Source: an uncultured bacterium (GTDB taxonomy: Bacteria > Bacillota > Clostridia > Lachnospirales > Lachnospiraceae). From it: DNA of 64,000 nt. Position numbers and translations under genes: made by a program. The stretch covers positions 60,039 through 124,038 of the forward strand of contig CANCXX010000006.1 of the NCBI GenBank assembly GCA_947381965.1. The letters run 5' to 3'. Below are positions 1-64,000 of this stretch, one piece after another. Below the pieces are notes generated by a model. It saw only the letters and a program-made list of their open reading frames with translations. It was not told where the DNA came from and ran no database searches. The stretch's first letter is position 1; every line of letters begins with the position of its first letter.

Positions 1-1
1 T

Positions 2-451
2 CTAAACCATCAAAGTTTCGTGATTTCTTCACAGCCGGCATTTGAAAGGGCAATTGCTGAAAAACAGTCTGTCTGTGCATTTATGTTTGACTTATCCGGC
101 TTAAAGTCCATTAATGACAGTTTTGGGCATACAGAAGGTAACTTTGCTATTCAGGTACTGGCCCACGCCATTGAAAATTCTGCCGGAAAAGAAGATATCT
201 GTTCCCGCCTAAGCAGCGATATATTTCAAATTCTGGGGATTGGATATACCCTAAAGCAGGCGGAACAATTTATTGAAAATGTACATAAGTATCTTGACAA
301 TTATAATAAACTTCACACCAAGGATTACCGCATCCTTACTAACTGCGGTTTCTGTTTTCGTTTTCCAGAAAAAGCCTCCGAATATGATGAAATGTATGAG
401 GAAGCCGGACTGTCTCTTTGCCAGAATAAGCAAAATAAAAAAACAGTTTAG
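2..451 (+). CDS. C-terminal part of a degenerate GGDEF-domain protein (5' end outside window)
   Basis: The frame is open from base 2, so this is the 3' part of a longer gene. The GTG at base 20 is unlikely to be the true start. The visible 149 residues form a GGDEF-like fold: the metal/substrate helix region reads FDLSGLKSINDSFGH, as in diguanylate cyclases. The catalytic GGDEF loop is replaced by RLSSDIFQI, so cyclase activity is probably lost and the domain may act as a GTP- or c-di-GMP-binding sensor, or in dimerisation. The upstream sensory domains are not in the window. It converges on the response regulator and shares its terminator. Confidence 0.75.
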   Translation, partial: LNHQSFVISSQPAFERAIAEKQSVCAFMFDLSGLKSINDSFGHTEGNFAIQVLAHAIENSAGKEDICSRLSSDIFQILGIGYTLKQAEQFIENVHKYLDNYNKLHTKDYRILTNCGFCFRFPEKASEYDEMYEEAGLSLCQNKQNKKTV

Positions 452-483
452 GGGAGGACTTCTATGCCTTCCCTTTAAACTGT
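443..483. terminator. bidirectional Rho-independent terminator
   Basis: ACAGTTTA (443-450) pairs with TAAACTGT (476-483), and the stem continues through GGGGAGG and CCTTCCC. There is an A-rich flank on the left and a T-rich flank on the right, so it can end transcription from both convergent genes. It overlaps the last codons of both. Confidence 0.7.
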
Positions 484-1931
484 ATATTTTTCCGGTACTC
501 AGTAGGAGAAACTCCGCAGGCTGCTTTAAATGTTTTCATGAAATGTTTTTCATTTTCATATCCCACATGCCCGCTGATGTCAATTACCTTCATATCCGTT
601 TCTTCCAGCAGCCGTTTGGCCTCTTCTATTCTGATTTCCTTGAGAAACGTCACAAAATTCTTTCCTGTATACTGTTTAAACACATATGAAAAAAGTGAAT
701 AATTCATTGAAATATGGTTGGACACTACTGCCATGTTTAAATCCTTTCCATAGTTTTCTCTTATATAACTAACAGCCTGAGAAACCTTTTGTTTATTTTT
801 ATAATCGTCAAACCGGCTGTTAAGTGTGTCGCAGAAATTAGTCAGCCATCCCAGCACCTCCGTTTTAAACTCTTCTAAACTGTTATAGCCGTATATTTCA
901 TAATAATCTCTGATTTCTTCCCTGTCTGTCTTTAATATACTGGCATAGGTTACAAGAATATCATCAAACATATACTGCATCCCCCACTCAAATTCCAAAG
1001 GATCATAGCTTCCCAAAGACGCATTTTTAAATATACGCTCAAGCTGGCGGACAGCATTTTCGTATTTATCCGTTCCAAGAAGCTGCACTATCTGCCCCAA
1101 AGCAGGTTTTTCCAAATGGATATCCGTGTTTTTCCTTTTATTAATTTCTTCATATTCCACTGACGGCTTTCCAAGATAAAATGCCTCTTTTCTGGCAGCC
1201 AAAGCCTGAGTATATCCCTTTTTTAAATTTTCGACTCCGCAAAGCAGTGAACTAATCCCCACATTTCTTCCTGCCAGCTCATCCTTAAGTAATACCGGAA
1301 GATAATCTGCATCCGTAATATATAATTCATTTTTCTCCACTGCATCTAAATGGATGAAAGGAGGGTTTTCTTCCCATTCATTCTGGCCTTCCCCTCCATC
1401 ATTGACAAGCACCATCAAGTATTCTCTTCCTAAAATTGTATCATTCCATTGTTTTAGCAGAAATTCCTTTTCATAATCCGGCAGCGTTTCATTCATAATA
1501 ATATACTTTAGCTGCTGGTATCCAAGGTTTCTGTCAAATATAGCGCTTTCCTTCTTTTTAAGCACTTCTGCATTTAATTTTTCCAGAACCTCTTTTACCT
1601 TTTCCCTCTCGACCGGCTTCAATATATATTCCCTGACTCCCATTCGCAACATTTCCACTGCATAAGAAAAATCATCATAACCACTGATCGCCACAGTAAG
1701 CGGTTTATGGGGCAGGCTCTGCATGGCTTTGACAAGAGCGATGCCATCCATTCTTGGCATACGGATATCTGTCAGCATTACATCCACTTCCTGCATCCTT
1801 AAAATTTCCAGCGCTATCTCACCATTACTGCATTCCAGAATATTATCCACAGGAACGCCGCTGCGTTGTACCATGGTTTTTATCCCCTTGCGAATCATCT
1901 TTTCATCTTCAACAATTAAAAGTGTCTTCAT
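462..1931 (-). CDS. YesN-type response regulator (REC + AraC HTH)
   Basis: Transcriptional activator partner of the kinase encoded just upstream. From the ATG at 1931 it has 489 residues. The N-terminal receiver domain has the acidic pocket E8/D9, phosphoacceptor D55 in LTDIRMPRMDG, and the lysine of YILKPVER. A long middle linker follows. The C-terminal ~100 residues form an AraC double helix-turn-helix with typical spacing (NYSLFSYVFKQYTGKNF then VGYENEKHFMKTFK). The longer frame to 1985 is not used: ATG 1931 has an AGGAAG Shine-Dalgarno and overlaps the kinase stop as ATGA, which indicates translational coupling. The likely target is the neighbouring sugar-uptake/phosphorylase locus; that is inference from position. 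Confidence 0.92.
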   Translation of the reverse strand: MKTLLIVEDEKMIRKGIKTMVQRSGVPVDNILECSNGEIALEILRMQEVDVMLTDIRMPRMDGIALVKAMQSLPHKPLTVAISGYDDFSYAVEMLRMGVREYILKPVEREKVKEVLEKLNAEVLKKKESAIFDRNLGYQQLKYIIMNETLPDYEKEFLLKQWNDTILGREYLMVLVNDGGEGQNEWEENPPFIHLDAVEKNELYITDADYLPVLLKDELAGRNVGISSLLCGVENLKKGYTQALAARKEAFYLGKPSVEYEEINKRKNTDIHLEKPALGQIVQLLGTDKYENAVRQLERIFKNASLGSYDPLEFEWGMQYMFDDILVTYASILKTDREEIRDYYEIYGYNSLEEFKTEVLGWLTNFCDTLNSRFDDYKNKQKVSQAVSYIRENYGKDLNMAVVSNHISMNYSLFSYVFKQYTGKNFVTFLKEIRIEEAKRLLEETDMKVIDISGHVGYENEKHFMKTFKAACGVSPTEYRKNIQFKGKA

Positions 1932-3733
1932 ACACTTCCTCTTCCTTCCTCCATAGGAATACGCACAATAATTTTTGTATAGCATCCCAGCTTTGATGCA
2001 ATTTGTATTCCATACTTTTCTCCAAAATTCATTTTAATCCTGTCCTGGACATTTTTAAGCCCTATGCCATTGCCTGACCCGCCAAACTCCTCCACTTCCC
2101 CGTTAATTTTCCGGTATAGCTCCCGGACCTCTTCTTCACTCATGCCCCTTCCTGCATCAGTAATCTCTATGGTACAGTCCTTTCCCTCAACAATTCCCTT
2201 GATATAGATATTTGTGTCTTCCGCCATCTGTTCAATACCATGATATATAGCGTTTTCTACAATTGGCTGCAAAGACATTTGGGGAATAGCCTGTTTCGAT
2301 ATAATTTCCGGCAGGTTAACAGACAGATAAATTTCATAATCAAACCTAAGATTGATCAGTCTTAAGTAATTTCGTATATATTCCAATTCCTCCTCCACTG
2401 TTACATTTTGGGAGGTCCACTTCATACCATAGCGTAAAAGCTTCCCAAGGGTGGTAATGGCATCTGATATATCATATTTTTCTTCTATCTCCGCCATCAT
2501 TTTAATGGACTCAAGCACATTATAAATAAAGTGCGCATTAATCTGGTTCTGAAGCGCCCTGATTTCCGTATTTTTCATGAGCAGCTCATGATTTAAATTA
2601 TCATCTGTAAGCTGTTTGATATTTACAAGCATTTTATTTATCTGACTGCCCAGCTCCCCCATCTCGTCTGTTCCGCAGTTTTCAATCACAACATCCAAAT
2701 CCCCATTCTGCACTTCTCTGATCGAGTGCAGAATATCGTAAAACTGTCCAAGCATTCCCTTGGCAACTTTATTTACCACAACAGCAAGCAAGGCCAGAAC
2801 ACAGATTGCTACAAAAATAAATTCCATATTTTGTTTATGGATTTTTTTCATATCTTTTGTATAGTCATTAACGCTAATCAATGCTCCATTTAACTCTTTG
2901 ATTTTCTGGTATCCCACAATCAGATTTTTTTCATCTGACATTTTGTGGTAAACATGAATATCCTCCTCCTGACCATTTTCTTCCACAATCTCTTTTACAA
3001 GGACTCTGTCTGCCTGAACATCTGACTGATCCGAAAAATAAAAATTACCCTTATCATCCACAAAACATGCCCATTCCTCCTTTGTGGAATCATATATCAG
3101 TGGAAACATCGTATCCATATACATGGCAGCTTCCAAAATACCGATCTCCCCCTGTCCGAACACTTTCATTGGTGTTATCAGTGACATAATCTTTCGGTCC
3201 CCCGATAACTGCCCATAATCGGAAAACAGCTTGTCCGTATAGCCATACTTCCATCCATAAAGATTATCATCGTGGGCAAAAGGCTGATTTTTCATTCTAT
3301 CCATCCGGTATATTACAGGCATCATTTCCTGCATATCCATACAGTCCACATAAACCCGCACCTGATAAAGGGAATTATTACTGTTAACCATTCTCTCCAA
3401 AGATGCCACATCCCTGTTGTAAAACGTAAGCAGCTGTTCAGTGGAATAGGTTTCACCCTTTTTTTGTGAAACAAGAAATTCCCTAAGCCCCTGATCACTT
3501 AAAAAAAACTGGGTAGACATATTGATTGAATCCACACTTGACACCGCCTGATCGTATCCCTTGCCTAATTTATAGTGCATGGCGCTTGATTTTTCCCTGA
3601 CCAGATTACTTTCCATGCTCTTAAAAAGCCACCCTGATAGCCCAGTCATAGGCAGTAAAACAAAAAACAGGCAGATTACCGTAAACTTCATATTTAGTTT
3701 TAATCCTTTCATCCTGCCTTTTCTGTTTTTCAT
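1928..3733 (-). CDS. YesM-type sensor histidine kinase
   Basis: Membrane sensor kinase of the LytS/YesM class, 601 residues from ATG 3733. That start has GAGGAG nine bases upstream; the alternative ATG at 3751 has poor spacing. A first membrane segment at about residues 15-40 is followed by a ~240-residue extracytoplasmic sensor region, a second segment at about 303-323, and a HAMP linker. The His_kinase domain has the phosphoacceptor in QNQINAHFIYN (about H401), an N-box (PIVENAIYHG) and a G-box (GGSGNGIGLKN). The preceding gene is a sugar-binding lipoprotein whose stop lies within 20 bases. In Firmicutes such trios sense extracellular oligosaccharides, and the lipoprotein may present ligand to the kinase. 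Confidence 0.92.
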   Translation of the reverse strand: MKNRKGRMKGLKLNMKFTVICLFFVLLPMTGLSGWLFKSMESNLVREKSSAMHYKLGKGYDQAVSSVDSINMSTQFFLSDQGLREFLVSQKKGETYSTEQLLTFYNRDVASLERMVNSNNSLYQVRVYVDCMDMQEMMPVIYRMDRMKNQPFAHDDNLYGWKYGYTDKLFSDYGQLSGDRKIMSLITPMKVFGQGEIGILEAAMYMDTMFPLIYDSTKEEWACFVDDKGNFYFSDQSDVQADRVLVKEIVEENGQEEDIHVYHKMSDEKNLIVGYQKIKELNGALISVNDYTKDMKKIHKQNMEFIFVAICVLALLAVVVNKVAKGMLGQFYDILHSIREVQNGDLDVVIENCGTDEMGELGSQINKMLVNIKQLTDDNLNHELLMKNTEIRALQNQINAHFIYNVLESIKMMAEIEEKYDISDAITTLGKLLRYGMKWTSQNVTVEEELEYIRNYLRLINLRFDYEIYLSVNLPEIISKQAIPQMSLQPIVENAIYHGIEQMAEDTNIYIKGIVEGKDCTIEITDAGRGMSEEEVRELYRKINGEVEEFGGSGNGIGLKNVQDRIKMNFGEKYGIQIASKLGCYTKIIVRIPMEEGRGSV

Positions 3734-3747
3734 ACGGCTGACTCTCC

Positions 3748-5364
3748 TCATTTTATTTTAAGTTTTTCCTTTGTCTCCTGCATCTGCCTGGTGCTTTCTT
3801 CCATCACAAGAGCAAATCCCATTTTTTCCCGCTCCTTTACAAACTCCGCCATTATCTGATCAAATTCTTCTTCTGTGGGCGCTAAAAGCAACTTGGGCAG
3901 CGTCCGGCTCCAAAGCTTTTTAATATTTACATCTGCATCTCCGGCTTTTGTATTTCTTTGGAAACTGATTTCATACTGGGGATAATAACTATAAGGATAA
4001 GTCCATTCTTCCAGCTGTCCATTAGGCATGGAAAGCGGTTGTCTCCACTTTAGCTGGACAGCATTGTCCTGAAACATCCAATAAGTATCATCCGCACCAT
4101 AAATGGCATTGTATGTTTTCCGATCACTGTTTAAAAGCTCTCTTATCTCTTCCTTTACTACCGGATGGCCGTCTTTCATATCATATGTAACGCCTTCTAT
4201 ACCAAGATAAGTCAGCTTTTGCCCTTCTTCGCTCATCAGATAGGAAATAAGCTGAATGGCTCTGTCCGGATTTTTACAGTTTTTTGATATTAAAGTAACT
4301 GTCCATCCATTAATTCCAACCCCTGGAAGCATTGGGGGATCTCCCAATGAATTTCTTGGTCCATCCACCGCAATATACACCCTCTCCGGATATCTTGCAT
4401 AAAGCTCCGTGTGATAGTCCGCAATATCCGTCCGCTGATACAACATACAAAAATACTGTCCCCTTGTCAGCTTTTCTGCCATTTGGGTCCGCTGGTCAAT
4501 AAAAATATCTTCTTTCAAATATCCCTCTGTTCCCAATTTTCTGAAAACCTTCAGCCATGAGATATACTCCGGGTCCGTATATCTGTCATAATATTTTCCA
4601 TCCTTCTCATAAGGAACCGCAAGAAAATTCTGCAAATCCTGGTCAAAAGATACGCATCCGGCGCTGTTAAACTCATGTGCCCCAATGGGAATTAAGGGAT
4701 AACCGTCCACCTCCGGGAACTGCTCCGCCGCTCTTTTTACCGCATCCATAAATCCTTCCGGTGTGGTCATATCCGGGCGCCCAAGCGCCTCATAAATATC
4801 CCTGCGTACAAGAAAAGTCTGGTTTGACGGAATATTATCATACTTTTCATAATCTGATGGAGAAAATGAAGAATTAGGATAACAATAAATATTTCCGTCT
4901 TCTCTTGTATACCATGAAACAACCTCCGGATCAGCCGCCTCCCAAAAATAAGGGTCGTATTTATCTGCAAGCTCATTTAGCGCATAAACCATCCCTCCGT
5001 CTATCATTTCATCTACCTGGTTTTCCCACCACCCTATGGTAATCATGTCCGGCAGCATATTAGAGGACATCAGCGCATTAAATTTTTCTTCCTCGTTTCC
5101 CATTGGGGAAAGGAAATTAATACTTACCCCTGTTTCTTCTGTAATTTTATCAGACACAACGTTACCGCCCCAGGGCGTATTATACCAAGTATAGTTTACG
5201 TACCAGTCCAGTGTGACAGGCGCTTTTTCATTATCCGCCTCCTGTGTCACTTCCCCGTTTCCCTGACTGCAGGAGGAAAAAGTAAACAGCATCCCCGTAA
5301 GAATCGCCATTCCTGCTCTCAGGTAAATTTTTCGTGCTTTATGTGACTTACCCTTTTTCTCCAT
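3748..5364 (-). CDS. extracellular solute-binding lipoprotein linked to the two-component system
   Basis: Family 1 (CUT1-type) binding protein, about 538 residues. The N-terminus has basic residues, a hydrophobic stretch and a lipobox ending FTFSSC, so it should be anchored to the outer face of the membrane. Starts at 5382 (GTG), 5370 and 5364 are possible; none has a strong Shine-Dalgarno, and 5364 is chosen because a GGGG run sits nine bases before it. Length and the WYVNYTWYN start resemble LplA/YtcQ-like proteins. It lies after the permeases but has its own promoter and is followed directly by the kinase, so it may serve sensing as well as, or instead of, transport. Confidence 0.85.
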   Translation of the reverse strand: MEKKGKSHKARKIYLRAGMAILTGMLFTFSSCSQGNGEVTQEADNEKAPVTLDWYVNYTWYNTPWGGNVVSDKITEETGVSINFLSPMGNEEEKFNALMSSNMLPDMITIGWWENQVDEMIDGGMVYALNELADKYDPYFWEAADPEVVSWYTREDGNIYCYPNSSFSPSDYEKYDNIPSNQTFLVRRDIYEALGRPDMTTPEGFMDAVKRAAEQFPEVDGYPLIPIGAHEFNSAGCVSFDQDLQNFLAVPYEKDGKYYDRYTDPEYISWLKVFRKLGTEGYLKEDIFIDQRTQMAEKLTRGQYFCMLYQRTDIADYHTELYARYPERVYIAVDGPRNSLGDPPMLPGVGINGWTVTLISKNCKNPDRAIQLISYLMSEEGQKLTYLGIEGVTYDMKDGHPVVKEEIRELLNSDRKTYNAIYGADDTYWMFQDNAVQLKWRQPLSMPNGQLEEWTYPYSYYPQYEISFQRNTKAGDADVNIKKLWSRTLPKLLLAPTEEEFDQIMAEFVKEREKMGFALVMEESTRQMQETKEKLKIK

Positions 5365-5414
5365 AGCCATTAACCCCGACACTTAATTCTCTAACAAGAC
5401 ATCTTTTATTTTTT

Positions 5415-5443
5415 ATTATATATAAAAACGAACTATAGTGCAA
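5415..5443 (-). promoter_or_regulatory. promoter for binding protein-kinase-regulator unit
   Basis: On the minus strand a perfect -10 TATAAT (5420-5415) lies 17 bases from a weak -35 TTGCAC (5443-5438). The expected start of transcription is near 5408. This separates the regulatory trio from the permease operon. Confidence 0.5.
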
Positions 5444-5453
5444 GAATACAGCA

Positions 5454-5487
5454 AACCGTTTTCCGGAATATGCGCCAGAAAACGGTT
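5454..5487 (-). terminator. hairpin terminator after the permease genes
   Basis: A perfect 10-bp stem, AACCGTTTTC with GAAAACGGTT, encloses a 14-base loop, 37 bases past the permease stop. The tail is only moderately T-rich, so termination may be partial. Confidence 0.5.
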
Positions 5488-5523
5488 GTACTGTCAGCCC
5501 AAGGGCCTGGATGCTTTATAACA

Positions 5524-6351
5524 CTACTCTTTTACACTGCCTGCCGAAATACTGCTGATAATATATTTTGAGCAGAAGCAGAATACAATCAGAATTGGAA
5601 TAACTGAAACTGCAACAGCCAAATAAGTTGCCCCCTGATTGGTTGCAATGTCCTGGGAAGCGTTTAAAGAAGCCATCATCACAGGCAGGGTAAACTTTTT
5701 CGGTGAATTAAGTAAAATCATCGGCACAAGGTAAGAGTTCCAGTTCCCGATAAATCCGCCAATTGCCATGGTAGCCACACCTGGAATCATTATGGGGAAT
5801 ACAATCTTATGGAAAATACCAATTTCCTTTGCCCCGTCAATTCTCGCTGCTTCCAGTAAAGCCATTGGCAAAACAGACTCTAAATACTGCTTTAAGAAAA
5901 ATACGGTACCTGGCGCTGCAATTGCCGGGATAATTAATGGAATATAGGAATCCATCAATTTCATAGCAGATATCAGATTGTAAAAACCAATCAGACTCAG
6001 CTGTCCGGGTATCATCATAAAGATTACAATTGTATAAAAGACAACGCTTTTTCCTTTAAATTTATATACTGCAAGTGCATAAGCGGTCAGTGCGGAAAAA
6101 TAGGAAGTTAAAATTGTTGCAGGGAGTGCAACCTTAAAGCTGTTCCACAAACCCAAAAACAAGTTGAAATATCCCCAAACAGCATCCCAGTTTTCCTTAA
6201 GGCTTTTTCCTGGAAGAAGGGTAAAGGATGTCATAATCTCTCTTCCGCTTCTGGTAGCATTGACAATCATGAGCAGAAAGGGGAGCATACAAATCACTGC
6301 CAAAAAACTTAACACCAGATATAAAACACTTTTTTTAATCTTCGTTGCCAT
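5524..6351 (-). CDS. carbohydrate ABC transporter permease (MalG/LplC type)
   Basis: Inner-membrane subunit of a CUT1 sugar importer, 275 residues, with about six hydrophobic segments. The EAA loop that contacts the ATPase is readable as LLEAARIDGAKEIGIFHKIV. GGAGGG precedes the ATG by seven bases. Its stop-start distance to the partner permease is three bases, so they are co-translated. No ATPase is encoded nearby; such systems usually share a generic MsmK-type ATPase. Confidence 0.9.
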   Translation of the reverse strand: MATKIKKSVLYLVLSFLAVICMLPFLLMIVNATRSGREIMTSFTLLPGKSLKENWDAVWGYFNLFLGLWNSFKVALPATILTSYFSALTAYALAVYKFKGKSVVFYTIVIFMMIPGQLSLIGFYNLISAMKLMDSYIPLIIPAIAAPGTVFFLKQYLESVLPMALLEAARIDGAKEIGIFHKIVFPIMIPGVATMAIGGFIGNWNSYLVPMILLNSPKKFTLPVMMASLNASQDIATNQGATYLAVAVSVIPILIVFCFCSKYIISSISAGSVKE

Positions 6352-6354
6352 ATT

Positions 6355-7275
6355 TTATCCCTCCTTCTTATTCATCACTTTAAATTGCACTACGGATACG
6401 ATCAGTATCAGAATAAACAATACATAAGCGATTGCGGAAGCATAACCAACCTGTTTTGGTCTGGTGGCAAATCCGAATTTGTACAGATACATAATTACTG
6501 TTTGAGTGGAACCGGAAGGATTTCCGTCTACCGTACCAATCAGATATGGCAGGTCAAACATCTGCAGTCCTCCAATCAGCGAAGTAATTGTCACATATAG
6601 CAAAATAGGACGAAGAAGCGGAAGGGTAATATAATAAAAACTCTTCCAGCGTCCTGCTCCGTCAATTGACGCTGCCTCAAAGTAGTCTTTGTTAATTCCC
6701 TGTACCCCTGCCATCAACATGATAAATGAATTTCCAAACCACATCCATGTCTGTATAACAGAAATCACCAACGGTGCTGTGGAAGGCAGACCCAGCCAGT
6801 CAATAGGCGAACTTACCCCAAAATTAGAAAGGATCTGATTAAAGGTTCCATATCTCCAGTCCAGCAGTGTTTTAAACAGGAAAGAAACAGAGGTGGCTGC
6901 AATAATGTTAGGCAGATAATAAACTGCTCTGAAAAATCCCAGCCCTTTTATCTTAAACTTGATATCACTGAACGCAATCGTCAGCAGAAATGCAATTCCA
7001 AGCTGCAATACAATATTTACACCCCAGATTTTCACCGTATTCCAAAGGGAAATCCAGAAATACTTATCCTGCAGCACGCGGATATAGTTTTTTAATCCAA
7101 TATAATCAATGTCCCCAAAACCTTTATAGCTTGCAAAAGAAAGCTGCAGAGTGCGGAATACAGGATATACACTGAAAATCAGGAATACTGCTACAAAAGG
7201 CAGTATAAATAAATAAGCCATATGATTATAATTTCTTTTTTTCTTTGGTTTAGTCATGGATTTACTTTCAGCCAT
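6355..7275 (-). CDS. carbohydrate ABC transporter permease (MalF/UgpA type)
   Basis: Second CUT1 permease subunit, 306 residues, with a positively charged N-terminus (KPKKKRNYNH) and six hydrophobic segments. The EAA loop reads YFEAASIDGAGRWKSFYYITLP. A G-rich Shine-Dalgarno (GGGGGG) lies seven bases before the ATG. It sits between the binding protein upstream and the MalG-type partner downstream, as is usual for these importers. Confidence 0.9.
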   Translation of the reverse strand: MAESKSMTKPKKKRNYNHMAYLFILPFVAVFLIFSVYPVFRTLQLSFASYKGFGDIDYIGLKNYIRVLQDKYFWISLWNTVKIWGVNIVLQLGIAFLLTIAFSDIKFKIKGLGFFRAVYYLPNIIAATSVSFLFKTLLDWRYGTFNQILSNFGVSSPIDWLGLPSTAPLVISVIQTWMWFGNSFIMLMAGVQGINKDYFEAASIDGAGRWKSFYYITLPLLRPILLYVTITSLIGGLQMFDLPYLIGTVDGNPSGSTQTVIMYLYKFGFATRPKQVGYASAIAYVLFILILIVSVVQFKVMNKKEG

Positions 7276-7324
7276 ATGCTTACCCCCCTTAGTGGTCTTT
7301 ATTTTTCCAAAATGCCGTTAAATC

Positions 7325-7352
7325 AGAGTGAAGGGCAAAAACCCTTCACTCT
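7325..7352 (-). other. intercistronic hairpin between binding protein and permease genes
   Basis: AGAGTGAAGGG and CCCTTCACTCT form a perfect 11-bp stem with a six-base loop, 22 bases after the binding-protein stop. No T-run follows on the minus strand. It is more likely an mRNA-stabilising or partially terminating structure that raises binding-protein over permease level than a full terminator. Confidence 0.6.
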
Positions 7353-7374
7353 TTAGATAAAAACATTCTTTTTC

Positions 7375-8844
7375 CTATCTCTCAATGGTAAGGTCAGGAT
7401 AAGTGGCAGCCACTGCATCATAAAACTCATCAATAGCCTCTTCCTTTGTCTTCTCACCTTTCTGTACAGCAGTAATTGCATTGCCCCATGCGCCGTCAAT
7501 TGCAGTATCATACTCAGTAACATTGGACAAGTTAATGCCTTCCGCCTGCTCCAGCCAGAATTTATAAAGCTTCTGTCCGCCATAGGTTTCATTTCCATCA
7601 TCACTGTGCTTTTCAAGGGCAGAAATCAAAGATACGGTATCTCCCTGGGATGTCTCAATCCACCAGTCGGCGGTTTCTTCATTTAATGTACAGAATTTTA
7701 CAAACTCCCATGCAAGTTCTTTATTCTGTGACTGTTCGCTGATACCTATGTATGTTCCGCCATCATAACCATAATCGGGGCCGGAGCATACCCCCCATGA
7801 ACCTGCAGTATCTTCCACATGATCTCTTAATGTGAGCACGCCCCATGCAGGAAGTCCAAATGCAAATACTTCTGCTGTCTCGTCAGAATAATTTTCAACG
7901 TTTGCGTTAAAGTTTTCCTCATCCCATACATTCAAAAGAGGATTTCCTTCCTCGTCCGTATCCCAGACACCATCCTGGATATCCGCACTTAAAATCGGAA
8001 CCGGACCTCCCATTGCCTGATACCAGGGAGCTGCCCACTGGGTTGCATATGCAGTCAAATCATCCTGATATAAACGGACAGCCAAATCCATATAATCGTA
8101 TCTCTGCTGATCCACATTCAGTTTGCCGTCAATTACCCAGGAGCTTTGGCCTTTAAAGTGCTGTACTTCCGCTGTAGAAGCAAAAATACGGTATCCGGCA
8201 TCTTTTAAGGTATTTCCGGTTTCAATAATCGTGTCATAATCTGCAAAGAGTTTCCCAACTTCCTCCGGGTCAGAGTAACCAAATACTTTTTCTGCAATGT
8301 CTCTTCTGTAGAAAATTCCAATAGGGGTAATCTGATAAGAAATTGCCCTTTGGATTCCTTCTGAGTCCTGACCTACCTGCCAAACATAATCCACAATTTT
8401 ACCTTCATAATCCTTTGCTCCAAACTCGTCCAGATTAGCGAAAAACTCTGCTTCATACATAGAGCCAAGCATTTTAGGCTCGCCTACGATAATATCAACA
8501 CTGCTGTCGCCGCCAAGTAAGGCAGTTTCAACCTTTGTAGGATAATCACCGGGAGCATAAATGACTGTCTCCACCTCCACATCCGGATATTTCTCCTGAA
8601 AATGGTCTGCAAAGGTTTTTAAATCGTCTGCCAGGGTCCAGATAACCAGTTTTCCACTAAGGTCAGAAGGTGTCTCTGTACTTTCTCCACCTGAGGAAGC
8701 TTCCGTCTCATTTCCTGAATCAGACTCGCTTTTTGTGTCTGCTCCGCCATCAGAAGCGCCTTCTCCACCGCCGCCTCCACATGCTGCAAGTGAAAAAGCC
8801 ATAACGCCTGCTAACAGCAATGCTGTCAACTTTTTAAGTTTCAT
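7375..8844 (-). CDS. carbohydrate ABC transporter substrate-binding lipoprotein
   Basis: Family 1 extracellular binding protein, 489 residues from ATG 8844, which has AGGAGG eight bases upstream; the longer frame to 8871 lacks such a signal. The signal peptide ends in a lipobox (FSLAAC) followed by a glycine/serine/acid-rich linker of about 45 residues. The mature protein begins with the usual GKLVIWTLADDL strand. It follows the two phosphorylase genes and precedes the two permeases, so it is the likely receptor for the oligosaccharide that those enzymes degrade. Confidence 0.92.
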   Translation of the reverse strand: MKLKKLTALLLAGVMAFSLAACGGGGGEGASDGGADTKSESDSGNETEASSGGESTETPSDLSGKLVIWTLADDLKTFADHFQEKYPDVEVETVIYAPGDYPTKVETALLGGDSSVDIIVGEPKMLGSMYEAEFFANLDEFGAKDYEGKIVDYVWQVGQDSEGIQRAISYQITPIGIFYRRDIAEKVFGYSDPEEVGKLFADYDTIIETGNTLKDAGYRIFASTAEVQHFKGQSSWVIDGKLNVDQQRYDYMDLAVRLYQDDLTAYATQWAAPWYQAMGGPVPILSADIQDGVWDTDEEGNPLLNVWDEENFNANVENYSDETAEVFAFGLPAWGVLTLRDHVEDTAGSWGVCSGPDYGYDGGTYIGISEQSQNKELAWEFVKFCTLNEETADWWIETSQGDTVSLISALEKHSDDGNETYGGQKLYKFWLEQAEGINLSNVTEYDTAIDGAWGNAITAVQKGEKTKEEAIDEFYDAVAATYPDLTIER

Positions 8845-8864
8845 AACTTTATCCTCCTTTTTTT

Positions 8865-8901
8865 GAAACATTTCGCTGTTTCCTAATGTAAGTTCATTAT
8901 A
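8865..8901 (-). promoter_or_regulatory. promoter and candidate operator of the binding-protein gene
   Basis: A minus-strand -10 TATAAT lies at 8901-8896; the matching -35 is only T-rich. Just downstream, GAAACA (8865-8870) and TGTTTC (8877-8882) form an inverted repeat with a six-base centre, placed where a repressor would block transcription. The regulator is unknown. Confidence 0.4.
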
Positions 8902-8946
8902 CTTTTAGCGGGAAACCAAAAAAATTATCCATTTTTTAAAAAGGTG

Positions 8947-11900
8947 TTATTTTTTTACAAGCCGGAGTTTTACATCAATTCTTTCTACTTTTCCTTCCCG
9001 TACATCCCAGGCTGCCTCTCCTGTTACTACATCCTGTTCTATCTTCCTGACTTGCCCGTCTTTATATAAAAGTCCAAGGCTTACCACCTGATAGCTGCCC
9101 GGAAAATAATCTCCCTCTTCTTCCATCTGATAAGCCACCTTTGTCTGTCCAAGCAGCATTGCTTCCACCTGTTTTTCTTTCCCTACAAGATAAGAAGGAA
9201 GCGCAGGAGATAACCGGAGCTTTAGTTCGCCCTTTTCATAAGAAAATGGTTCTCCAAACATCATCAGGATCCACATTTGCAGAAATTCCACCGTAGATCC
9301 GGAAAGTCTTGCCACAAATCCACGTCCATGATAATCCGGGTTTGGATTTTGGGAGCTTGCAATAAAAGAAGAATTTTCATATATGCTTCTTCCATAAACC
9401 TCCGGGTCCATAAAAGGCACTGCCGCCTTATGAAAGTCTTGTGCAAATTCCTCATACATGCCGGATTTTAAAAGCTCCAACAGATATTTGTATTCCATGT
9501 GCAGCCAAATCGATTCATTTTCCAGCCACCCAGGAGTAAATGCCTTGGCTCTTCCCAGTTCATAAGAGGCGTCTTTAAGGGAATCGTTAACCTTATACAT
9601 AGAAAGCTTTTCATCATACAGGCCACTTTCCTTTACCTTTTCATAAAGCCTCGTTTTTACCTCTTTCGAATTGTCAAGCTTTAGGAAGCGCACCGGACCT
9701 TCCAGGAACAAAGGTACCTGCTTTACTTCAAAATGCTTTGGGTAAATTCCTTCCGCGTCCTCTGTAAATTCTTTCACCTCATAGGTAAAATAAGCGGGAC
9801 AGATTCCACCTTCCAGTGCACATGCCTTATCAATTCCTGACGATACAACTTTCTGCATATGTGTCAGGATTTTAAGCAGTTCCTCCCATGTCATTTTTTC
9901 CCTTGTACCGCTTACCCCATGAAACACCTTTCCAAAATACGCTTCTTTCACATCATTTCTATCATTCCAGAAATCAATTTGCTCTTCTTTTTGCGTTATT
10001 TCAGCCAGATATTTTACTGTAATTTTCTCCAACTGACGCAGCAGCAGCGCTGCTTCCTCAAGAATCTCCACAGAAGGCATAAATTTTTTTAATATGCCTA
10101 TGGTATAAGAAATCATCCGTGAAAGTTCACATGCCTCTGCCATTGATGAACCAAACAGCCCCGGCATACCATTTAAAGCATCATACCAGCCTGGCTTTCC
10201 ACCTTCCATTTCAATTCCCATGGCATATGCGTCCAAAGCTGCGTACTTCACTCCACAAAGTACCAACAGTTTTTCTATCAGAAATGAACGAATAACCTCT
10301 CCTTTGCCAAAATTATCTCTAAGCAGCTTATCTGTGCCCCTTTCCTTTTTCTCTTCTGAAAGGAAACGATATTGTCTAAGACCTTTATCCGTTTTCACAT
10401 AACGTTTTCTCCGGGGAAGAATAAATGCCTGTGATTTGTAGTATGTAACTGGCATCCGGAAGAAAAGTTCTTCCTCCTTTTCCGGGAAAACAGACAGGTA
10501 ATTTTCGATCAGATCAAGATTATAAGTCCAGTGATCACTCCAGTATCCTTCCCCGAAGTCTGCATTAATGGCGTCTTTCGCATTCTCCATTACCTTTGCA
10601 AAGTAAACCTTTTCTTCTTCCAAATCCTCAATACCAGCTTCGTCCAGTTTTGCAAAGAACGCCCCAGGCGTAAAAGGCGTTGCTAAAAAGTCTGCCAAAG
10701 CATCCCTTTTATCCTTTGACAATTTGGCGAAAATTTCCTCCGCCTGCTCTTTAGGGATCTCATATGTTACTTTTTCCACTGCCAGCGGATTATAGCCGTC
10801 TAACTGAATCAGACTGTAGAATTTCACAATGCTCTCTGGTCCCACATAAGGAGTGAAAAAAGGTTCACATCTTCTGTTTTGGTTTACATCCCTGAAATTG
10901 CCATTTCCCTGGGAATAAAATTCAGGAAGCATTCGGAAATAGTTATAATCTCTTTCCAAATCCCCATGCTTTCTGGAATATACATGGAAAATTTTATTTC
11001 CCGGAAGTATAACCGGATAGCCGCCTCTTAGTACATTATCCATATAAGTATAAATACTGTAAGCATCAAATGCGGGAACTGCTGTCCGGGTTTCCATTAC
11101 CTTACAAAGTTCTGCAGGCAGCTCCTTCGCTTCCCTGCATTTTTCTTCAAAATAAACGGCATTTATTTTCTTATCCAAAAGTTTTTGCAGCTTTTCTTTT
11201 GTTTCGGTCTGTCCTATCATCTCATATAAAACCAGACATTCTCCTTCTTCAAGGACCTTATCTTCCCCAAAAAAGCAGCAGGGATATTGATTGGAAACCA
11301 CCTGTTTCTTGCATAAGAAATCACAAAACTCCTCTTCCCTAAAGCCAATCGCCTTATCCATAGAGGTGTCATAATCAAACACCAAAGAAGGGTCCGCTAT
11401 CACCGTTTTTTTATTGCCTTCCTCGTCAATGGCAAAAGCGAAATTTCCCCCCAGAACTGCTGTGACAGCCGCTGTATCTGCAGTACTTGCTCTTACTCTG
11501 AAATATGGCGTTTTTGTTTCTACATCCTCTACCTGCATCCATGCCATTGTTGTCTGTCCCATTTCCTTAATGCTTCTCATATCCACACCAAAAGGAATTA
11601 ATACTGGCATTCCATCCAAAACCTGCAGCCTTACCTGTTCTTTTGCTGTATTTTTAATTGAAAGCTTTCTTACCAAAGCCCCCGCCTTTTCGCCGGGAAG
11701 TGTAAAATATTCTACCCTTGTTTCCAATTTGTTAGCACAATCCTGCTCCATAATGGTAAGGCCATTCATGTCCACATACATTTCTTTAACCGTATCTTCA
11801 CTGCGGAACAACTCCAGATAACTGCCATTTCTTTTTACAAAGGTACGAAATCCGGCAAAGGGTGTATTTTGGTAGGACTGGTGCGCGGGAAAAAATTCCA

Positions 11901-12066
11901 TAATAGCATGATCCTTATCCTCTACGCCAAAACTTGCGATACATTGCCCCCTGTTTACATAATAACACCAGATGGGTGTCCCGAAGATACCGGAAAGTCC
12001 CGGCAAAAAGCCCGCAAAAGGCGGCTTTTTCTCATATTCCCTGATTACAAAAGTTGTTTTTTCCAT
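8947..12066 (-). CDS. GH94-type glycoside phosphorylase, resembling 1,2-beta-oligoglucan phosphorylase
   Basis: Cytoplasmic enzyme of 1039 residues (no signal peptide); ATG 12066 has AAGGAG nine bases upstream. The N-terminal beta-sandwich region reads GTPIWCYYVNRGQCIASFG. Later blocks YSRKHGDLERDYNYF, GNFRDVNQNRR and GWYDALNGMPGLFGSSM resemble the long (~1100 residue) GH94 branch that includes sophorose/1,2-beta-oligoglucan phosphorylases. By analogy with the DWND motif of shorter members, the Asp in GWYDAL (about D629) is the likely general acid. These enzymes split a beta-glucoside with phosphate, giving glucose 1-phosphate and saving ATP. The exact linkage cannot be read from sequence alone. 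It follows the other GH94 gene by 23 bases. Confidence 0.75.
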   Translation of the reverse strand: MEKTTFVIREYEKKPPFAGFLPGLSGIFGTPIWCYYVNRGQCIASFGVEDKDHAIMEFFPAHQSYQNTPFAGFRTFVKRNGSYLELFRSEDTVKEMYVDMNGLTIMEQDCANKLETRVEYFTLPGEKAGALVRKLSIKNTAKEQVRLQVLDGMPVLIPFGVDMRSIKEMGQTTMAWMQVEDVETKTPYFRVRASTADTAAVTAVLGGNFAFAIDEEGNKKTVIADPSLVFDYDTSMDKAIGFREEEFCDFLCKKQVVSNQYPCCFFGEDKVLEEGECLVLYEMIGQTETKEKLQKLLDKKINAVYFEEKCREAKELPAELCKVMETRTAVPAFDAYSIYTYMDNVLRGGYPVILPGNKIFHVYSRKHGDLERDYNYFRMLPEFYSQGNGNFRDVNQNRRCEPFFTPYVGPESIVKFYSLIQLDGYNPLAVEKVTYEIPKEQAEEIFAKLSKDKRDALADFLATPFTPGAFFAKLDEAGIEDLEEEKVYFAKVMENAKDAINADFGEGYWSDHWTYNLDLIENYLSVFPEKEEELFFRMPVTYYKSQAFILPRRKRYVKTDKGLRQYRFLSEEKKERGTDKLLRDNFGKGEVIRSFLIEKLLVLCGVKYAALDAYAMGIEMEGGKPGWYDALNGMPGLFGSSMAEACELSRMISYTIGILKKFMPSVEILEEAALLLRQLEKITVKYLAEITQKEEQIDFWNDRNDVKEAYFGKVFHGVSGTREKMTWEELLKILTHMQKVVSSGIDKACALEGGICPAYFTYEVKEFTEDAEGIYPKHFEVKQVPLFLEGPVRFLKLDNSKEVKTRLYEKVKESGLYDEKLSMYKVNDSLKDASYELGRAKAFTPGWLENESIWLHMEYKYLLELLKSGMYEEFAQDFHKAAVPFMDPEVYGRSIYENSSFIASSQNPNPDYHGRGFVARLSGSTVEFLQMWILMMFGEPFSYEKGELKLRLSPALPSYLVGKEKQVEAMLLGQTKVAYQMEEEGDYFPGSYQVVSLGLLYKDGQVRKIEQDVVTGEAAWDVREGKVERIDVKLRLVKK

Positions 12067-12089
12067 TATACAAATCTCCTTACCCAAAC

Positions 12090-14783
12090 CTATAATAGCT
12101 CCACTACAATCTCGTGCAGCAGTGTTTCATCCATTCCCTCAATTTCTTCCGCACTGGCCACCACATCTCCCTGCATGGCTGTCTTTTTTCCATCCAGATA
12201 TACTTCACCTATCCGGTAGCTGCCATGTTCCTTCCGGTTCTGATTTACATAGACAATCCTAAAGTGGCGCCGGTTAAACCAAAGACTTATCTCTGCCCTG
12301 TCTGCCTGGTCAAACTGCTGCGCTAAAAGACCAGGCTTTAAGCACAGGGATCCCATCCTGCCCTTTACACCGAACATTTCATGAATTACCGTCATCATAT
12401 ACCAGCTTGCGGCACCAGTCAGATAGTGATACATCCCCCTGCCTTTTCCGTCAAAATACTCTGGAATCCCAGGATAAATACGGCTCCTTTCAAAGTCAGA
12501 AGCCTGTGTATACAAAGTATGCAGCGCTCTGAAACCTTCTTTCGCATATCCCCTGCGGTAAAGGGCATTGGCATACATGGTGGTCATGTGGGAAAACACT
12601 GCACCATTTTCTTTTTGTCCATAAGCAAAACCGAACATTCTTCCCAAGTCCATCTTCACTTCCCCAAAATCAGTGTTCAGACGGTATCCGCCTGTTTCTT
12701 CTCTGTACAAATATTTGTCCGCACTGTGGACAATTTTTTTAATCTGCTCTTCCTTAGCCGTTTTGGACATAATGGTAAAAACCTGTCCGGTCAGCATCAT
12801 ACGTACCTGTCCATTACCGATTCCCTCTACCTGTCTGCCATGATTATCATAATAGCTGTTAAACCAGCCGTCTTCTCCATCTTCAACCCACTCTGTTTTC
12901 CGAATATGTTCCTTCAGCCAGTTTGCCTTGTTCTTCAGCCCTTCAATCACCATATTTACCGGCAGATAAACCTTTTTACCGGTAACGAAATGATGGCAGG
13001 ACTCACAGTAGGCGCCCAGAAGCGCCTGTTTTCTTTCCACACTTTCATAAAGCGTCTGTTCGTCTGCAAAAAGAGGTTCCATTTCTTCCGCCACTTCCAC
13101 ATACTTCATATTCCGTTCTTTTGCAAGATGTTCTATCAACTCTGACAGTGTATCCAGATTTCCTGCATATGCAGCGGTAAACGCCACGCTTTCTCCTCTG
13201 TCAGCCGCCAAATCAAGAGCGTCATTCCAGTCCGCTCCCCGGAGTCTCATGTGATTGTGCTCTCCCACCTCATAAAAAGCTGTTAAATTCTGTATCAAAA
13301 GATGCTCTAAAACACTCCCAAAGTAGTCTTTTCCCTGCCCGTCTTTCTGCAGCGGTTCATCCCCTTCCAGAAACTGTCCGTCTGTTCTGGTTCCACGACA
13401 GATTTGTTTGTCCTTAAAAAAAGTCCTTTCTTTTAAAAGCAGAGATAAATCTCCTGTCTGGTCAATGTAAAGAGCCGTAGTCATAAGAGGCCATAGCCCA
13501 TGATCCATCCATACTCTTGTAATATTATTCCGGTCGGCAATAAATTCTCCCTGTCTGGTTCCGATAATCGTGGCGTTACTGCCATCCATCCTCACACCGC
13601 CAAAATTGGCAAGGAGCATATCTTTGACTCCTTCCGGGTTCATAATAAGAAGCGCTAAGCAGTCCTGCCACAAGTCCCTCCATCCTCTTCCTCCTTTTCC
13701 ATAATCATGATGGGGCAGAAAAGAACATCCGTAAATTCTCCGAAGCACAGGCTGGAAGCTGACCCACGCCATAAAGTTGTCAAAGTTACTGTCCCCTGTC
13801 CTGTAACTTACATTCACCTTCCTTTCCCAGTACTTTCTTGTTTTTTCATAAGCCTTTCTGACCAACTCTTCATTTCCGTAAACAGAAAGGTATTTGGATA
13901 AGATTTCTTCCTCCTCACATATTCCTGACAGAAGAATATACACCGCCTCTTCTCCCGGCTTTAACTTTCTTTGCGGAAATTTCATGGCTCCCATGGCTTC
14001 ACACCCTTCCGCCCTGCTGCCTTCCTGCACCCCTGGCAGCCTTTGGTAAACAGCTCCGGGGCAGTCAAAGCTTCCCCCTTCTCCCAAAAAAGAATCCACC
14101 GTAGGGTAAAAGGCTTCCGGTTCCCCCCCTTCACCAGTAAGACCCATCACAAAATAAATCGTATGGTTCACCTGATGTCCTCTCTCATCAAAGGACAAAG
14201 TGGGCTTTACAATAACACTGTTTTTTTCAGTTTTTATACGGTGCAGCAGACTTGTTACATGCCTGTGGTCCCTTAGGTTATCCGCACTGCGTCCATAAAT
14301 GGGTATTGCCCCATAGCAGGTAATGTCTATATCCTCCTCCGAAATATTTTTAACAGATACCTGCATAATTTCCACATTATCCTGCTGTGGGATAAAGTGA
14401 AGTATTACGGAAGAAAGCCCATACCTGTCAGAAACCCTGGTTGTCCTATGCCACATAAATCCGGCTGTAATTTCACTTTCTTCAAAGCGGTTTTCCGCCC
14501 GGTCAAGCGCTGCCTGCGCACTTGCACCTGTGGCAGACCACACACCTTTTCCCTCTATATGGCACCAGAAATTGCGGGTGCTTTTGTTGTTATGAAGCTC
14601 TTCTGCACTGACCGGCTGCAGTAGAAAATGATTCTGGTCAGTCTTGGCATCCCCTCCAAGAAGCGGGCTCACCGCACTTTTCAGACCTTCTTCCCCAGCG
14701 ATTGGAAAGTACAGATAACTGGTTCTTTCAGGCTGTTTTAAACTAAAAGTCCCTTTATTATCCTTATACGTATATCCAGTCAT
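12090..14783 (-). CDS. GH94 glycoside phosphorylase (cellobiose phosphorylase family)
   Basis: Cytoplasmic enzyme of 897 residues. ATG 14783 is preceded by AAGGAG at seven bases; the longer frame to 14834 runs into a terminator hairpin and is rejected. Domains follow the family order: N-terminal beta-sandwich, (alpha/alpha)6 barrel with YGKGGRGWRDLWQD and the catalytic motif RGADWNDALD (ADWND at about residues 517-521), then a jelly-roll tail. The reaction is phosphorolysis of a beta-linked disaccharide or oligosaccharide to glucose 1-phosphate. Candidates are cellobiose, laminaribiose or another beta-glucobiose. It is first of the phosphorylase pair and upstream of the importer genes, so the two enzymes probably act on the same imported glycan. 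Confidence 0.85.
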   Translation of the reverse strand: MTGYTYKDNKGTFSLKQPERTSYLYFPIAGEEGLKSAVSPLLGGDAKTDQNHFLLQPVSAEELHNNKSTRNFWCHIEGKGVWSATGASAQAALDRAENRFEESEITAGFMWHRTTRVSDRYGLSSVILHFIPQQDNVEIMQVSVKNISEEDIDITCYGAIPIYGRSADNLRDHRHVTSLLHRIKTEKNSVIVKPTLSFDERGHQVNHTIYFVMGLTGEGGEPEAFYPTVDSFLGEGGSFDCPGAVYQRLPGVQEGSRAEGCEAMGAMKFPQRKLKPGEEAVYILLSGICEEEEILSKYLSVYGNEELVRKAYEKTRKYWERKVNVSYRTGDSNFDNFMAWVSFQPVLRRIYGCSFLPHHDYGKGGRGWRDLWQDCLALLIMNPEGVKDMLLANFGGVRMDGSNATIIGTRQGEFIADRNNITRVWMDHGLWPLMTTALYIDQTGDLSLLLKERTFFKDKQICRGTRTDGQFLEGDEPLQKDGQGKDYFGSVLEHLLIQNLTAFYEVGEHNHMRLRGADWNDALDLAADRGESVAFTAAYAGNLDTLSELIEHLAKERNMKYVEVAEEMEPLFADEQTLYESVERKQALLGAYCESCHHFVTGKKVYLPVNMVIEGLKNKANWLKEHIRKTEWVEDGEDGWFNSYYDNHGRQVEGIGNGQVRMMLTGQVFTIMSKTAKEEQIKKIVHSADKYLYREETGGYRLNTDFGEVKMDLGRMFGFAYGQKENGAVFSHMTTMYANALYRRGYAKEGFRALHTLYTQASDFERSRIYPGIPEYFDGKGRGMYHYLTGAASWYMMTVIHEMFGVKGRMGSLCLKPGLLAQQFDQADRAEISLWFNRRHFRIVYVNQNRKEHGSYRIGEVYLDGKKTAMQGDVVASAEEIEGMDETLLHEIVVELL

Positions 14784-14803
14784 AATCCATCTCCTTTTCA
14801 CGC

Positions 14804-14867
14804 AAAAAAACCTTTCTGTAACTGACAGATACAATATAGTATCAGCATATCAGTTTACAGAAAGGTT
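14804..14867 (-). terminator. strong Rho-independent terminator of the icd operon, just before the GH94 genes
   Basis: AACCTTTCTGTAACTGA (14809-14825) pairs with the segment 14850-14867, one base bulged, with a small inner GATAC/GTATC helix. On the minus strand a run of seven T follows at once (14810-14804). It lies 36 bases after the icd stop and only 21 bases before the GH94 start codon, so it could also act as an attenuator for the phosphorylase operon. Confidence 0.8.
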
Positions 14868-14902
14868 ATCAGTAGGTTTAATTTTAAAGAAGTGTCATTT
14901 TT

Positions 14903-16108
14903 TTATAATGTGTCAAATGTCTCCCGGATTGCACAGATAAAATCCCGGCTGTTTAAAATTACAGGATTTTCACAGGTGGAAATCAGAGAAAGGCTTTTGG
15001 TCATTTTCCCATCCTCAACGGTTTTAATACAAGCCTTTTCAAGCTTATCGGCAAATGCCATTAATTCCGGTATATTATCCAGTTCCCCTCTTTTCCGAAG
15101 CGCGCCCGTCCATGCAAAAATTGTTGCAATAGAATTGGTGGAGGTTTCTTCTCCTTTTAAATGCTTGTAATAATGACGCTGTACCGTCCCATGGGCCGCC
15201 TCATATTCATAAACGCCACTGGGGGATACTAGCACGGAAGTCATCATAGAAAGATCCCCATAAGCGGTAGCTACCATGTCAGACATAACATCCCCATCAT
15301 AATTTTTACATGCCCAAATAAATCCGCCCTCTGACCGGATTACCCGTGCCACTGCATCATCAATCAGGGTATAGAAGTATTCTATGCCAAGCGCTTCAAA
15401 CTTCTCCTTATATTCCTCATTATAAATTTCCTGGAAGATATCTTTAAAGGTATGGTCATATTTTTTGGAAATGGTGTCTTTGGTTGCAAACCACAAATCC
15501 TGCTTTGTGTCAATGGCGTAGCCAAAACATGCCCGTGCAAAACTGGAAATAGATTCTTTGGTATTATGAATACCCTGAATAATCCCCTCACCCTCAAAAT
15601 TATGTATCAATTCCCTGGTCTGGGTACCGTCCTCTGCTGTAAATACCAGCTCTGCCTTCCCCTTGCCCGGAATCTTAATCTCCGCATTCTTATAAACATC
15701 CCCATAAGCATGACGGGCAATAGTGATAGGCTTTGTCCAGTTTTTAACATAGGGTACAATACCCTTAATTAAAATCGGTGAACGGAACACAGTCCCATCC
15801 AAAATTGCCCTGATGGTTCCATTAGGGCTTTTCCACATTTCCTTTAAATTGTACTCCGTCATCCTGGCGCCATTAGGAGTGATTGTTGCACACTTTACGG
15901 CCACACCGTATTTTTTTGTGGCATTGGCGCTGTCAATTGTTACCTGGTCATTGGTTTCATTCCTGTAGGGAAGCCCTAAATCATAATACTCTGTTTTTAA
16001 ATCAATGTAGGGAAGCAGCAATTCCTCTTTAATCATCTGCCAGAGTATTCTTGTCATCTCGTCTCCATCCATCTCCACAAGGGGGGTTGTCATTTTAATT
16101 TTTTCCAT
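14903..16108 (-). CDS. icd: NADP-dependent isocitrate dehydrogenase
   Basis: Converts isocitrate and NADP+ to 2-oxoglutarate, CO2 and NADPH; a soluble homodimer in the cytoplasm. The 401-residue length and the start [20 protein letters not shown] mark the eukaryote-like (type II) IDH group. The substrate-loop block is readable as [14 protein letters not shown], and the cofactor region as [24 protein letters not shown] lies five bases before the ATG. It is last in an operon after a Re-citrate-synthase-like gene and a GntR regulator, so it completes the route from oxaloacetate towards glutamate. Aconitase is not in the window. Confidence 0.95.
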
Positions 16109-16180
16109 TTTTCCTCCATTTTAATGTGTAAACATTTTTCACTGCAGGCATATGCCTATCTACTATTTTAAATCTTTCTG

Positions 16181-16894
16181 CTAATTTTTCAACTCTATCC
16201 TTTCATCTTCCGATTGGAAAATATCATACAAACCGTTTTTTACCATATTATCATAAGCATTAATCATATGGCTGGTAGCAAGTTTTTCCGCTTCGTCGGG
16301 ATTGCCCGCCTTAACCGCCTCCATAATTTTCCTGTGCTCCTCGTTGGAGGCAATCCCCCTTTCCTTTGTGGATAAGGTTTTTTTCCGGATTCTGATTACA
16401 TAATGGTGAAAGTCCTGCAAAAGATTTTCCAGCATTTTGGAATTACATGCTTCATACAAGATCTGATGGAAACGGCTGTCCAGCTCTGTCATCTGTTCCA
16501 TATGTCCTTTGGAAGCATGGAAACTGGCAATATATACGTTTTCCTCCATTTCCTCAAGCTGTTCTGGTGTAATGTGTTCCGTTGCAAGCCGGGCGCACAT
16601 TCCTTCCAGGGAAGACCGTATCATATATATATCCTTCACATCTTTTGCCGTAATCCCGGTTACATATGCCCCTTTATTGGGTACAATCTGTATCAGGCCT
16701 TCCAGCTCCAGCTGCCGAAAAGCTTCCCTTACCGGTGTACGGCTTACTCCCAGTTCTTCTCCAATGGCAACTTCTTTTAGTTCTTCATGTTCTTTATATT
16801 TTCCGTTCAGAATATCTTCCCTCAATTTATGGAATACCCTGCCCCGCAGAGAGTATTTATCTGTCACTTCCTGCTTTACATCATATTTACTCAT
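16181..16894 (-). CDS. GntR-family transcriptional regulator (FadR/FCD subfamily)
   Basis: DNA-binding repressor or activator, 237 residues. The N-terminal winged helix contains LGVSRTPVREAFRQLELEGLI (about residues 48-68), the standard GntR recognition helix. The C-terminal FCD all-helical domain has the acidic/His set (SRFHQILYEACNS, HRKIMEAVKAGN), which usually binds a metal and a carboxylate ligand. It lies between the citrate-synthase-like gene and icd, so an organic acid of this pathway is a plausible effector. A 12-bp palindrome over the operon promoter matches the common FCD-GntR site type, which suggests autoregulation. Confidence 0.9.
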   Translation of the reverse strand: MSKYDVKQEVTDKYSLRGRVFHKLREDILNGKYKEHEELKEVAIGEELGVSRTPVREAFRQLELEGLIQIVPNKGAYVTGITAKDVKDIYMIRSSLEGMCARLATEHITPEQLEEMEENVYIASFHASKGHMEQMTELDSRFHQILYEACNSKMLENLLQDFHHYVIRIRKKTLSTKERGIASNEEHRKIMEAVKAGNPDEAEKLATSHMINAYDNMVKNGLYDIFQSEDERIELKN

Positions 16895-16981
16895 TGCAAA
16901 TACGCTTACCTTTCCTAAGCATTTCTTTTATTCTTGCCTGCAACGGACTAAGTGGCTTCCTGCAGACATTTGGCGACTGCC

Positions 16982-18394
16982 TTAACCAATTGTAATATTA
17001 AGCTGCCTGCACACTTCCGCAATCTGCTCACACAATTCCTGATCAGTCATTACGGTCACACGTCCGTCTTCATACTGGGCATCCACCCATTTTTTGATTT
17101 CCGCCACCACAGGACTTGATTTGTCAAGCTGCTTGTCCTCTTTCAGTTTAAAATAAGTATTAATCCAGTGGGCAATGCCCGCCAGACCGGAAGTATTGGA
17201 AACCGCACACAGTACCGGACGGTTTAAAAATTTATCTGTATCAAAAATATTATAAATTTCCTCATTTTTAAGCAGTCCGTCCGCATGGATACCTGCCCTT
17301 GTGACATTGAAATTTTTCCCCGCAAAAGGCGTTCTCTCCGGGATATGATAGCCAATTTCTCTTTCATAATATTCTGCCAGCTCGGTAATTACCGTTGTAT
17401 CCATACCATTTAAATCACCCTTAAGCTGAGCATATTCAAATACCATTGCCTCCAAAGGCGTATTTCCTGTTCTCTCACCAATTCCAAATAAGGAAGTATT
17501 GACGCCAGAACATCCATACAGCCATGCGGTTGTAGAATTAACCACTGCCTTGTAAAAATCATTATGCCCATGCCATTCTATCAACTCATGAGGCACCCCG
17601 GCATGCGTATGAAGGGCATAAATAATCCCCTGCACGCTTCTTGGAATAACCGCGCCTGGATAGTTCACGCCATATCCCATGGTATCACAGGCACGCACTT
17701 TAATTGGAATCCGGTATTCCTCCATCAGCTTCATAAGCTCCACACAAAAAGGCACCACATAGCCATAGATATCTGCCCTGGTAACATCCTCCAAATGACA
17801 CCGAACACTTATTCCCTCTTCCAGGCAATCTCTGACAACGCTTAAATAATGTTCCATCGCCTGTTTTCTGGTCATCTTTAATTTCAGGAAAATATGATAA
17901 TCAGAACAGCTTACCAAAATTCCAGTCTCTTTCATGCCAATTTCCCGCACCAGCTTAAAGTCCTCTTTGCTGGCTCGTATCCAGCTTGTCACCTCCGGAA
18001 ACTGATAACCTCTTTCCATACATTTATAAACAGCATCCCTGTCCTTCTTACTGTAAAGGAAAAATTCACTGGCACGAATCATTCCGTTGGGGCCTCCAAG
18101 ACGGTGAAGGTAATCATAGATCGTCACAATCTGGTCCGTGGTATACGGTGCACGGGACTGCTGTCCATCCCGGAATGTGGTATCTGTAATCCAGATATCC
18201 TTTGGCATATTATGGGGAACAATTCTGTCATTAAAAGGAACCTTCGGCACTTCCGAATAGGGAAACATATTTCTGAAAACATTGGGCTTTTTTACATCAT
18301 CCAATATATACATATGTTCTTCTATTTCCAAAAGATTATTTTTGGTGTTCAGCGATACCGGACGGTCCATAAAAAGATCACTTAAATCAGCCAA
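16982..18394 (-). CDS. HMGL-family synthase, probable Re-citrate synthase
   Basis: Condensing enzyme of the isopropylmalate/homocitrate synthase family, 470 residues. The HMGL signature is WITDTTFRDGQQS; the metal HxH is in EWHGHNDFYKAV; other barrel motifs are HLEDVTRADIYGY and CDTMGYGVNYPG. The leucine-inhibition domain of LeuA is absent. Being in one operon with isocitrate dehydrogenase favours Re-citrate synthase (acetyl-CoA + oxaloacetate to citrate), known from Clostridium kluyveri; homocitrate or citramalate synthase are alternatives. The start is taken as TTG 18394, with AGGAGG eight bases upstream. The upstream ATG at 18430 lies at the predicted transcription start and has no ribosome site. 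Confidence 0.75.
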   Translation of the reverse strand: MADLSDLFMDRPVSLNTKNNLLEIEEHMYILDDVKKPNVFRNMFPYSEVPKVPFNDRIVPHNMPKDIWITDTTFRDGQQSRAPYTTDQIVTIYDYLHRLGGPNGMIRASEFFLYSKKDRDAVYKCMERGYQFPEVTSWIRASKEDFKLVREIGMKETGILVSCSDYHIFLKLKMTRKQAMEHYLSVVRDCLEEGISVRCHLEDVTRADIYGYVVPFCVELMKLMEEYRIPIKVRACDTMGYGVNYPGAVIPRSVQGIIYALHTHAGVPHELIEWHGHNDFYKAVVNSTTAWLYGCSGVNTSLFGIGERTGNTPLEAMVFEYAQLKGDLNGMDTTVITELAEYYEREIGYHIPERTPFAGKNFNVTRAGIHADGLLKNEEIYNIFDTDKFLNRPVLCAVSNTSGLAGIAHWINTYFKLKEDKQLDKSSPVVAEIKKWVDAQYEDGRVTVMTDQELCEQIAEVCRQLNITIG

Positions 18395-18435
18395 TTTTTT
18401 TCCCTCCTGTACATTCATTATCAAATCCATGTATA

Positions 18436-18464
18436 ATTGTATACAATATAATTGTTTCTGTCAA
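18436..18464 (-). promoter_or_regulatory. promoter with overlapping GntR-type operator
   Basis: On the minus strand, -35 TTGACA (18464-18459), a 17-base spacer and -10 TACAAT (18441-18436). The perfect palindrome ATTGTATACAAT (18436-18447) covers the -10. TTGTATACAA is a typical FCD-GntR site, so the regulator encoded in this operon probably binds here and blocks polymerase. Confidence 0.75.
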
Positions 18465-18471
18465 TCAAAAA

Positions 18472-18509
18472 AGGTGCAATATCCGGATTAATTTCCGGAT
18501 ATTGCACCT
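18472..18509 (-). terminator. Rho-independent terminator of the EAL/HDOD gene
   Basis: A perfect 16-bp stem starting AGGTGCAATATCCGGA, with loop TTAATT. On the minus strand a run of six T follows. It lies 16 bases past the HDOD gene stop and directly before the next promoter. Confidence 0.92.
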
Positions 18510-18525
18510 GATTTATTCTTGTTCC

Positions 18526-19752
18526 CTATAATTCGGCAAACAAATCCCTATACCATCTAAGAGAATGAATATAAGCGTCATGTACCTCATTTAAGTCCAT
18601 ATTACCAAGTATCATTAATCTGGATATCTCCTGCCAGTCAGCTGTCTCATAATGAAGGACAAACTTTAACACAGGAGCAAGAACCCCCTTCCGTTCAACC
18701 AGCGCGTCTCTGATTTCTCTTGATACCTTAATCATCTGGAGCGCTTCCTCCATCGTCTGGTCTAAAATCAAATCAAGCACTGAAAACAATCCCATAAGGA
18801 ACAGCTCTGAAGATTGCGCACGCAAGTCAAAGAACGGCGCCAGGTTCTCCGCAAATTTCGCACGAAGCAGAGACAGTCTGGTAATTTCATTTGGCTTATC
18901 CGCATAAAGTTCATTGGCTACAGCCGTATTAATCCATTTCTTTAACTCCTTTTGTCCTAACATGGCCGCCGCATGTCTGATTGACGAAATTTCAGAATTT
19001 ACCGTCATACGGTTTACCATTTTAAGTAAGGAAATAACAAGCGCCGTATCACGTCCTATAATATCAGCTGCCTTTGTCAGTTCAAAATCATCTGCGTTTA
19101 CAACATTGAGAAGTTCAATATAATTTACCTTTAAAGGAGAAACTTCTGTCTGTCCTTTGGTCACAGGAACACGATAAAACTCGCCTTCATATAACTGGTA
19201 GCCGCCATCCTTTTTCAGCTGTTCAAAAATCTCCTGATTTTGTATATTGCCGGCGCACAGCTTAATATTCGGATACAAATTGGAAAAATAGATTCTTGCT
19301 TTACTGATATCAATTTTCTTATGGTCAAGCAGCATGTAATCCATTAAGGAAAGAACTTCCCTGTATTCCTCAAACTGTGAAACTGCAAGCTTACGCATGG
19401 CAAGCTTATAGCCTGACTCCTTTAATTCTTTCAGTCTGTTAATATATATCTCCTTTGGCTGGATGGTATTATCCAAAAGCAGTACCAGACGTTCATGGGC
19501 TGCATCACACTGCGCCTCAATATCTGAGAATACAGAAATATTATTTACCGATATAAAGATCTCCTCACCAGCAGAAAAAGTTTCCATTCCCACATTTTGT
19601 ATAACTTCAAGGCCCACAATCTGTACTGCGCCATCGTTATATCCGGTCCCCTGTAAAATAGGATTCAGTAAAATATTATTTTTCTGCGTAAATATGGAAT
19701 ACGCCCGCACTCTCATTTCTTCATCAAATAATGGTACTAATGTAACAAGCAT
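18526..19752 (-). CDS. EAL-like/HDOD signalling protein (YuxH type)
   Basis: Cytoplasmic protein of 408 residues; ATG 19752 has AAGGAG at six bases, while upstream ATGs at 19779 and 19767 lack a site. The first ~190 residues follow the fold of EAL domains but lack the EAL catalytic residues, so no phosphodiesterase activity is expected. The rest is an HDOD domain (LLNVVNADDFELTKAADIIGRDTALVISLL) without the HD metal residues. Such proteins are thought to act as protein-interaction or c-di-GMP-linked regulators. It has its own terminator, and I see no operon partner. Confidence 0.85.
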   Translation of the reverse strand: MLVTLVPLFDEEMRVRAYSIFTQKNNILLNPILQGTGYNDGAVQIVGLEVIQNVGMETFSAGEEIFISVNNISVFSDIEAQCDAAHERLVLLLDNTIQPKEIYINRLKELKESGYKLAMRKLAVSQFEEYREVLSLMDYMLLDHKKIDISKARIYFSNLYPNIKLCAGNIQNQEIFEQLKKDGGYQLYEGEFYRVPVTKGQTEVSPLKVNYIELLNVVNADDFELTKAADIIGRDTALVISLLKMVNRMTVNSEISSIRHAAAMLGQKELKKWINTAVANELYADKPNEITRLSLLRAKFAENLAPFFDLRAQSSELFLMGLFSVLDLILDQTMEEALQMIKVSREIRDALVERKGVLAPVLKFVLHYETADWQEISRLMILGNMDLNEVHDAYIHSLRWYRDLFAEL

Positions 19753-19918
19753 TTCATTCTCCTTCATATGTAAATTCATTCTATGATATAGATTTTACAC
19801 CATTTATTTATTATACACAATATTTGAGTGAAATTTCTATATTTTTTTTATATTTTATGGAATTTTTTGTCTGTTTCTTACAGAAACTAAACCTTATACT
19901 TCATCCTGTAAAGGCAGG

Positions 19919-19945
19919 GGACGCGGTAATCCGCGTCCGGATTAC
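19919..19945 (-). other. two overlapping, mutually exclusive hairpins
   Basis: GTAATCCG (19926-19933) pairs with CGGATTAC (19938-19945), while GGACGCGG (19919-19926) pairs with CCGCGTCC (19931-19938). Both stems are perfect 8-mers and cannot form together. They lie just after the stop of the 80-residue gene. No T-run follows, so this is not a clear terminator. Confidence 0.45.
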
Positions 19946-19952
19946 GGGTTCT

Positions 19953-20195
19953 CTATGCCGGCTGCTCAAAAGAATGGGTCTTAATATACTCCAAAATTAT
20001 GTCGGAAGCCTCATCCAAATTCAATCCAGACTCTTCAAGAAGCTGGCTTAATCCTTCTAAATCCTTTTCTCTTTTTTCTTTATAAAGGACATCCAGTTCG
20101 CCCTGCTCTGACTTAAGCCTTGTCCTTAATGCCTGTACCAGCTCTTCTTTTTCCATAATTTTTTCTTCTATTGATTTTCTCTGCCCTCTTGCCAT
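19953..20195 (-). CDS. small charged coiled-coil protein, function unknown
   Basis: 80 residues, start ATG 20195 with AGGAGG six bases upstream, so very likely translated. The sequence is rich in Glu, Lys and Leu. Residues 8-50 fit a heptad coiled coil (EEKIMEKEELVQALRTRL), followed by a short amphipathic C-terminal part. No catalytic motif, signal peptide or membrane segment is seen. It stands alone between the EAL/HDOD gene and the MATE gene. I do not recognise the family; FliJ-like annotations sometimes given to such proteins would rest only on the coiled coil. Confidence 0.7.
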   Translation of the reverse strand: MARGQRKSIEEKIMEKEELVQALRTRLKSEQGELDVLYKEKREKDLEGLSQLLEESGLNLDEASDIILEYIKTHSFEQPA

Positions 20196-20270
20196 AATCT
20201 GCCTCCTAAAAATTATAATTATTATAGTATATGGACAGGCAGTGGAAAATATTCTTTTTATATCAACTTT

Positions 20271-21644
20271 TTATATTTTTATCTCTGTCCATTTTCCCGC
20301 TTTAAACCGGGCGGAAGCAAAAATAAATCTGGAAATCTGATCGCCTAAAACGCCAAGCCATATTCCAATAATCCCCCAGCCAAAAACATATCCGCACAAA
20401 TAGGAGACTGCCGTACGGACAAACGTAACACTAAATGTGGAAACCGCAGCCGTATAAAGGGTATCGCCTGCCCCCCGCAGACATCCCATATAAATCACCT
20501 GGCTAATCTGGAGTACCACAACAAATATGATAACCCGCATAATTGCAACGCCAATTGCTATAATATGTTCTTCCTCAAAGTACAGACTAAACAAAGCCCT
20601 TGCCCCAAAAAAGTATATAACAGTAAGGACTATGGCAATGCCCCCGCCAAGCATCCTGCATATACGGCCGTATTCTTTTGCCAGTTCTTTGCTTCCAGCC
20701 CCAAGACTCCGCCCTATCAGCGCTACCGCTGCAGCCTGCAGCCCATCTCCAAAAGAAAAGGACAGCCCCATAATATTCATGCCTACCTGATGGGCTGCCA
20801 TGGCGTCTGTTCCCTGATGTGCCGCCATCACTGCTGTCATCATAAATCCTATACGCATTAGAATTTGTTCAAAAAACACACTATATCCAACCTTTACAAG
20901 GTTCGTAAAAGCAGATGCCGCAGGCCGGATTTTGTTTTTTAAAATATAGGGTATACTAATAAATCCCTCCGGGCTGCCTATAGATGTAATGCTCATCATG
21001 CAGGCAACTACCGTCCCTAAAACAGTTGCTAACGCTGCCCCCCTTATGCCAAGGGCCGGAAAACCAAAATTCCCATTAATCAGCAGATAATTGGAAATAA
21101 TATTTATGGTATTAGATGTGATATTGGTCCGCATCGTAATTCTGGTATTTCCAGCCCCCCGTTGGGCAGCGTTAATTCCCATTTGAACACAGTTAAAAAT
21201 CATTCCTCCCATTATAATCTGAAAGTAAATCACTGCACTGTCATGGGTTTCTGGTGTAGAACCGCAAAGCCGGATAATCGGACTGGCTAAAACTACAAAT
21301 AAAATGCTTAATATAACTGCCGCTATTACAAGAAAAATAACTGCCGTATATAAAATCTGGTTGGCCTCATCCTGTTTTCCCTCCCCCCGGCGTCTTGCGA
21401 CCAGAGCAGAAACAGAAACATTAAGCGCAAAAAACAGGGCAAGGCCTATAAATTTTGGCTGAGTGGTAAGGCCTACCGCCGCCACTGCATAAGAGCCAAG
21501 GGAACTGACCATCAGGGAGTCCACAAGCCCCGCAAAAGCAACGAAAAACGATTCAATGATTGCCGGCCATGCCATACCAGCGGCGGTATAAATATTTTCT
21601 TTTTTGTATTTAGGTTTCCTGACTGATTCTTTTTCGTTTTTCAT
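20271..21644 (-). CDS. MATE-family multidrug/metabolite exporter
   Basis: Polytopic membrane protein of 457 residues with twelve hydrophobic segments in two similar halves; cation-coupled export of small compounds is the family role. Family features include the AWPAIIESFFVAFAGLVDSLMV start and the loop AAQRGAGNTRITM in the first half, mirrored by GCLRGAGDTLYTA in the second. The frame is open from TTG 21668, but ATG 21644 fits the family N-terminus better. It follows the double hemerythrin gene by about 30 bases, so the two are probably co-transcribed. The substrate cannot be told. Confidence 0.9.
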   Translation of the reverse strand: MKNEKESVRKPKYKKENIYTAAGMAWPAIIESFFVAFAGLVDSLMVSSLGSYAVAAVGLTTQPKFIGLALFFALNVSVSALVARRRGEGKQDEANQILYTAVIFLVIAAVILSILFVVLASPIIRLCGSTPETHDSAVIYFQIIMGGMIFNCVQMGINAAQRGAGNTRITMRTNITSNTINIISNYLLINGNFGFPALGIRGAALATVLGTVVACMMSITSIGSPEGFISIPYILKNKIRPAASAFTNLVKVGYSVFFEQILMRIGFMMTAVMAAHQGTDAMAAHQVGMNIMGLSFSFGDGLQAAAVALIGRSLGAGSKELAKEYGRICRMLGGGIAIVLTVIYFFGARALFSLYFEEEHIIAIGVAIMRVIIFVVVLQISQVIYMGCLRGAGDTLYTAAVSTFSVTFVRTAVSYLCGYVFGWGIIGIWLGVLGDQISRFIFASARFKAGKWTEIKI

Positions 21645-21676
21645 TCCGTGTACACCTGATTCAAGCAATTATACTG

Positions 21677-22477
21677 TTATTTGACTGGAATTTTTTTATC
21701 AAGCTTCAATATATGGCCTATCAGCCATTCTATCAGGAAATTAATAAGTTCATCCAAATATTTTTTTTGATTATCATCCACATCTTCCAGATTAATTTCA
21801 TTCAAACGATCCACAAAGGCATTGTGTGCCATGCGCTGGACATAAATTCCTTCATAATTAATACTTTCCATATATTCTTCTTCGTCGCGGAAGTGCATCA
21901 CCGTATAATCTCTCAACTCGTTAAGGATATGTACAATCTGGTCATATTTATCAGGAATAAATTCCGCTTCAATTACCTCATGAGTCTCCTTAATTATTTC
22001 AAACAGCTTCCGGTGTTGTCCATCTACAAAAGCAATACCGGTCTTATATTTGGAAGTAAATGTAAAAACATCTTCTTTTTTAGGTGTATCCATAAATTTC
22101 CCAATCATAATATCACTGCCCAGAATATGGCGGTACAGCCATTTTGCCATGTATGAAAGCAATTCCTGGGCAATCTGGCCGCTCATCTCTTCTGTCATGG
22201 TAGTCACTGCATAACCGGATATTTTTTCTTTAAACTGGGCATGCTCCACTCTCTGACGGGGAAGCTCTTTGTCCCCTATCTTTTCCATATAGGCTTCCTC
22301 ATGGGCAAAATGATTTTCAGCGTACACCTTCAATTCCATAAGAAGATTCAAAACAATATTCTGTGAATCCCCTGTCTTTAACATATCCATTGTTTCATTG
22401 ATCAATTGGAATAACCTTTTGTGTTCCTCGTCAATCTCATTAATTCCAGTAAGGCAATCATCTGTAAACTGATACAT
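21677..22477 (-). CDS. tandem double bacteriohemerythrin
   Basis: 266-residue cytoplasmic protein with two hemerythrin domains, each a four-helix bundle binding a di-iron centre. Domain 1 (about residues 9-130) shows IDEEHKRLF, HFAHEEAYM, RVEHAQF and WLYRHILGSD. Domain 2 (about 143-262) shows VDGQHRKLF, MHFRDEEEYM, RMAHNAF and WLIGHILKLD. All His/Glu/Asp ligand positions look kept in both. Single-domain forms are more common. In anaerobes such proteins bind O2 or NO, or store iron. AGGAGG lies six bases before the ATG. The gene has its own promoter and a structured leader, divergent from the siroheme reductase. Confidence 0.92.
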   Translation of the reverse strand: MYQFTDDCLTGINEIDEEHKRLFQLINETMDMLKTGDSQNIVLNLLMELKVYAENHFAHEEAYMEKIGDKELPRQRVEHAQFKEKISGYAVTTMTEEMSGQIAQELLSYMAKWLYRHILGSDIMIGKFMDTPKKEDVFTFTSKYKTGIAFVDGQHRKLFEIIKETHEVIEAEFIPDKYDQIVHILNELRDYTVMHFRDEEEYMESINYEGIYVQRMAHNAFVDRLNEINLEDVDDNQKKYLDELINFLIEWLIGHILKLDKKIPVK

Positions 22478-22512
22478 AATATCCTCCTATTTCTATAGCT
22501 CCGCTTTATCTG

Positions 22513-22550
22513 TCCCAAATGCCGGACGCCAGCGGCTGGCAGCATTGGGA
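22513..22550 (-). other. hairpin in the hemerythrin mRNA leader
   Basis: The arms TCCCAAATG and CATTGGGA (one base bulged) enclose an inner GCCAG/CTGGC helix. Transcription from the predicted promoter would start near 22560, so this sits at the very 5' end of the mRNA, 36 bases before the start codon. Confidence 0.5.
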
Positions 22551-22566
22551 TTGCTACTATTTTATC

Positions 22567-22595
22567 ATTATAATATAACAAATCAAAAAAAACAA
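22567..22595 (-). promoter_or_regulatory. promoter of the hemerythrin gene
   Basis: On the minus strand, -35 TTGTTT (22595-22590), a 17-base spacer and a perfect -10 TATAAT (22572-22567). Confidence 0.55.
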
Positions 22596-22608
22596 CCAAA
22601 GCGGACGC

Positions 22609-22638
22609 TTGAATTTTACATGTAAATTGGGGCATGAT
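22609..22638 (+). promoter_or_regulatory. promoter of the siroheme reductase gene with a palindrome in the spacer
   Basis: -35 TTGAAT (22609-22614), an 18-base spacer and -10 CATGAT (22633-22638). The spacer contains the perfect palindrome TTTACATGTAAA (22615-22626), a possible repressor or activator site. Confidence 0.45.
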
Positions 22639-22680
22639 ATATCCTTATCACAAAGTTATGTGAGAGAAAGGAAATATACA

Positions 22681-24222
22681 ATGCCAAAAGATTACTTAAC
22701 AGAATTTCTTCCGGATCTTAAAGAATTTGAAGAAAAGACAATGAAGTTTCATAAAGGGGAGCTTTCCATTGCAGAATATAAAAAATTTTCCGGCGGGTTC
22801 GGCAGCTACGCCCAACGTGGCGGCAAAAAACATATGCTGCGCCTGCGCATGGCAGGCGGACGCCTTACCAGGGAACGTCTGTCCTTTCTTATCCAAAGCT
22901 GTAAAAAATATCAAATCACGCGTTTAAAACTTACTACCTGCCAGTCTCTCCAGCTCCATAATCTGGACCCATCCATCCTGTGCCCATTAATGAAAGAATC
23001 CTGGATGGCCGGAATGATTTCCAGAGGCGGAGGCGGCGATTTTCCGCGAAATGTTATGGCCACTCCCTTATCTGGCGTCCAGAAAAACGAATACTTTGAT
23101 GTAATACCCTATGCGGAGGCCGCAGGCGAATATCTTATGAACTTTATCAAGTCCGTAAAATTTCCAAGAAAGTTAAAAGTCTGCTTTTCCAATTCACCGG
23201 AAAATGAAACCCATGCCACCTTCCGCGACTTGGGCTTTATTGCGAATCCTGACCATACTTTCAGCGTTTATGCTGCCGGAGGTCTTGGGATAAAGCCCAG
23301 CCTTGGCATCTGCATTGCCCAAAATGCTGCCCCGGAAAATATCTTTTATTACATTAAGGCAATGGTATATACTTTTGTCACATATGGAAATTATGAAAAC
23401 AGGGCAAAGGCCAGAACTCGTTTCTTACTGGAAGCCCTGGGACCAGAAGGCTTTCTTTCCGCTTACAATGAAAAGTTAAAAGAAATCTTTACTTCTGAAA
23501 ATCTGACCTTTCAGACTCCAATAGCTGCCATCACTAAAAAAGCACATGGACAAGCTCCACGGAACAAACGTATTCTGCCTCAAAAACAAGAAGGATTGTA
23601 CTCCGTATTTTATCAGCCTGTAGGCGGAAATCTGACTTTTCAAAAAGTGGAAGAACTTTATCAGCTGATAAAGCCAATGGAAAATGTGGAAATCCGGCTT
23701 ACACCTGAAGAAGGCCTTTATATCATCAACTGTAACGGAGAAGAAGCAAAAACAGCCCTTGACGCAACAAAAGATGGCGCTGACAGCCTGTTTGAAACTT
23801 CCGTCGCCTGTATTGGCGCTAAAATCTGTCAGGTGGGCATCGGGGACTCCCAGACCCTTTTAGCCAATTGCCTTGCGGCTGTCCGCCGGGAAAACTTTGC
23901 AGATGGCGTTCTGCCCAAAATCCATATTTCCGGCTGCCCCTCTTCCTGTGGAAGCCATCAAATTGGAGCTATTGGCTTTCGAGGCGGCATCAGGCAGACA
24001 CCGGAAGGTCCCAAACCTGCATTTGCCATTTTCGAGGGTGGCTGTCCCTACCGAGGAAAAGAAGTTCTTGCAGAAATGGGAAAATCCATTATTGCTGATG
24101 ACATTCCAAAATTTCTGGTTGAACTTGGAAAAATGATTTCTGCCCAAAACATGACTTATGAAACTTGGATTACAGACAATCATAACAGGCTGGAAAAACT
24201 AATTGAAAAGTATACGGATTAG
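22681..24222 (+). CDS. siroheme/[4Fe-4S] nitrite or sulfite reductase
   Basis: 513-residue cytoplasmic reductase; ATG 22681 follows AAGGAAA. It has two ferredoxin-like half-domains (about residues 35-100 and 300-360). The cluster/siroheme motif has C377-x5-C383 (CIGAKIC) and C419-x3-C423 (GCPSSC), the NiR/SiR signature. Ferredoxin-nitrite reductase (six electrons, nitrite to ammonia) and assimilatory sulfite reductase share this fold; the sequence alone does not decide, though the single-subunit form is most like NirA-type proteins. No siroheme synthesis genes or flavoprotein partner lie near. Its divergent placement from the hemerythrin suggests shared response to nitrogen oxides or redox state, which is inference. 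Confidence 0.85.
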   Translation: MPKDYLTEFLPDLKEFEEKTMKFHKGELSIAEYKKFSGGFGSYAQRGGKKHMLRLRMAGGRLTRERLSFLIQSCKKYQITRLKLTTCQSLQLHNLDPSILCPLMKESWMAGMISRGGGGDFPRNVMATPLSGVQKNEYFDVIPYAEAAGEYLMNFIKSVKFPRKLKVCFSNSPENETHATFRDLGFIANPDHTFSVYAAGGLGIKPSLGICIAQNAAPENIFYYIKAMVYTFVTYGNYENRAKARTRFLLEALGPEGFLSAYNEKLKEIFTSENLTFQTPIAAITKKAHGQAPRNKRILPQKQEGLYSVFYQPVGGNLTFQKVEELYQLIKPMENVEIRLTPEEGLYIINCNGEEAKTALDATKDGADSLFETSVACIGAKICQVGIGDSQTLLANCLAAVRRENFADGVLPKIHISGCPSSCGSHQIGAIGFRGGIRQTPEGPKPAFAIFEGGCPYRGKEVLAEMGKSIIADDIPKFLVELGKMISAQNMTYETWITDNHNRLEKLIEKYTD

Positions 24223-24227
24223 AAAGA

Positions 24228-24277
24228 GGGCTGCCGCATAAGTGATTGAGAAATCAGGAATGCGACAGTCCCTTTTT
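24228..24277 (+). terminator. Rho-independent terminator of the reductase gene
   Basis: A composite stem: GGGCTG/CAGTCCC, CGCAT/ATGCG and TGATT/AATCA, followed by TTTTT on the plus strand. It ends next to the convergent ankyrin-GH43 stop and may work for both genes. Confidence 0.75.
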
Positions 24278-26209
24278 CTATATTTTACAATACCGGAATG
24301 CTTCAAAATCCACAAAAAGAATTTCTCTTCCTCCATAGCCATACACCCCTACCATAGCGCCTGTAAAGCGTTTTCCCATAGAAATTCCCTCGTCGCACAG
24401 ATAGTATACATTTTCAAGTTCCACCAGATTGTTCCTCTCTCCATCTGCTTCCTTTACATAAAAGGATCTATGCAGGTATTCGGCCTCCACTCCAAGGGTA
24501 TATGGCTTTCCCACTGGCCATTTATCTCCGGCAAACTTTATTTCAGGATGGCAAATGTCTTCTTTTCCAATGTGTTCCTTTACCTGCAGGAAATAATCCT
24601 CCTTTTTTTGGGAAACAAAAAAACAAACCCAGGTGTTTTCATCATAATAACAGGTAATGCCTGCTTCCTGTCCCTCTGTCAGCGCGGGGATTATCAAATC
24701 CGCCTCTGCCCGAAAACAAAAGTCACTTTGCCTTCTTAACAGAATATTTCTGGCTTTCACCAGGGAAAGCGGATATCTGCTGCCTTTAAGCCTTAACATT
24801 CCATTTTTTATGCAGATCCCGTCCTCTTCCGGCGGCCTTGGAGTTACAAAATCCAACGGTATTTCTTTACCCTCAAACCTGCTAAAAGAATAACTACAAT
24901 CCCCCACCCTATCCTCTGCTTTCTTCCGGTCTGGCAAATCCGGCTTTCTTTGAAGAACACTGGGGCCTTTCAGATTATTTACCAGCGGCCATCCGTCCTT
25001 TGTCCAGGTAATAGGGTCAAGGGCTGTTTCTCTGCCCAAAAGACTGTATTTTCCTTCCACTCTTCTGCCACACAGATAAACCATATACCATTCTCTCTTC
25101 TGGGTGCATACCGGCTTTCCATGTCCGCAGCGTTGAATACCTGCTTTTTCATCCATCTGACGCATAATCGGATTATAAGGACAGGGTTCGTAATTTCCCA
25201 TAAGCTCCCGGCTTCTTGCCACTGTAATCCTGTGTCCCGGTCCCGTTCCTCCTTCTGCAAGAAACAGATAGTAATAACCATCCTTTTTCAAAAGATGAGG
25301 TCCTTCCGGCGCCCGTTTCTGATCCCCATAAAATAATAAAACTGCTTCAGATATCTGCTTTCTGCAATCACTGCTAAGTTCAAAAATCCTCGCCCCTCTG
25401 TTAAGCAGCATATAGTGTCTTCCATTTTCATGAAAAATAGATGGGTCAATTCCGTCCTCATCAATTACGGCGGGCTCACTGTAAGGGCCTTCCGGCTTAT
25501 CAGACGTAACTACAACCTGCTTTCTGTAAACGGTTCCCGTGTCGTTCAGCCGGTAAGTAGCCGTTATATAAAACCTTCCATTATCATAAGAAATATCAGG
25601 CGCCCAGTACCCTCTTCCGCCCTCAAGCCCGTCCAGCTGCGCCCACTTGGGATTTGTTATCGCATGTCCTATTATTTTCCAATGGACTAAATCTCTGGAA
25701 TGGGAAACCGGAATACAGGGAAAGTAGATAAACGAAGAATTTACCATGTAATAATCTTCTCCCACCCTTACAATTGACGGGTCGGGAAACATTCCCGTAC
25801 GGACAGGGTTATGATACATTTCCCCATAATCCGCCCCTATTTTTTCCCTGTAATAGTCCAAAAGTTCCTTGTGTCCAAGCTCCCATGCTATCTGATAAGG
25901 TGTAACCAGATTTTCATCTCCGGCAGTAATATCCATTCCGACTTTTTCTACCAGATACCGGTTAAGCGCCGAATTTCCTGACATTGCAGCATAATGGAGA
26001 ATCGTCCGGTTTTCATCATCAACTGTGTTCATACTGGCCCTTGAATACTCAACAATATATTTGACAACAGGAAAATTTCCCACCTTTGCCGCATAGAGAC
26101 ACAAGGGAATGCCCTCTTCATTTCTTTCATCAATACATGACGGATTTTCAGCCAAAATACGCATTACTTCCCCCAAATTTTCAGCCTCAATAGCCTGCTG
26201 TAAATTCAT
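24278..26209 (-). CDS. ankyrin-repeat / GH43 glycoside hydrolase fusion
   Basis: 643 residues from ATG 26209 (GGAGGGAAGG upstream); no signal peptide, so it acts in the cytoplasm. Residues 1-125 hold about four ankyrin repeats (EEGIPLCLYAAKVGNFPVVK, ENRTILHYAAMSGNSALNRYL, NLVTPYQIAWELGHKELLDYY). From about residue 133 a GH43 five-bladed propeller follows with the catalytic triad: base D143 in FPDPSIV, D255 in GIDPSIF and acid E302 in APEGPHL. The C-terminal ~190 residues resemble the beta-sandwich of GH43 beta-xylosidases. The likely role is cleaving xylose or arabinose from imported oligosaccharides. Ankyrin repeats on a bacterial glycosidase are unusual; the frame is continuous with no sign of an assembly junction. 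Confidence 0.88.
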   Translation of the reverse strand: MNLQQAIEAENLGEVMRILAENPSCIDERNEEGIPLCLYAAKVGNFPVVKYIVEYSRASMNTVDDENRTILHYAAMSGNSALNRYLVEKVGMDITAGDENLVTPYQIAWELGHKELLDYYREKIGADYGEMYHNPVRTGMFPDPSIVRVGEDYYMVNSSFIYFPCIPVSHSRDLVHWKIIGHAITNPKWAQLDGLEGGRGYWAPDISYDNGRFYITATYRLNDTGTVYRKQVVVTSDKPEGPYSEPAVIDEDGIDPSIFHENGRHYMLLNRGARIFELSSDCRKQISEAVLLFYGDQKRAPEGPHLLKKDGYYYLFLAEGGTGPGHRITVARSRELMGNYEPCPYNPIMRQMDEKAGIQRCGHGKPVCTQKREWYMVYLCGRRVEGKYSLLGRETALDPITWTKDGWPLVNNLKGPSVLQRKPDLPDRKKAEDRVGDCSYSFSRFEGKEIPLDFVTPRPPEEDGICIKNGMLRLKGSRYPLSLVKARNILLRRQSDFCFRAEADLIIPALTEGQEAGITCYYDENTWVCFFVSQKKEDYFLQVKEHIGKEDICHPEIKFAGDKWPVGKPYTLGVEAEYLHRSFYVKEADGERNNLVELENVYYLCDEGISMGKRFTGAMVGVYGYGGREILFVDFEAFRYCKI

Positions 26210-26308
26210 ATACCTTCCCTCCATCACCTTATCTGCAGCATGGTATTACTCTTAACAGGTTTCAGGCATTTCCCCTGCTACAGTAAACTATTTATTCCAT
26301 AAGCTTCA

Positions 26309-27871
26309 TCATATGCCTTCAACATGGATATACTCAAAATCCGCCCATCCGCCTCTTTCTTTTTCCCCAAACACACTGGCAAAAAGTCCGATTTTTGCTC
26401 CAACCCATGTATGATCGGAAGGAATAAAATCAGTAGGCACATTTATCAGCTCTTCCCCATTAAGGGAATAATACATTTTAAATGAAGGTCTGTCCTCGTT
26501 ATTTTCCATTACAAAAGAAATATAAACTTTTTCGGTATCTTCCTGCAGTTCCATTATGGGCACTGCTTTTTCCTTCATCTCCCCCTTACAGTCATAAGCT
26601 CTGGCAAATACCAGGCTCCTTTTTCCCTCCGTCATCCTTACACTGATATAGGCATAATGTCCTCCCATCATAACCATGCCTGCCTGTTCGTTTTCTGAAA
26701 GGTTGTCAAAATGCAGGCATGTCCGGGCTTTAAAGCTGGGACATACCAGCTTCTGTGTCAGAACATTTGCATTTTCCCATAAAACCGGTTCCTTTTTCCC
26801 TGACGGATTCAGACAGTAAAGCCTTAAAAATCCCGGTCTTTCTTTAAGCGAATAAAAAGAGTCCCTGGCATTGCCCAGCCACTGCCACATAAGATTTAAC
26901 TTTTCCTCCTGAAAATCATCAGAAGCTTCCAGACCACAAGGCGTCCCGCAAACTCCCGTATCAGGTTTTTTATAAATAAGACATGGTTCTCCACATCCGT
27001 CCTTTGCATGGATTCCGATCACCGGCCAGTCATTTTCCCAGACTACTGGCTGCATATGCACAACTCTCCCATACAATCCTCTGTCCTGAAAATGTATAAA
27101 CCATTCTTCACCGTTTATTGTATCTGTAAGGCCACCCTGGTGAGGTCCATTTATTATACTCTCTCCCTGATTCATTATTATCTTTTCTTCATACGGCCCG
27201 AAAATATTCTTGGCGCGGAGAGCCGTCTGCCATCCCGTCTTTACACCTCCGGCCGGTGCCAGTATATAATAATATCCATTTCTTTTGTAAACCTTCGGCC
27301 CTTCTATGGTAGGCTGTGATTCTACGCCGTTAAACAAGATATGATCCTCTCCAATGGCCCTTTTCCCATCAGGTGACATGGGAAATATGCCCAAATAACT
27401 TTTAAAACCAATACGGCTTTTTGCATATCCATGAATTACATAGGCCCTTCCATCCTCATCCCAGAAAGGACAAGGGTCAATCAGCCCTTTTCCTTCCAGC
27501 ACAAGCTCCGGTTCCTCCCACCTGCCAAGAGCATCTTTGGCCCTGACCATAAAAATTCCCTCATCCGGCATACCATAATAAATATAAAAATACCCTGCAT
27601 GGTATCGGATTGCCGGCGCCCATACTCCTTTAGAATGCTGGGGAATGTCATATTTCTCATAGTTAATCTTTTCCAGTGCATAATTTACCAGCTTCCAGTT
27701 CACCAAATCCTTTGAAATCAATATTGGAAGTCCGGGTACATAATTAAAACTGGATGCTGTTAAATAATATGTATCCCCTGCCCGGATAACATCCGGGTCC
27801 GAATAATCCGCAAATAACACCGGATTTTTAAAGGTTCCGTCTTCCAAATCAGACTGCCACAAATATTCCAT
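26309..27871 (-). CDS. GH43 beta-xylosidase / alpha-L-arabinofuranosidase
   Basis: 520-residue cytoplasmic glycosidase. The five-bladed propeller carries base D25 (YSDPDVI), the pKa-setting D132 (LIDPCPFW) and acid E190 (TIEGPKV). WAPAIRYHAGYFYIYY is typical of the GH43_12-like group. The second half (about residues 320-515) is the beta-sandwich often seen in these enzymes. AGGAGA precedes the ATG. It removes terminal xylose or arabinose residues by inversion. It sits between an acetylesterase and the ankyrin-GH43 in one operon, so the three probably trim the same imported side-chain oligosaccharide. Confidence 0.92.
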   Translation of the reverse strand: MEYLWQSDLEDGTFKNPVLFADYSDPDVIRAGDTYYLTASSFNYVPGLPILISKDLVNWKLVNYALEKINYEKYDIPQHSKGVWAPAIRYHAGYFYIYYGMPDEGIFMVRAKDALGRWEEPELVLEGKGLIDPCPFWDEDGRAYVIHGYAKSRIGFKSYLGIFPMSPDGKRAIGEDHILFNGVESQPTIEGPKVYKRNGYYYILAPAGGVKTGWQTALRAKNIFGPYEEKIIMNQGESIINGPHQGGLTDTINGEEWFIHFQDRGLYGRVVHMQPVVWENDWPVIGIHAKDGCGEPCLIYKKPDTGVCGTPCGLEASDDFQEEKLNLMWQWLGNARDSFYSLKERPGFLRLYCLNPSGKKEPVLWENANVLTQKLVCPSFKARTCLHFDNLSENEQAGMVMMGGHYAYISVRMTEGKRSLVFARAYDCKGEMKEKAVPIMELQEDTEKVYISFVMENNEDRPSFKMYYSLNGEELINVPTDFIPSDHTWVGAKIGLFASVFGEKERGGWADFEYIHVEGI

Positions 27872-27910
27872 TTTTCTCTCCTGATTTAAGTTTCTTTTAG
27901 ATTGTAATAA

Positions 27911-27938
27911 AATGGCTCAGGACTACACCCAAGCCATT
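27911..27938 (-). terminator. weak hairpin between the CE12 and GH43 genes
   Basis: AATGGCT and AGCCATT form a 7-bp stem with a 14-base loop, followed on the minus strand by TTTATT. It is probably a partial terminator or processing site inside the operon. Confidence 0.35.
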
Positions 27939-27942
27939 CCTT

Positions 27943-28632
27943 TTACATTAATTCGTCCAACAATAACTCCCTGTACACGCCGCCTAACTCTTTCAGGCCT
28001 CTGGCAATACATCCGCCATATACCACTGCACCTGCATACTGCAAATGGGTATTGTCTGTCAGTCCTTCCGGATGGTACGGGTATTTTCCTTCCGGCAGGT
28101 GCATATACCATTTTTTTGTGGCTTCCTCCCCTGCCTTTTCCATTTCCCTGCGGCTCATGCTATATAAATCTATTAGTGCCACATCTAAATTTTCAGCTGT
28201 CCGCTTCATTGCCTCCACATAATCACCATGTTCTCCTTTATCAAGATGCCCGTTTTCCATAAAACATCTCCGCTCAAGAGGGGTAATCAAAACTGGCAAT
28301 GCCTTTTTGTTCCTCGCAACATTCACAAATTTCTCCAGATTCACCATATACTCTGAAAAAGGCTCCGTATATCTGTCGGGGTCCTGCTTTTTTTCATCAT
28401 TATGACCAAACTGGATAAAGAGAAAATCCCCTTCTGAAATCTGATCATAAATAGCAGGCAGTCTGGATTCATCTATAAAGCTTTTTGTGCTTCTTCCATT
28501 CTTTGCATGATTTTCAATCTTAACCCCAGGCTTTACAAACAAATGAAACACTTGCCCAATTCCCGTCTGGGGATATGTCATAATACCATTATACTGCACA
28601 GTGGAATCACCGGCCCAGTAAATTGTCGCCAT
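27943..28632 (-). CDS. CE12-type rhamnogalacturonan acetylesterase (SGNH hydrolase)
   Basis: 229-residue cytoplasmic esterase of the RhgT/YesY type. SGNH blocks are all present: nucleophile S10 in WAGDST, G46 in KNGRSTKSF, N78 in QFGHND, and D193/H196 in DNTHLQYAGA. It removes acetyl groups from pectin- or xylan-derived oligosaccharides. No signal peptide is present, so it acts after import. GGAGG lies five bases before the ATG, and the upstream permease stop is about 30 bases away. The pairing with GH43 enzymes and an LplABC-like importer supports an acetylated, arabinose- or xylose-bearing plant substrate. Confidence 0.92.
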   Translation of the reverse strand: MATIYWAGDSTVQYNGIMTYPQTGIGQVFHLFVKPGVKIENHAKNGRSTKSFIDESRLPAIYDQISEGDFLFIQFGHNDEKKQDPDRYTEPFSEYMVNLEKFVNVARNKKALPVLITPLERRCFMENGHLDKGEHGDYVEAMKRTAENLDVALIDLYSMSRREMEKAGEEATKKWYMHLPEGKYPYHPEGLTDNTHLQYAGAVVYGGCIARGLKELGGVYRELLLDELM

Positions 28633-28664
28633 ATGCTACCTCCAACATTCCTGCAAATCCAGAC

Positions 28665-29510
28665 CTATTCCTTTACAGCTCCTACATTGACACCTTTTAC
28701 AAAATACTTCTGCAGCATAGGATACAAGATCATAAAAGGAATAATAACTACAATAATAGCTGCGTTCTTTACTGTATTTTCCGTTGCGCCCCCATTTGCC
28801 TGTGGAAGGTCACTTCCCATAATAATTCCACGCAGCTTCATCTGGAAATTGTACAAATCGGAATTGGTAATATACAGTTTATAATGTGTATAATCATTCC
28901 AATAAGTAACTGCAAACATAAGACCGATAGAGGCAAGCGCCGCTTTTGACATAGGAAGCACTATCCTGATAAATGTCTGCATTGGAGAACAGCCATCCAA
29001 AGTTGCTGACTCAAACAAACTGGCAGGAATGCCCTCAAAGAAATTGCGCATCAGCACCAGGTTATACACGTTAAGCGCCGGGAACAAAATTACCACCCAG
29101 ATGGTATTCGTTAAATGCAAGCCTCTTAAAACCAAATAGGTAGGAATCATACCGCCGCTGAAAATCATAGTAAATAACAGCATATTGGCAAAAAGGTTAC
29201 GTCCTGGCATATCCCACTGAATTAAAACATATGCGCCAAGGGTTGACAATGTCAGCGCCAGCAGTGTGCCTGCAATTGTAGTAACAAAAGAAATCATAAG
29301 AGGACGTGACAAGGTTGGATTACTGAACACCGATACATATCCGTCAAGACCAAACTGCTCAGGTAAAAATCTCATACCATATGCCGACTGCAAATCAAAG
29401 GAGTCCACCAGTACCTTCCACATGGGAACAATAATAATCAGGCTTATCAGTATAAATATAATACCATTAACTATTTGAAAAACAGGTATTTTCTTTCCGC
29501 TACTTTTCAT
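28665..29510 (-). CDS. carbohydrate ABC transporter permease (LplC/YtcP type)
   Basis: 281-residue membrane subunit with six hydrophobic segments. The EAA loop reads LFESATLDGCSPMQTFIRIVLP. The start MKSSGKKIPVFQIVNGIIFI and the ending YFVKGVNVGAVKE are typical of the LplC/YtcP branch that serves larger oligosaccharides. AAGGAG lies before the ATG, and the partner permease ends 15 bases upstream. A shared ATPase elsewhere must power it. Confidence 0.92.
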   Translation of the reverse strand: MKSSGKKIPVFQIVNGIIFILISLIIIVPMWKVLVDSFDLQSAYGMRFLPEQFGLDGYVSVFSNPTLSRPLMISFVTTIAGTLLALTLSTLGAYVLIQWDMPGRNLFANMLLFTMIFSGGMIPTYLVLRGLHLTNTIWVVILFPALNVYNLVLMRNFFEGIPASLFESATLDGCSPMQTFIRIVLPMSKAALASIGLMFAVTYWNDYTHYKLYITNSDLYNFQMKLRGIIMGSDLPQANGGATENTVKNAAIIVVIIPFMILYPMLQKYFVKGVNVGAVKE

Positions 29511-29525
29511 ATCTATTACTCCTTC

Positions 29526-30491
29526 CTAGACAATTCCGCGGCCTTCACGCACTTTTTTGCTCCAATGGTTACATACGAGCACAAGCACACAACCAACTAA
29601 TGATTTAAACAAACCAACGGCGGTTGAATACCCATAATTTGGAATCGCGCCACTATTAAAGGTCTGATAGTAGATATAAGTTTCAAGTACATTTGATACA
29701 TCCAAAACCGCATCATTCTGCAATACAAATGCTGATTCAAAAAGGTTCATTACTTTGGCAAGATTTAAGATAATTACAGTAAGAATTGTATTTTTAAGAG
29801 CTGGGAATGTTATATAACGCATTTTCCCCCAACGTCCTGCACCATCAATAGATGCAGCCTCATACAACTCCGTATTCATTCCGGCAAGTGTCGCCATAAA
29901 GATAACCGTCTGCCATCCTGTTTCCTTCCAAATATTAATAAGGTAATAGGTAAATCTCCACCATTTTGAATTTCCCAGAAAGTAAATCATCTCACTCTGG
30001 TCCAAAATTCCCATATTTACAAGCAGCGTATTTACCAGCCCATGTCCGGTAGGCGCTAAAATCAGGGAAAAGATAGAAGCCGTAACTACCCAGGACATAA
30101 AATGGGGCAGATAAATGATTGTCTGCACCAGCTTTTTAAAATGGATGTTAAATATTTCATTTAAAAAGATTGAAACAACCACCGCTGCAAATGTTGTCAA
30201 AATCAATTTAATCACACTAATTTCCAATGTATTTGTAAACGCTGACCAAAAGCCCGGCATACTAAACATTTTTGTGAAATTATCAAACCCGATAAATACC
30301 GGATCTTTAATTCCATTGTAATTTGTAAACGCATACCTTACGCCCAGCATCGGCAAATAAAAGAATATAACTGCAAAAACAAACACAGGAAGGAACATCA
30401 GATAAAACCCTCTGTATCTGTAAATCCTCGCCCCCAATGACCGGTTAGATTTATTTGCTGCTGTTACTGATTGGTTTTTATTTTTTTTCAT
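29526..30491 (-). CDS. carbohydrate ABC transporter permease (LplB/YteP type)
   Basis: 321-residue membrane subunit. It has the LplB/YteP-type start (YRGFYLMFLPVFVFAVIFFY, MLGVRYAFTNYNGI) and the EAA loop LYEAASIDGAGRWGKMRYITFP. It pairs with the LplC-type gene downstream and the large binding protein upstream; together these form a CUT1 importer of the kind used for rhamnogalacturonan or other pectic oligosaccharides in Bacillus. Confidence 0.92.
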   Translation of the reverse strand: MKKNKNQSVTAANKSNRSLGARIYRYRGFYLMFLPVFVFAVIFFYLPMLGVRYAFTNYNGIKDPVFIGFDNFTKMFSMPGFWSAFTNTLEISVIKLILTTFAAVVVSIFLNEIFNIHFKKLVQTIIYLPHFMSWVVTASIFSLILAPTGHGLVNTLLVNMGILDQSEMIYFLGNSKWWRFTYYLINIWKETGWQTVIFMATLAGMNTELYEAASIDGAGRWGKMRYITFPALKNTILTVIILNLAKVMNLFESAFVLQNDAVLDVSNVLETYIYYQTFNSGAIPNYGYSTAVGLFKSLVGCVLVLVCNHWSKKVREGRGIV

Positions 30492-30575
30492 ACCCGCTCT
30501 TCCTTTTCAACAAAACTAATTGCCCCCGCAGCAGGAAATCGTTTATATATTTTCTGCTGTCCATACCTACATGAT

Positions 30576-30625
30576 GAATTATGTGAAGCTATGGATATGT
30601 TTGTTCCCATAACCCCACATAATTC
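30576..30625 (-). other. intercistronic hairpin between binding protein and permease genes
   Basis: GAATTATGTG (30576-30585) pairs with CACATAATTC (30616-30625), and TATGG with CCATA inside. It lies about 40 bases after the binding-protein stop with no T-run after it, so it probably protects the upstream mRNA or gives partial termination. The rest of 30492-30663 shows nothing else. Confidence 0.55.
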
Positions 30626-30663
30626 TTTCTTTTTCTGAATAAAGGAAAAAGTTTAATTAATTT

Positions 30664-32277
30664 TTACTTATTTAAAGAATCAACTATCTTCTGTGACCAG
30701 TCAGCGCCGCCGTCACTCTCAAATTTTGCATAAGCTTCGTCTACTGTCATATCACCCATAACAACACCTGCAATAAGCTGATTTTTCAATGTTGTAAGGT
30801 CGCCATTGTACTGGCTCATTTCATCTGTAGAAGGCGCTAAGTCAGCAGTTACACTGTTCTGTGCAAACAGCTGGGAAGAGGCTTTTGTATCCGGATCGGC
30901 AGCTGCGTCCTTCGGATCTCCCTCAAGTTCAACAAGGGCAAGCCATGGATCAATGTGTGCTTTTGTATACTGGGTTCCTTCTTTTTCAAGATTTTCAAGT
31001 CCGTGGAACTCACCTTCAGCGTAAACCTTTTCATTATCTGAGCCTGCAAACAAAGTCTCTGCTGCTGTAGACCAGTGAACGCCTTCCACACCATAGGTCC
31101 ATAAAAACTGGGTATCTCCGCCATCCTGCATTGCTTCAATAAAATATTTAAATACACCTTCAGGATTTTCACACTGGCTTGTTATACACCAGGTAGGAGG
31201 AACACGGTCAAGATACTTTCCTACTTCTGCAATAGGAGGAAGGGCTACCAATTCTCCGTCAATGTTTTTCGCTACAAGATTATTCTTAAGGTTCGTCTGC
31301 CATGTACCTGCCCAATAAGTAAATACACCAAATTCATCATCATAGAATTTGTTACGGCAGTCACTTGTACCGTTTGTCAAAGTAGTAGGGTCAATCAGAC
31401 CTTCCTTATAAGCGCCTGCAAGTCTCTCAAGAGCTGCTTTCATGGAATCCTCTGTAAAGCCGTCTGCCCACGTGCCATCTTCTTTTAAGTAAAAGCTTGA
31501 ATGCGCATCCTGATAAAATTCAGGCAGATAATTTGTGTAAGGAGCCTCTGTTCCTATAAAGCCTGCAGCAGATAACGCATAAGTGTTTCCGTCCACTCCA
31601 TCGCCATCAGGATCACCGGTAGTAAATGCCTGCAGCATTGCATAATATTCTTCATAATTAGTAGGAACACTTAACCCACAGTTGTCAAGCCATTTCTTCT
31701 TTACATAAGTAACACATCCGTTACCACGTGCAGAAGGCATTCCATAGAGACGTCCATCAATTTTTACACCGTCAATAACACCGCTGCTTCCAAAAGCGTC
31801 ATGTCTTGCTTTCAGTTCTGAACTTTCATAAGCATCTGTCATATCCCACAAAACACCTTCTGAAGCATAGCCTGAATAATATGTACTGGAAAGAATAATA
31901 ACATCCGGCCATTCTCCACTTGCAATTGTCTGTCCAACTACATCATAATAAGCGTCATGATCAGGCTGGATAATGTTAATCTTAATTCCTGAAAGCTCTT
32001 CCAATTTTGCCTTAAACTGATCCTGAGCATTTTCCTGAGTAAACACAGTACCATCAATCATAATGGTAATCTCTTCAGGCTTTTCAACATCAGATGCACT
32101 CTCTGCAGGTGCTTCACTCTCTTGTCCAGAGCCTTCATTTTCAGATGATCCTGACGAATTATCCTCCGATTGTGTTGTGTCTGCGGGAGTGCTGCCTGTG
32201 TCTGTTTTGCCGCCGCATCCTGCCAAAGATGCTACCATAACGGCTGCTAAAAGCAGGGAAACTAATTTCTTTTTCAT
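30664..32277 (-). CDS. oligosaccharide-binding lipoprotein (LplA/YtcQ type)
   Basis: 537-residue binding protein. The signal peptide ends in the lipobox VASLAGC, followed by a long Ser/Glu/Thr-rich linker to about residue 65. The mature domain has the large-oligosaccharide form (VDGNTYALSAAGF, PTNYEEYYAMLQAFTTGDPDGDGVDG), which also resembles calcium-binding DxDxDG loops. AGGAGG is five bases before the ATG. First gene of the plant-polysaccharide operon, under a strong promoter with a cre-like site; it should deliver oligosaccharides to the LplB/LplC-type permeases. Confidence 0.93.
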   Translation of the reverse strand: MKKKLVSLLLAAVMVASLAGCGGKTDTGSTPADTTQSEDNSSGSSENEGSGQESEAPAESASDVEKPEEITIMIDGTVFTQENAQDQFKAKLEELSGIKINIIQPDHDAYYDVVGQTIASGEWPDVIILSSTYYSGYASEGVLWDMTDAYESSELKARHDAFGSSGVIDGVKIDGRLYGMPSARGNGCVTYVKKKWLDNCGLSVPTNYEEYYAMLQAFTTGDPDGDGVDGNTYALSAAGFIGTEAPYTNYLPEFYQDAHSSFYLKEDGTWADGFTEDSMKAALERLAGAYKEGLIDPTTLTNGTSDCRNKFYDDEFGVFTYWAGTWQTNLKNNLVAKNIDGELVALPPIAEVGKYLDRVPPTWCITSQCENPEGVFKYFIEAMQDGGDTQFLWTYGVEGVHWSTAAETLFAGSDNEKVYAEGEFHGLENLEKEGTQYTKAHIDPWLALVELEGDPKDAAADPDTKASSQLFAQNSVTADLAPSTDEMSQYNGDLTTLKNQLIAGVVMGDMTVDEAYAKFESDGGADWSQKIVDSLNK

Positions 32278-32308
32278 AAAGACCTCCTTATGTTTTGTCT
32301 ATTATTGA

Positions 32309-32322
32309 TGTAAGTGCTTTCA
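32309..32322 (-). promoter_or_regulatory. cre-like catabolite repression site
   Basis: TGTAAGTGCTTTCA differs from the CcpA consensus TGWAANCGNTNNCA only at one position. It sits inside a larger inverted repeat (TGATGT...ACATCA) and just downstream of the predicted transcription start, where CcpA binding would block elongation. Confidence 0.6.
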
Positions 32323-32334
32323 CATCATGTTTAA

Positions 32335-32364
32335 ATGATATCTCAATTGTTACTACTTTGTCAA
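32335..32364 (-). promoter_or_regulatory. promoter of the plant-polysaccharide operon
   Basis: On the minus strand, -35 TTGACA (32364-32359), an 18-base spacer and -10 TATCAT (32340-32335). The ~330-base gap to the divergent DUF3048 gene otherwise holds only AT-rich DNA and that gene's own promoter. Confidence 0.7.
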
Positions 32365-32529
32365 GGGAATTTTATACTTTTTTAACTTTTTTTTGTAAAA
32401 AACGCATAAACAATATTACTTTTTTTCTTTTATATCTATGCACTTGTTTTCTACTTGTTCTGTAAGAGCTTACAATTTATTATCTTTTTGCCGAATAGAC
32501 TGTTAGATTATACTAACCCAAGAATATAA

Positions 32530-32559
32530 TTGACTCTTTTGTTAAACATAGGTTATGAT
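32530..32559 (+). promoter_or_regulatory. promoter of the DUF3048 gene
   Basis: -35 TTGACT (32530-32535), an 18-base spacer and -10 TATGAT (32554-32559). Confidence 0.55.
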
Positions 32560-32608
32560 AGATGTACAGGCACATATGATGTGTCAAAAATTTTTAGGAG
32601 GATTTTTC

Positions 32609-33679
32609 ATGAATACAAAGACATCCATTAAAAAACTGTCGGCTGCCATTCTTACTGCCGGGCTTTGTACCGCAGTTGGGCTCCTTGCCCCACTTTCATC
32701 AGACCTTAACCAGGTTCAGGCAGATGAACAGGTTCATAGTGTTTACACAAATGAATTAATACCTGCCGCACAAGCATCCCTGCGACCAATTGCCGTCATG
32801 ATGCCCACCGACAAAAAGGCGCAGCCTTCCTATGGAATCGGCAATGCAAAAGTTCTTTACGAAGTTATGGAAGAGGGAGAAATTTCCCGTCAAATGGCTA
32901 TCATTGATGACTGGCAGGGACTTAGCCGTATCGGAAACATCAGAAGCTGCCGTGATTATTACATTTCCCTTGCCACAGAATGGGACCCTGTGCTGGTACA
33001 CTTCGGAGGCGTATTTTATATGAAAGACCGCATCACCGCGCCAGACATAAATAACCTGTCCGGCACCAGCGAATATGGCACTGGCGGCGACCATCCCGGT
33101 TCCTCCTACTTTTTCCGTACCAATGACAGAAAAGCCCCGCACAATGCCTACATTAACGGCGAGGGCATCACCAATGCCTGTAATAGCCTGGGCTACTCTC
33201 TGACTACAAGACCAGAATACTATAACGCTTCCCATTTTAAATTTGCAGATGGGACAAACACTCTGGAACAGTATGCAGGAGCTGTCCCTGGCAATGTAAT
33301 TGATTTGTCCAATATCTTTACTTATACCAAAAGCTATTTTACCTACAACCCGGAAACTGGTCTTTACGCTAAAAGCATCCATGGCGCCCCGCAGGTAGAC
33401 GGTCTTACAGGCAGCCAGCTAACATTTGCCAATGTAATCATCCAAAACACCAAATGGTCCAAACGGGACGCAAAAGGATATCTTGCTTTTCAAACTATTG
33501 ATTCAACTGGCGACGGATATTACTTTACCAAAGGAAAGGGCATTCATATTACCTGGACCAAAACCTCTGATTATGCTCCTACCAGGTACTATGATGATAA
33601 CGGAAACGAGATCCAGCTTAATACAGGCAAAACCTATATTGGCGTTGCCCAGGCCGGAAGAAATGTATTATATTCATAA
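32609..33679 (+). CDS. secreted DUF3048-domain protein (YerB-like)
   Basis: 356 residues from ATG 32609, which has AGGAGG seven bases upstream; the longer frame to 32555 has none. The first ~37 residues are a Sec signal peptide ending VQA, without a lipobox cysteine, unlike the lipoprotein YerB. The mature part shows the DUF3048 N-terminal domain (RPIAVMMPTDKKAQPSYGIGNAKVLYE split by motif, then SRIGNIRSCRDYY) and the C-terminal domain. The molecular role of the family is unknown; it is extracellular. It stands alone between its promoter and a strong bidirectional terminator. Confidence 0.88.
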   Translation: MNTKTSIKKLSAAILTAGLCTAVGLLAPLSSDLNQVQADEQVHSVYTNELIPAAQASLRPIAVMMPTDKKAQPSYGIGNAKVLYEVMEEGEISRQMAIIDDWQGLSRIGNIRSCRDYYISLATEWDPVLVHFGGVFYMKDRITAPDINNLSGTSEYGTGGDHPGSSYFFRTNDRKAPHNAYINGEGITNACNSLGYSLTTRPEYYNASHFKFADGTNTLEQYAGAVPGNVIDLSNIFTYTKSYFTYNPETGLYAKSIHGAPQVDGLTGSQLTFANVIIQNTKWSKRDAKGYLAFQTIDSTGDGYYFTKGKGIHITWTKTSDYAPTRYYDDNGNEIQLNTGKTYIGVAQAGRNVLYS

Positions 33680-33721
33680 TAATAAAATGATCTTTTAAAT
33701 TAATTGATTTTATTAATATTT

Positions 33722-33776
33722 AAACCCAGAGCAGGAAAAGGTTACATTACCTCTTTTGTTTTCCTGTTCTGGGTTT
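33722..33776. terminator. strong bidirectional terminator
   Basis: An 18-bp stem (left arm AAACCCAGAGCAGGAAAA, one G-T pair) with A-rich and T-rich flanks, between the convergent DUF3048 and chemoreceptor genes. Confidence 0.9.
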
Positions 33777-33786
33777 TATCATCTTC

Positions 33787-35859
33787 TTAAATCTTAAATA
33801 CGGAAATTTCAGATTTTAGCTCCTTCATATTTTCTCCAAGCCCATCTGCTGTCACATTCAGATTTTCAACACTGGCAAGAAGTTTATCTGCAATTTCTCT
33901 GACAATTTGCGCCCTGCCTGCTGTGTCTTCTATAATACTGGAAATATTCTGAACTGACTGCACCGTATCCCTTCTCTCTTCATCCGCTTTCTCCATACTT
34001 GCCATAATTTCCTTAAGTCCATCAACTAACTGCATCATTTGCTGGTGCATGGAATCGAAAACGCTTACCACTTTTTCCACTGCATCGGCCTGCAAAGCAA
34101 CCATACTCTGAGCTTGGCTGGCGCTGTCCACGCTATTAACCGTCTGGGTCATAATATGGGTTACTTTATTTCTTATTTCGCCTGCCGCTTTCGCTGAGTC
34201 ATCTGCCAGTTTCCGGATTTCTTCCGCTACCACCGCAAATCCTCTGCCTGCTTCCCCTGCTCTGGCCGCCTCAATAGAAGCATTTAAAGATAGAAGGTTT
34301 GTCTGCTGTGAAATAGAATTAATCGTCTCCACAAAGGTATTAATCACTTCAGATTCCTTCTGCAGGGATTCAATGCTTTCACCTACCTTGGACGTAATTT
34401 CCGTAGTTTCTTCTGCCCGCTCACCCAAAATCTGAACGATTTCCATTCCTTTACCAATCATGCCCTCCGTTTCGTCAACCAGCTTTTCCACCCTTTCCAT
34501 AATTCTGGTAACGCCCTGTATCTCGTTAGAAAGAACATCTGTCCGCATCACACACTCCTGCGCGTGCTCTGACTGTCTGCTTATTCCACTGTTTATTTCA
34601 TCAATTGCTTCCGTAATTTCCTGGGAATACTCATTAATTACGCCTGATACTTCTTCCACTTCTCTGGCGGAACCTTCAAGCTGCCCCGTTGCATTGTTTA
34701 CTTTGTTTACCAGCTTCTTGGTATTGGCCACCATATTGGTCGCTGAACCAGCCAGACTCCTGAATTCATCATGTCCTTTCGCAGCAATCTCCACAGTAAG
34801 ATTTCCCTTGGCCACTTCACCAAATTTACCGGATATTCTCTTCATATTACTTTGAATGCCTGCCACCACCATTATGCCGATGATCATGGCAACTACACAG
34901 GCTAAAACGATCAGCATCACTGTGAGATTTTTAATCTCTGTTGCCTGATTGGTAACTACTCCCATAGGTACCAGCGCACATATGGTGGCATTAATCAAAT
35001 CGCTTCTGCTATATATAAACAGATAGCTTTCCCCCTGAAAGCTTACTTCCGTCGTTCCCATTGCATTTTCTGCATTTACCGCCTGGAAAAAGTCTTTCCC
35101 CCAGAATACACTTTCTCCTTCTTTCAGAACACTTTCCTGTCCCTTTGTAAGTTGTTCTGAAATCACCTCTCTGCCCCCTTCTGTCACAAATCCGACAATA
35201 CTGCCTTCTCCCAGATTAAGACCACTGATAAAATCTGAAACTGCAGATATACTGATATCAATTACCACACATCCGCTGTTAGACTGTGTCATTACCTCAT
35301 AAGATAAAATGTAATAGTCATCTGTAATTCCAAGGGCCTCGTCTAAAAGCGGGTGAGAGTCTATCCAGTTGACAATCCCGTATGTAGGAGAGGCAACTGA
35401 TTCCATATATTCGTCAAAAATTCCTCTGACGGTGTGCCGGGACCCTGTTGTAAGTATATGTGTTTTTTCTTTAGGTACAATATGTATATTATTAATAAAT
35501 GGATTAGCTGTTTGCGAGGAAAGCATGCCGGACTTAATATTACTTGACACCTTCAGCTTTTGTCCCGGATCTTTTTCAAGACTTCCTCTCACATAGCTGA
35601 CCACCTCTGTATCAAACGCATACTTTGTGCCTTCCGCTTTAATAAAGTTACAGCTCATTTCTATGTATTCCTTAGCCATTCCAATCGTTTGGACAGTAGC
35701 TTCCTGAAACTTTTCACTTAACCCTTCCGCTGCTTTCCAATAAGCCGATACTCCAATTATCACCATAAAAATGATAGGGACAAGAAAACAAACCACAATC
35801 TTATTACGTATCCCCAAAATCATAAAGGCAGACGACTTCCCCATTTTACTCTCTTTCAT
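33787..35859 (-). CDS. methyl-accepting chemotaxis protein
   Basis: 690-residue transmembrane receptor. The first membrane segment is at about residues 20-42. A ~265-residue extracytoplasmic dCache-like sensor region follows, then a second segment at about 310-335, HAMP, and a long cytoplasmic signalling domain with the hairpin tip ([20 protein letters not shown]) that binds CheA/CheW. It would steer flagellar or other motility in response to small ligands. GGAGG lies eight bases before the ATG. No other chemotaxis genes are in the window, so it is an orphan receptor gene. The ligand is unknown. Confidence 0.95.
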
Positions 35860-36055
35860 TCTTGTTCCTCCCCAAGTTTCAAATATTAATTTTATTATAC
35901 AATACTATTTATCATTTTTAAACATTATTTTATATATAAACAGGAAAATTTTGTTAATTTATTACAATTCACATATATAAAAGAAATGTATTATATTATT
36001 AAGGAATGTACAGATTTTCTATACATTCTAAGTCCAAAAATTTAGGAGACAGCTT

Positions 36056-37498
36056 ATGCTTACATTTAAAAAAGCCCTGCCAGAGGAAACCGGTATTCCC
36101 AGTGGCAGCATGATTCAGTTTATAAAAAGACTGGAAACACATCAGATTCCTATGCACAGTCTGCTGCTTTTACATCATGACAAGCTGATTTTTGAAGGTT
36201 ATTATGCCCCCTTAAAGGCGGAAAGTCTTCACCGGATGTTTTCCATCAGTAAAAGCTTTACCGCTGTGGGCATTGGACTGCTGGCTGAAGAAGGGAAACT
36301 TTGTCTTGATGATAGGATTGCTTCATATTTTCCTGAAAAGCTGCCTGAAAAAGTGCATCCCTGGGTTGCCTCCATGACCATAAGGGACATGCTTATGATG
36401 CGTTCCTGTCATGCTGCCACCACATACAAAGCCAATCCTGGTAAAGACTGGATAGAAAGTTTTTTTTCCACACCTCCCACACACCCTGCCGGCAGGATAT
36501 TTCACTATGATACCTCTTCCGCACACACCCTTTGCGCCCTTGTTGAAAAGTTATCCGGTATGTCTCTTTTAGATTATATAAAGAAAAAGCTGGATATCCT
36601 TGGATTTTCGGAAAGCTCCTATATGCTCAAAGACCCTTTTGGTGTTTCCATGGGAGGCTCCGGCCTGGTTGCCACTTCTCTTGATCTGATGAAGTTTGGC
36701 TATTTTATTGCCCATAGAGGATACGTATGCCACAGACAGCTTCTTTCGCCCTCTTTTATTGAAATGGCCATTTCCTGTTTAAGCGCCAACAGTGTTACAG
36801 CTCCCATTCCTGAAGAAGCCCATGGCTATGGCATGCAGTTCTGGCGTAATGGGAAAAATGGATTCACATGCTATGGAATGGGCGGCCAGCTTATTATCGT
36901 TCTTCCTGAATATGACTTAATCTGTGTTACTACTGCGGACACACAGGGAATTGGTGGCGGAAACCAGCAAATTTATGATGCCTTGTACGAAGAAATCCTT
37001 CCTAACATAGGTCAAAAAACCTTTTTGTGTCCAAAAAACGCCCAAAAGCTAAATGAAACAATATCCACCCTGAAAATTAAACCCCTTACCAGTTATCTTG
37101 CTCCAGAAGCAGCCTGTCATATAAATGGCCAGACATTTTATGTACAAAATGAAAATACGAAATTTGCAAGTTTAACCTTACACTTAAAAAAAATTCCCGA
37201 CAGCCAGACATCTATCGGGAACTTAAGCTTTATTTATTCAAAAAAAGAATATAGTTTTTCATTTGGTATAGGATTTATGGAAACAGGTTTCTTTCCCATA
37301 TACAATTTATACTATGCCGCCAGCGGCGCCTGGCTTACAGATGGCACACTGCATATCAAGGTACACATAATTGACTCCTATGTAGGAAGTATCCATTTCC
37401 AATTTTCATTTGGACATAATGACCTTGTTTTATTTATGCGGAAACAGGAAGAAAGCCTTTTTCAGGAATTTACCGGACATCTTTACTGCACAATTTGA
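36056..37498 (+). CDS. serine hydrolase of the beta-lactamase/PBP4* family
   Basis: 480-residue protein without a signal peptide, so probably cytoplasmic. The catalytic SxxK is S63-ISK66 (MFSISKSFT). The second-motif tyrosine is in FHYDTSSAH, and the third motif is GMGGQ in place of HxG/KTG. These are class C-like esterase or D-peptidase folds; the substrate is not predictable. The last ~150 residues form a separate beta-rich tail. AGGAG lies nine bases before the ATG. Its 3' end overlaps the convergent diguanylate cyclase gene by 16 bases, with no terminator between them. Confidence 0.85.
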   Translation: MLTFKKALPEETGIPSGSMIQFIKRLETHQIPMHSLLLLHHDKLIFEGYYAPLKAESLHRMFSISKSFTAVGIGLLAEEGKLCLDDRIASYFPEKLPEKVHPWVASMTIRDMLMMRSCHAATTYKANPGKDWIESFFSTPPTHPAGRIFHYDTSSAHTLCALVEKLSGMSLLDYIKKKLDILGFSESSYMLKDPFGVSMGGSGLVATSLDLMKFGYFIAHRGYVCHRQLLSPSFIEMAISCLSANSVTAPIPEEAHGYGMQFWRNGKNGFTCYGMGGQLIIVLPEYDLICVTTADTQGIGGGNQQIYDALYEEILPNIGQKTFLCPKNAQKLNETISTLKIKPLTSYLAPEAACHINGQTFYVQNENTKFASLTLHLKKIPDSQTSIGNLSFIYSKKEYSFSFGIGFMETGFFPIYNLYYAASGAWLTDGTLHIKVHIIDSYVGSIHFQFSFGHNDLVLFMRKQEESLFQEFTGHLYCTI

Positions 37499-38772
37499 TT
37501 CCGCCCGCTGTTTTTTCCATAATATAACCGTGTATCGGCATTTTTGATGATATGGTTGATTTTTTCTTCATTCCCTTCAACTATGCCGAAAGTCATGGTA
37601 ATACTGATATCTTTCTCCTCCTGGTAGCTGATTTTAGTACTCCGTATGCTTTCCATCAGTTGCTCCAAATGCTGCACTGCCCGGTTTAAACGGCAACGCT
37701 CGTAAACCAAAAGAAATTCTTCGCCGCCCCATCTGGCGACAAATCCCTTTCCTTCCATATGCTCTTTTAATTGCTGTGCCACCTCCCGAAGCACCACATC
37801 CCCGCATTCATGACCATATGTATCATTCACACGCTTAAAGTAATCAATATCACCTATCACAACACAATAGGGAACCTGTGACTTTACATAATTATATTGT
37901 GTTTTTAATAACAGCTTTTCCCCATTTCGTCTATTATTAAGCCCAGTCAAAATATCCTGCTCCACCAATCCCCGGAGAGACTTCTGCATTCTTATTACAT
38001 GCTTCCCCATCTCTCCAATCTCATCGCTCCGTTTTAAGACAGATGAATCAAGTTCAGCATGAAGCTCTCCGCCCGAAATTTTGCCAAGGAAAGTTTCTAT
38101 CTCCCGGATTGCACCAACCATTTTTTTGGATACGCTTATTGTAAACCACCCTGCCACAATTATTGCAAAAAAAGCCAGCCACAAAATAGGCTTTACCACA
38201 TCCCGAACAAGTCCCTCCACATCAGACGAAGATTTTCCTGCAAAAATCATTCCCACACAGTCGCCATCAGAATTTTTTAAAGGAGCATAATATGCAAAGT
38301 AATAATCTGATTCATTAATAGATACCCGTGAATAAAATGCTTCTTCCTTTCCTTCCAGCACTTCCTTCGTCACCTCGTCACTTGCCAGAGTGCCATTCAT
38401 ACGGTGCCCCCGGTTATCCATAATGGTAGTTACTGCCCGGACATTCTGGCAGAAGAAAGTCACATCTACACCTGTTTTCCGCTTTACTTCATCTATAACA
38501 CCATAATGGCCGTCTATCTGGTATTCGCCTTTAAACAGATATTCCTTTCCGTCTTTTTGTATAATATGATAATCGCCTTCATACAGATTGTCGTATACTA
38601 ACAGTACAATACTGCATAAGTCTTTCAGCCCCTGCTTTACTTCTTCATTCACGGAATCTGCAAATCTATTTGTACTGAATATGGTTATCAATAATGCAAG
38701 CAGCAAAATTGGCAGAATCGCGATTTTAAGCAGTGACCAGTACAAGCTGTTACGCTTAATGTGATCCATCAT
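37483..38772 (-). CDS. membrane diguanylate cyclase (sCache-HAMP-GGDEF)
   Basis: 429 residues from ATG 38772 (GGAGG five bases upstream; the next ATG at 38769 is also possible). A first membrane segment at about residues 12-34 and a second at about 200-222 enclose a single-Cache sensor domain (VTFFCQNVRAVTTI, FYSRVSINESDYYFAYYAPL). HAMP then leads to a GGDEF domain with an intact active site (RWGGEEF) and the upstream DIDYFKRVNDTYGHECGD loop split across the substrate site. It makes c-di-GMP from two GTP. It is the last gene of the hybrid transporter-like unit, 34 bases past the preceding lipoprotein, so its sensor may report on that system. Confidence 0.92.
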   Translation of the reverse strand: MMDHIKRNSLYWSLLKIAILPILLLALLITIFSTNRFADSVNEEVKQGLKDLCSIVLLVYDNLYEGDYHIIQKDGKEYLFKGEYQIDGHYGVIDEVKRKTGVDVTFFCQNVRAVTTIMDNRGHRMNGTLASDEVTKEVLEGKEEAFYSRVSINESDYYFAYYAPLKNSDGDCVGMIFAGKSSSDVEGLVRDVVKPILWLAFFAIIVAGWFTISVSKKMVGAIREIETFLGKISGGELHAELDSSVLKRSDEIGEMGKHVIRMQKSLRGLVEQDILTGLNNRRNGEKLLLKTQYNYVKSQVPYCVVIGDIDYFKRVNDTYGHECGDVVLREVAQQLKEHMEGKGFVARWGGEEFLLVYERCRLNRAVQHLEQLMESIRSTKISYQEEKDISITMTFGIVEGNEEKINHIIKNADTRLYYGKNSGRNQIVQ

Positions 38773-38805
38773 GTACGCCTCCTGCAAATAGGATTATCTT
38801 ACACT

Positions 38806-41118
38806 TTACCTATTTTCATTCACATAAATCTGTACTCTGCTCTGAATAATGCCTGCCACATCCCTGACACTCTTCTGTCCGGCAAAATAGGGAGCTGCTT
38901 CTTCATTAATAATATTAAATAAAGCCTCGTCAAATTTATATACCTGTGTAAAACTGTAAAGCTGTTCCTTTAGTTCTTCTGTCTCCTGGGCTGTCATTGG
39001 AGGGATAACGATTTCCACACCGCTTATATAATAAGTGTCATCATACTCTACCTTTTCATTGTTCTCATCCATATAATATGGCTTTTCCATTGCCCTTGCT
39101 GCCAGTTTATCCAAACATTTAATGCTTATGGGAAGGCCATAAATATTTTCCTGATACTCATCCTGCAAAAACACTCTTAAAAACTCCCACGCGCCTTCTT
39201 TGCATTTTGATTTTGATGAAAGGGCAAGTTGCTGTCCCGGCTGGATTACTGAACCCTCCCCGTTAAAGGATGGGAATCCTATCATAGTAACTTTTTCCCC
39301 AAAGGTACCCTTTTCCGTGTAACTATATCCTCTGAAATCACCTATACTTGTGGCAAGTGCAAGAACCTTTCCCTCCCGCCACATACTTTCATAATTATTC
39401 CAGTATTCATCTTCTATCCATATATCGTTGTTTATCTCTTCCGGGAAAGTGCTGATAAACTCCAGCATCTGAATAAATTCATCGGAATTAAAATTACAGC
39501 TTCCTTTTTCCCAGTCAATAAATTGATTTCCCGACATGGTAATACATCGTTCCATCATTTCATTTCGCGTTACATCTGCCAGAAACTGTGTTCCTTCCGG
39601 CTTTGATGCCAGCAAGTCCTTCACTTCCTGCACGGTCCACCCGCGCTCATTCCCCACATCAGCCGTTTTAGCCATAATGGTAAGTAATGTATAAGATGGC
39701 ACAAGAGTATAAAGCTTTCCGTCCACAGAAAAGGCTTCTATAATATTAGGCATAAACCCATTAATGTCCAACGCGCTGTCTTGCTCTATATAGGGTTTTA
39801 AATCTTCAAATAGTTTTTTATTAATATAACTGTCAACAGGCATTGCATCGTCCAGAAGAATAATATCTGGTATCTTTCCGGATACAATGTCTGTATTTAA
39901 TTGCTTAACACCGGCTTTATAGTCATCTTCCGTACTATAAAGAGAAGCATAGTCCAAAATTGAGATCCTGTATGCTTCATTTGATTTATTAAACTTTACC
40001 GCTTCCCGGCGCACATTCCAGTCGGTATATGCCATAGCAAGGGTAATCTCCTGTCTTTCTTTCACTTCCTCCGGAGGAACCTTCGTAAACTTTGCAAGTA
40101 CCCTTTCCCCGTCTTCCGGATCATCATACATTGCCAGTAATTCTTTGTCAGTAATTCCCATTACCTGATAGAGATTATAAAAATCAAAATCCGAATCAAT
40201 ATAGCTCATTAGCTGGGTTTTATCTGCATCCCCCAGATTATAGCCATATAGCCCATACATATTAACCAGATATAAATCATATCCTACCCCCGGATAAAAA
40301 GAATACTCATAAGAAACACCAGAAATTGTATATTCTTCCCCAAAGGTACCTTTTTCCAAATCCACTGTGGCAAGAGAAATTCCCGTGTCACCATAAATAA
40401 CTGCTATTGTTTTGCCATCAATCGTATTAATGTAATCTGCTCTTTCCAGCTCCTCACGTTCTGAAAATACTTCCAATAAATTTCCATCCATGTCAAACTT
40501 CAGCAAATTTCCATAAATAATCAAGTAAATTGCTTTTCCCTGGTTGAAAATAAAATTATTAATATAAAGATATCCATTTTCTTCCTGTAGTTTTTTTATT
40601 TCTGATATTTCATTCAAGTATACAGAATAAGCTTCCTCCCCCTGCATATTCATCTTTGTGAGATAATAATCCTCAACATATTCTTCTGTGCCTTCTCCAT
40701 CAATTGATTCCTCTGTCTCTGATCCTGTACCACTTATCTGACGGGACACACTCTTTATACCATAAAGATTTCCCTCGCTGTCCATATTAATCCAGTTAAA
40801 ACTGGTATCTGATTCGAAAGCAATACTATAATTTTTTTCTGTGGCCCCCTCTTTGCCTATTTTATAAAGAAGAACCGTGTTATTTCCTTCTTCATTCCAG
40901 CTGTAACCGTAGCCATATATATCATCTCCAACCCGGAACAGGCGGTTTATCTGTTCATCCACCCCAAGCCCCAGATCAATCTCTGATGCCTTATATACAT
41001 AATCCTTTGACGCAATATTGCCTGCTTTTTCACTTCCTTCCTCCTTCTTGTCTCCACATCCTGAAAGACACAGGAATGTAAGCAAACATATTGCCAAAAC
41101 AATTCGAAACTTTTTCAT
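38806..41118 (-). CDS. two-part solute-binding lipoprotein B (propeller-like N-half)
   Basis: 770 residues from ATG 41118 (GAGGGGG upstream; the frame to 41136 begins at a TTG without a site). The signal peptide ends in the lipobox LCLSGC. Residues ~60-370 carry repeated beta-strand units (DSEGNLYGIKS, LYGYNLGD) that look like a beta-propeller. From about residue 380 a family 1 solute-binding domain follows (ITLAMAYTDWNVRREAVKFN, VIQPGQQLALSSKSKCKEGA). The end IQSRVQIYVNENR is nearly identical to that of the paralogue at 46325-48598. Such length is about twice that of a normal binding protein. The ligand is unknown. Confidence 0.85.
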   Translation of the reverse strand: MKKFRIVLAICLLTFLCLSGCGDKKEEGSEKAGNIASKDYVYKASEIDLGLGVDEQINRLFRVGDDIYGYGYSWNEEGNNTVLLYKIGKEGATEKNYSIAFESDTSFNWINMDSEGNLYGIKSVSRQISGTGSETEESIDGEGTEEYVEDYYLTKMNMQGEEAYSVYLNEISEIKKLQEENGYLYINNFIFNQGKAIYLIIYGNLLKFDMDGNLLEVFSEREELERADYINTIDGKTIAVIYGDTGISLATVDLEKGTFGEEYTISGVSYEYSFYPGVGYDLYLVNMYGLYGYNLGDADKTQLMSYIDSDFDFYNLYQVMGITDKELLAMYDDPEDGERVLAKFTKVPPEEVKERQEITLAMAYTDWNVRREAVKFNKSNEAYRISILDYASLYSTEDDYKAGVKQLNTDIVSGKIPDIILLDDAMPVDSYINKKLFEDLKPYIEQDSALDINGFMPNIIEAFSVDGKLYTLVPSYTLLTIMAKTADVGNERGWTVQEVKDLLASKPEGTQFLADVTRNEMMERCITMSGNQFIDWEKGSCNFNSDEFIQMLEFISTFPEEINNDIWIEDEYWNNYESMWREGKVLALATSIGDFRGYSYTEKGTFGEKVTMIGFPSFNGEGSVIQPGQQLALSSKSKCKEGAWEFLRVFLQDEYQENIYGLPISIKCLDKLAARAMEKPYYMDENNEKVEYDDTYYISGVEIVIPPMTAQETEELKEQLYSFTQVYKFDEALFNIINEEAAPYFAGQKSVRDVAGIIQSRVQIYVNENR

Positions 41119-41187
41119 ACAACCCCCTCGCTCCAATTAAGACAGCAAATCCATACCTAAAGCGCTGTTTTCCTATTTACACCTTTT

Positions 41188-42288
41188 TTAAAAATGCTCC
41201 CACTTATCTTTCTCCCCTTGTATTTTCCGCACCACTTTATCTTTACTGTCTAATATAAAATTACCCACGTCTTTCCACGTAAAACTTCTGTTTCTCCATT
41301 TTGATACCAGAAAAGCGGTGATAATTATTACAGGAACCATTAAAAACAAAAACTGGAATAAGAATACCATTGCTTTCACATCTTCCCACCCCCGCGCTAT
41401 ATTTTCCCAATAGGGAAATTTCACGGCTGCATTCTGCATGGATCTGGTTCCATAATTAAGAATAACAGGAATTAAGGATTCAGGCAAGTAACGGGAAGAA
41501 TTTTCTACAACAATCATATGATTTTCTTCCACTCCCAGCTTTTCCTTCACACAGTTATAGACAAAACCTTTTACCGGATTAGGTGCAGTCACTTCATAGA
41601 CACTGATGCCATCACTTTCCCCATATGCAGAGAGACTTTCATGGGACATATAGACAATTGTCTTGTCAAGTCCGGCATTTTCTGCAAACCTGCCCTCCTG
41701 TCTTTTTACCACACCAGACACATAATGAGGAACTCCCCCAATCATCAAGCTCATTCCTGCAATATCACTGGAGCCAAACAGCTGCCATGCAGCATCTTCA
41801 TCCAAAACAACAAAGTCTTTCATCAGGTCATTCCCTGAAAAATATCCGCCTGATACCAGCTGCAGTGGGTGAAACAGAAAAAAATCACCGCCGATGCCAA
41901 CTGCTGAAGCCTCAAGTTTTCCCTTCTCGCTCACCAATGTAGCTGTGCCAAGAGAACTGTAGGCATCAATAAACAGTCTTTTGCCGTTTTCTCCGCCCTG
42001 TTCATCTGCAGGCAAAACCTCCAGCAGGCTTTGTTCCAGCTGTCTTTCAAAGCTTATAATTTTAAATTCGTCCATTTCCACATTTTCCGCCAGAAAGCAG
42101 CTTATCTGGGCACTGCCACCCTCCGGGTCCCAGCGGGAAGCCGCCTGCTGATCAATTAATCCTTTTACCATGTGACTGGACCATATCGTTAATATAATAA
42201 ATATGATAAGGGACAAAATTGTGATAAGAGAAAACACTACCTGCTTTATTGTTAACCCATGTATCCAATCCCTGATCCTCACAGCCAT
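41188..42288 (-). CDS. MacB-like extracytoplasmic-domain membrane protein without FtsX core
   Basis: 366 residues, AGGAGG seven bases before the ATG. One membrane segment at about residues 17-40, then a ~260-residue extracytoplasmic region that resembles the MacB periplasmic core domain (VSGGYFSGNDLMKDFVVLDE, AWQLFGSSDIAGMSLMIGG, HYVSGVVKRQEGRFAE), then one segment at about 305-330 and a short basic tail. Normal MacB/FtsX proteins have four membrane segments and a partner ATPase; both are missing. It lies between the HlyD-type adaptor and binding lipoprotein B, which hints at a trans-envelope complex. Function unknown. Confidence 0.75.
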   Translation of the reverse strand: MAVRIRDWIHGLTIKQVVFSLITILSLIIFIILTIWSSHMVKGLIDQQAASRWDPEGGSAQISCFLAENVEMDEFKIISFERQLEQSLLEVLPADEQGGENGKRLFIDAYSSLGTATLVSEKGKLEASAVGIGGDFFLFHPLQLVSGGYFSGNDLMKDFVVLDEDAAWQLFGSSDIAGMSLMIGGVPHYVSGVVKRQEGRFAENAGLDKTIVYMSHESLSAYGESDGISVYEVTAPNPVKGFVYNCVKEKLGVEENHMIVVENSSRYLPESLIPVILNYGTRSMQNAAVKFPYWENIARGWEDVKAMVFLFQFLFLMVPVIIITAFLVSKWRNRSFTWKDVGNFILDSKDKVVRKIQGEKDKWEHF

Positions 42289-42329
42289 AGATTTCCTCCT
42301 TTCTTCCCCTATCCTAAATACTGTTTCCT

Positions 42330-44372
42330 TTACGACTCATTCAGCCTGACCTGTTTTCCTGCTTCCACGGGTTTTGTGGATGTGGTGATTACATATTCAT
42401 ATCCATAAAGACCTGCTGATATGGCTGTATTGTTATCATCTGAAGCCAGAACCTCCACGTCTACCCTTGTGGCAATATAACGGGTACGGAGAGGACTACT
42501 TTTAGACTCCACTATCAGTATAAACTTGCCATTATTATCCTCCCTAACGGCACTGTTAGGAACCACAAACTCATATTCACTGCTCCGCTGTCCAATAGAA
42601 ATGTTAAGCGCCTGTCCTTCCTGAATGCTGGACCCGCTTACATTAAATTCCAGCAGCTTATTCTTTCCCGGATTGTTGGGATCCGGCTTTATAGCTGACA
42701 AGATTGCCTGTACATCATCATAATACCAGGAATTTTGCAATTCCGCCGTATCACCCACCTGTACTTTTTTCGCCTGCTCATTGGTAACAGAGATAGACAT
42801 GGTATAACCTTTTCCCTCTACCTGCAAAACTGCCGCCTCTTTTTCCGGCTCTGTAGTTTCTCCTGCGGTATAAGCAAGGGAGGTTACTGTTCCAGCCACA
42901 GGCGCCGTAATGGTGGAGCCAACAGATTTTTCTTTCAGTTTTGCTATTTCTGCCCTTTTATCAGCTATATCCCTGTTTGCTTTGGATAAATCAAGCTCCG
43001 CGTTAATGTCTTCTGATAATTCTGTCTGCTCTGTTTTTAACAGATCATAGACAGCCTTGGCATTGTCAAGGGCTGCCTGGGCGTTGGCAATTCGGTTTTG
43101 ATAAACCACCGATGCCTGTTTATTGGCATTATTTTTATCTGTAAGGTTCCTGTCTGCCTGTTCCAGTTTTGCCTTGGCATCCTTCACGCTGTCCCCCGGC
43201 GTGTAAACCATTGCATTTATTTCCGCTAAACTCGACTGAAGGTCCTGTAATTCCTTTTCTCTTCTTGCAAGCTCCGACTCGTTGCTTGCATGGGTATTTA
43301 ACTGAGAAGACGCTTCATTTACCAGTCTTACCGCTACCTCGTACTGACTTACAGCAGCGTCATAGTCACGCAAAAGGAAACTAAAATCTTCCTGTTTGTT
43401 GTTTTCCTCTATCCATTTTTTTAAATCATTTATATTGTCACCTATATTTGGATTTCCATTTTCTGGTTTATTGACTGCAGATTGAATTGCCTTCAATTTA
43501 TTTTGTATTTCGTCTTTCGCCGCTTCTCTTTGCTGAATATATACATCAATCCCCCCTGCTACATAATCTATTCCTCCCTGTCCGTCGTCTTTACCTGTTA
43601 CTGAGCCGGTAATACTCTCCGCCTTATCTATTAACGTTTTCAAATCAGTAATCTGCTTTTGTTTTTCTGTAATTTGGTAATTTATATCTGCCACCATTTC
43701 CGTCTTCATTCTGTTAAAGGCGGCCTCTGCATTTGCTTCCTCTGTCTCCGCATTTGAAAGAGCAGATGAAGCCAGTGACTTCTCATTTTCCTCCGGAATG
43801 GTATTTACACTGGCATTGTTTTCATTAACCGTGCTCTGCAATGTCAGACTGTTCACTACATCCTGACATTCCTTAACCCGCGCTTCCGCTTCATTCAGAC
43901 GCGCCTGCATATCTGTCACCATGGCCTGATAGGAACCAAAATTATCTGTTCTGCCGCTTGCCACCTTTTCGATAATTTCCGGAGATACAGTACTCCCAAA
44001 GAGACCTTTCATATAATTAAGCTCCAACTCCTCCAGTTCATCCTGCGCTTTTTTTAATTCTTCGCTGTCTGTATCTTCAAGGTAATACAAGACCTGGTCC
44101 TTTTCCACTGTGTCACCCTGCTTTACCGCCACCGATGCAATCACCCGTGACTCTTTAACCATAACCTTATAAGGGTCCGTAGCCTCCACATTTCCGGTTC
44201 CCCTTACCTTGGCTGTAATAGAGCCGCTCTGCACATATTGTGTTGCCACTTCAGGCAATGAATAATTCATAATTGTATTTGAAAAAAAGGTAAGTAACAG
44301 CATAATCGTTAAAAACACAATTGCCGCGTTCTTTACCCACTCTCTCTTCTTTTTCCCTTCTTTTTCATTCAT
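42330..44372 (-). CDS. HlyD-type membrane fusion protein with long coiled coil
   Basis: 680 residues from ATG 44372; a GTG at 44381 is an alternative. One N-terminal membrane anchor (about residues 12-32) is followed by a first beta-barrel/lipoyl half (SGSITAKVRGTGNVEATDPY). A very long helical hairpin spans about residues 100-465, rich in Ala, Glu, Gln and Lys. The second lipoyl half (GSTITAPVAGTVTSLAY) and adaptor beta domains complete it. Such adaptors normally work with ABC exporters such as MacB. Here it is encoded in one unit with importer-type permeases, which is unusual. The hairpin is much longer than in typical Gram-positive adaptors. Confidence 0.88.
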   Translation of the reverse strand: MNEKEGKKKREWVKNAAIVFLTIMLLLTFFSNTIMNYSLPEVATQYVQSGSITAKVRGTGNVEATDPYKVMVKESRVIASVAVKQGDTVEKDQVLYYLEDTDSEELKKAQDELEELELNYMKGLFGSTVSPEIIEKVASGRTDNFGSYQAMVTDMQARLNEAEARVKECQDVVNSLTLQSTVNENNASVNTIPEENEKSLASSALSNAETEEANAEAAFNRMKTEMVADINYQITEKQKQITDLKTLIDKAESITGSVTGKDDGQGGIDYVAGGIDVYIQQREAAKDEIQNKLKAIQSAVNKPENGNPNIGDNINDLKKWIEENNKQEDFSFLLRDYDAAVSQYEVAVRLVNEASSQLNTHASNESELARREKELQDLQSSLAEINAMVYTPGDSVKDAKAKLEQADRNLTDKNNANKQASVVYQNRIANAQAALDNAKAVYDLLKTEQTELSEDINAELDLSKANRDIADKRAEIAKLKEKSVGSTITAPVAGTVTSLAYTAGETTEPEKEAAVLQVEGKGYTMSISVTNEQAKKVQVGDTAELQNSWYYDDVQAILSAIKPDPNNPGKNKLLEFNVSGSSIQEGQALNISIGQRSSEYEFVVPNSAVREDNNGKFILIVESKSSPLRTRYIATRVDVEVLASDDNNTAISAGLYGYEYVITTSTKPVEAGKQVRLNES

Positions 44373-44396
44373 ACTCTCCACCCTTGCCTTTCCATT

Positions 44397-45368
44397 TTAT
44401 CCTTTAATACCACCCTGATAAGTAATTCCCTCTACCAGATAATCTTCCCCATACAAAAATACCAGTATCGGCGGCACCATATAAATCGTAGCAACCGCAA
44501 ACGCCAGTCCAATCTCCCCCGCATTGATTTTGGAAAGAAATACGGAAAGGGGATGTTTTTCCTGGTCCGCCAGCAAAATAAGAGGCTGTTCCACCATATT
44601 CCAGTAATCAATAAATATTAAAATTGCAATAGAACACATAGCTCCTTTACATAGAGGCATACATATGCGCCTGAATATCTGCCATTCCCCTGCCCCGTCA
44701 ATCTGCGCTGCCTCCATAACCGCAACCGGAATCCTCCGCATATATTTTGTAAGCAGATAAACTGCAAAAGGTGAAAAAATTCCTGGCAGCCATATTGCCC
44801 AATTGGTGTCATATATGTGAAGCCACTGGGATACCAAATAGTTGGGTACCAGCGTTACCTGATAAGGCATCAGCATCAATATAATATATACAAAAAAAAT
44901 AATTTCCTTGATCCGTCCCCGGAATCTGGTAAACCCAAAGGAGGCTCCTGCCGCCACAAGAAGCTGAAAAGCTACAATTGGAACAACAAGTATCACTGAA
45001 TTCCAAAACTTAAATAAATACTCCGGGCTTTTAAGCAAAACCGTAAGATACTGGCTAAAAGATACCATATCAGGAATAAACTTTAAGTTCACCTTCTCTG
45101 AAATATATACTTTCCCGCCTGTATCTGAAGTGGCAAACACTTGTCCATAATTGGCTGAAATCTCTGATGCAGACATAAAGGAATTCGTTACTGTAAGTAT
45201 AATAGGTAAAAGAAAAAGAACTGCAAAACAAGCCGCAAACATGGTTGCCAAGGAAATCCTGACAAGTTCCCGTGCATGCTTTATCTTCTTTTTTCTTTTA
45301 ACGCTTTTACTCCATTTTTCCAAATCTGCGTTATTATCTGTCTGTTTTTTGTCAAGGTGTATTATCAT
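44397..45368 (-). CDS. carbohydrate-type ABC permease (MalG type)
   Basis: 323 residues with six hydrophobic segments. The EAA loop reads VMEAAQIDGAGEWQIFRRICMP. A long N-terminal cytoplasmic part is basic, and there is an unusually large first extracytoplasmic loop of about 55 residues (NYGQVFATSDTGGKVYISEK) compared with standard MalG proteins. The ATG overlaps the partner's stop (ATGA), so the two are translationally coupled. Follows the MalF-type gene; no ATPase in the unit. Confidence 0.88.
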   Translation of the reverse strand: MIIHLDKKQTDNNADLEKWSKSVKRKKKIKHARELVRISLATMFAACFAVLFLLPIILTVTNSFMSASEISANYGQVFATSDTGGKVYISEKVNLKFIPDMVSFSQYLTVLLKSPEYLFKFWNSVILVVPIVAFQLLVAAGASFGFTRFRGRIKEIIFFVYIILMLMPYQVTLVPNYLVSQWLHIYDTNWAIWLPGIFSPFAVYLLTKYMRRIPVAVMEAAQIDGAGEWQIFRRICMPLCKGAMCSIAILIFIDYWNMVEQPLILLADQEKHPLSVFLSKINAGEIGLAFAVATIYMVPPILVFLYGEDYLVEGITYQGGIKG

Positions 45369-46312
45369 CCTTCCACATCCTTTCCAAAATAGTTCTCTGT
45401 CAGGAACAGAATGCCTATGATAATTACCATCACAATCGCCATCATAATTGCTGCCGCTGACATTTTCTGATAATCCAGTCTGCTAAAGGTATTGTTCATG
45501 AAATGCTGCAGCATATACATTGTATCATAAGGATAATCCCCTTTTAACAGATAGATTTCCCTGAAAACCTTAAAAGAATTTATTAAGGACATAATTGTCA
45601 CAAACAGAATTGTCGAGGACATATATCTAATTTTAATATGCAGAAAAATCTGAAAGGGTGTAGCGCTCTCCAATACTGCTACTTCCAGTATATCCTTAGG
45701 GATACTGCTTAAAGCGGACATAAATAAAATCATATTATAACCAAGATTTTTCCACAAAAAAAGTATTACAATTACAACCTGCGCATAAGATGAATTCAGC
45801 CAGTCTACCTTATCTAGATGAAAAAATCCAAGAACTTCATTCATCATACCATTATAATGAAACAATACCTGCCAGATTAACACCACAGATGCAATGGGTA
45901 CCATCATTGGACTTAAGAAAAAAGTTCGGAACTGGCTCTTATAGGGAATATTGCTTTCCAGCATCATTGCAAGAAACAGGGATAATACTACAGCAAGAGG
46001 AACTGCAACAGCAGAAAATGTCATCGTATTTTTGGCTGCCTGCTGAAATGCCGAATTTTGAAATACCATTACAAAATTTTCAAAAAAAACAAACTGATGG
46101 CTGATGGGATTATCAACAACAGAATAATAAATCACAATCATAAAAGGAAGCACGAAAAACAGTAGTACGCCAAGGGCGCTGGGAAACAGATACCCTGTGG
46201 ATATCAGTTTCCCCTTGCGCGACCTTCGGGTGCCACTGCCTGATTTTTTTTCAATCTTTAATGGTTTAAGCTCCAGGCTGTCTCTTTTTCCCTTTTTCCC
46301 AGGAAAATACAT
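45365..46312 (-). CDS. carbohydrate-type ABC permease (MalF type)
   Basis: 315 residues, AAGGAG seven bases before the ATG, with a strongly basic N-terminal 38 residues, then six hydrophobic segments. The EAA loop is diverged: ILEVAVLESATPFQIFLHIK, where the usual EAA...DGA has become EVA...ESA. That may mean an altered ATPase contact. It lies 13 bases after binding lipoprotein A. Confidence 0.85.
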   Translation of the reverse strand: MYFPGKKGKRDSLELKPLKIEKKSGSGTRRSRKGKLISTGYLFPSALGVLLFFVLPFMIVIYYSVVDNPISHQFVFFENFVMVFQNSAFQQAAKNTMTFSAVAVPLAVVLSLFLAMMLESNIPYKSQFRTFFLSPMMVPIASVVLIWQVLFHYNGMMNEVLGFFHLDKVDWLNSSYAQVVIVILFLWKNLGYNMILFMSALSSIPKDILEVAVLESATPFQIFLHIKIRYMSSTILFVTIMSLINSFKVFREIYLLKGDYPYDTMYMLQHFMNNTFSRLDYQKMSAAAIMMAIVMVIIIGILFLTENYFGKDVEG

Positions 46313-46324
46313 TTTTATCTCCTT

Positions 46325-48598
46325 TTATCTGTTCTCATTCACATAAATCTGAATTCTATTCTGGATAATTGCTGCCGTATCAGCCGCCGTCTTCTGACCC
46401 TTAAAGAAAGGTTCTGACTCCTCCGTAATAATATTAGTCAACTGTTCATCGTTGACATTGCTGGAAGTTTTTTCAGCAGATGCAATAAGCGCTTTCACTG
46501 CGTCAATCTCTTCCTGGGTAGCTGCCATAATTTCCATCTCAAAATCATCCCATCCCCAGGTCGTCTTTGCCTGTTCTACCTTCTCTCCATTCTCGTCCTC
46601 ATAATATTCCGGTGTCATATCCTTTTCAAACTGCTTCTCAAGAGTTTCCTTCCTTATAGGAAAGCCCCAGTTACCATGTTCTCTAATCAGGCTGTCCTGA
46701 TATTCCTCTGAAATCATGGTTTTCATAAACTCCCAAGCGCCATCTTTATTTTCTGATTTTGAAGACAGCCCCATACATCCGCCATTTGGCTGAACCAGGT
46801 TTCCTTTTCTTTCACTGTTAGGATAACCTACAAAAGCAACTTTTTCTCCAAATAATCCTGTAAGCATCTGAAATTCCTGAACAGAGGAAATGCTATTTTG
46901 CATCAGAAGTATTTTATCTGACTGCAGCATGGAATACATTCCTTCCCTCTCCCCATCATAATCAACTTTCTCCGGGAATTTTGCGGCAAATTCAAGGATT
47001 CTTATAAACCCTTCATCATTAAAGAAGCATTCTCCAGTTTCCCAATTAATAAATTCATCTATATTATTATAAATACAATAATAGAATATACTGTTTCTGT
47101 TTCCATACTGGAATACGTTTTCCGGGTTCTTATCCTCCACAAAATCAAGCATTTCCGTCAGTGTCCATCCGTTAATATCACCTGTCAGCGATGATTTTGC
47201 CAAGGTGGAACTGACAGTAAACTGGGAAATAAGCCCATACAGTTTTCCATCTGTTTCATATGCCTTTAAAATATTTTCAAGATAATCCTCCTTGTTTATA
47301 CCGCTTTTTTCCATATAAGGATATAAATCCTCCAATATACCCTTACTTGCATATTGATTAATGTCCAAAGCAGATAAATCAATAATATCTGGACAATTTC
47401 CTGTTGTTAAATCCGCATTCATCTGGGAAAGTCCCGTCTGATAATCGTCTGTGCCATATTCTTTGACCGTTACCCGGTATTCCCCGTTTGTTTTATTAAA
47501 ATCAATGATATTTCTTTTGACACCGCTGTCAATCCACAGCGCGCCATAAACTATTTCTTTTTTCTCTGCAACTTCGCTGGCATTTTTCCGGTTTAAGGTT
47601 ACAAGCTCATAGTTATTGCTTCCCCTTGTCTCTGAAGAATTGCTGTAGCTTCTGGTAAGCGCCCATATCCGTCCGTCTGAAAGTTCTCCCATGTAGTTAA
47701 TATCTTCACTGTTAATATCAACATCCAGCCATTTGTAAAGATCCTCCAGGGTTCCTGATTCCACGTCAAACAGGGAAACCTGGTCGGAATTACCAACCAA
47801 AAGACTTTTACTGTTTCCAGTATAATACTGTCTGTTGCCGTATCCACTTCCTAAACCTTCCACCACGTCTCCAAGTTTTTTGGTCGTAAGGTCTACCTTC
47901 TTAAGCTCCAAGCCTGTCTCTCCATAAGAAGAAGCAAATACTTCCCCTTCTTTGGAAGTTACCATACTGTTAATCCAGTTATCCACTTTAATATCAAAAA
48001 GCTTATTCAGTTCCTTATCCGTCACATAAATATTGCTGTCCCCATCACTAAAATAAAAATTGCCATCTTTATCCACACAAAAATATTGTACACGGGCATA
48101 TTCTGAATTTCCCATAAGTTCTGTAATATCCCTTGTACTTATCACAGAACCGTCATTGGCTGAAACCTCCCAAAGCTCTATAGAAGAACTATCTGATATT
48201 ACATCTCCAGCTTCATTGGTTTCATACAGATATCTGCTGACTGCCATCAAAAGATTGCCGTCCGTTCCCATTGCCATGCCTGAAACGCTGCTGTTTTCGT
48301 CAAGCTCCATTGGAAGCTGCTCTGATTTGTTTTCAAGCATATTGTACTTATACAGAATTTCCTGACTGTTTTCATTCTCTTCATCCCAGGCTACCGCATT
48401 GATAAATACATTATCCCCTGCCGCTGTAGCCGCATATATGTAATCACAGTTTAGATCCATTTCATGATATTCCGGAACATAAACAAATTCTTTTGTTTCT
48501 CCCTCTTCCTGTGGTTCTTTTTTGCCGCAGCCCGAAAGCGCCATCAGCACAGCTCCAAGAAGAGCCACCGCTAGTATCGTTTTCTTATTCTTTTTCAT
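46325..48598 (-). CDS. two-part solute-binding lipoprotein A (propeller-like N-half)
   Basis: 757 residues from ATG 48598; an AGG lies six bases upstream, and the longer frame to 48667 reads through the promoter. The lipobox is LMALSGC. Residues ~60-370 show propeller-like repeats (GTDGNLLMAVSRYLYE, DKDGNFYFSDGDSNIYV, KEGEVFASSYGETGLELKKV, SDGRIWALTRSYS). The C-half is a family 1 binding domain (LVQPNGGCMGLSSKSENKDGAWEF). It ends IQNRIQIYVNENR, matching lipoprotein B. First gene of the unit. The two proteins look like an old duplication within one operon. Confidence 0.85.
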   Translation of the reverse strand: MKKNKKTILAVALLGAVLMALSGCGKKEPQEEGETKEFVYVPEYHEMDLNCDYIYAATAAGDNVFINAVAWDEENENSQEILYKYNMLENKSEQLPMELDENSSVSGMAMGTDGNLLMAVSRYLYETNEAGDVISDSSSIELWEVSANDGSVISTRDITELMGNSEYARVQYFCVDKDGNFYFSDGDSNIYVTDKELNKLFDIKVDNWINSMVTSKEGEVFASSYGETGLELKKVDLTTKKLGDVVEGLGSGYGNRQYYTGNSKSLLVGNSDQVSLFDVESGTLEDLYKWLDVDINSEDINYMGELSDGRIWALTRSYSNSSETRGSNNYELVTLNRKNASEVAEKKEIVYGALWIDSGVKRNIIDFNKTNGEYRVTVKEYGTDDYQTGLSQMNADLTTGNCPDIIDLSALDINQYASKGILEDLYPYMEKSGINKEDYLENILKAYETDGKLYGLISQFTVSSTLAKSSLTGDINGWTLTEMLDFVEDKNPENVFQYGNRNSIFYYCIYNNIDEFINWETGECFFNDEGFIRILEFAAKFPEKVDYDGEREGMYSMLQSDKILLMQNSISSVQEFQMLTGLFGEKVAFVGYPNSERKGNLVQPNGGCMGLSSKSENKDGAWEFMKTMISEEYQDSLIREHGNWGFPIRKETLEKQFEKDMTPEYYEDENGEKVEQAKTTWGWDDFEMEIMAATQEEIDAVKALIASAEKTSSNVNDEQLTNIITEESEPFFKGQKTAADTAAIIQNRIQIYVNENR

Positions 48599-48638
48599 AA
48601 TATACCTCATAATTTCTAAGTTTGCTTTAACACTACAA

Positions 48639-48667
48639 ACTATAGCATACAATAAAAAGGGAAACAA
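48639..48667 (-). promoter_or_regulatory. promoter of the seven-gene hybrid unit
   Basis: On the minus strand, -35 TTGTTT (48667-48662), a 17-base spacer and -10 TATAGT (48644-48639), giving a leader of about 34 bases before ATG 48598. Confidence 0.5.
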
Positions 48668-48707
48668 TGTGGATAATCTTAATTTTTTCCTAAAATGTGT
48701 TTATTTT

Positions 48708-50072
48708 TTAGTTTTTAAAACTGTGTATCGGCGCCGGAATCCTGCCTCCCCGGTTTACGAATGCTTCACAGGAAAAAGAATTTACCGGCATAATAGGGGC
48801 ACGTCCCAAAAGTCCGCCAAACTCTACGCTCTCTCCCACCCCTTTACCTGCTACCGGAATAATACGTACTGCCGTGGTCTTCTGGTTTACCATGCCTATC
48901 GCCATTTCGTCCGCTATAATCCCGGAAATTGTGGACGCCTTCGTATCTCCCGGTATGGCAATCATGTCAAGCCCTACGGAACACACACATGTCATTGCCT
49001 CCAGTTTTTCCAGTGTAAGCGCTCCAGCTTCCACTGCATCAATCATCCCCTGGTCCTCACTTACCGGAATAAAGGCGCCGCTAAGTCCCCCCACATAGGA
49101 AGAAGCCATAACGCCTCCCTTTTTTACCTGGTCGTTTAAAAGGGCAAGCGCTGCCGTTGTCCCTGGCGCACCTGCATATTCCAGGCCAATCTCACACAAA
49201 ATATCCGCCACACTGTCGCCAATCGCCGGCGTAGGTGCAAGGGATAAATCAACAATGCCAAAGGGAACTCCCAGCCTTGCAGAGGCTTCCTGTGCCACCA
49301 GCTGACCTACTCTGGTCACTTTAAACGCCGTTTTCTTTATAGTCTCGCAGAGCACTTCAAAATTTTCACCCCGGACACGGCTTAAGGCATTTTTTACCAC
49401 TCCCGGACCGCTTACGCCTACATTAATCACTTTATCCGCCTCTGTTACACCATGGAAGGCGCCTGCCATAAAGGGATTGTCATCAGGTGCATTACAAAAA
49501 ACCACCAGTTTGGCGCAACCCAGTGAATCCTGGTCTTTGCTTTCTTCGGCTGTCTGTTTTACAATTTCTCCCATCAGCTTTACTGCATCCATATTAATTC
49601 CCGTTCTGGTGGAACCCAAATTGACAGAACTGCACACACGCTCGGTGGAAGATAAGGCAAGAGGAATTGACCGGATTAAAAGCTCGTCAGCAGCGGTCAT
49701 CCCTTTGGATACAAGGGCAGAATAACCTCCAATAAAATTCACCCCTACCTGTTTTGCCGCCCGGTCAAGGGTTTGGGCAATTGAAACAAAGTCCTCTTTT
49801 GTTTTACAGGCCGCTCCGCCAATTTGTGCAATAGGGGTTACGGAAATTCTTTTGTTAACAATCGGAACGCCAAATTCTCTGGAAATTTCTTCTCCCGTCT
49901 TTACAAGATCTTTTGCCGCTTCAAATATTTTGTTGAATATCTTTTCGTTTAATCTTGTAAGGTCTGAATCAATGCAGTCAAGAAGACTGATGCCCAGAGT
50001 AATTGTGCGGACGTCCAGATTTTCTTTGGTAATCATATCATTGGTTTCAACTACTTCAAATAAATTAATCAA
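48708..50072 (-). CDS. UPF0210 / PFL-family protein (DUF711)
   Basis: 454 residues, read from TTG 50072, which has AGGAGGGG eight bases upstream. This start gives [27 protein letters not shown], the usual N-terminus of the family and its usual length; the frame to 50147 overlaps the ACT gene. The fold is related to glycyl-radical pyruvate formate-lyases, but no radical glycine motif is obvious and the biochemical role is unknown. It is always paired with a small ACT protein, as here (16-base gap), which suggests amino-acid-responsive control. Confidence 0.9.
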
Positions 50073-50088
50073 TGTAATCCCCTCCTGC

Positions 50089-50361
50089 TTATATCCGGTG
50101 CATTTTGTCAAAAATTTCTTCCTTCTGACATTTAATATCCACACCAATCTCTCCGCCTAAAGCATGAAGCTCCTGTGCCATTTCTCCAAAATGCTTCTCC
50201 ATTCCATTGGTATCTACAATCATCATCATATTAAAGTATCCTTGTACAATGGTCTGGGAAATATCCAGAATATTGATTTTATTTTCTGCAAGGTATGTAC
50301 ATACTTTTGCTATAATCCCTACCGTATCTTTTCCTACTACTGTAATTATTGTCTTATTCAT
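50089..50361 (-). CDS. UPF0237 ACT-domain protein
   Basis: 90 residues from ATG 50361 (GGAGG six bases upstream). It is a single ACT domain, beta-alpha-beta-beta-alpha-beta: [20 protein letters not shown] and [18 protein letters not shown]. Such domains bind amino acids and regulate partners; the partner is the UPF0210 protein encoded next. The longer frame to 50388 has no ribosome site. Confidence 0.92.
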
Positions 50362-50445
50362 AATATCCTCCATTCTTACTTTGCCCACGAGTTTAAGCGC
50401 AAGCGCAAATTTGCCTGTGAAAAGTTTAAATCTTTTCTTTCATAT

Positions 50446-50462
50446 TATAGCATTATGCTATA
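50446..50462 (-). promoter_or_regulatory. 17-bp perfect inverted repeat before the ACT operon
   Basis: TATAGCATTATGCTATA is symmetric about one base. It overlaps the stop of the MBL gene and a minus-strand TATAAT (-10 candidate at 50449-50444) about 85 bases before the ACT start. It could be an operator. Confidence 0.35.
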
Positions 50463-51283
50463 TGTATTACACGAGAAGGCTCGCTCCTTGATGCTACATA
50501 CATGGGAAAATCCGCCGCCTTTATATCTGAGCCCTTTTTCCCCCATTCTTCCTTCCTTGTATGAGCCATAGTCACTTCCACCCGCACTGCTTCATAGGCA
50601 AGCTCCGGCAAATTATTTTCTTTCGATAAATGCCCCAGAACCACCGCCTGCAGCTTATCATGTATTAAATCGCACAAAAGCTGTCCCGCTCTCTCATTGG
50701 ACAAGTGCCCTTTATCCCCTAAAATACGCTGTTTTAAATGGTACGGATAAGGCCCCACCTGAAGCATATTTACATCATGATTGGCTTCCAGTAAAAGCGC
50801 ATCCATTCCCCGGAGGGATTCCACCGTATAATCATTATAATTTCCAAGGTCTGTAATTATCCCTACTTTCTTCCTTCCGTGAGAAATCCTGTAAGCTACT
50901 GGTTCCGCCGCATCATGGGATATTTTCATGGGATTACATACCAAATCCTTAATTATAATCTTTTCATCTGCACAAACCGGACAAAACAATTCCTCCGGGA
51001 TCTCCCCCACAGAAGACATATTCTTAATTGCCTCAATCGTTCCTTTGGTCGCATAAACCGGTATGCCATATTTTCTTCCAAGAACCCCCAGTCCGGCAAC
51101 ATGATCTGCATGCTCGTGAGTGATAAATATTCCGTCAATATCCCTCATAGATAAATCCAGTTCTTTCAGCCCTGCCTCTGTTCTCTTTCCGCTGATTCCC
51201 ACATCCACCAAAAGATGTGTTGCATCTGATCCGACATAAATACAATTTCCACTGCTTCCGCTGGCAATACTGCAAATTCTCAT
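50453..51283 (-). CDS. MBL-fold metallo-hydrolase, YycJ/WalJ type
   Basis: 276 residues from ATG 51283 (GAGG six bases upstream; TTG 51295 is less likely). The metal-binding motif is THEHADHV (H, H, D, H), with further ligands expected in ISHDAAEP and LEANHD. The start RICSIASGSSGNCIYVG is typical of YycJ. These are predicted nucleases linked to DNA repair or to cell-wall stress signalling in Firmicutes. In Bacillus, yycJ sits with the WalKR genes; here it follows an FtsA-like gene instead. Confidence 0.9.
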   Translation of the reverse strand: MRICSIASGSSGNCIYVGSDATHLLVDVGISGKRTEAGLKELDLSMRDIDGIFITHEHADHVAGLGVLGRKYGIPVYATKGTIEAIKNMSSVGEIPEELFCPVCADEKIIIKDLVCNPMKISHDAAEPVAYRISHGRKKVGIITDLGNYNDYTVESLRGMDALLLEANHDVNMLQVGPYPYHLKQRILGDKGHLSNERAGQLLCDLIHDKLQAVVLGHLSKENNLPELAYEAVRVEVTMAHTRKEEWGKKGSDIKAADFPMYVASRSEPSRVIHIA

Positions 51284-51315
51284 CCTGCACCTCAACCTTT
51301 ATCATTTTTGTTAAA

Positions 51316-53448
51316 TTATTTCCAGAAGATTTCTATCACATCACCATTTCTGATAGGTTCCATATACTGGGCAGGCCTTCCATTTAATGTAGTAACAATA
51401 TCCATCCCTCTGGGCCTTGACAGGTCAAATTCAATGGCGTCAAACACATCCACAAATATATACTCCGGTTTACCGCCAAGTGTCACTGGCACTTTGTTTA
51501 CAATCACTTGTATCTCCACTGGTTCCGGTGTAGGTTTTTGCTTTTCTGTATGTTTGTCTCCTCCTTTTTTGCGGTCATTCAAATCTGACCGCTCCCCCTC
51601 CATCTCCTGTTCTGCCGCCGGGTACGTTTCTCCCCAATCTTCCTCCGTAATACTGTCTTCAATCGCCTGTATGGGAGATGGGATTGTCTCCAGTGTCCAG
51701 AGTACAGAAAAGTTTTCATACACAGGCGTATCTTTATCCGCAAGCCTGTTATTCACATACACGTTAAAACGGGGGTCTGGCATAATATCCATAAATTCTG
51801 CAATCTGACTTACGGTGTAATAATTCAGAATTTCTATCCCATCCTTTTCCTGAATTTCATAATAATTGGATTTCAGGACCCCATTTACACTGGCAAACTT
51901 GGGAACAATTACTTTTTTATCATTAACAAACACAGTAAGGCTCTCTGAGGATTCCGGCAAGTCTCCAATCGTAAGGTGTGCCGGTTCCCCAGCCGTTGAT
52001 TCCAACACTTTAATAATATCATTTGCATGAATAGCGGAATAGATATCAGCCGGTTCCCCGTTTATGGTAATCACAGCCGCCTCTCCCATTTGCCCCCTTG
52101 CCATACGCTGTTTGCCGTTTACTGTAAAGTTAAGCGCCTTTCCTCTTTTGGGAAACAATCCGTCATTCGGAAACTGTATCTGCATAGCAGCATCTGCCAC
52201 TGTCAGTCTGCTATTGTCATAGATTTTAACCCTGCTGTCATTAAAACTGACAAAAATAAAGTTGTTACTTTGTTCATAAAAGTTTAAACAGATACCGACA
52301 GGCGTAACCAAAAGACTGTCTTTCTTTACTTCTTCTTCAAAAATAATCTGCTGCATAACCTCTTCGCCCCGCAGAGCCACACGTTCTCTTGCGATTCCCA
52401 GCTTATCCGCAACCGCCTCCGTATATCCTGGCATCTTTCCACCTCCGCCAACTACAAACACAGCGCTGACAGATTTATCCCCATTTAATTCCTTTATTTT
52501 CTCTGCCGCCTGGGATGCCATCCTCTCAATCAGACCGGAAGTCACCTGTCTGACCTCCTGCGCACTGATAGTTTGGGGTAAAAGCAAAATATCTGTATAA
52601 GATATATTTTCCATCTCCCCTGTTTCCTGTTTAATTTTTTCAGCGGTGGCGAAATCGACCAGACAATGCCTTGCAATCTCCTCCGTCAAAGCATCTCCTG
52701 CAATAGGAATCATGCCATAAGCTAAAATACATCCATCATTAGTAATCGAAATATCTGTGGTACCTGCCCCTACATCAAGCAGGGCAATGTTAAGCATACG
52801 GAACCGTTCCGGTATTGCAAGCTGTATGGCTGCAATAGGCTCAAGCGTAAGGCTGCTGACTGTCAGCCCCGCAAGTTCCACTGATTTATACAAGCCATCC
52901 ACCACATCATCGGGCAGAAAAGTAGCTATTAAGTCCACTCCAATGGTTCTCGCCTTATGCCCTTCCAGATTTCCCATAGGATATCCATTCAGATAATATC
53001 TGACTACTGAATGCCCCACACAATAAAATCTTGTTTCCCCATCTGCCATTTCTTCTTTCTTTTCAAGAAATTCCTCATACGCTTTTTCCACGCCTGCAGA
53101 AACAAGTCCATAAATGTCTTCCTGGCTGATTTCACCATCCCCTGTATAGGGATACTCAACATGAGTCGTAACCGTCCGAAGCACACGTCCCGCGGCCGCA
53201 ATACACACTTCACTCAGCCGTCGTCCCACTGCTGCTTCCAACTGCACCTTTACATAAGAAATGGTTTCCCCCACTTTATGGATATCATGTATCTGCCCAT
53301 CCAGCATTGCTCTGGTTTCATGCTCTTTTACACGCTGGGCAACTACAATAAACTGATTCCCGCTTTTATATCCCACAGTTCCTACAATACTTCTTGTTCC
53401 GATATCAAGACCGAACACCAAAGGTCCCGCATACCTTTTTCCTTCCAT
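51316..53448 (-). CDS. long FtsA-like actin-fold protein with C-terminal beta repeats
   Basis: About 710 residues; the start is ATG 53448, or GTG 53451 overlapping the coaE stop. The first ~390 residues are FtsA/PilM-like: nucleotide-binding PHOSPHATE-1 (VFGLDIGTRSIVGTVGY), the inserted SHS2 region, PHOSPHATE-2 (ALLDVGAGTTDISI) and ADENOSINE (VFVVGGGGKMPG). After that come ~320 residues absent from classical FtsA, with repeated units of the form xVNxx...GDxIEI (FTVNGKQ, ITINGEP, VFVNDKK, VYVNNRL, VIVNKVP, TTLNGRP). A Lys/Glu/Pro-rich linker precedes the last unit. No FtsA C-terminal membrane helix is seen. Its role in division or envelope assembly is inferred from the fold. Confidence 0.82.
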   Translation of the reverse strand: MEGKRYAGPLVFGLDIGTRSIVGTVGYKSGNQFIVVAQRVKEHETRAMLDGQIHDIHKVGETISYVKVQLEAAVGRRLSEVCIAAAGRVLRTVTTHVEYPYTGDGEISQEDIYGLVSAGVEKAYEEFLEKKEEMADGETRFYCVGHSVVRYYLNGYPMGNLEGHKARTIGVDLIATFLPDDVVDGLYKSVELAGLTVSSLTLEPIAAIQLAIPERFRMLNIALLDVGAGTTDISITNDGCILAYGMIPIAGDALTEEIARHCLVDFATAEKIKQETGEMENISYTDILLLPQTISAQEVRQVTSGLIERMASQAAEKIKELNGDKSVSAVFVVGGGGKMPGYTEAVADKLGIARERVALRGEEVMQQIIFEEEVKKDSLLVTPVGICLNFYEQSNNFIFVSFNDSRVKIYDNSRLTVADAAMQIQFPNDGLFPKRGKALNFTVNGKQRMARGQMGEAAVITINGEPADIYSAIHANDIIKVLESTAGEPAHLTIGDLPESSESLTVFVNDKKVIVPKFASVNGVLKSNYYEIQEKDGIEILNYYTVSQIAEFMDIMPDPRFNVYVNNRLADKDTPVYENFSVLWTLETIPSPIQAIEDSITEEDWGETYPAAEQEMEGERSDLNDRKKGGDKHTEKQKPTPEPVEIQVIVNKVPVTLGGKPEYIFVDVFDAIEFDLSRPRGMDIVTTLNGRPAQYMEPIRNGDVIEIFWK

Positions 53449-54044
53449 CACAGATATTCCCCCAATTTTTCATCTATTTGCCGCAAAGCCAAGGACAGGC
53501 TTTCGCTGTTGTCAATCACTATACTGCACTTCTTCCTGAATTCTTCTTCTCCAAGCTGGGATTTCATAATGGCATCTATTTTTTCATCTGTATAATTTCT
53601 GTTTTCCTTAAGCCTTTTGCGCCTTATATCCTCCCTTGCAAAAATATACCACATTTCATCCACAATTTCCAGATATCCGCCTTCAATAAGAAGCGCTGCC
53701 TCAATAAACAGGAAATCTGTTCTTTTTTCCCGTCCGGCCTGGGATATTTGTCGTAAAATTTCATTTTTTACTGCCGGATGAATAATTTCATTTACTTTTT
53801 CAAGCACGCTTTCTGATTTAAAAATTTTTGCTGCCATTTTGTCTCTGTGTATGGTGCCATCCTCTTTTAAAATATCTGTGGACAAAAGATCCACCAGCTG
53901 TTTATAGGCCTCCTGTCCCGGTTCTTTTACCTTATGGGCAACCTCATCTGCGAGAATCACCCTGCAGTTATATTTTTCTAAAACATGGGCAAGCAGTACC
54001 GACTTTCCTGAGCCTACACCACCCGTAATTCCAATTACTTTCAT
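53448..54044 (-). CDS. coaE: dephospho-CoA kinase
   Basis: Last step of CoA synthesis: ATP-dependent phosphorylation of the 3'-OH of dephospho-CoA. 198 residues, the usual length. The P-loop is GITGGVGSGKS near the start; the family DEVAH motif (ILADEVAHKV) and the lid-region arginines (REDIRRKRLKENRN) are present. Directly after polA (9 bases), the arrangement polA-coaE common in Firmicutes. Its stop overlaps the next gene's start. Confidence 0.97.
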   Translation of the reverse strand: MKVIGITGGVGSGKSVLLAHVLEKYNCRVILADEVAHKVKEPGQEAYKQLVDLLSTDILKEDGTIHRDKMAAKIFKSESVLEKVNEIIHPAVKNEILRQISQAGREKRTDFLFIEAALLIEGGYLEIVDEMWYIFAREDIRRKRLKENRNYTDEKIDAIMKSQLGEEEFRKKCSIVIDNSESLSLALRQIDEKLGEYL

Positions 54045-54053
54045 ATGTCCTAC

Positions 54054-56696
54054 CTATTTGGCCTCATACCAGTCATTTCCTTCGTGAAGGTCAATTTCCA
54101 AAGGAACAGAAAGCTTTGCGGCATGCCCCATTTCCTCTTCCAAAATTCTTTTAACCTGTTCCCTTTCTTCCTTCACAGTTTCTATTAACAGTTCGTCATG
54201 TATCTGCAAAATCAGTTTCGATTTTAATTTTTCTTTCCGCAGCCTGCGGTAAACTCTTATCATAGCAATCTTAATTACATCTGCCGCCGTACCCTGTATA
54301 GGAGAATTCATGGCAACCCGCTCCCCAAAGGAACGCTGCATAAAGTTACTGGAAGATAATTCTGGTACTGGTCTTTTGCGTCCAAATAATGTTGACACAT
54401 ATCCCTTTTCCTTTGCGTCAGCAACCGATTTATCCAAAAAGTTCTTAACTCCCGGATAGGTTGCAAAATACTTTTCAATATATTCAGCCGCTTCTTTCTT
54501 TGTAATGCTTAAATCCTGACTTAATCCAAAGGAACTAATACCATACACAATGCCGAAATTGACAGCCTTTGCATTACGCCGTTGTAAATCCGTCACTTCA
54601 TCAAAAGGAATATGAAACACCTGGGAGGCGGTAATTCTGTGAATATCCGCATCCATTTTATAAGCATTAATCAGTTGTTCATCTTCTGACATATGGGCAA
54701 GTATCCGCAGTTCTATCTGAGAATAATCTGCATCCATGAAAACACAGCCCTCTTTGGGCACAAACACTTTCCTTATCTTTCTTCCCAGTTCCATGCGCAT
54801 AGGAATGTTCTGTAAATTCGGATCTGTAGAACTGATTCGTCCTGTCGCCGTAATAGTCTGATTAAAGGTAGAATGTATTCTCCTGTCCTCACCAATAAAA
54901 ACGGAAAGCCCTTCTGCATAGGTGGACTTCAATTTAGCAAGCCCCCGGTATTCAAGTACATCTGCCGCAATTGTATGGTCAACCGCCAACTTTTCCAGCA
55001 CATCCGCCGCAGTTGAATATCCTGTTTTGGTCTTTTTCCCTCCTGGAATGGCAAGTCTTTCAAACAAAATTTCTCCCAGCTGTTTGGGAGAATTAATATT
55101 AAATTCTTCCCCTGCTTCTTTATATATTTTCTGTTCAAGTTCGGCAATCCGCCCTGTAAGGGCAGCTCCATAAGCTTTCAGTTCCTCCGGTTTTACTAAA
55201 ATACCTTCCCTTTCCATATCATAAAGCACAAAGGTAAGAGGCATTTCTATTTTTTCCATTAATTCCAGCATTCCTGCTTCTTTCAGTTTTTCCCTAAGCA
55301 CTGGCGCTGAAGCCATACTCACATAGGCAAGAAAACAGGCATACTCCATAAACTCTTTTGGACTGTCCTTCATAGCTTTAAGAAGCGGCGTCTTTCCAAA
55401 ACGCTGGGAAGGTTCCGGTATCATAAGACCTAAATGTTCATTTGCAATATCAGCCATAGAGTAGTCATTCTTTAAAGGATTCAGCAGGTATGATGCGAGT
55501 ATCACATCAAAAAACCTTTCTGTCTCGTTACAGTCCAGAAAGTCATAAGCGTTCTTGATATTCCCGCAGGAAAAGCTTCCCTGCTGCGCAAGGGATGCCA
55601 TTTTACCTTTCAAATATCTTTCTGTAAGGAAACCCTCACAGCAGATAAAAACACACTCTCCAGAAGGAAAACACAGGGAAATCCCCGCCAAAACATTTGA
55701 AGATTCATCTTTTAAAATAGCAATTCCGATTTCTCCATTTTCCCCTTTTCCAGCTCTTTCAAAAACAGCCTCTGCCTCTGACAGCTCTTCAACCATCCTA
55801 AAGCGTGCTGTAATTTTATCATTAGACACCCCTTTTTCAAACCGGGACAGCAGATTTTTAAATTCCAGTCTTTTGAAAATTACATATGCCTCTTCTGTGA
55901 AAAAATCCTTCACCTTTGCCTCGTCCAAAGAAAATGCTATAGGGCTGTCTACATTGATAGTAGCAAGAGTTTTGGACAGTCTTGCAATTTCTTCATTATT
56001 AATCAAAGATTCCCGTATGGATTTTTTAGACACAATTTCCACATTTGAATAAATATTATCAAGGGAACCAAACTGGCACATCAGATCTGTGGCTGTCTTT
56101 TCCCCTACTTTGGGTACGCCCGGAATATTATCGGCTGTATCTCCCATAAGCGCTTTCAAATCTATAAACTGAATAGGGTTCACATGATATCTTGCCTCTA
56201 CATCAGCTGCATAGTAATCTTCTATCTCCGTTTTTCCACCTTTGGTTTTGGGAATACGTATCTTTATTGTATCAGTTGCCACCTGAAGCAAGTCCCTGTC
56301 TCCAGACACTAAAGAAACTGCCATTCCTTCCTGCTCTGCCCGTTTAGCCAAAGTCCCCAGAATATCATCAGCTTCAAGCCCTGCCTGCTCCATCATCTTA
56401 ATTCCCATCGCACTCAATACTTCTTTCAGCACCGGAACCTGCTCGCGCAGTTCCTCCGGCATAGGCTTTCTGGTTCCCTTATATTCTTTATAGATTTCAT
56501 GACGGAAAGTCGGAGCATGTACATCAAAAGCTACCGTAAGGTAATCTGGAACTTCCTCTTCCATAATTTTAAATAAGATATTAAGGAAACCATAAACTGC
56601 ATTTGTATGAAGGCCCTCACTGTTGCTTAAATCCGGTACCCCATAAAATGCCCGGTTAAGTATACTATGTCCATCTATCAAAACAAGCTTTTCCAT
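54054..56696 (-). CDS. polA: DNA polymerase I
   Basis: 880 residues from ATG 56696; the frame to 56795 overlaps the upstream gene and lacks a site. The N-terminal 5'-3' exonuclease starts LVLIDGHSILNRAFYGVPDL. The middle region (about residues 300-460) keeps the shape of the 3'-5' exonuclease but not its DEDD residues, so proofreading is probably absent, as in other Firmicutes. Polymerase motif A is DADYSQIELRILAHMS, motif B is RRNAKAVNFGIVYG and motif C is QIHDELLIE. It fills gaps in Okazaki-fragment maturation and repair. Confidence 0.98.
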   Translation of the reverse strand: MEKLVLIDGHSILNRAFYGVPDLSNSEGLHTNAVYGFLNILFKIMEEEVPDYLTVAFDVHAPTFRHEIYKEYKGTRKPMPEELREQVPVLKEVLSAMGIKMMEQAGLEADDILGTLAKRAEQEGMAVSLVSGDRDLLQVATDTIKIRIPKTKGGKTEIEDYYAADVEARYHVNPIQFIDLKALMGDTADNIPGVPKVGEKTATDLMCQFGSLDNIYSNVEIVSKKSIRESLINNEEIARLSKTLATINVDSPIAFSLDEAKVKDFFTEEAYVIFKRLEFKNLLSRFEKGVSNDKITARFRMVEELSEAEAVFERAGKGENGEIGIAILKDESSNVLAGISLCFPSGECVFICCEGFLTERYLKGKMASLAQQGSFSCGNIKNAYDFLDCNETERFFDVILASYLLNPLKNDYSMADIANEHLGLMIPEPSQRFGKTPLLKAMKDSPKEFMEYACFLAYVSMASAPVLREKLKEAGMLELMEKIEMPLTFVLYDMEREGILVKPEELKAYGAALTGRIAELEQKIYKEAGEEFNINSPKQLGEILFERLAIPGGKKTKTGYSTAADVLEKLAVDHTIAADVLEYRGLAKLKSTYAEGLSVFIGEDRRIHSTFNQTITATGRISSTDPNLQNIPMRMELGRKIRKVFVPKEGCVFMDADYSQIELRILAHMSEDEQLINAYKMDADIHRITASQVFHIPFDEVTDLQRRNAKAVNFGIVYGISSFGLSQDLSITKKEAAEYIEKYFATYPGVKNFLDKSVADAKEKGYVSTLFGRKRPVPELSSSNFMQRSFGERVAMNSPIQGTAADVIKIAMIRVYRRLRKEKLKSKLILQIHDELLIETVKEEREQVKRILEEEMGHAAKLSVPLEIDLHEGNDWYEAK

Positions 56697-56716
56697 CTTT
56701 GCACCCTTCTTTCCTT

Positions 56717-57043
56717 TTAAAACAAAACTTTTAGCAGTGCCGCCAGAGTTATAATGGCAACCACCACAAGCCCTTCCATTGCATACAAAAACCACTGCAT
56801 GCCTTCTCTTCTTTTTAAAGAATGTTCAGCCTCCAGCATACGATGCCGCAGCTCATTTTTAAGGTCAAAAACATTACCTGTTTCCAGCCTTGTCATCCCC
56901 TCTGTCACAAGGAACTGAATAGTCAGTTCCTCCTTGCACTCTTCACAATTATCAATATGTTCCAAAACTTCTCTCAAATCATCTGTATCAAGATCGTCCT
57001 CAAGAAATAAAGGAATCATTTTTTCTGCTTCTTTACATGTCAT
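56717..57043 (-). CDS. zinc-finger membrane protein (anti-sigma-like)
   Basis: 108 residues. The N-terminus has a zf-HC2-type motif, MTCKEAEKMIPLFLEDDL...HIDNCEECKEEL, where HxxxCxxC binds zinc in ZAS anti-sigma factors. One membrane helix at about residues 86-106 ends the chain, so the zinc domain faces the cytoplasm. No sigma-factor gene is adjacent, so a sigma partner is not shown. GGGG lies seven bases before the ATG. It is directly upstream of polA (20 bases) and may share its transcript. Confidence 0.75.
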   Translation of the reverse strand: MTCKEAEKMIPLFLEDDLDTDDLREVLEHIDNCEECKEELTIQFLVTEGMTRLETGNVFDLKNELRHRMLEAEHSLKRREGMQWFLYAMEGLVVVAIITLAALLKVLF

Positions 57044-57124
57044 GGCAGTTCCCCACTGTAATGATTTCTTCTGCTCACCTTAATAAATATACACTAATTT
57101 TCCTCCAAAGTAAATCATAAAAGA

Positions 57125-57158
57125 AGAGGAACAGGGCAAATCTGCCTTATTCCTCTTG
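57125..57158 (-). terminator. terminator of the GlcNAc operon
   Basis: AAGAGGAA and TTCCTCTT, with an inner AGGGCA/TGCCTT helix, form a 15-bp stem with one mismatch, 30 bases past the nagA stop, followed on the minus strand by CTTTTAT. Confidence 0.7.
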
Positions 57159-57189
57159 CGTATTGTTTGTTATTATGCACTAAAAACTT

Positions 57190-58326
57190 TTATAATAAAT
57201 TTCCCTCTAAAATCACCTGCTGCAAAGCAAGGTCCTCCTTTTTAAGCAAAACAACATTTGCCTTCTTGCCAGGGGTGATGCTTCCATACTTATCATAAAT
57301 TCCTACGCTTTTCGCCGGATTAACTGCCGCACATTTTACAGCTGATTCCAGAGGAATTCCCATTTTTAAAACCGCTGTCCGCATACAATCCATCAGATTC
57401 GTAGCTGAGCCGGCAATTGTTCCATCAGCAAGCGTTGCCAGATTTCCTACCACCTTGACAGCTTGTCCTCCCAGACTATAGTCACCGTCTTCCAGCCCTG
57501 TCGCCATCATACTGTCGCTGATTAAAATAATACGGTCATCCCCAAACATTTTGAAGGTTGTTCTGACCGCCGCCGGATGAATATGAACGCCATCACATAT
57601 CAGCTCAACCTCTGTTTCAGGCATGTCAACAGCCGCTCCTACAAGCCCTGGCGCCCTATGGGTATATGGATTCATCGCATTATATAAATGTGTTACATGG
57701 CTGGCGCCCTTTTTAAAAGCACATACTGCCGTATTATAATCTGTTGCTGTGTGCGCTAATGAAATCACCACTTCTCCATGCTTCTTTTCAATAAACTCCA
57801 TTGCCCCATCCACTTCAGGCGCAATGGCGATCAATTTAACCATATTGCCTGAGGCATCATTTAGTTTATCATACATGGCAATATCAGGGGTTCTTATATA
57901 TGCTCCGTTCTGCGCGCCTTTTTTACTTGGTGCGACAAAGGGACCCTCCATATTAATACCGCAAAGCCTTGCTCTTTTTTCCTTTTGTTCTCCCTCTCTG
58001 TATTCCTTTGCTGTCTTACAGATGGTATAAAGCGTATCTTCATCCAGTGTCATCGTTGCCGGAACAATGGTGGTCACACCAACGGATGCTTCATAAGCTG
58101 CCATGGTATCAATTGCATCCAATGTGCCATCGCAAAAATCATGTCCCATACATCCATGAAAATGAATGTCCGTAAGACCGGGAATAGCCATGCACCCGGA
58201 AGCATCTATTTCTGTTTTATCACTTACCTTGTCTGCACAGTCCACAAAACAATCTCCTTCTACGAAAATATCCTGTGGCAGAAACCTTCCCTCTTCCGTA
58301 TATACACTTGCATTTTTGATAATCAT
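57190..58326 (-). CDS. nagA: N-acetylglucosamine-6-phosphate deacetylase
   Basis: Converts GlcNAc-6-P to glucosamine-6-P and acetate; cytoplasmic metal-dependent amidohydrolase. 378 residues from ATG 58326, nine bases after AAGGAG; ATG 58335 abuts that site and the frame to 58401 has none. Motifs: first metal pair replaced or kept in IPGLTDIHFHGCMGHDF, ligand region GINMEGPF, SLAHTATDYN, HLYNAMNPYTHRAPG, and catalytic Asp in ILISDSM. It follows the PTS EIICB, which supports GlcNAc as the imported sugar. nagB is not in the window. Confidence 0.96.
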   Translation of the reverse strand: MIIKNASVYTEEGRFLPQDIFVEGDCFVDCADKVSDKTEIDASGCMAIPGLTDIHFHGCMGHDFCDGTLDAIDTMAAYEASVGVTTIVPATMTLDEDTLYTICKTAKEYREGEQKEKRARLCGINMEGPFVAPSKKGAQNGAYIRTPDIAMYDKLNDASGNMVKLIAIAPEVDGAMEFIEKKHGEVVISLAHTATDYNTAVCAFKKGASHVTHLYNAMNPYTHRAPGLVGAAVDMPETEVELICDGVHIHPAAVRTTFKMFGDDRIILISDSMMATGLEDGDYSLGGQAVKVVGNLATLADGTIAGSATNLMDCMRTAVLKMGIPLESAVKCAAVNPAKSVGIYDKYGSITPGKKANVVLLKKEDLALQQVILEGNLL

Positions 58327-58409
58327 GATAATCATCTCCTTTTCTTTTAAAAAATAATACCTCAATTCATTCTCTCCGGTCAAGTCCCTTCCCTGTATCA
58401 TTTTAAGGT

Positions 58410-58438
58410 ATTATGACAATAAACTATTCCTATTACAA
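58410..58438 (-). promoter_or_regulatory. possible internal promoter for nagA
   Basis: On the minus strand, -35 TTGTAA (58438-58433), a 17-base spacer and -10 CATAAT (58415-58410). It would let nagA be made without PTS induction. Confidence 0.45.
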
Positions 58439-58495
58439 TTGCATATTGTTTATCCTGAAGGATTAAAAAATTTATCATAACCATAGAAATATTAC

Positions 58496-58522
58496 TACCG
58501 GAGGCCCTAAGGTCCTCCGGTA
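58496..58522 (-). terminator. hairpin after the EIICB gene
   Basis: TACCGGAGG and CCTCCGGTA form a perfect 9-bp GC-rich stem, 39 bases past the EIICB stop. The downstream T content is moderate, so nagA may be only partly co-transcribed. Confidence 0.55.
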
Positions 58523-58560
58523 TGCTAGGATTTTCATTTTCTCTTTATGGTTTTAAAAGC

Positions 58561-60018
58561 TTATAACATCTTTTTCATTTCATCTGCCACAAATTGTACT
58601 TTGGTGCCTACAATTACCTGAACAGATGTCTTGCTGGGCCTCATTACACCTGCAACTCCTGCTGATTTAATTTTCTTTTCATCAACCTTCGTGTAATCCT
58701 TGATTTCCAGACGAAGTCTTGTGATACAGTTGTCCAGAGACTTAATATTTCCTTTGCCGCCAAGACCATCCAGGATAATTTTAGCAACTTCTGTAAAATT
58801 ATCATTTGAAAGCACTACTTTCTTTTCTGCTTCCACATCATCATCTTCCCTGCCAGGTGTCTTTAAACTAAACTTGGTAATTACAAAACGGAATACTGCA
58901 TAGTAAAGCACACCAACCACAACACCAATTGGAATCAGGAACCACGGATTCTGTGCCAAAGGTGTAAAGGAACTAAGCACCATATCCACCGCGCCGCCTG
59001 AGAAGGAGAAACCTGCCCTAATAGGGAATGCAACTGTAATTGCTGCAGTAACACCTGCTAACAAAGCGTGAACAACATATAACCCAGGAGCCAGGAACAT
59101 AAATGCAAACTCTATAGGCTCTGTAACGCCTGTAAAGAAAGAACAGAATGCTGCGGATGCAAGCAGTCCATAAACCTCTTTCTTTTTGCCCTTCTTTGCT
59201 GTATGATACATAGCCAAGCAGGCTGCCGGAAGTCCGAACATCATAAACGGGAAGAATCCTGTCATGTAAATACCGGTTTCGCCATATACACCTGTATTGC
59301 CCCAGAAGTTTCCAAGGTCATTAATTCCTGCAACGTCAAACCAGAATACAGAATTTAATGCGTGGTGCAGACCAAAAGGAATCAACAGACGGTTGAAGAA
59401 CGCATAAACACCTGCTCCAATAGGTCCCCATCCTAAGAAAGTCTTGCCAACAGCTACTAATACGCCATATACGATAGGCCATATTACAAACAAAATAGCA
59501 GATGCAACGATGGACATCATAGCTGTCACAATAGCTACCGCACGCTTGCCACTGAAAAATGCCAGTGCATCGGGAAGTTTGGTTCCTTTAAATTTATTAT
59601 AGCATGTAGCGCCGATTAAGCCTGCAACAATACCGATAAACTGGTTCTGAATCTTACCAAATGCCGGGTCTGCTTCCTTTCCTGTAAGACCTGCTACAGT
59701 ACCGCTGCTAAGCAAAGTGGTAATCATAAGGAAAGATACCAGACCTGCAAGACCTGCAGTTCCTTCGCCATCATCAGCCATTCCTACAGCAACGCCAATG
59801 GCAAAAAGCCATGCCATATTATCAATTAATGCACCACCTGCTTTGATCAGGAAAAGTCCAATTGTATACATTGCACCACCTGCCGTAAATCCGGCAACTT
59901 CACCAGCCATCGCTGCAGGCGCTAAAATGTAGCCGATTCCCATAAGAATACCGCACACTGGCAGACACGCCACTGGCAGCATCAAGGATTTACCTAACCG
60001 CTGAAAATATTTCATCAT
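58561..60018 (-). CDS. PTS EIICB, N-acetylglucosamine/glucose type
   Basis: 485 residues from ATG 60018 (GGGGG upstream; ATG 60015 also possible). Residues 1-~365 are the EIIC sugar channel with about ten membrane segments and the motif FFTGVTEPIEFAFMFLAP. The C-terminal ~85 residues are EIIB with its phosphorylated cysteine (about C431) in SLDNCITRLRL. There is no fused EIIA; that is a separate gene upstream. It imports and phosphorylates a hexose or GlcNAc. GlcNAc is preferred because nagA is downstream. Confidence 0.93.
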   Translation of the reverse strand: MMKYFQRLGKSLMLPVACLPVCGILMGIGYILAPAAMAGEVAGFTAGGAMYTIGLFLIKAGGALIDNMAWLFAIGVAVGMADDGEGTAGLAGLVSFLMITTLLSSGTVAGLTGKEADPAFGKIQNQFIGIVAGLIGATCYNKFKGTKLPDALAFFSGKRAVAIVTAMMSIVASAILFVIWPIVYGVLVAVGKTFLGWGPIGAGVYAFFNRLLIPFGLHHALNSVFWFDVAGINDLGNFWGNTGVYGETGIYMTGFFPFMMFGLPAACLAMYHTAKKGKKKEVYGLLASAAFCSFFTGVTEPIEFAFMFLAPGLYVVHALLAGVTAAITVAFPIRAGFSFSGGAVDMVLSSFTPLAQNPWFLIPIGVVVGVLYYAVFRFVITKFSLKTPGREDDDVEAEKKVVLSNDNFTEVAKIILDGLGGKGNIKSLDNCITRLRLEIKDYTKVDEKKIKSAGVAGVMRPSKTSVQVIVGTKVQFVADEMKKML

Positions 60019-60139
60019 AAATAACTTACCCCCTTGTCTTTTCAGTTCCGCCCTAGCCACGAAACATTAATATTTTTCTCTATAGACAGCCACCAGAAGC
60101 ATTTTCCTTTTACAGTTTTGCTCTTTGGGCTCTTCTATC

Positions 60140-60625
60140 TTATTTGACATAAGTAATAACTTCATCCCCTATATCTGCTGTTCCTTCTGTTTTACATTTA
60201 ATATCAGTAAGTTCATCACTGTTACAGATAATCATTGGAGTTACCGTGTCATACCCCGCCTTGCGTATTTCTTCCAAGTCTGCCTCCAGCAGAAGATCGC
60301 CTTTTTTTACTTCCTGGTCCGCTTCCACTGTAACCTTAAAATGTTCTCCCTTTAGCTGAACCGTATCCAAACCTACATGGACCAGAATTTCCACTCCATC
60401 CAGTGTGGTCAGCCCAACTGCATGCCCTGTGGGGAAAAGTGTGCTTATGGTGCCGTCTGCAGGTGCAAAAACTTTGCCATCAGCAGGTTTTATGGCTATC
60501 CCTTTTCCTAAAATTTCCTCCGCAAAGGTTGGATCCGCCACTTCACTGATAGGAATACACTCCCCCTTTATTGGTGCCCCCAGAGACGTCCCCTTTTTCC
60601 CTTTCATAAAATCAAATAAACCCAT
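60140..60625 (-). CDS. PTS glucose-type EIIA protein
   Basis: 161-residue soluble phosphocarrier of the Crr family. Active-site histidines are H68 (PTGHAVG) and H83 (ILVHVGLDT), the latter being phosphorylated by HPr. The fold start APIKGECIPISEVADPTF is typical. GGAGG lies six bases before the ATG. It passes phosphate to the EIIB domain encoded by the next gene. Confidence 0.95.
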   Translation of the reverse strand: MGLFDFMKGKKGTSLGAPIKGECIPISEVADPTFAEEILGKGIAIKPADGKVFAPADGTISTLFPTGHAVGLTTLDGVEILVHVGLDTVQLKGEHFKVTVEADQEVKKGDLLLEADLEEIRKAGYDTVTPMIICNSDELTDIKCKTEGTADIGDEVITYVK

Positions 60626-60660
60626 GTTTTTTCCTCCATTCCGCTCAGAATTTCATTGCT

Positions 60661-61500
60661 TTAATTTATATAAGAATCTCTTGTTCTCCTGATATTGATG
60701 GCCAGATATGCTTTTTCTTCCTTAGTCATGGAACATTCATATTTACTCTGTAAATATTCATTCATACTATCCACAAGGACACATTCCTCTTTAAAATGAA
60801 CTCTGACAATATTATGAAACTCCTCGTCCCCTGTCTCTCTAAAAGGAGAATGTTTCATAAGACGGTGAGCCATATACTTTAAATTGCTGGCCAGCCAGTC
60901 CCTGTGCATAGACTTTTCATGAAACTGGGGCATTCTTTCTTCAATATATTTCATCATCTCCCGAATCATTTCTGTCATTTTGAAGGTATCACTGATCCTG
61001 GAGTCATACTCTGCATTCACCAAATGAAGCGCAATAGATGCCGCCTCGTCATCAGGCATCCGCAGCCCTGTCTTTTCTTCTATCAGGCATAGTGCATATT
61101 TACCAACCAGATATTCTTTGGGATAGAAAAGCTTGACTTCTTCAAACAGTGCATTTGCAAAAGTTTCCCCTTCTTTAAATTTCTCAATTGCAAAGCTGAT
61201 ATGGTCTGTCAGCGTAAGGTATACGCTTTGGTTCATGCGAATTTCAATTGACGAATTTGCATAAGAAATGATATCATTTGACAATTGAATATACTCTAAT
61301 GGAAGCCTTTTAAGCAATTCTTTAAACTGTTCCAAATTATCTTTATTGTCCATGCTGAAAATCTTTTCCACGGACCTTTCGTCAATTAAGTCTCCTGACT
61401 TCTTTCCAAACCCAATTCCTTTTCCCATTAGCACCAGTTCTCTGCCAAACTGGTCAACACTTGATACAATGTTATTGTTGATGATCTTCCTAATTTCCAT
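60661..61500 (-). CDS. BglG/LicT-family transcriptional antiterminator
   Basis: 279 residues from ATG 61500, the family's usual length; frames from 61527 or 61566 run into the leader terminator. The N-terminal ~55 residues are the CAT RNA-binding domain (RKIINNNIVSSVDQFGRELVL). Two PRD domains follow, with His residues phosphorylated by HPr and EIIB (IQLSNDIISYANSS, SIALHLVNAEYD, YMAHRLMKHSP, EKAYLAINIRR). It binds a RAT hairpin and prevents termination. The RAT and overlapping terminator lie in its own leader, so it controls itself and the PTS genes downstream. Confidence 0.95.
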   Translation of the reverse strand: MEIRKIINNNIVSSVDQFGRELVLMGKGIGFGKKSGDLIDERSVEKIFSMDNKDNLEQFKELLKRLPLEYIQLSNDIISYANSSIEIRMNQSVYLTLTDHISFAIEKFKEGETFANALFEEVKLFYPKEYLVGKYALCLIEEKTGLRMPDDEAASIALHLVNAEYDSRISDTFKMTEMIREMMKYIEERMPQFHEKSMHRDWLASNLKYMAHRLMKHSPFRETGDEEFHNIVRVHFKEECVLVDSMNEYLQSKYECSMTKEEKAYLAINIRRTRDSYIN

Positions 61501-61554
61501 ACCAAACCTGCGTATCTCTACATTCATTGCATTATATATAAAAGAAACCTGCAA

Positions 61555-61617
61555 ATAAAAAACCAAACTTTATAAATCAATCATGCTTTTCATCAGTGAT
61601 TAATTTACAAAATCTGG
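61555..61617 (-). terminator. leader terminator overlapping the RAT element
   Basis: Arm 61597-61617 pairs with arm 61563-61583 over 21 positions (a few G-U pairs, two mismatches). On the minus strand a T-rich run follows (61562-61553). Its first two bases as transcribed are the last bases of the RAT site, so only one of the two structures can form. Confidence 0.85.
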
Positions 61618-61643
61618 TTTTGCCTGCCACACAGTAACAATCC
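61616..61643 (-). promoter_or_regulatory. RAT (ribonucleic antiterminator) site for the LicT-type protein
   Basis: Reading the minus strand from 61643, the RNA begins GGATTGTTACTG and ends GGCAGGCAAAACC, the conserved sac/lic-type RAT sequence, with both internal-loop blocks present. It lies about 15 bases after the predicted transcription start. Confidence 0.93.
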
Positions 61644-61664
61644 AAATGTTTCTTTCTACTCAAT

Positions 61665-61693
61665 ATATTAGCAATTTATACAAAATATGTCAA
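61665..61693 (-). promoter_or_regulatory. promoter of the antiterminator-PTS operon
   Basis: On the minus strand, -35 TTGACA (61693-61688), a 17-base spacer and -10 TAATAT (61670-61665). The rest of 61694-61810 is AT-rich with no visible gene. Confidence 0.7.
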
Positions 61694-61810
61694 GAGATTT
61701 TTAATGCCATTTCATTATTTCATCAATAAATGCACATCCCTCATTGATGTTTTTGTAAAATATGTACATATATTTTATATATTAGTAGTTTTCCATTTTT
61801 GCAATTTATT

Positions 61811-62192
61811 TTATGAACAAAATAAATTTTCTTTCCAAGCAGTCTTTGCCCCTCCGTCCTTATCCAGCATGACTTCCCCGGTCACAGGGTCTAACTTATC
61901 CCACTCCTCCTTGATATTATACGGGGCAGGGGCAAGGATACAGATTCCTGTCCCCCTTGTTTACATGGCGGTTAAAATTCCTCTCCCATGCCTGGTAGCC
62001 TTCTGCGACTAAGGTTGCGCCAGGACGCTGTAAAGCTATCAGCAGAGTGTTATTGAAACTGTAATTATGGAATTTTGACATGGTGGAAAGGTAGTTTTTG
62101 TATTTCTCGCTCTCAAAAAGTTCTTTTAACCCCTCCTCCAGCTTGTCAGTGATTTCTTTTACTTTCTGCTTTTCTGTTTTTGCATCTGCCAT
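61811..62192 (-). pseudogene. truncated, frameshifted ArdC-type N-terminal fragment
   Basis: Starting at ATG 62192, the first ~85 residues (EGLKELFESEKYKNYLSTMS, FHNYSFNNTLLIALQRPGAT, YQAWERNFNRHVNKG) match the ssDNA-binding N-terminus of ArdC-like antirestriction/LPD proteins carried by Clostridia integrative elements. Near 61951-61956 the frame shifts: the next frame continues TGICILAPAPYNIKEEWDKL and then VTGEVMLDKDGGAKTAWKEN, stopping at 61811. The catalytic zinc-peptidase part is missing, so this is a remnant. It marks the left edge of recognisable mobile-element DNA. Confidence 0.75.
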
Positions 62193-62332
62193 ATTTGATA
62201 TTCCTTTCTTTGCGCGAAAAAAGGCAATCTGTTATGACTGTCTTGCTTCCCGAAAACAGAAAAAGCAGCAAATTGTTTTCTCTAATAAAAGCAATTCACT
62301 GCTTTACTGCTTGTGTTATTAAGTTGCTGTGA

Positions 62333-62602
62333 TTATGCCAGTACAGGCTCACGCTTTTTGATGATAGCTTCTGCCTCTCCAATAGTCCTCTCCACTATTT
62401 TTGCTATCTGTTCTGATGTATAGCTTTCCCTGTGCATATTCAAGATAATTTTTTCTTCTCTCTCTGCTCCGCCTTTTTCTCTAATTCCCTGTGACAAATT
62501 ACACATGGCGCTTACATCCTCTCTTATTCTATCATCTACTACAATATTATTGTTTATTACAATTACTTCCGGGTAGTTATTGAACTTCAGTTTGTACAGC
62601 AA
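62333..62602 (-). pseudogene. C-terminal remnant of an Rpn-family nuclease/transposase
   Basis: The 89-residue frame ends with CNLSQGIREKGGAEREEKII, NMHRESYTSEQIAKIVERTI and KREPVLA, the usual tail of Rpn (PD-(D/E)XK recombination-promoting nuclease) proteins. The ~200-residue nuclease core is absent, and I see no ribosome site before its first ATG. Most likely a fragment left by deletion. A short free-standing protein cannot be excluded. Confidence 0.55.
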
Positions 62603-62772
62603 CCTTATCCTTAACTATAGCCTGATGTGGTTTCTGTTCGTCAGACCGGAAATTTGCCTTCTTTAGCCGCTTCCTCAACGAGAACTGTCAGCCTTGATTT
62701 TATAGGGATTTAAGGGCTATTTGTGCGCTACTTGTGTGTAACGCATCTAAATTTTTATCTATTTTTGAACAC

Positions 62773-63693
62773 TTACAGACACTTTCTTTTTCTCTGTTCA
62801 AGCATAATTTCCACCTGTCTTTTATGCTTTTCATACTCTGCTCGCAATTCTGCCCGGCGTAAAGCAATATACTCCACTGTAGAAGTAAAACCATGCTCAT
62901 TAAATTTATTCATACTATTTCTGTATGCCCCGGCTTCCACAATATCAAATTTTTCTAATAACTCACACTTTGCCTTGCCTATCTGTAGCCGCCGCAGTCC
63001 TTTTTCCTTTGTCTGTCTTACTCGCTCTATGGTTATGCCCTGCTCTCTGGCTACTGCTGACATTGTCCGATTATTTATGAATATCTCCCTTATTATATGG
63101 TTCTCTCTATCACTTGTAAAACGCTCCACAATGCCCCATAATTCACTTTTAGAGTGTTCGGCATACCATTTTATCTATTGTTTCATCTTCAAGGCTAAAA
63201 TCGGCTTGTATGGTATCGGCAAGTGTCAAGCTGTTATCATCCGCTAAAGGGGTGTCTAAACTAACTACCCCCTGCATCCATATTTTTAATTCCGGCAGCA
63301 GTCCTACAGATATACGCATTTTATCAGCTATTTCATTGTCTGTTGGCACTCTGCCTAACTCCTGTACGGTTTTTTGTAACGTCTTATTCTCTGCCTTGTA
63401 TGGCTTGGTATTCGCACCGTAGAGCCGCATTTTTCAAGATAGCGTTGTACGGATTGTTTTACCCAGTATTCCGCATAGGTCATAAACCGCACATTTTCAG
63501 ACGTTTCATAATGCTGTACTGCTTCCCATAATCCGAAATAGGCTTCCTGCAATAAATCCTCCATAGGTTCATAGGCGGCAAATGGCTTTATGAATTTCTT
63601 TATCAACGGCAGATTGCTTTCATACAGTAATTGCATATAATCCGTTACAGAATAACCGTTCCTAATTTCACAGACAATTTGCTCATTCGTCAT
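62773..63693 (-). pseudogene. sigma-70-family factor of an integrative element, broken by two frameshifts
   Basis: Three overlapping frames together give one sigma factor of about 305 residues. Frame 1 (from ATG 63693) holds region 2: MEDLLQEAYFGLWEAVQHYE and VRFMTYAEYWVKQSVQRYL. Near the six-base A/T run at 63370-63375 one base is missing, and the next frame continues TVQELGRVPTDNEIADKM (region 3). Near 63151 one extra base shifts again, to VERFTSDRENHIIREIF and ITIERVRQTKEKGLRRLQ (region 4). Both shifts are single bases. Unless they are sequencing errors, the gene is dead. Similar sigma genes are carried by Clostridia conjugative elements. Confidence 0.75.
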
Positions 63694-63740
63694 TGCAATG
63701 CACCTACCTCTTTGCTATAATTTGAGTAGATGCAGAATAG

Positions 63741-63778
63741 AAAGAGAAGTCAGCCCACGAAAGCAACGGCTTCTCTTT
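63741..63778. terminator. hairpin upstream of the broken sigma gene
   Basis: AAAGAGAAG and CTTCTCTTT form a 9-bp stem extended by GCC/GGC. A T-rich stretch follows on the plus strand. It could end a transcript entering from outside the window. No intact gene is seen in 63694-64000. Confidence 0.5.
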
Positions 63779-63850
63779 TATTTTATCACAAAACCGCCTT
63801 TTTGCATATTTCAAAAATATTTCAGAATGGCAGCAGGATTAAGCCTTTTT

Positions 63851-63899
63851 GAAAATGCCCGGCAACTTGGCACACTTACTACTCCTATGCGGCATTTTC
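63851..63899 (-). other. nic-like motif within an inverted repeat (possible oriT remnant)
   Basis: GAAAATGCC and GGCATTTTC form a perfect 9-bp inverted repeat around a 31-base interior. The interior holds, on the minus strand, TAAGTGTGCC (63878-63869), close to the TAAGTGCGCC nick-site core of IncQ/MOBQ-type transfer origins. A second pair, CTATGC/GCATAG, flanks it. No relaxase gene is in the window, so this is a suggestion only. Confidence 0.3.
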
Positions 63900-64000
63900 C
63901 TATAAGACCCCCACGGCATAGCATTTAAGGAAAGTAAAAAGGCAACAGTCCATTATGAACCCTGCCTAAACAATCCTTATTCCGCTTTTAATTCTCTTTT

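Follow-up and report, generated by a model that had tools for sequence, protein, structure and literature searches.

A conserved gene unit of Lachnospiraceae that links MalF/MalG-type permeases with a HlyD/MacA-type adaptor and a MacB-like protein

HlyD/MacA-type adaptors are familiar as parts of export systems. The gene unit analysed here resembles the CUT1 importers with a multitask ATPase (MsmX/MsmK) in its SBP_bac_1/8 binding proteins, in its MalF/MalG permeases and in mostly having no ATPase of its own, with a UgpC-class ATPase encoded elsewhere; that one such multitask ATPase can serve several sugar importers is well established for Firmicutes (PMC7658222). It also resembles the Gram-positive MacAB-type pumps (Spr0693-0694-0695 and YknWXYZ) in having a HlyD/MacA-like adaptor and a MacB periplasmic core domain (PCD), and the Spr0693 adaptor is presented as a hexameric nanotube docked on its transporter (PMC5768738). 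The window is the whole 64-kb stretch of DNA that was analysed, and all positions refer to it; G000 denotes the genome of the window, in which it occupies G000:C6:60039-124038, and L-numbers denote fetched loci. A first-pass annotation of the window had listed seven genes running in one direction, and in the ORF list of the window the seven ORFs were present on the minus strand (37483-48598) in the order given there and with matches to the families named there. The features are as follows.

46325..48598, minus strand: lipoprotein A, solute-binding (SBP_bac_8/SBP_bac_1 matches)
45365..46312, minus strand: MalF-type CUT1 permease (BPD_transp_1; EAA loop off consensus, conservedly so)
44397..45368, minus strand: MalG-type CUT1 permease (BPD_transp_1; EAA loop matching the consensus)
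42330..44372, minus strand: HlyD/MacA-type adaptor (HlyD_3/Biotin_lipoyl_2)
41188..42288, minus strand: MacB PCD protein (MacB_PCD; TM1-PCD-TM2)
38806..41118, minus strand: lipoprotein B, solute-binding, paralogue of A (SBP_bac_8/SBP_bac_1 matches)
37483..38772, minus strand: sCache_3_3-GGDEF protein, probable diguanylate cyclase (sCache_3_3 and GGDEF; accessory, not core)
37191..37224, minus strand: terminator-like hairpin 3' of the unit, 13 pairs with a T run (consensus match only)

The malF/malG overlap is ATGA, and none of the ORFs of the unit encodes an ATPase, as had been noted. The upper end of the unit, formerly placed at 48667, was corrected to the likely start of lipoprotein A, the ATG at 48598; the likely ATGs of hlyD, lipoprotein B and the GGDEF gene are at 44372, 41118 and 38772, respectively. 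A single promoter had also been proposed. In the consensus promoter scan, the 109 bp that separate the upstream gene from lipoprotein A are free of minus-strand sites, and the best minus-strand site (47532-47505) falls within the lipoprotein A gene; the scan thus gave this proposal no support. The terminator-like hairpin of 13 pairs is found roughly 260 bp beyond the last gene (the GGDEF gene); the region has 13 terminator-like sites where 12.0 +/- 3.8 are expected, and there is thus no excess. When the unit genes of the window were compared with those of five relatives (the GGDEF gene being comparable in only one of the five), dN was 0.09-0.43 and dS was above 1.2 or saturated, which points to purifying selection, as a rough estimate because dS is near saturation.

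Conservation of the gene order across the host family was examined, as the first-pass annotation had suggested. A search with the PCD protein gave matches in 32 of 299 family genomes, and the loci of the other 31 were fetched. The order malF-malG-hlyD-PCD was unbroken in all 27 assessable family loci and in the window; this recurrence makes the unit more than a chance arrangement. The PCD protein of L075 is short (194 aa). Among the other matches, L073 and L074 are ATPase-adaptor-MacB loci and not units, and L049 and L055 have a contig edge inside hlyD; L186, from the same genome as L049 and on a contig ending in hlyD, is probably the rest of the unit of L049. The order was also kept in 12 of 14 loci taken from named records, including L043 and L044, in which PCD and binding protein form one fused ORF; L041 is cut by a contig end, and L033, from a metagenome assembly, reads hlyD-PCD-sbpB with an unrelated gene in the position of malFG. 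Strong matches to the HlyD profile (E <1e-90) occurred in 29 of the 299 family genomes, the same 29 that have strong PCD matches. The 11 weaker HlyD-profile matches represent a second unit type. In most of them, sbp-malF-malG-hlyD precedes the gene of a PCD-like protein that is more divergent and has between one and five hydrophobic segments; L185 lacks this protein, and L183 is reordered. Twelve of the 113 mapped units have no PCD match, and two of these (L186 and L288) sit at contig ends.

The linkage of importer permeases to export-type adaptor parts, which the first-pass annotation had treated as one unit, held not only by the conserved core order but also through reordering: L183, L224, L225 and L310 read hlyD-PCD-malF-malG, and L226 reads hlyD-PCD-sbp-malF-malG. 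At the class level, the PCD search gave 54 matches among 391 genomes, and the 18 top-listed matches outside the family were fetched (G619 was omitted because of a broken frame); malG, hlyD and PCD stand side by side in 17 of the 18, and L113 begins inside hlyD. Many of the weaker class-level matches are likely to be ordinary MacB. A second profile matched 106 of the 391 genomes; in a sample of eight loci (six unseen ones above 100 bits and two lower ones picked by hand, G474 and G637), malG, hlyD and PCD were present in all eight, with broken frames in L228 and L230. At the phylum level, the adaptor profile matched four of 299 genomes at 1e-30, and the two outside the class (L221 and L222) are units. 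When the PCD protein of L130 was run against 22 genomes of family f24, five matched, of which four are units (L128-L130 and L228) and the fifth (G449) is weak. A tblastn search of the plasmid collection with the PCD protein gave no match.

With MalG as the only query, 72 places were obtained, spread over 58 of the 200 Lachnospiraceae genomes searched. Thirty-two of these places had been seen before, all with an adaptor, and the other 40 were fetched: an adaptor above 100 bits was found at 28, a weak match (33-64 bits) at six (L288, L294, L299, L305, L318 and L320, with a Pfam HlyD match only in L320) and none beside MalG at four (L303, L321, L326 and L327), and the contig ended at two (L295 and L307). 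The adaptor is therefore beside MalG in 66 of the 70 assessable places, six of these being weak. A MalG tree of 128 rows was reconstructed by a quick search under the LG+G4 model with midpoint rooting, a control MalG being counted as unlinked when there was no adaptor within 1.5 kb (source genome) or 3.5 kb (other genomes). A single branch of 100 rows (SH-aLRT 100) contains all 94 adaptor-linked rows together with four unlinked and two unknown rows, and the 28 rows outside are all unlinked; the better count for the branch is 95 linked and three unlinked because L294 has a weak, 42-bit adaptor match. The same split was obtained with 88 rows under a mixture model. Note that L257 and L258, from the source genome and inside the branch, were first taken as controls and are units without a PCD gene. 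In total, 26 MalG-type permeases were counted in the source genome at E 1e-8.

The adaptor has one N-terminal TM followed by lipoyl, barrel and membrane-proximal parts and a very long helical region (residues ~105-488 of the 683-aa ORF starting at 44381). Its model (pLDDT 83.2, pTM 0.34) has the part order of membrane fusion proteins and matches BesA, AcrA and MacA; the pTM is low, and the arrangement of the parts in the model is therefore not to be trusted. TIGR01730 matched with 69.1 bits, under its cut-off of 94.9. Over 28 rows, the majority identity was 0.78 in the TM, 0.71 in the membrane-proximal part and 0.31 in the helical region, a pattern that would fit an adaptor docking at the membrane with a variable outward reach. 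The model of the PCD protein aligns to TM1-PCD-TM2 of MacB (5xu1_M and 5gko_A). The protein of the window ends after TM2 and has neither an FtsX permease part nor an ATPase domain, and none of 20 PCD proteins from units gave an FtsX match (MacB of L131, the control, gave 68.6 bits). The single 1093-aa ORF of L043 and L044, which comprises the PCD protein and lipoprotein B, was considered as proof of contact between the two and rejected: it contains internal ATGs, some behind purine-rich sequence, followed by a lipobox, and may therefore be two overlapping genes. Adaptor length correlated with binding-protein size over 88 loci (Spearman 0.36, p 6e-4; 19 loci were omitted beforehand, and L043, with its fused ORF, was entered by hand as 730); that adaptor length tracks binding-protein size is suggestive only, because there are just 2-3 independent contrasts. 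In the adaptor tree, five adaptors adjoining an ATPase, which were the only ATPase-adjoining control rows, group together (SH-aLRT 94) and apart from the unit adaptors; L033, L055, L113 and L226 were treated as unit loci.

Both permeases are BPD_transp_1 proteins of the MalF/MalG type by domain searches. The MalG EAA loop is consensus-like in all 69 printed rows. The MalF loop of the window's type (EVA..LESA....IK.RY) departs from the consensus by EVA, by S for G and by RY for LP, and coupling to the ATPase is thus possibly altered. ATPases were sought by motif up to 5 kb from each of the 113 mapped units and were present at 17. UgpC-like ATPases are encoded inside seven units (L129, L130, L183, L221, L222, L228 and L310; L228 is cut by a contig end), with 317-467 bits to the UgpC-class ATPase of the source genome, and five of them (L130, L183, L221, L222 and L310) reach the NCBIfam UgpC cut-off of 432 bits (432.3-504.1) and have OB_MalK and TOBE_2 domains. 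The most telling of these is L221, because its PCD protein is of the two-TM type of the window. A further UgpC-like ATPase lies 4.5 kb from the unit of L323, a MacB-type ATPase is near one of the 113 units (L048), where it belongs to a complete classical set directly downstream, and the others among the 17 are of further kinds, neither UgpC-like nor MacB-type. In the source genome, a single ATPase, at G000:C10, is closely related to that of L130 (56% identity, against 43-47% for the three that follow); it scores 504.9 bits against the same cut-off, and the 12 kb around it gave no permease match with the unit profiles. Judging from the related units and from this gene, the unit of the window is likely to be energised by a shared UgpC-class ATPase from elsewhere in the genome, which agrees with the shared ATPase supposed by the first-pass annotation.

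The SBP_bac_8 scores of the two lipoproteins (77.6 and 59.8 bits) are both above the cut-off. The N-terminal half of lipoprotein A, some 340 residues, is an addition that may form a beta-propeller, as suggested only by SGL/Reg_prop matches below the cut-off. The PDB matches of the two lipoproteins include the oligosaccharide-binding proteins CbpC (7x0o; E 9e-17 and 5.5e-17) and Lmo0181, and lipoprotein A additionally matches YesO. A binding-protein match was found near 96 of the 113 mapped units; the 17 units without one include six of the nine of family f45, and some others are truncated by contig ends. In the survey of neighbours, 29 chosen proteins of the 212 listed were run against Pfam, and glycoside hydrolase or phosphorylase domains were found at the following seven units, the remaining proteins tested being mostly housekeeping or without an assignable role.

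L118 and L122: GH9-CBM3 gene near the unit (Pfam)
L051 and L124: GH5 gene near the unit (Pfam)
L179: GH10 gene near the unit (Pfam)
L119 (two genes) and L123: GH94 gene near the unit (Pfam)

Because of the CbpC-, Lmo0181- and YesO-like binding proteins and of these genes at some units, such units are likely to take up oligosaccharides; beta-glucans or xylans are likely substrates in some lineages, a statement that is not tied to the unit of the window.

Taking these data together, we think it probable that the unit is a CUT1 importer, most likely for oligosaccharides, that carries a motor-less extracytoplasmic module derived from MacA/MacB and is driven by a shared ATPase of the UgpC/MsmX class. 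The lipoproteins would bind the solute and pass it to the MalF/MalG channel, with ATP hydrolysis by an ATPase common to several importers, here probably that of G000:C10. The adaptor, anchored by its one TM, would dock via its conserved membrane-proximal part; the conserved linkage suggests that it is seated physically on the permease, where, together with the two-TM PCD protein, which would have retained the docking face of MacB and lost the transporter part, it may form a motor-less scaffold. Its long helical region would extend into the cell wall and position or guide the large binding proteins or the substrate, so that the whole could be a trans-envelope assembly, with the GGDEF protein as an optional partner of the importer. 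A physical complex, a hairpin tube and inward transport are what we would expect on this reading. A more elaborate form of it, in which the unit is the import counterpart of the tripartite pumps, with an adaptor tube on the CUT1 channel and a motor-less MacB-like platform, oligosaccharides being carried or guided inward through the thick Gram-positive wall, a tube length fitted to the large binding proteins and, in many lineages, a dedicated kinase or cyclase to which the assembly reports, is possible and rather doubtful. If the importer reading is true, adaptors of the HlyD/MacA type would work with importers too, and this would account for many genes of gut bacteria labelled 'efflux adaptor' or 'MacB-like'; it raises the testable question of how large lipoproteins and oligosaccharides reach the permease across the Gram-positive wall.

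The signalling genes near some units could point to a sensing device rather than a transporter, in which the binding proteins, permease and adaptor would respond to a cue from the envelope or from a sugar and relay it to a linked signalling protein. The GGDEF domain of the window (133.4 bits) has the active-site motif GGEEF, and the protein is probably a diguanylate cyclase. Besides the window, a close sCache-GGDEF relative (>300 bits) accompanies the unit in six of the 46 loci checked (L033, L035, L037, L043, L044 and L062); the gene is thus an optional partner and not core, and c-di-GMP as a general reporter of the state of the system, proposed in the first-pass annotation, was set aside. 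In the second type as delimited in the MalG tree, 31 of 46 loci have homologues of a HisKA/OmpR-type pair (HisKA/HATPase_c and Response_reg/Trans_reg_C), often divergent to the binding-protein gene, within the sequence fetched around them; those of L257 are weak (41 and 101 bits). Seven of 68 other units have weaker homologues. These genes and the non-consensus coupling loop of MalF would suit a sensor. However, most units of the window's type have no linked signalling gene by the profiles used, and the consensus-like MalG loops and the seven in-unit UgpC-like ATPases favour active transport; a device for sensing instead of transport is accordingly unlikely. Since GGDEF or kinase-regulator genes are linked in some lineages, sensing is plausible as a second role, with partners that differ by lineage.

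Export, in which MalFG or another partner would expel a product by way of the adaptor tube in the manner of MacAB-type pumps, has still less probability. It would account for the HlyD/MacA fold and the MacB-type PCD, whose best structural matches are export systems, and for the 17 of 113 units without a nearby binding-protein gene, but binding-protein matches accompany the other 96, the permeases are CUT1, the seven in-unit ATPases are UgpC-like and not MacB/LolD-like, and the tested PCD proteins gave no FtsX match. Finally, it is very improbable that the transcript encodes two machines, with the CUT1 importer separate from an adaptor-PCD pair that works with an ATPase-FtsX transporter from elsewhere. 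In favour of this, the PCD fold is that of MacB, the source genome has an ATPase-bearing MacB locus at G000:C3 (L131), and the set after the unit in L048 is complete. Against it, both sets have their own HlyD adaptor, so that a MacB partner elsewhere, which the first-pass annotation had named as a possible refutation, was rejected as the main account of the unit's adaptor; the ATPase-adjoining adaptors group apart, and the MalFG linkage survives reordering and is present in two loci of other classes.

The open-licence literature, searched by title and abstract start, gave no description of such a unit. The first-pass annotation had suggested a new class of transport or sensing system; the unit is real, conserved and recurring, and it is best filed as a variant of the CUT1 importers. 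Compared with the adaptors related to RND and T1SS systems (AcrA, MacA, HlyD and BesA), that of the unit is linked to import permeases, and its helical region is long and poorly conserved. In contrast to Spr0693-0694-0695 and YknWXYZ, the unit has no FtsX match and no ATPase of the MacB/LolD type; in their stead it has CUT1 permeases and lipoproteins for binding, to which some relatives add an ATPase like UgpC. Because the FtsX helices and a co-encoded MacB/LolD-type ATPase are both absent, it is not a MacAB pump, though it has parts in common with one. Compared with the CUT1 importers of the MsmX/MsmK type, its operon adds an adaptor of the HlyD type and, in most cases, a MacB-PCD protein, its MalG forms a branch of its own, and the MalF EAA loop of the window's type is non-consensus.

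The unit is followed in the window by a convergent beta-lactamase-fold gene (36056-37498), whose score against the model for 3-succinylated cholic acid synthase was 200.6 bits, where the cut-off is 800. Relatives of this gene and of the chemoreceptor also came after the unit in the relative's locus L043, as in the window. A DUF711 gene (48708-50147) preceded the unit here and in many of the close relatives, and this recurrence is probably plain synteny. Elsewhere in the window (5524-14834), an ordinary CUT1 set (two permeases and a binding protein) was found with a GH94-like protein; the Pfam search at 1e-6 gave no match for a 1046-aa protein of this region.

In L043 (9986-13267) and L044 (10004-13285), the MacB periplasmic core domain (PCD) protein and lipoprotein B were covered by a single ORF of 1093 aa that contained internal ATGs as well as a lipobox; this represents either a fusion or two genes that overlap in the same frame. 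The expected malG position in L033 (1-921) and the expected PCD-gene position in L185 (10116-11318) were occupied by genes that do not belong to the unit families; judged by eye, their products look like candidate ATPase-type proteins of one kind. In the two units ordered hlyD-PCD-malF-malG-ATPase, a lipoprotein-like small gene was placed between the binding-protein gene and hlyD (L183:2484-2999 and L310:11187-11822).

The window's genome had two additional binding protein-malF-malG-hlyD units (L257:7244-12781, contig C49; L258:7115-12660, contig C19), in which a PCD match was absent; a divergent kinase-regulator pair was located upstream of both (weak matches in L257). The same genome also carried a classical ATPase-HlyD-MacB locus (L131:7251-10902, contig C3), with FtsX and a MacB/LolD-class ATPase, which serves as a useful control.
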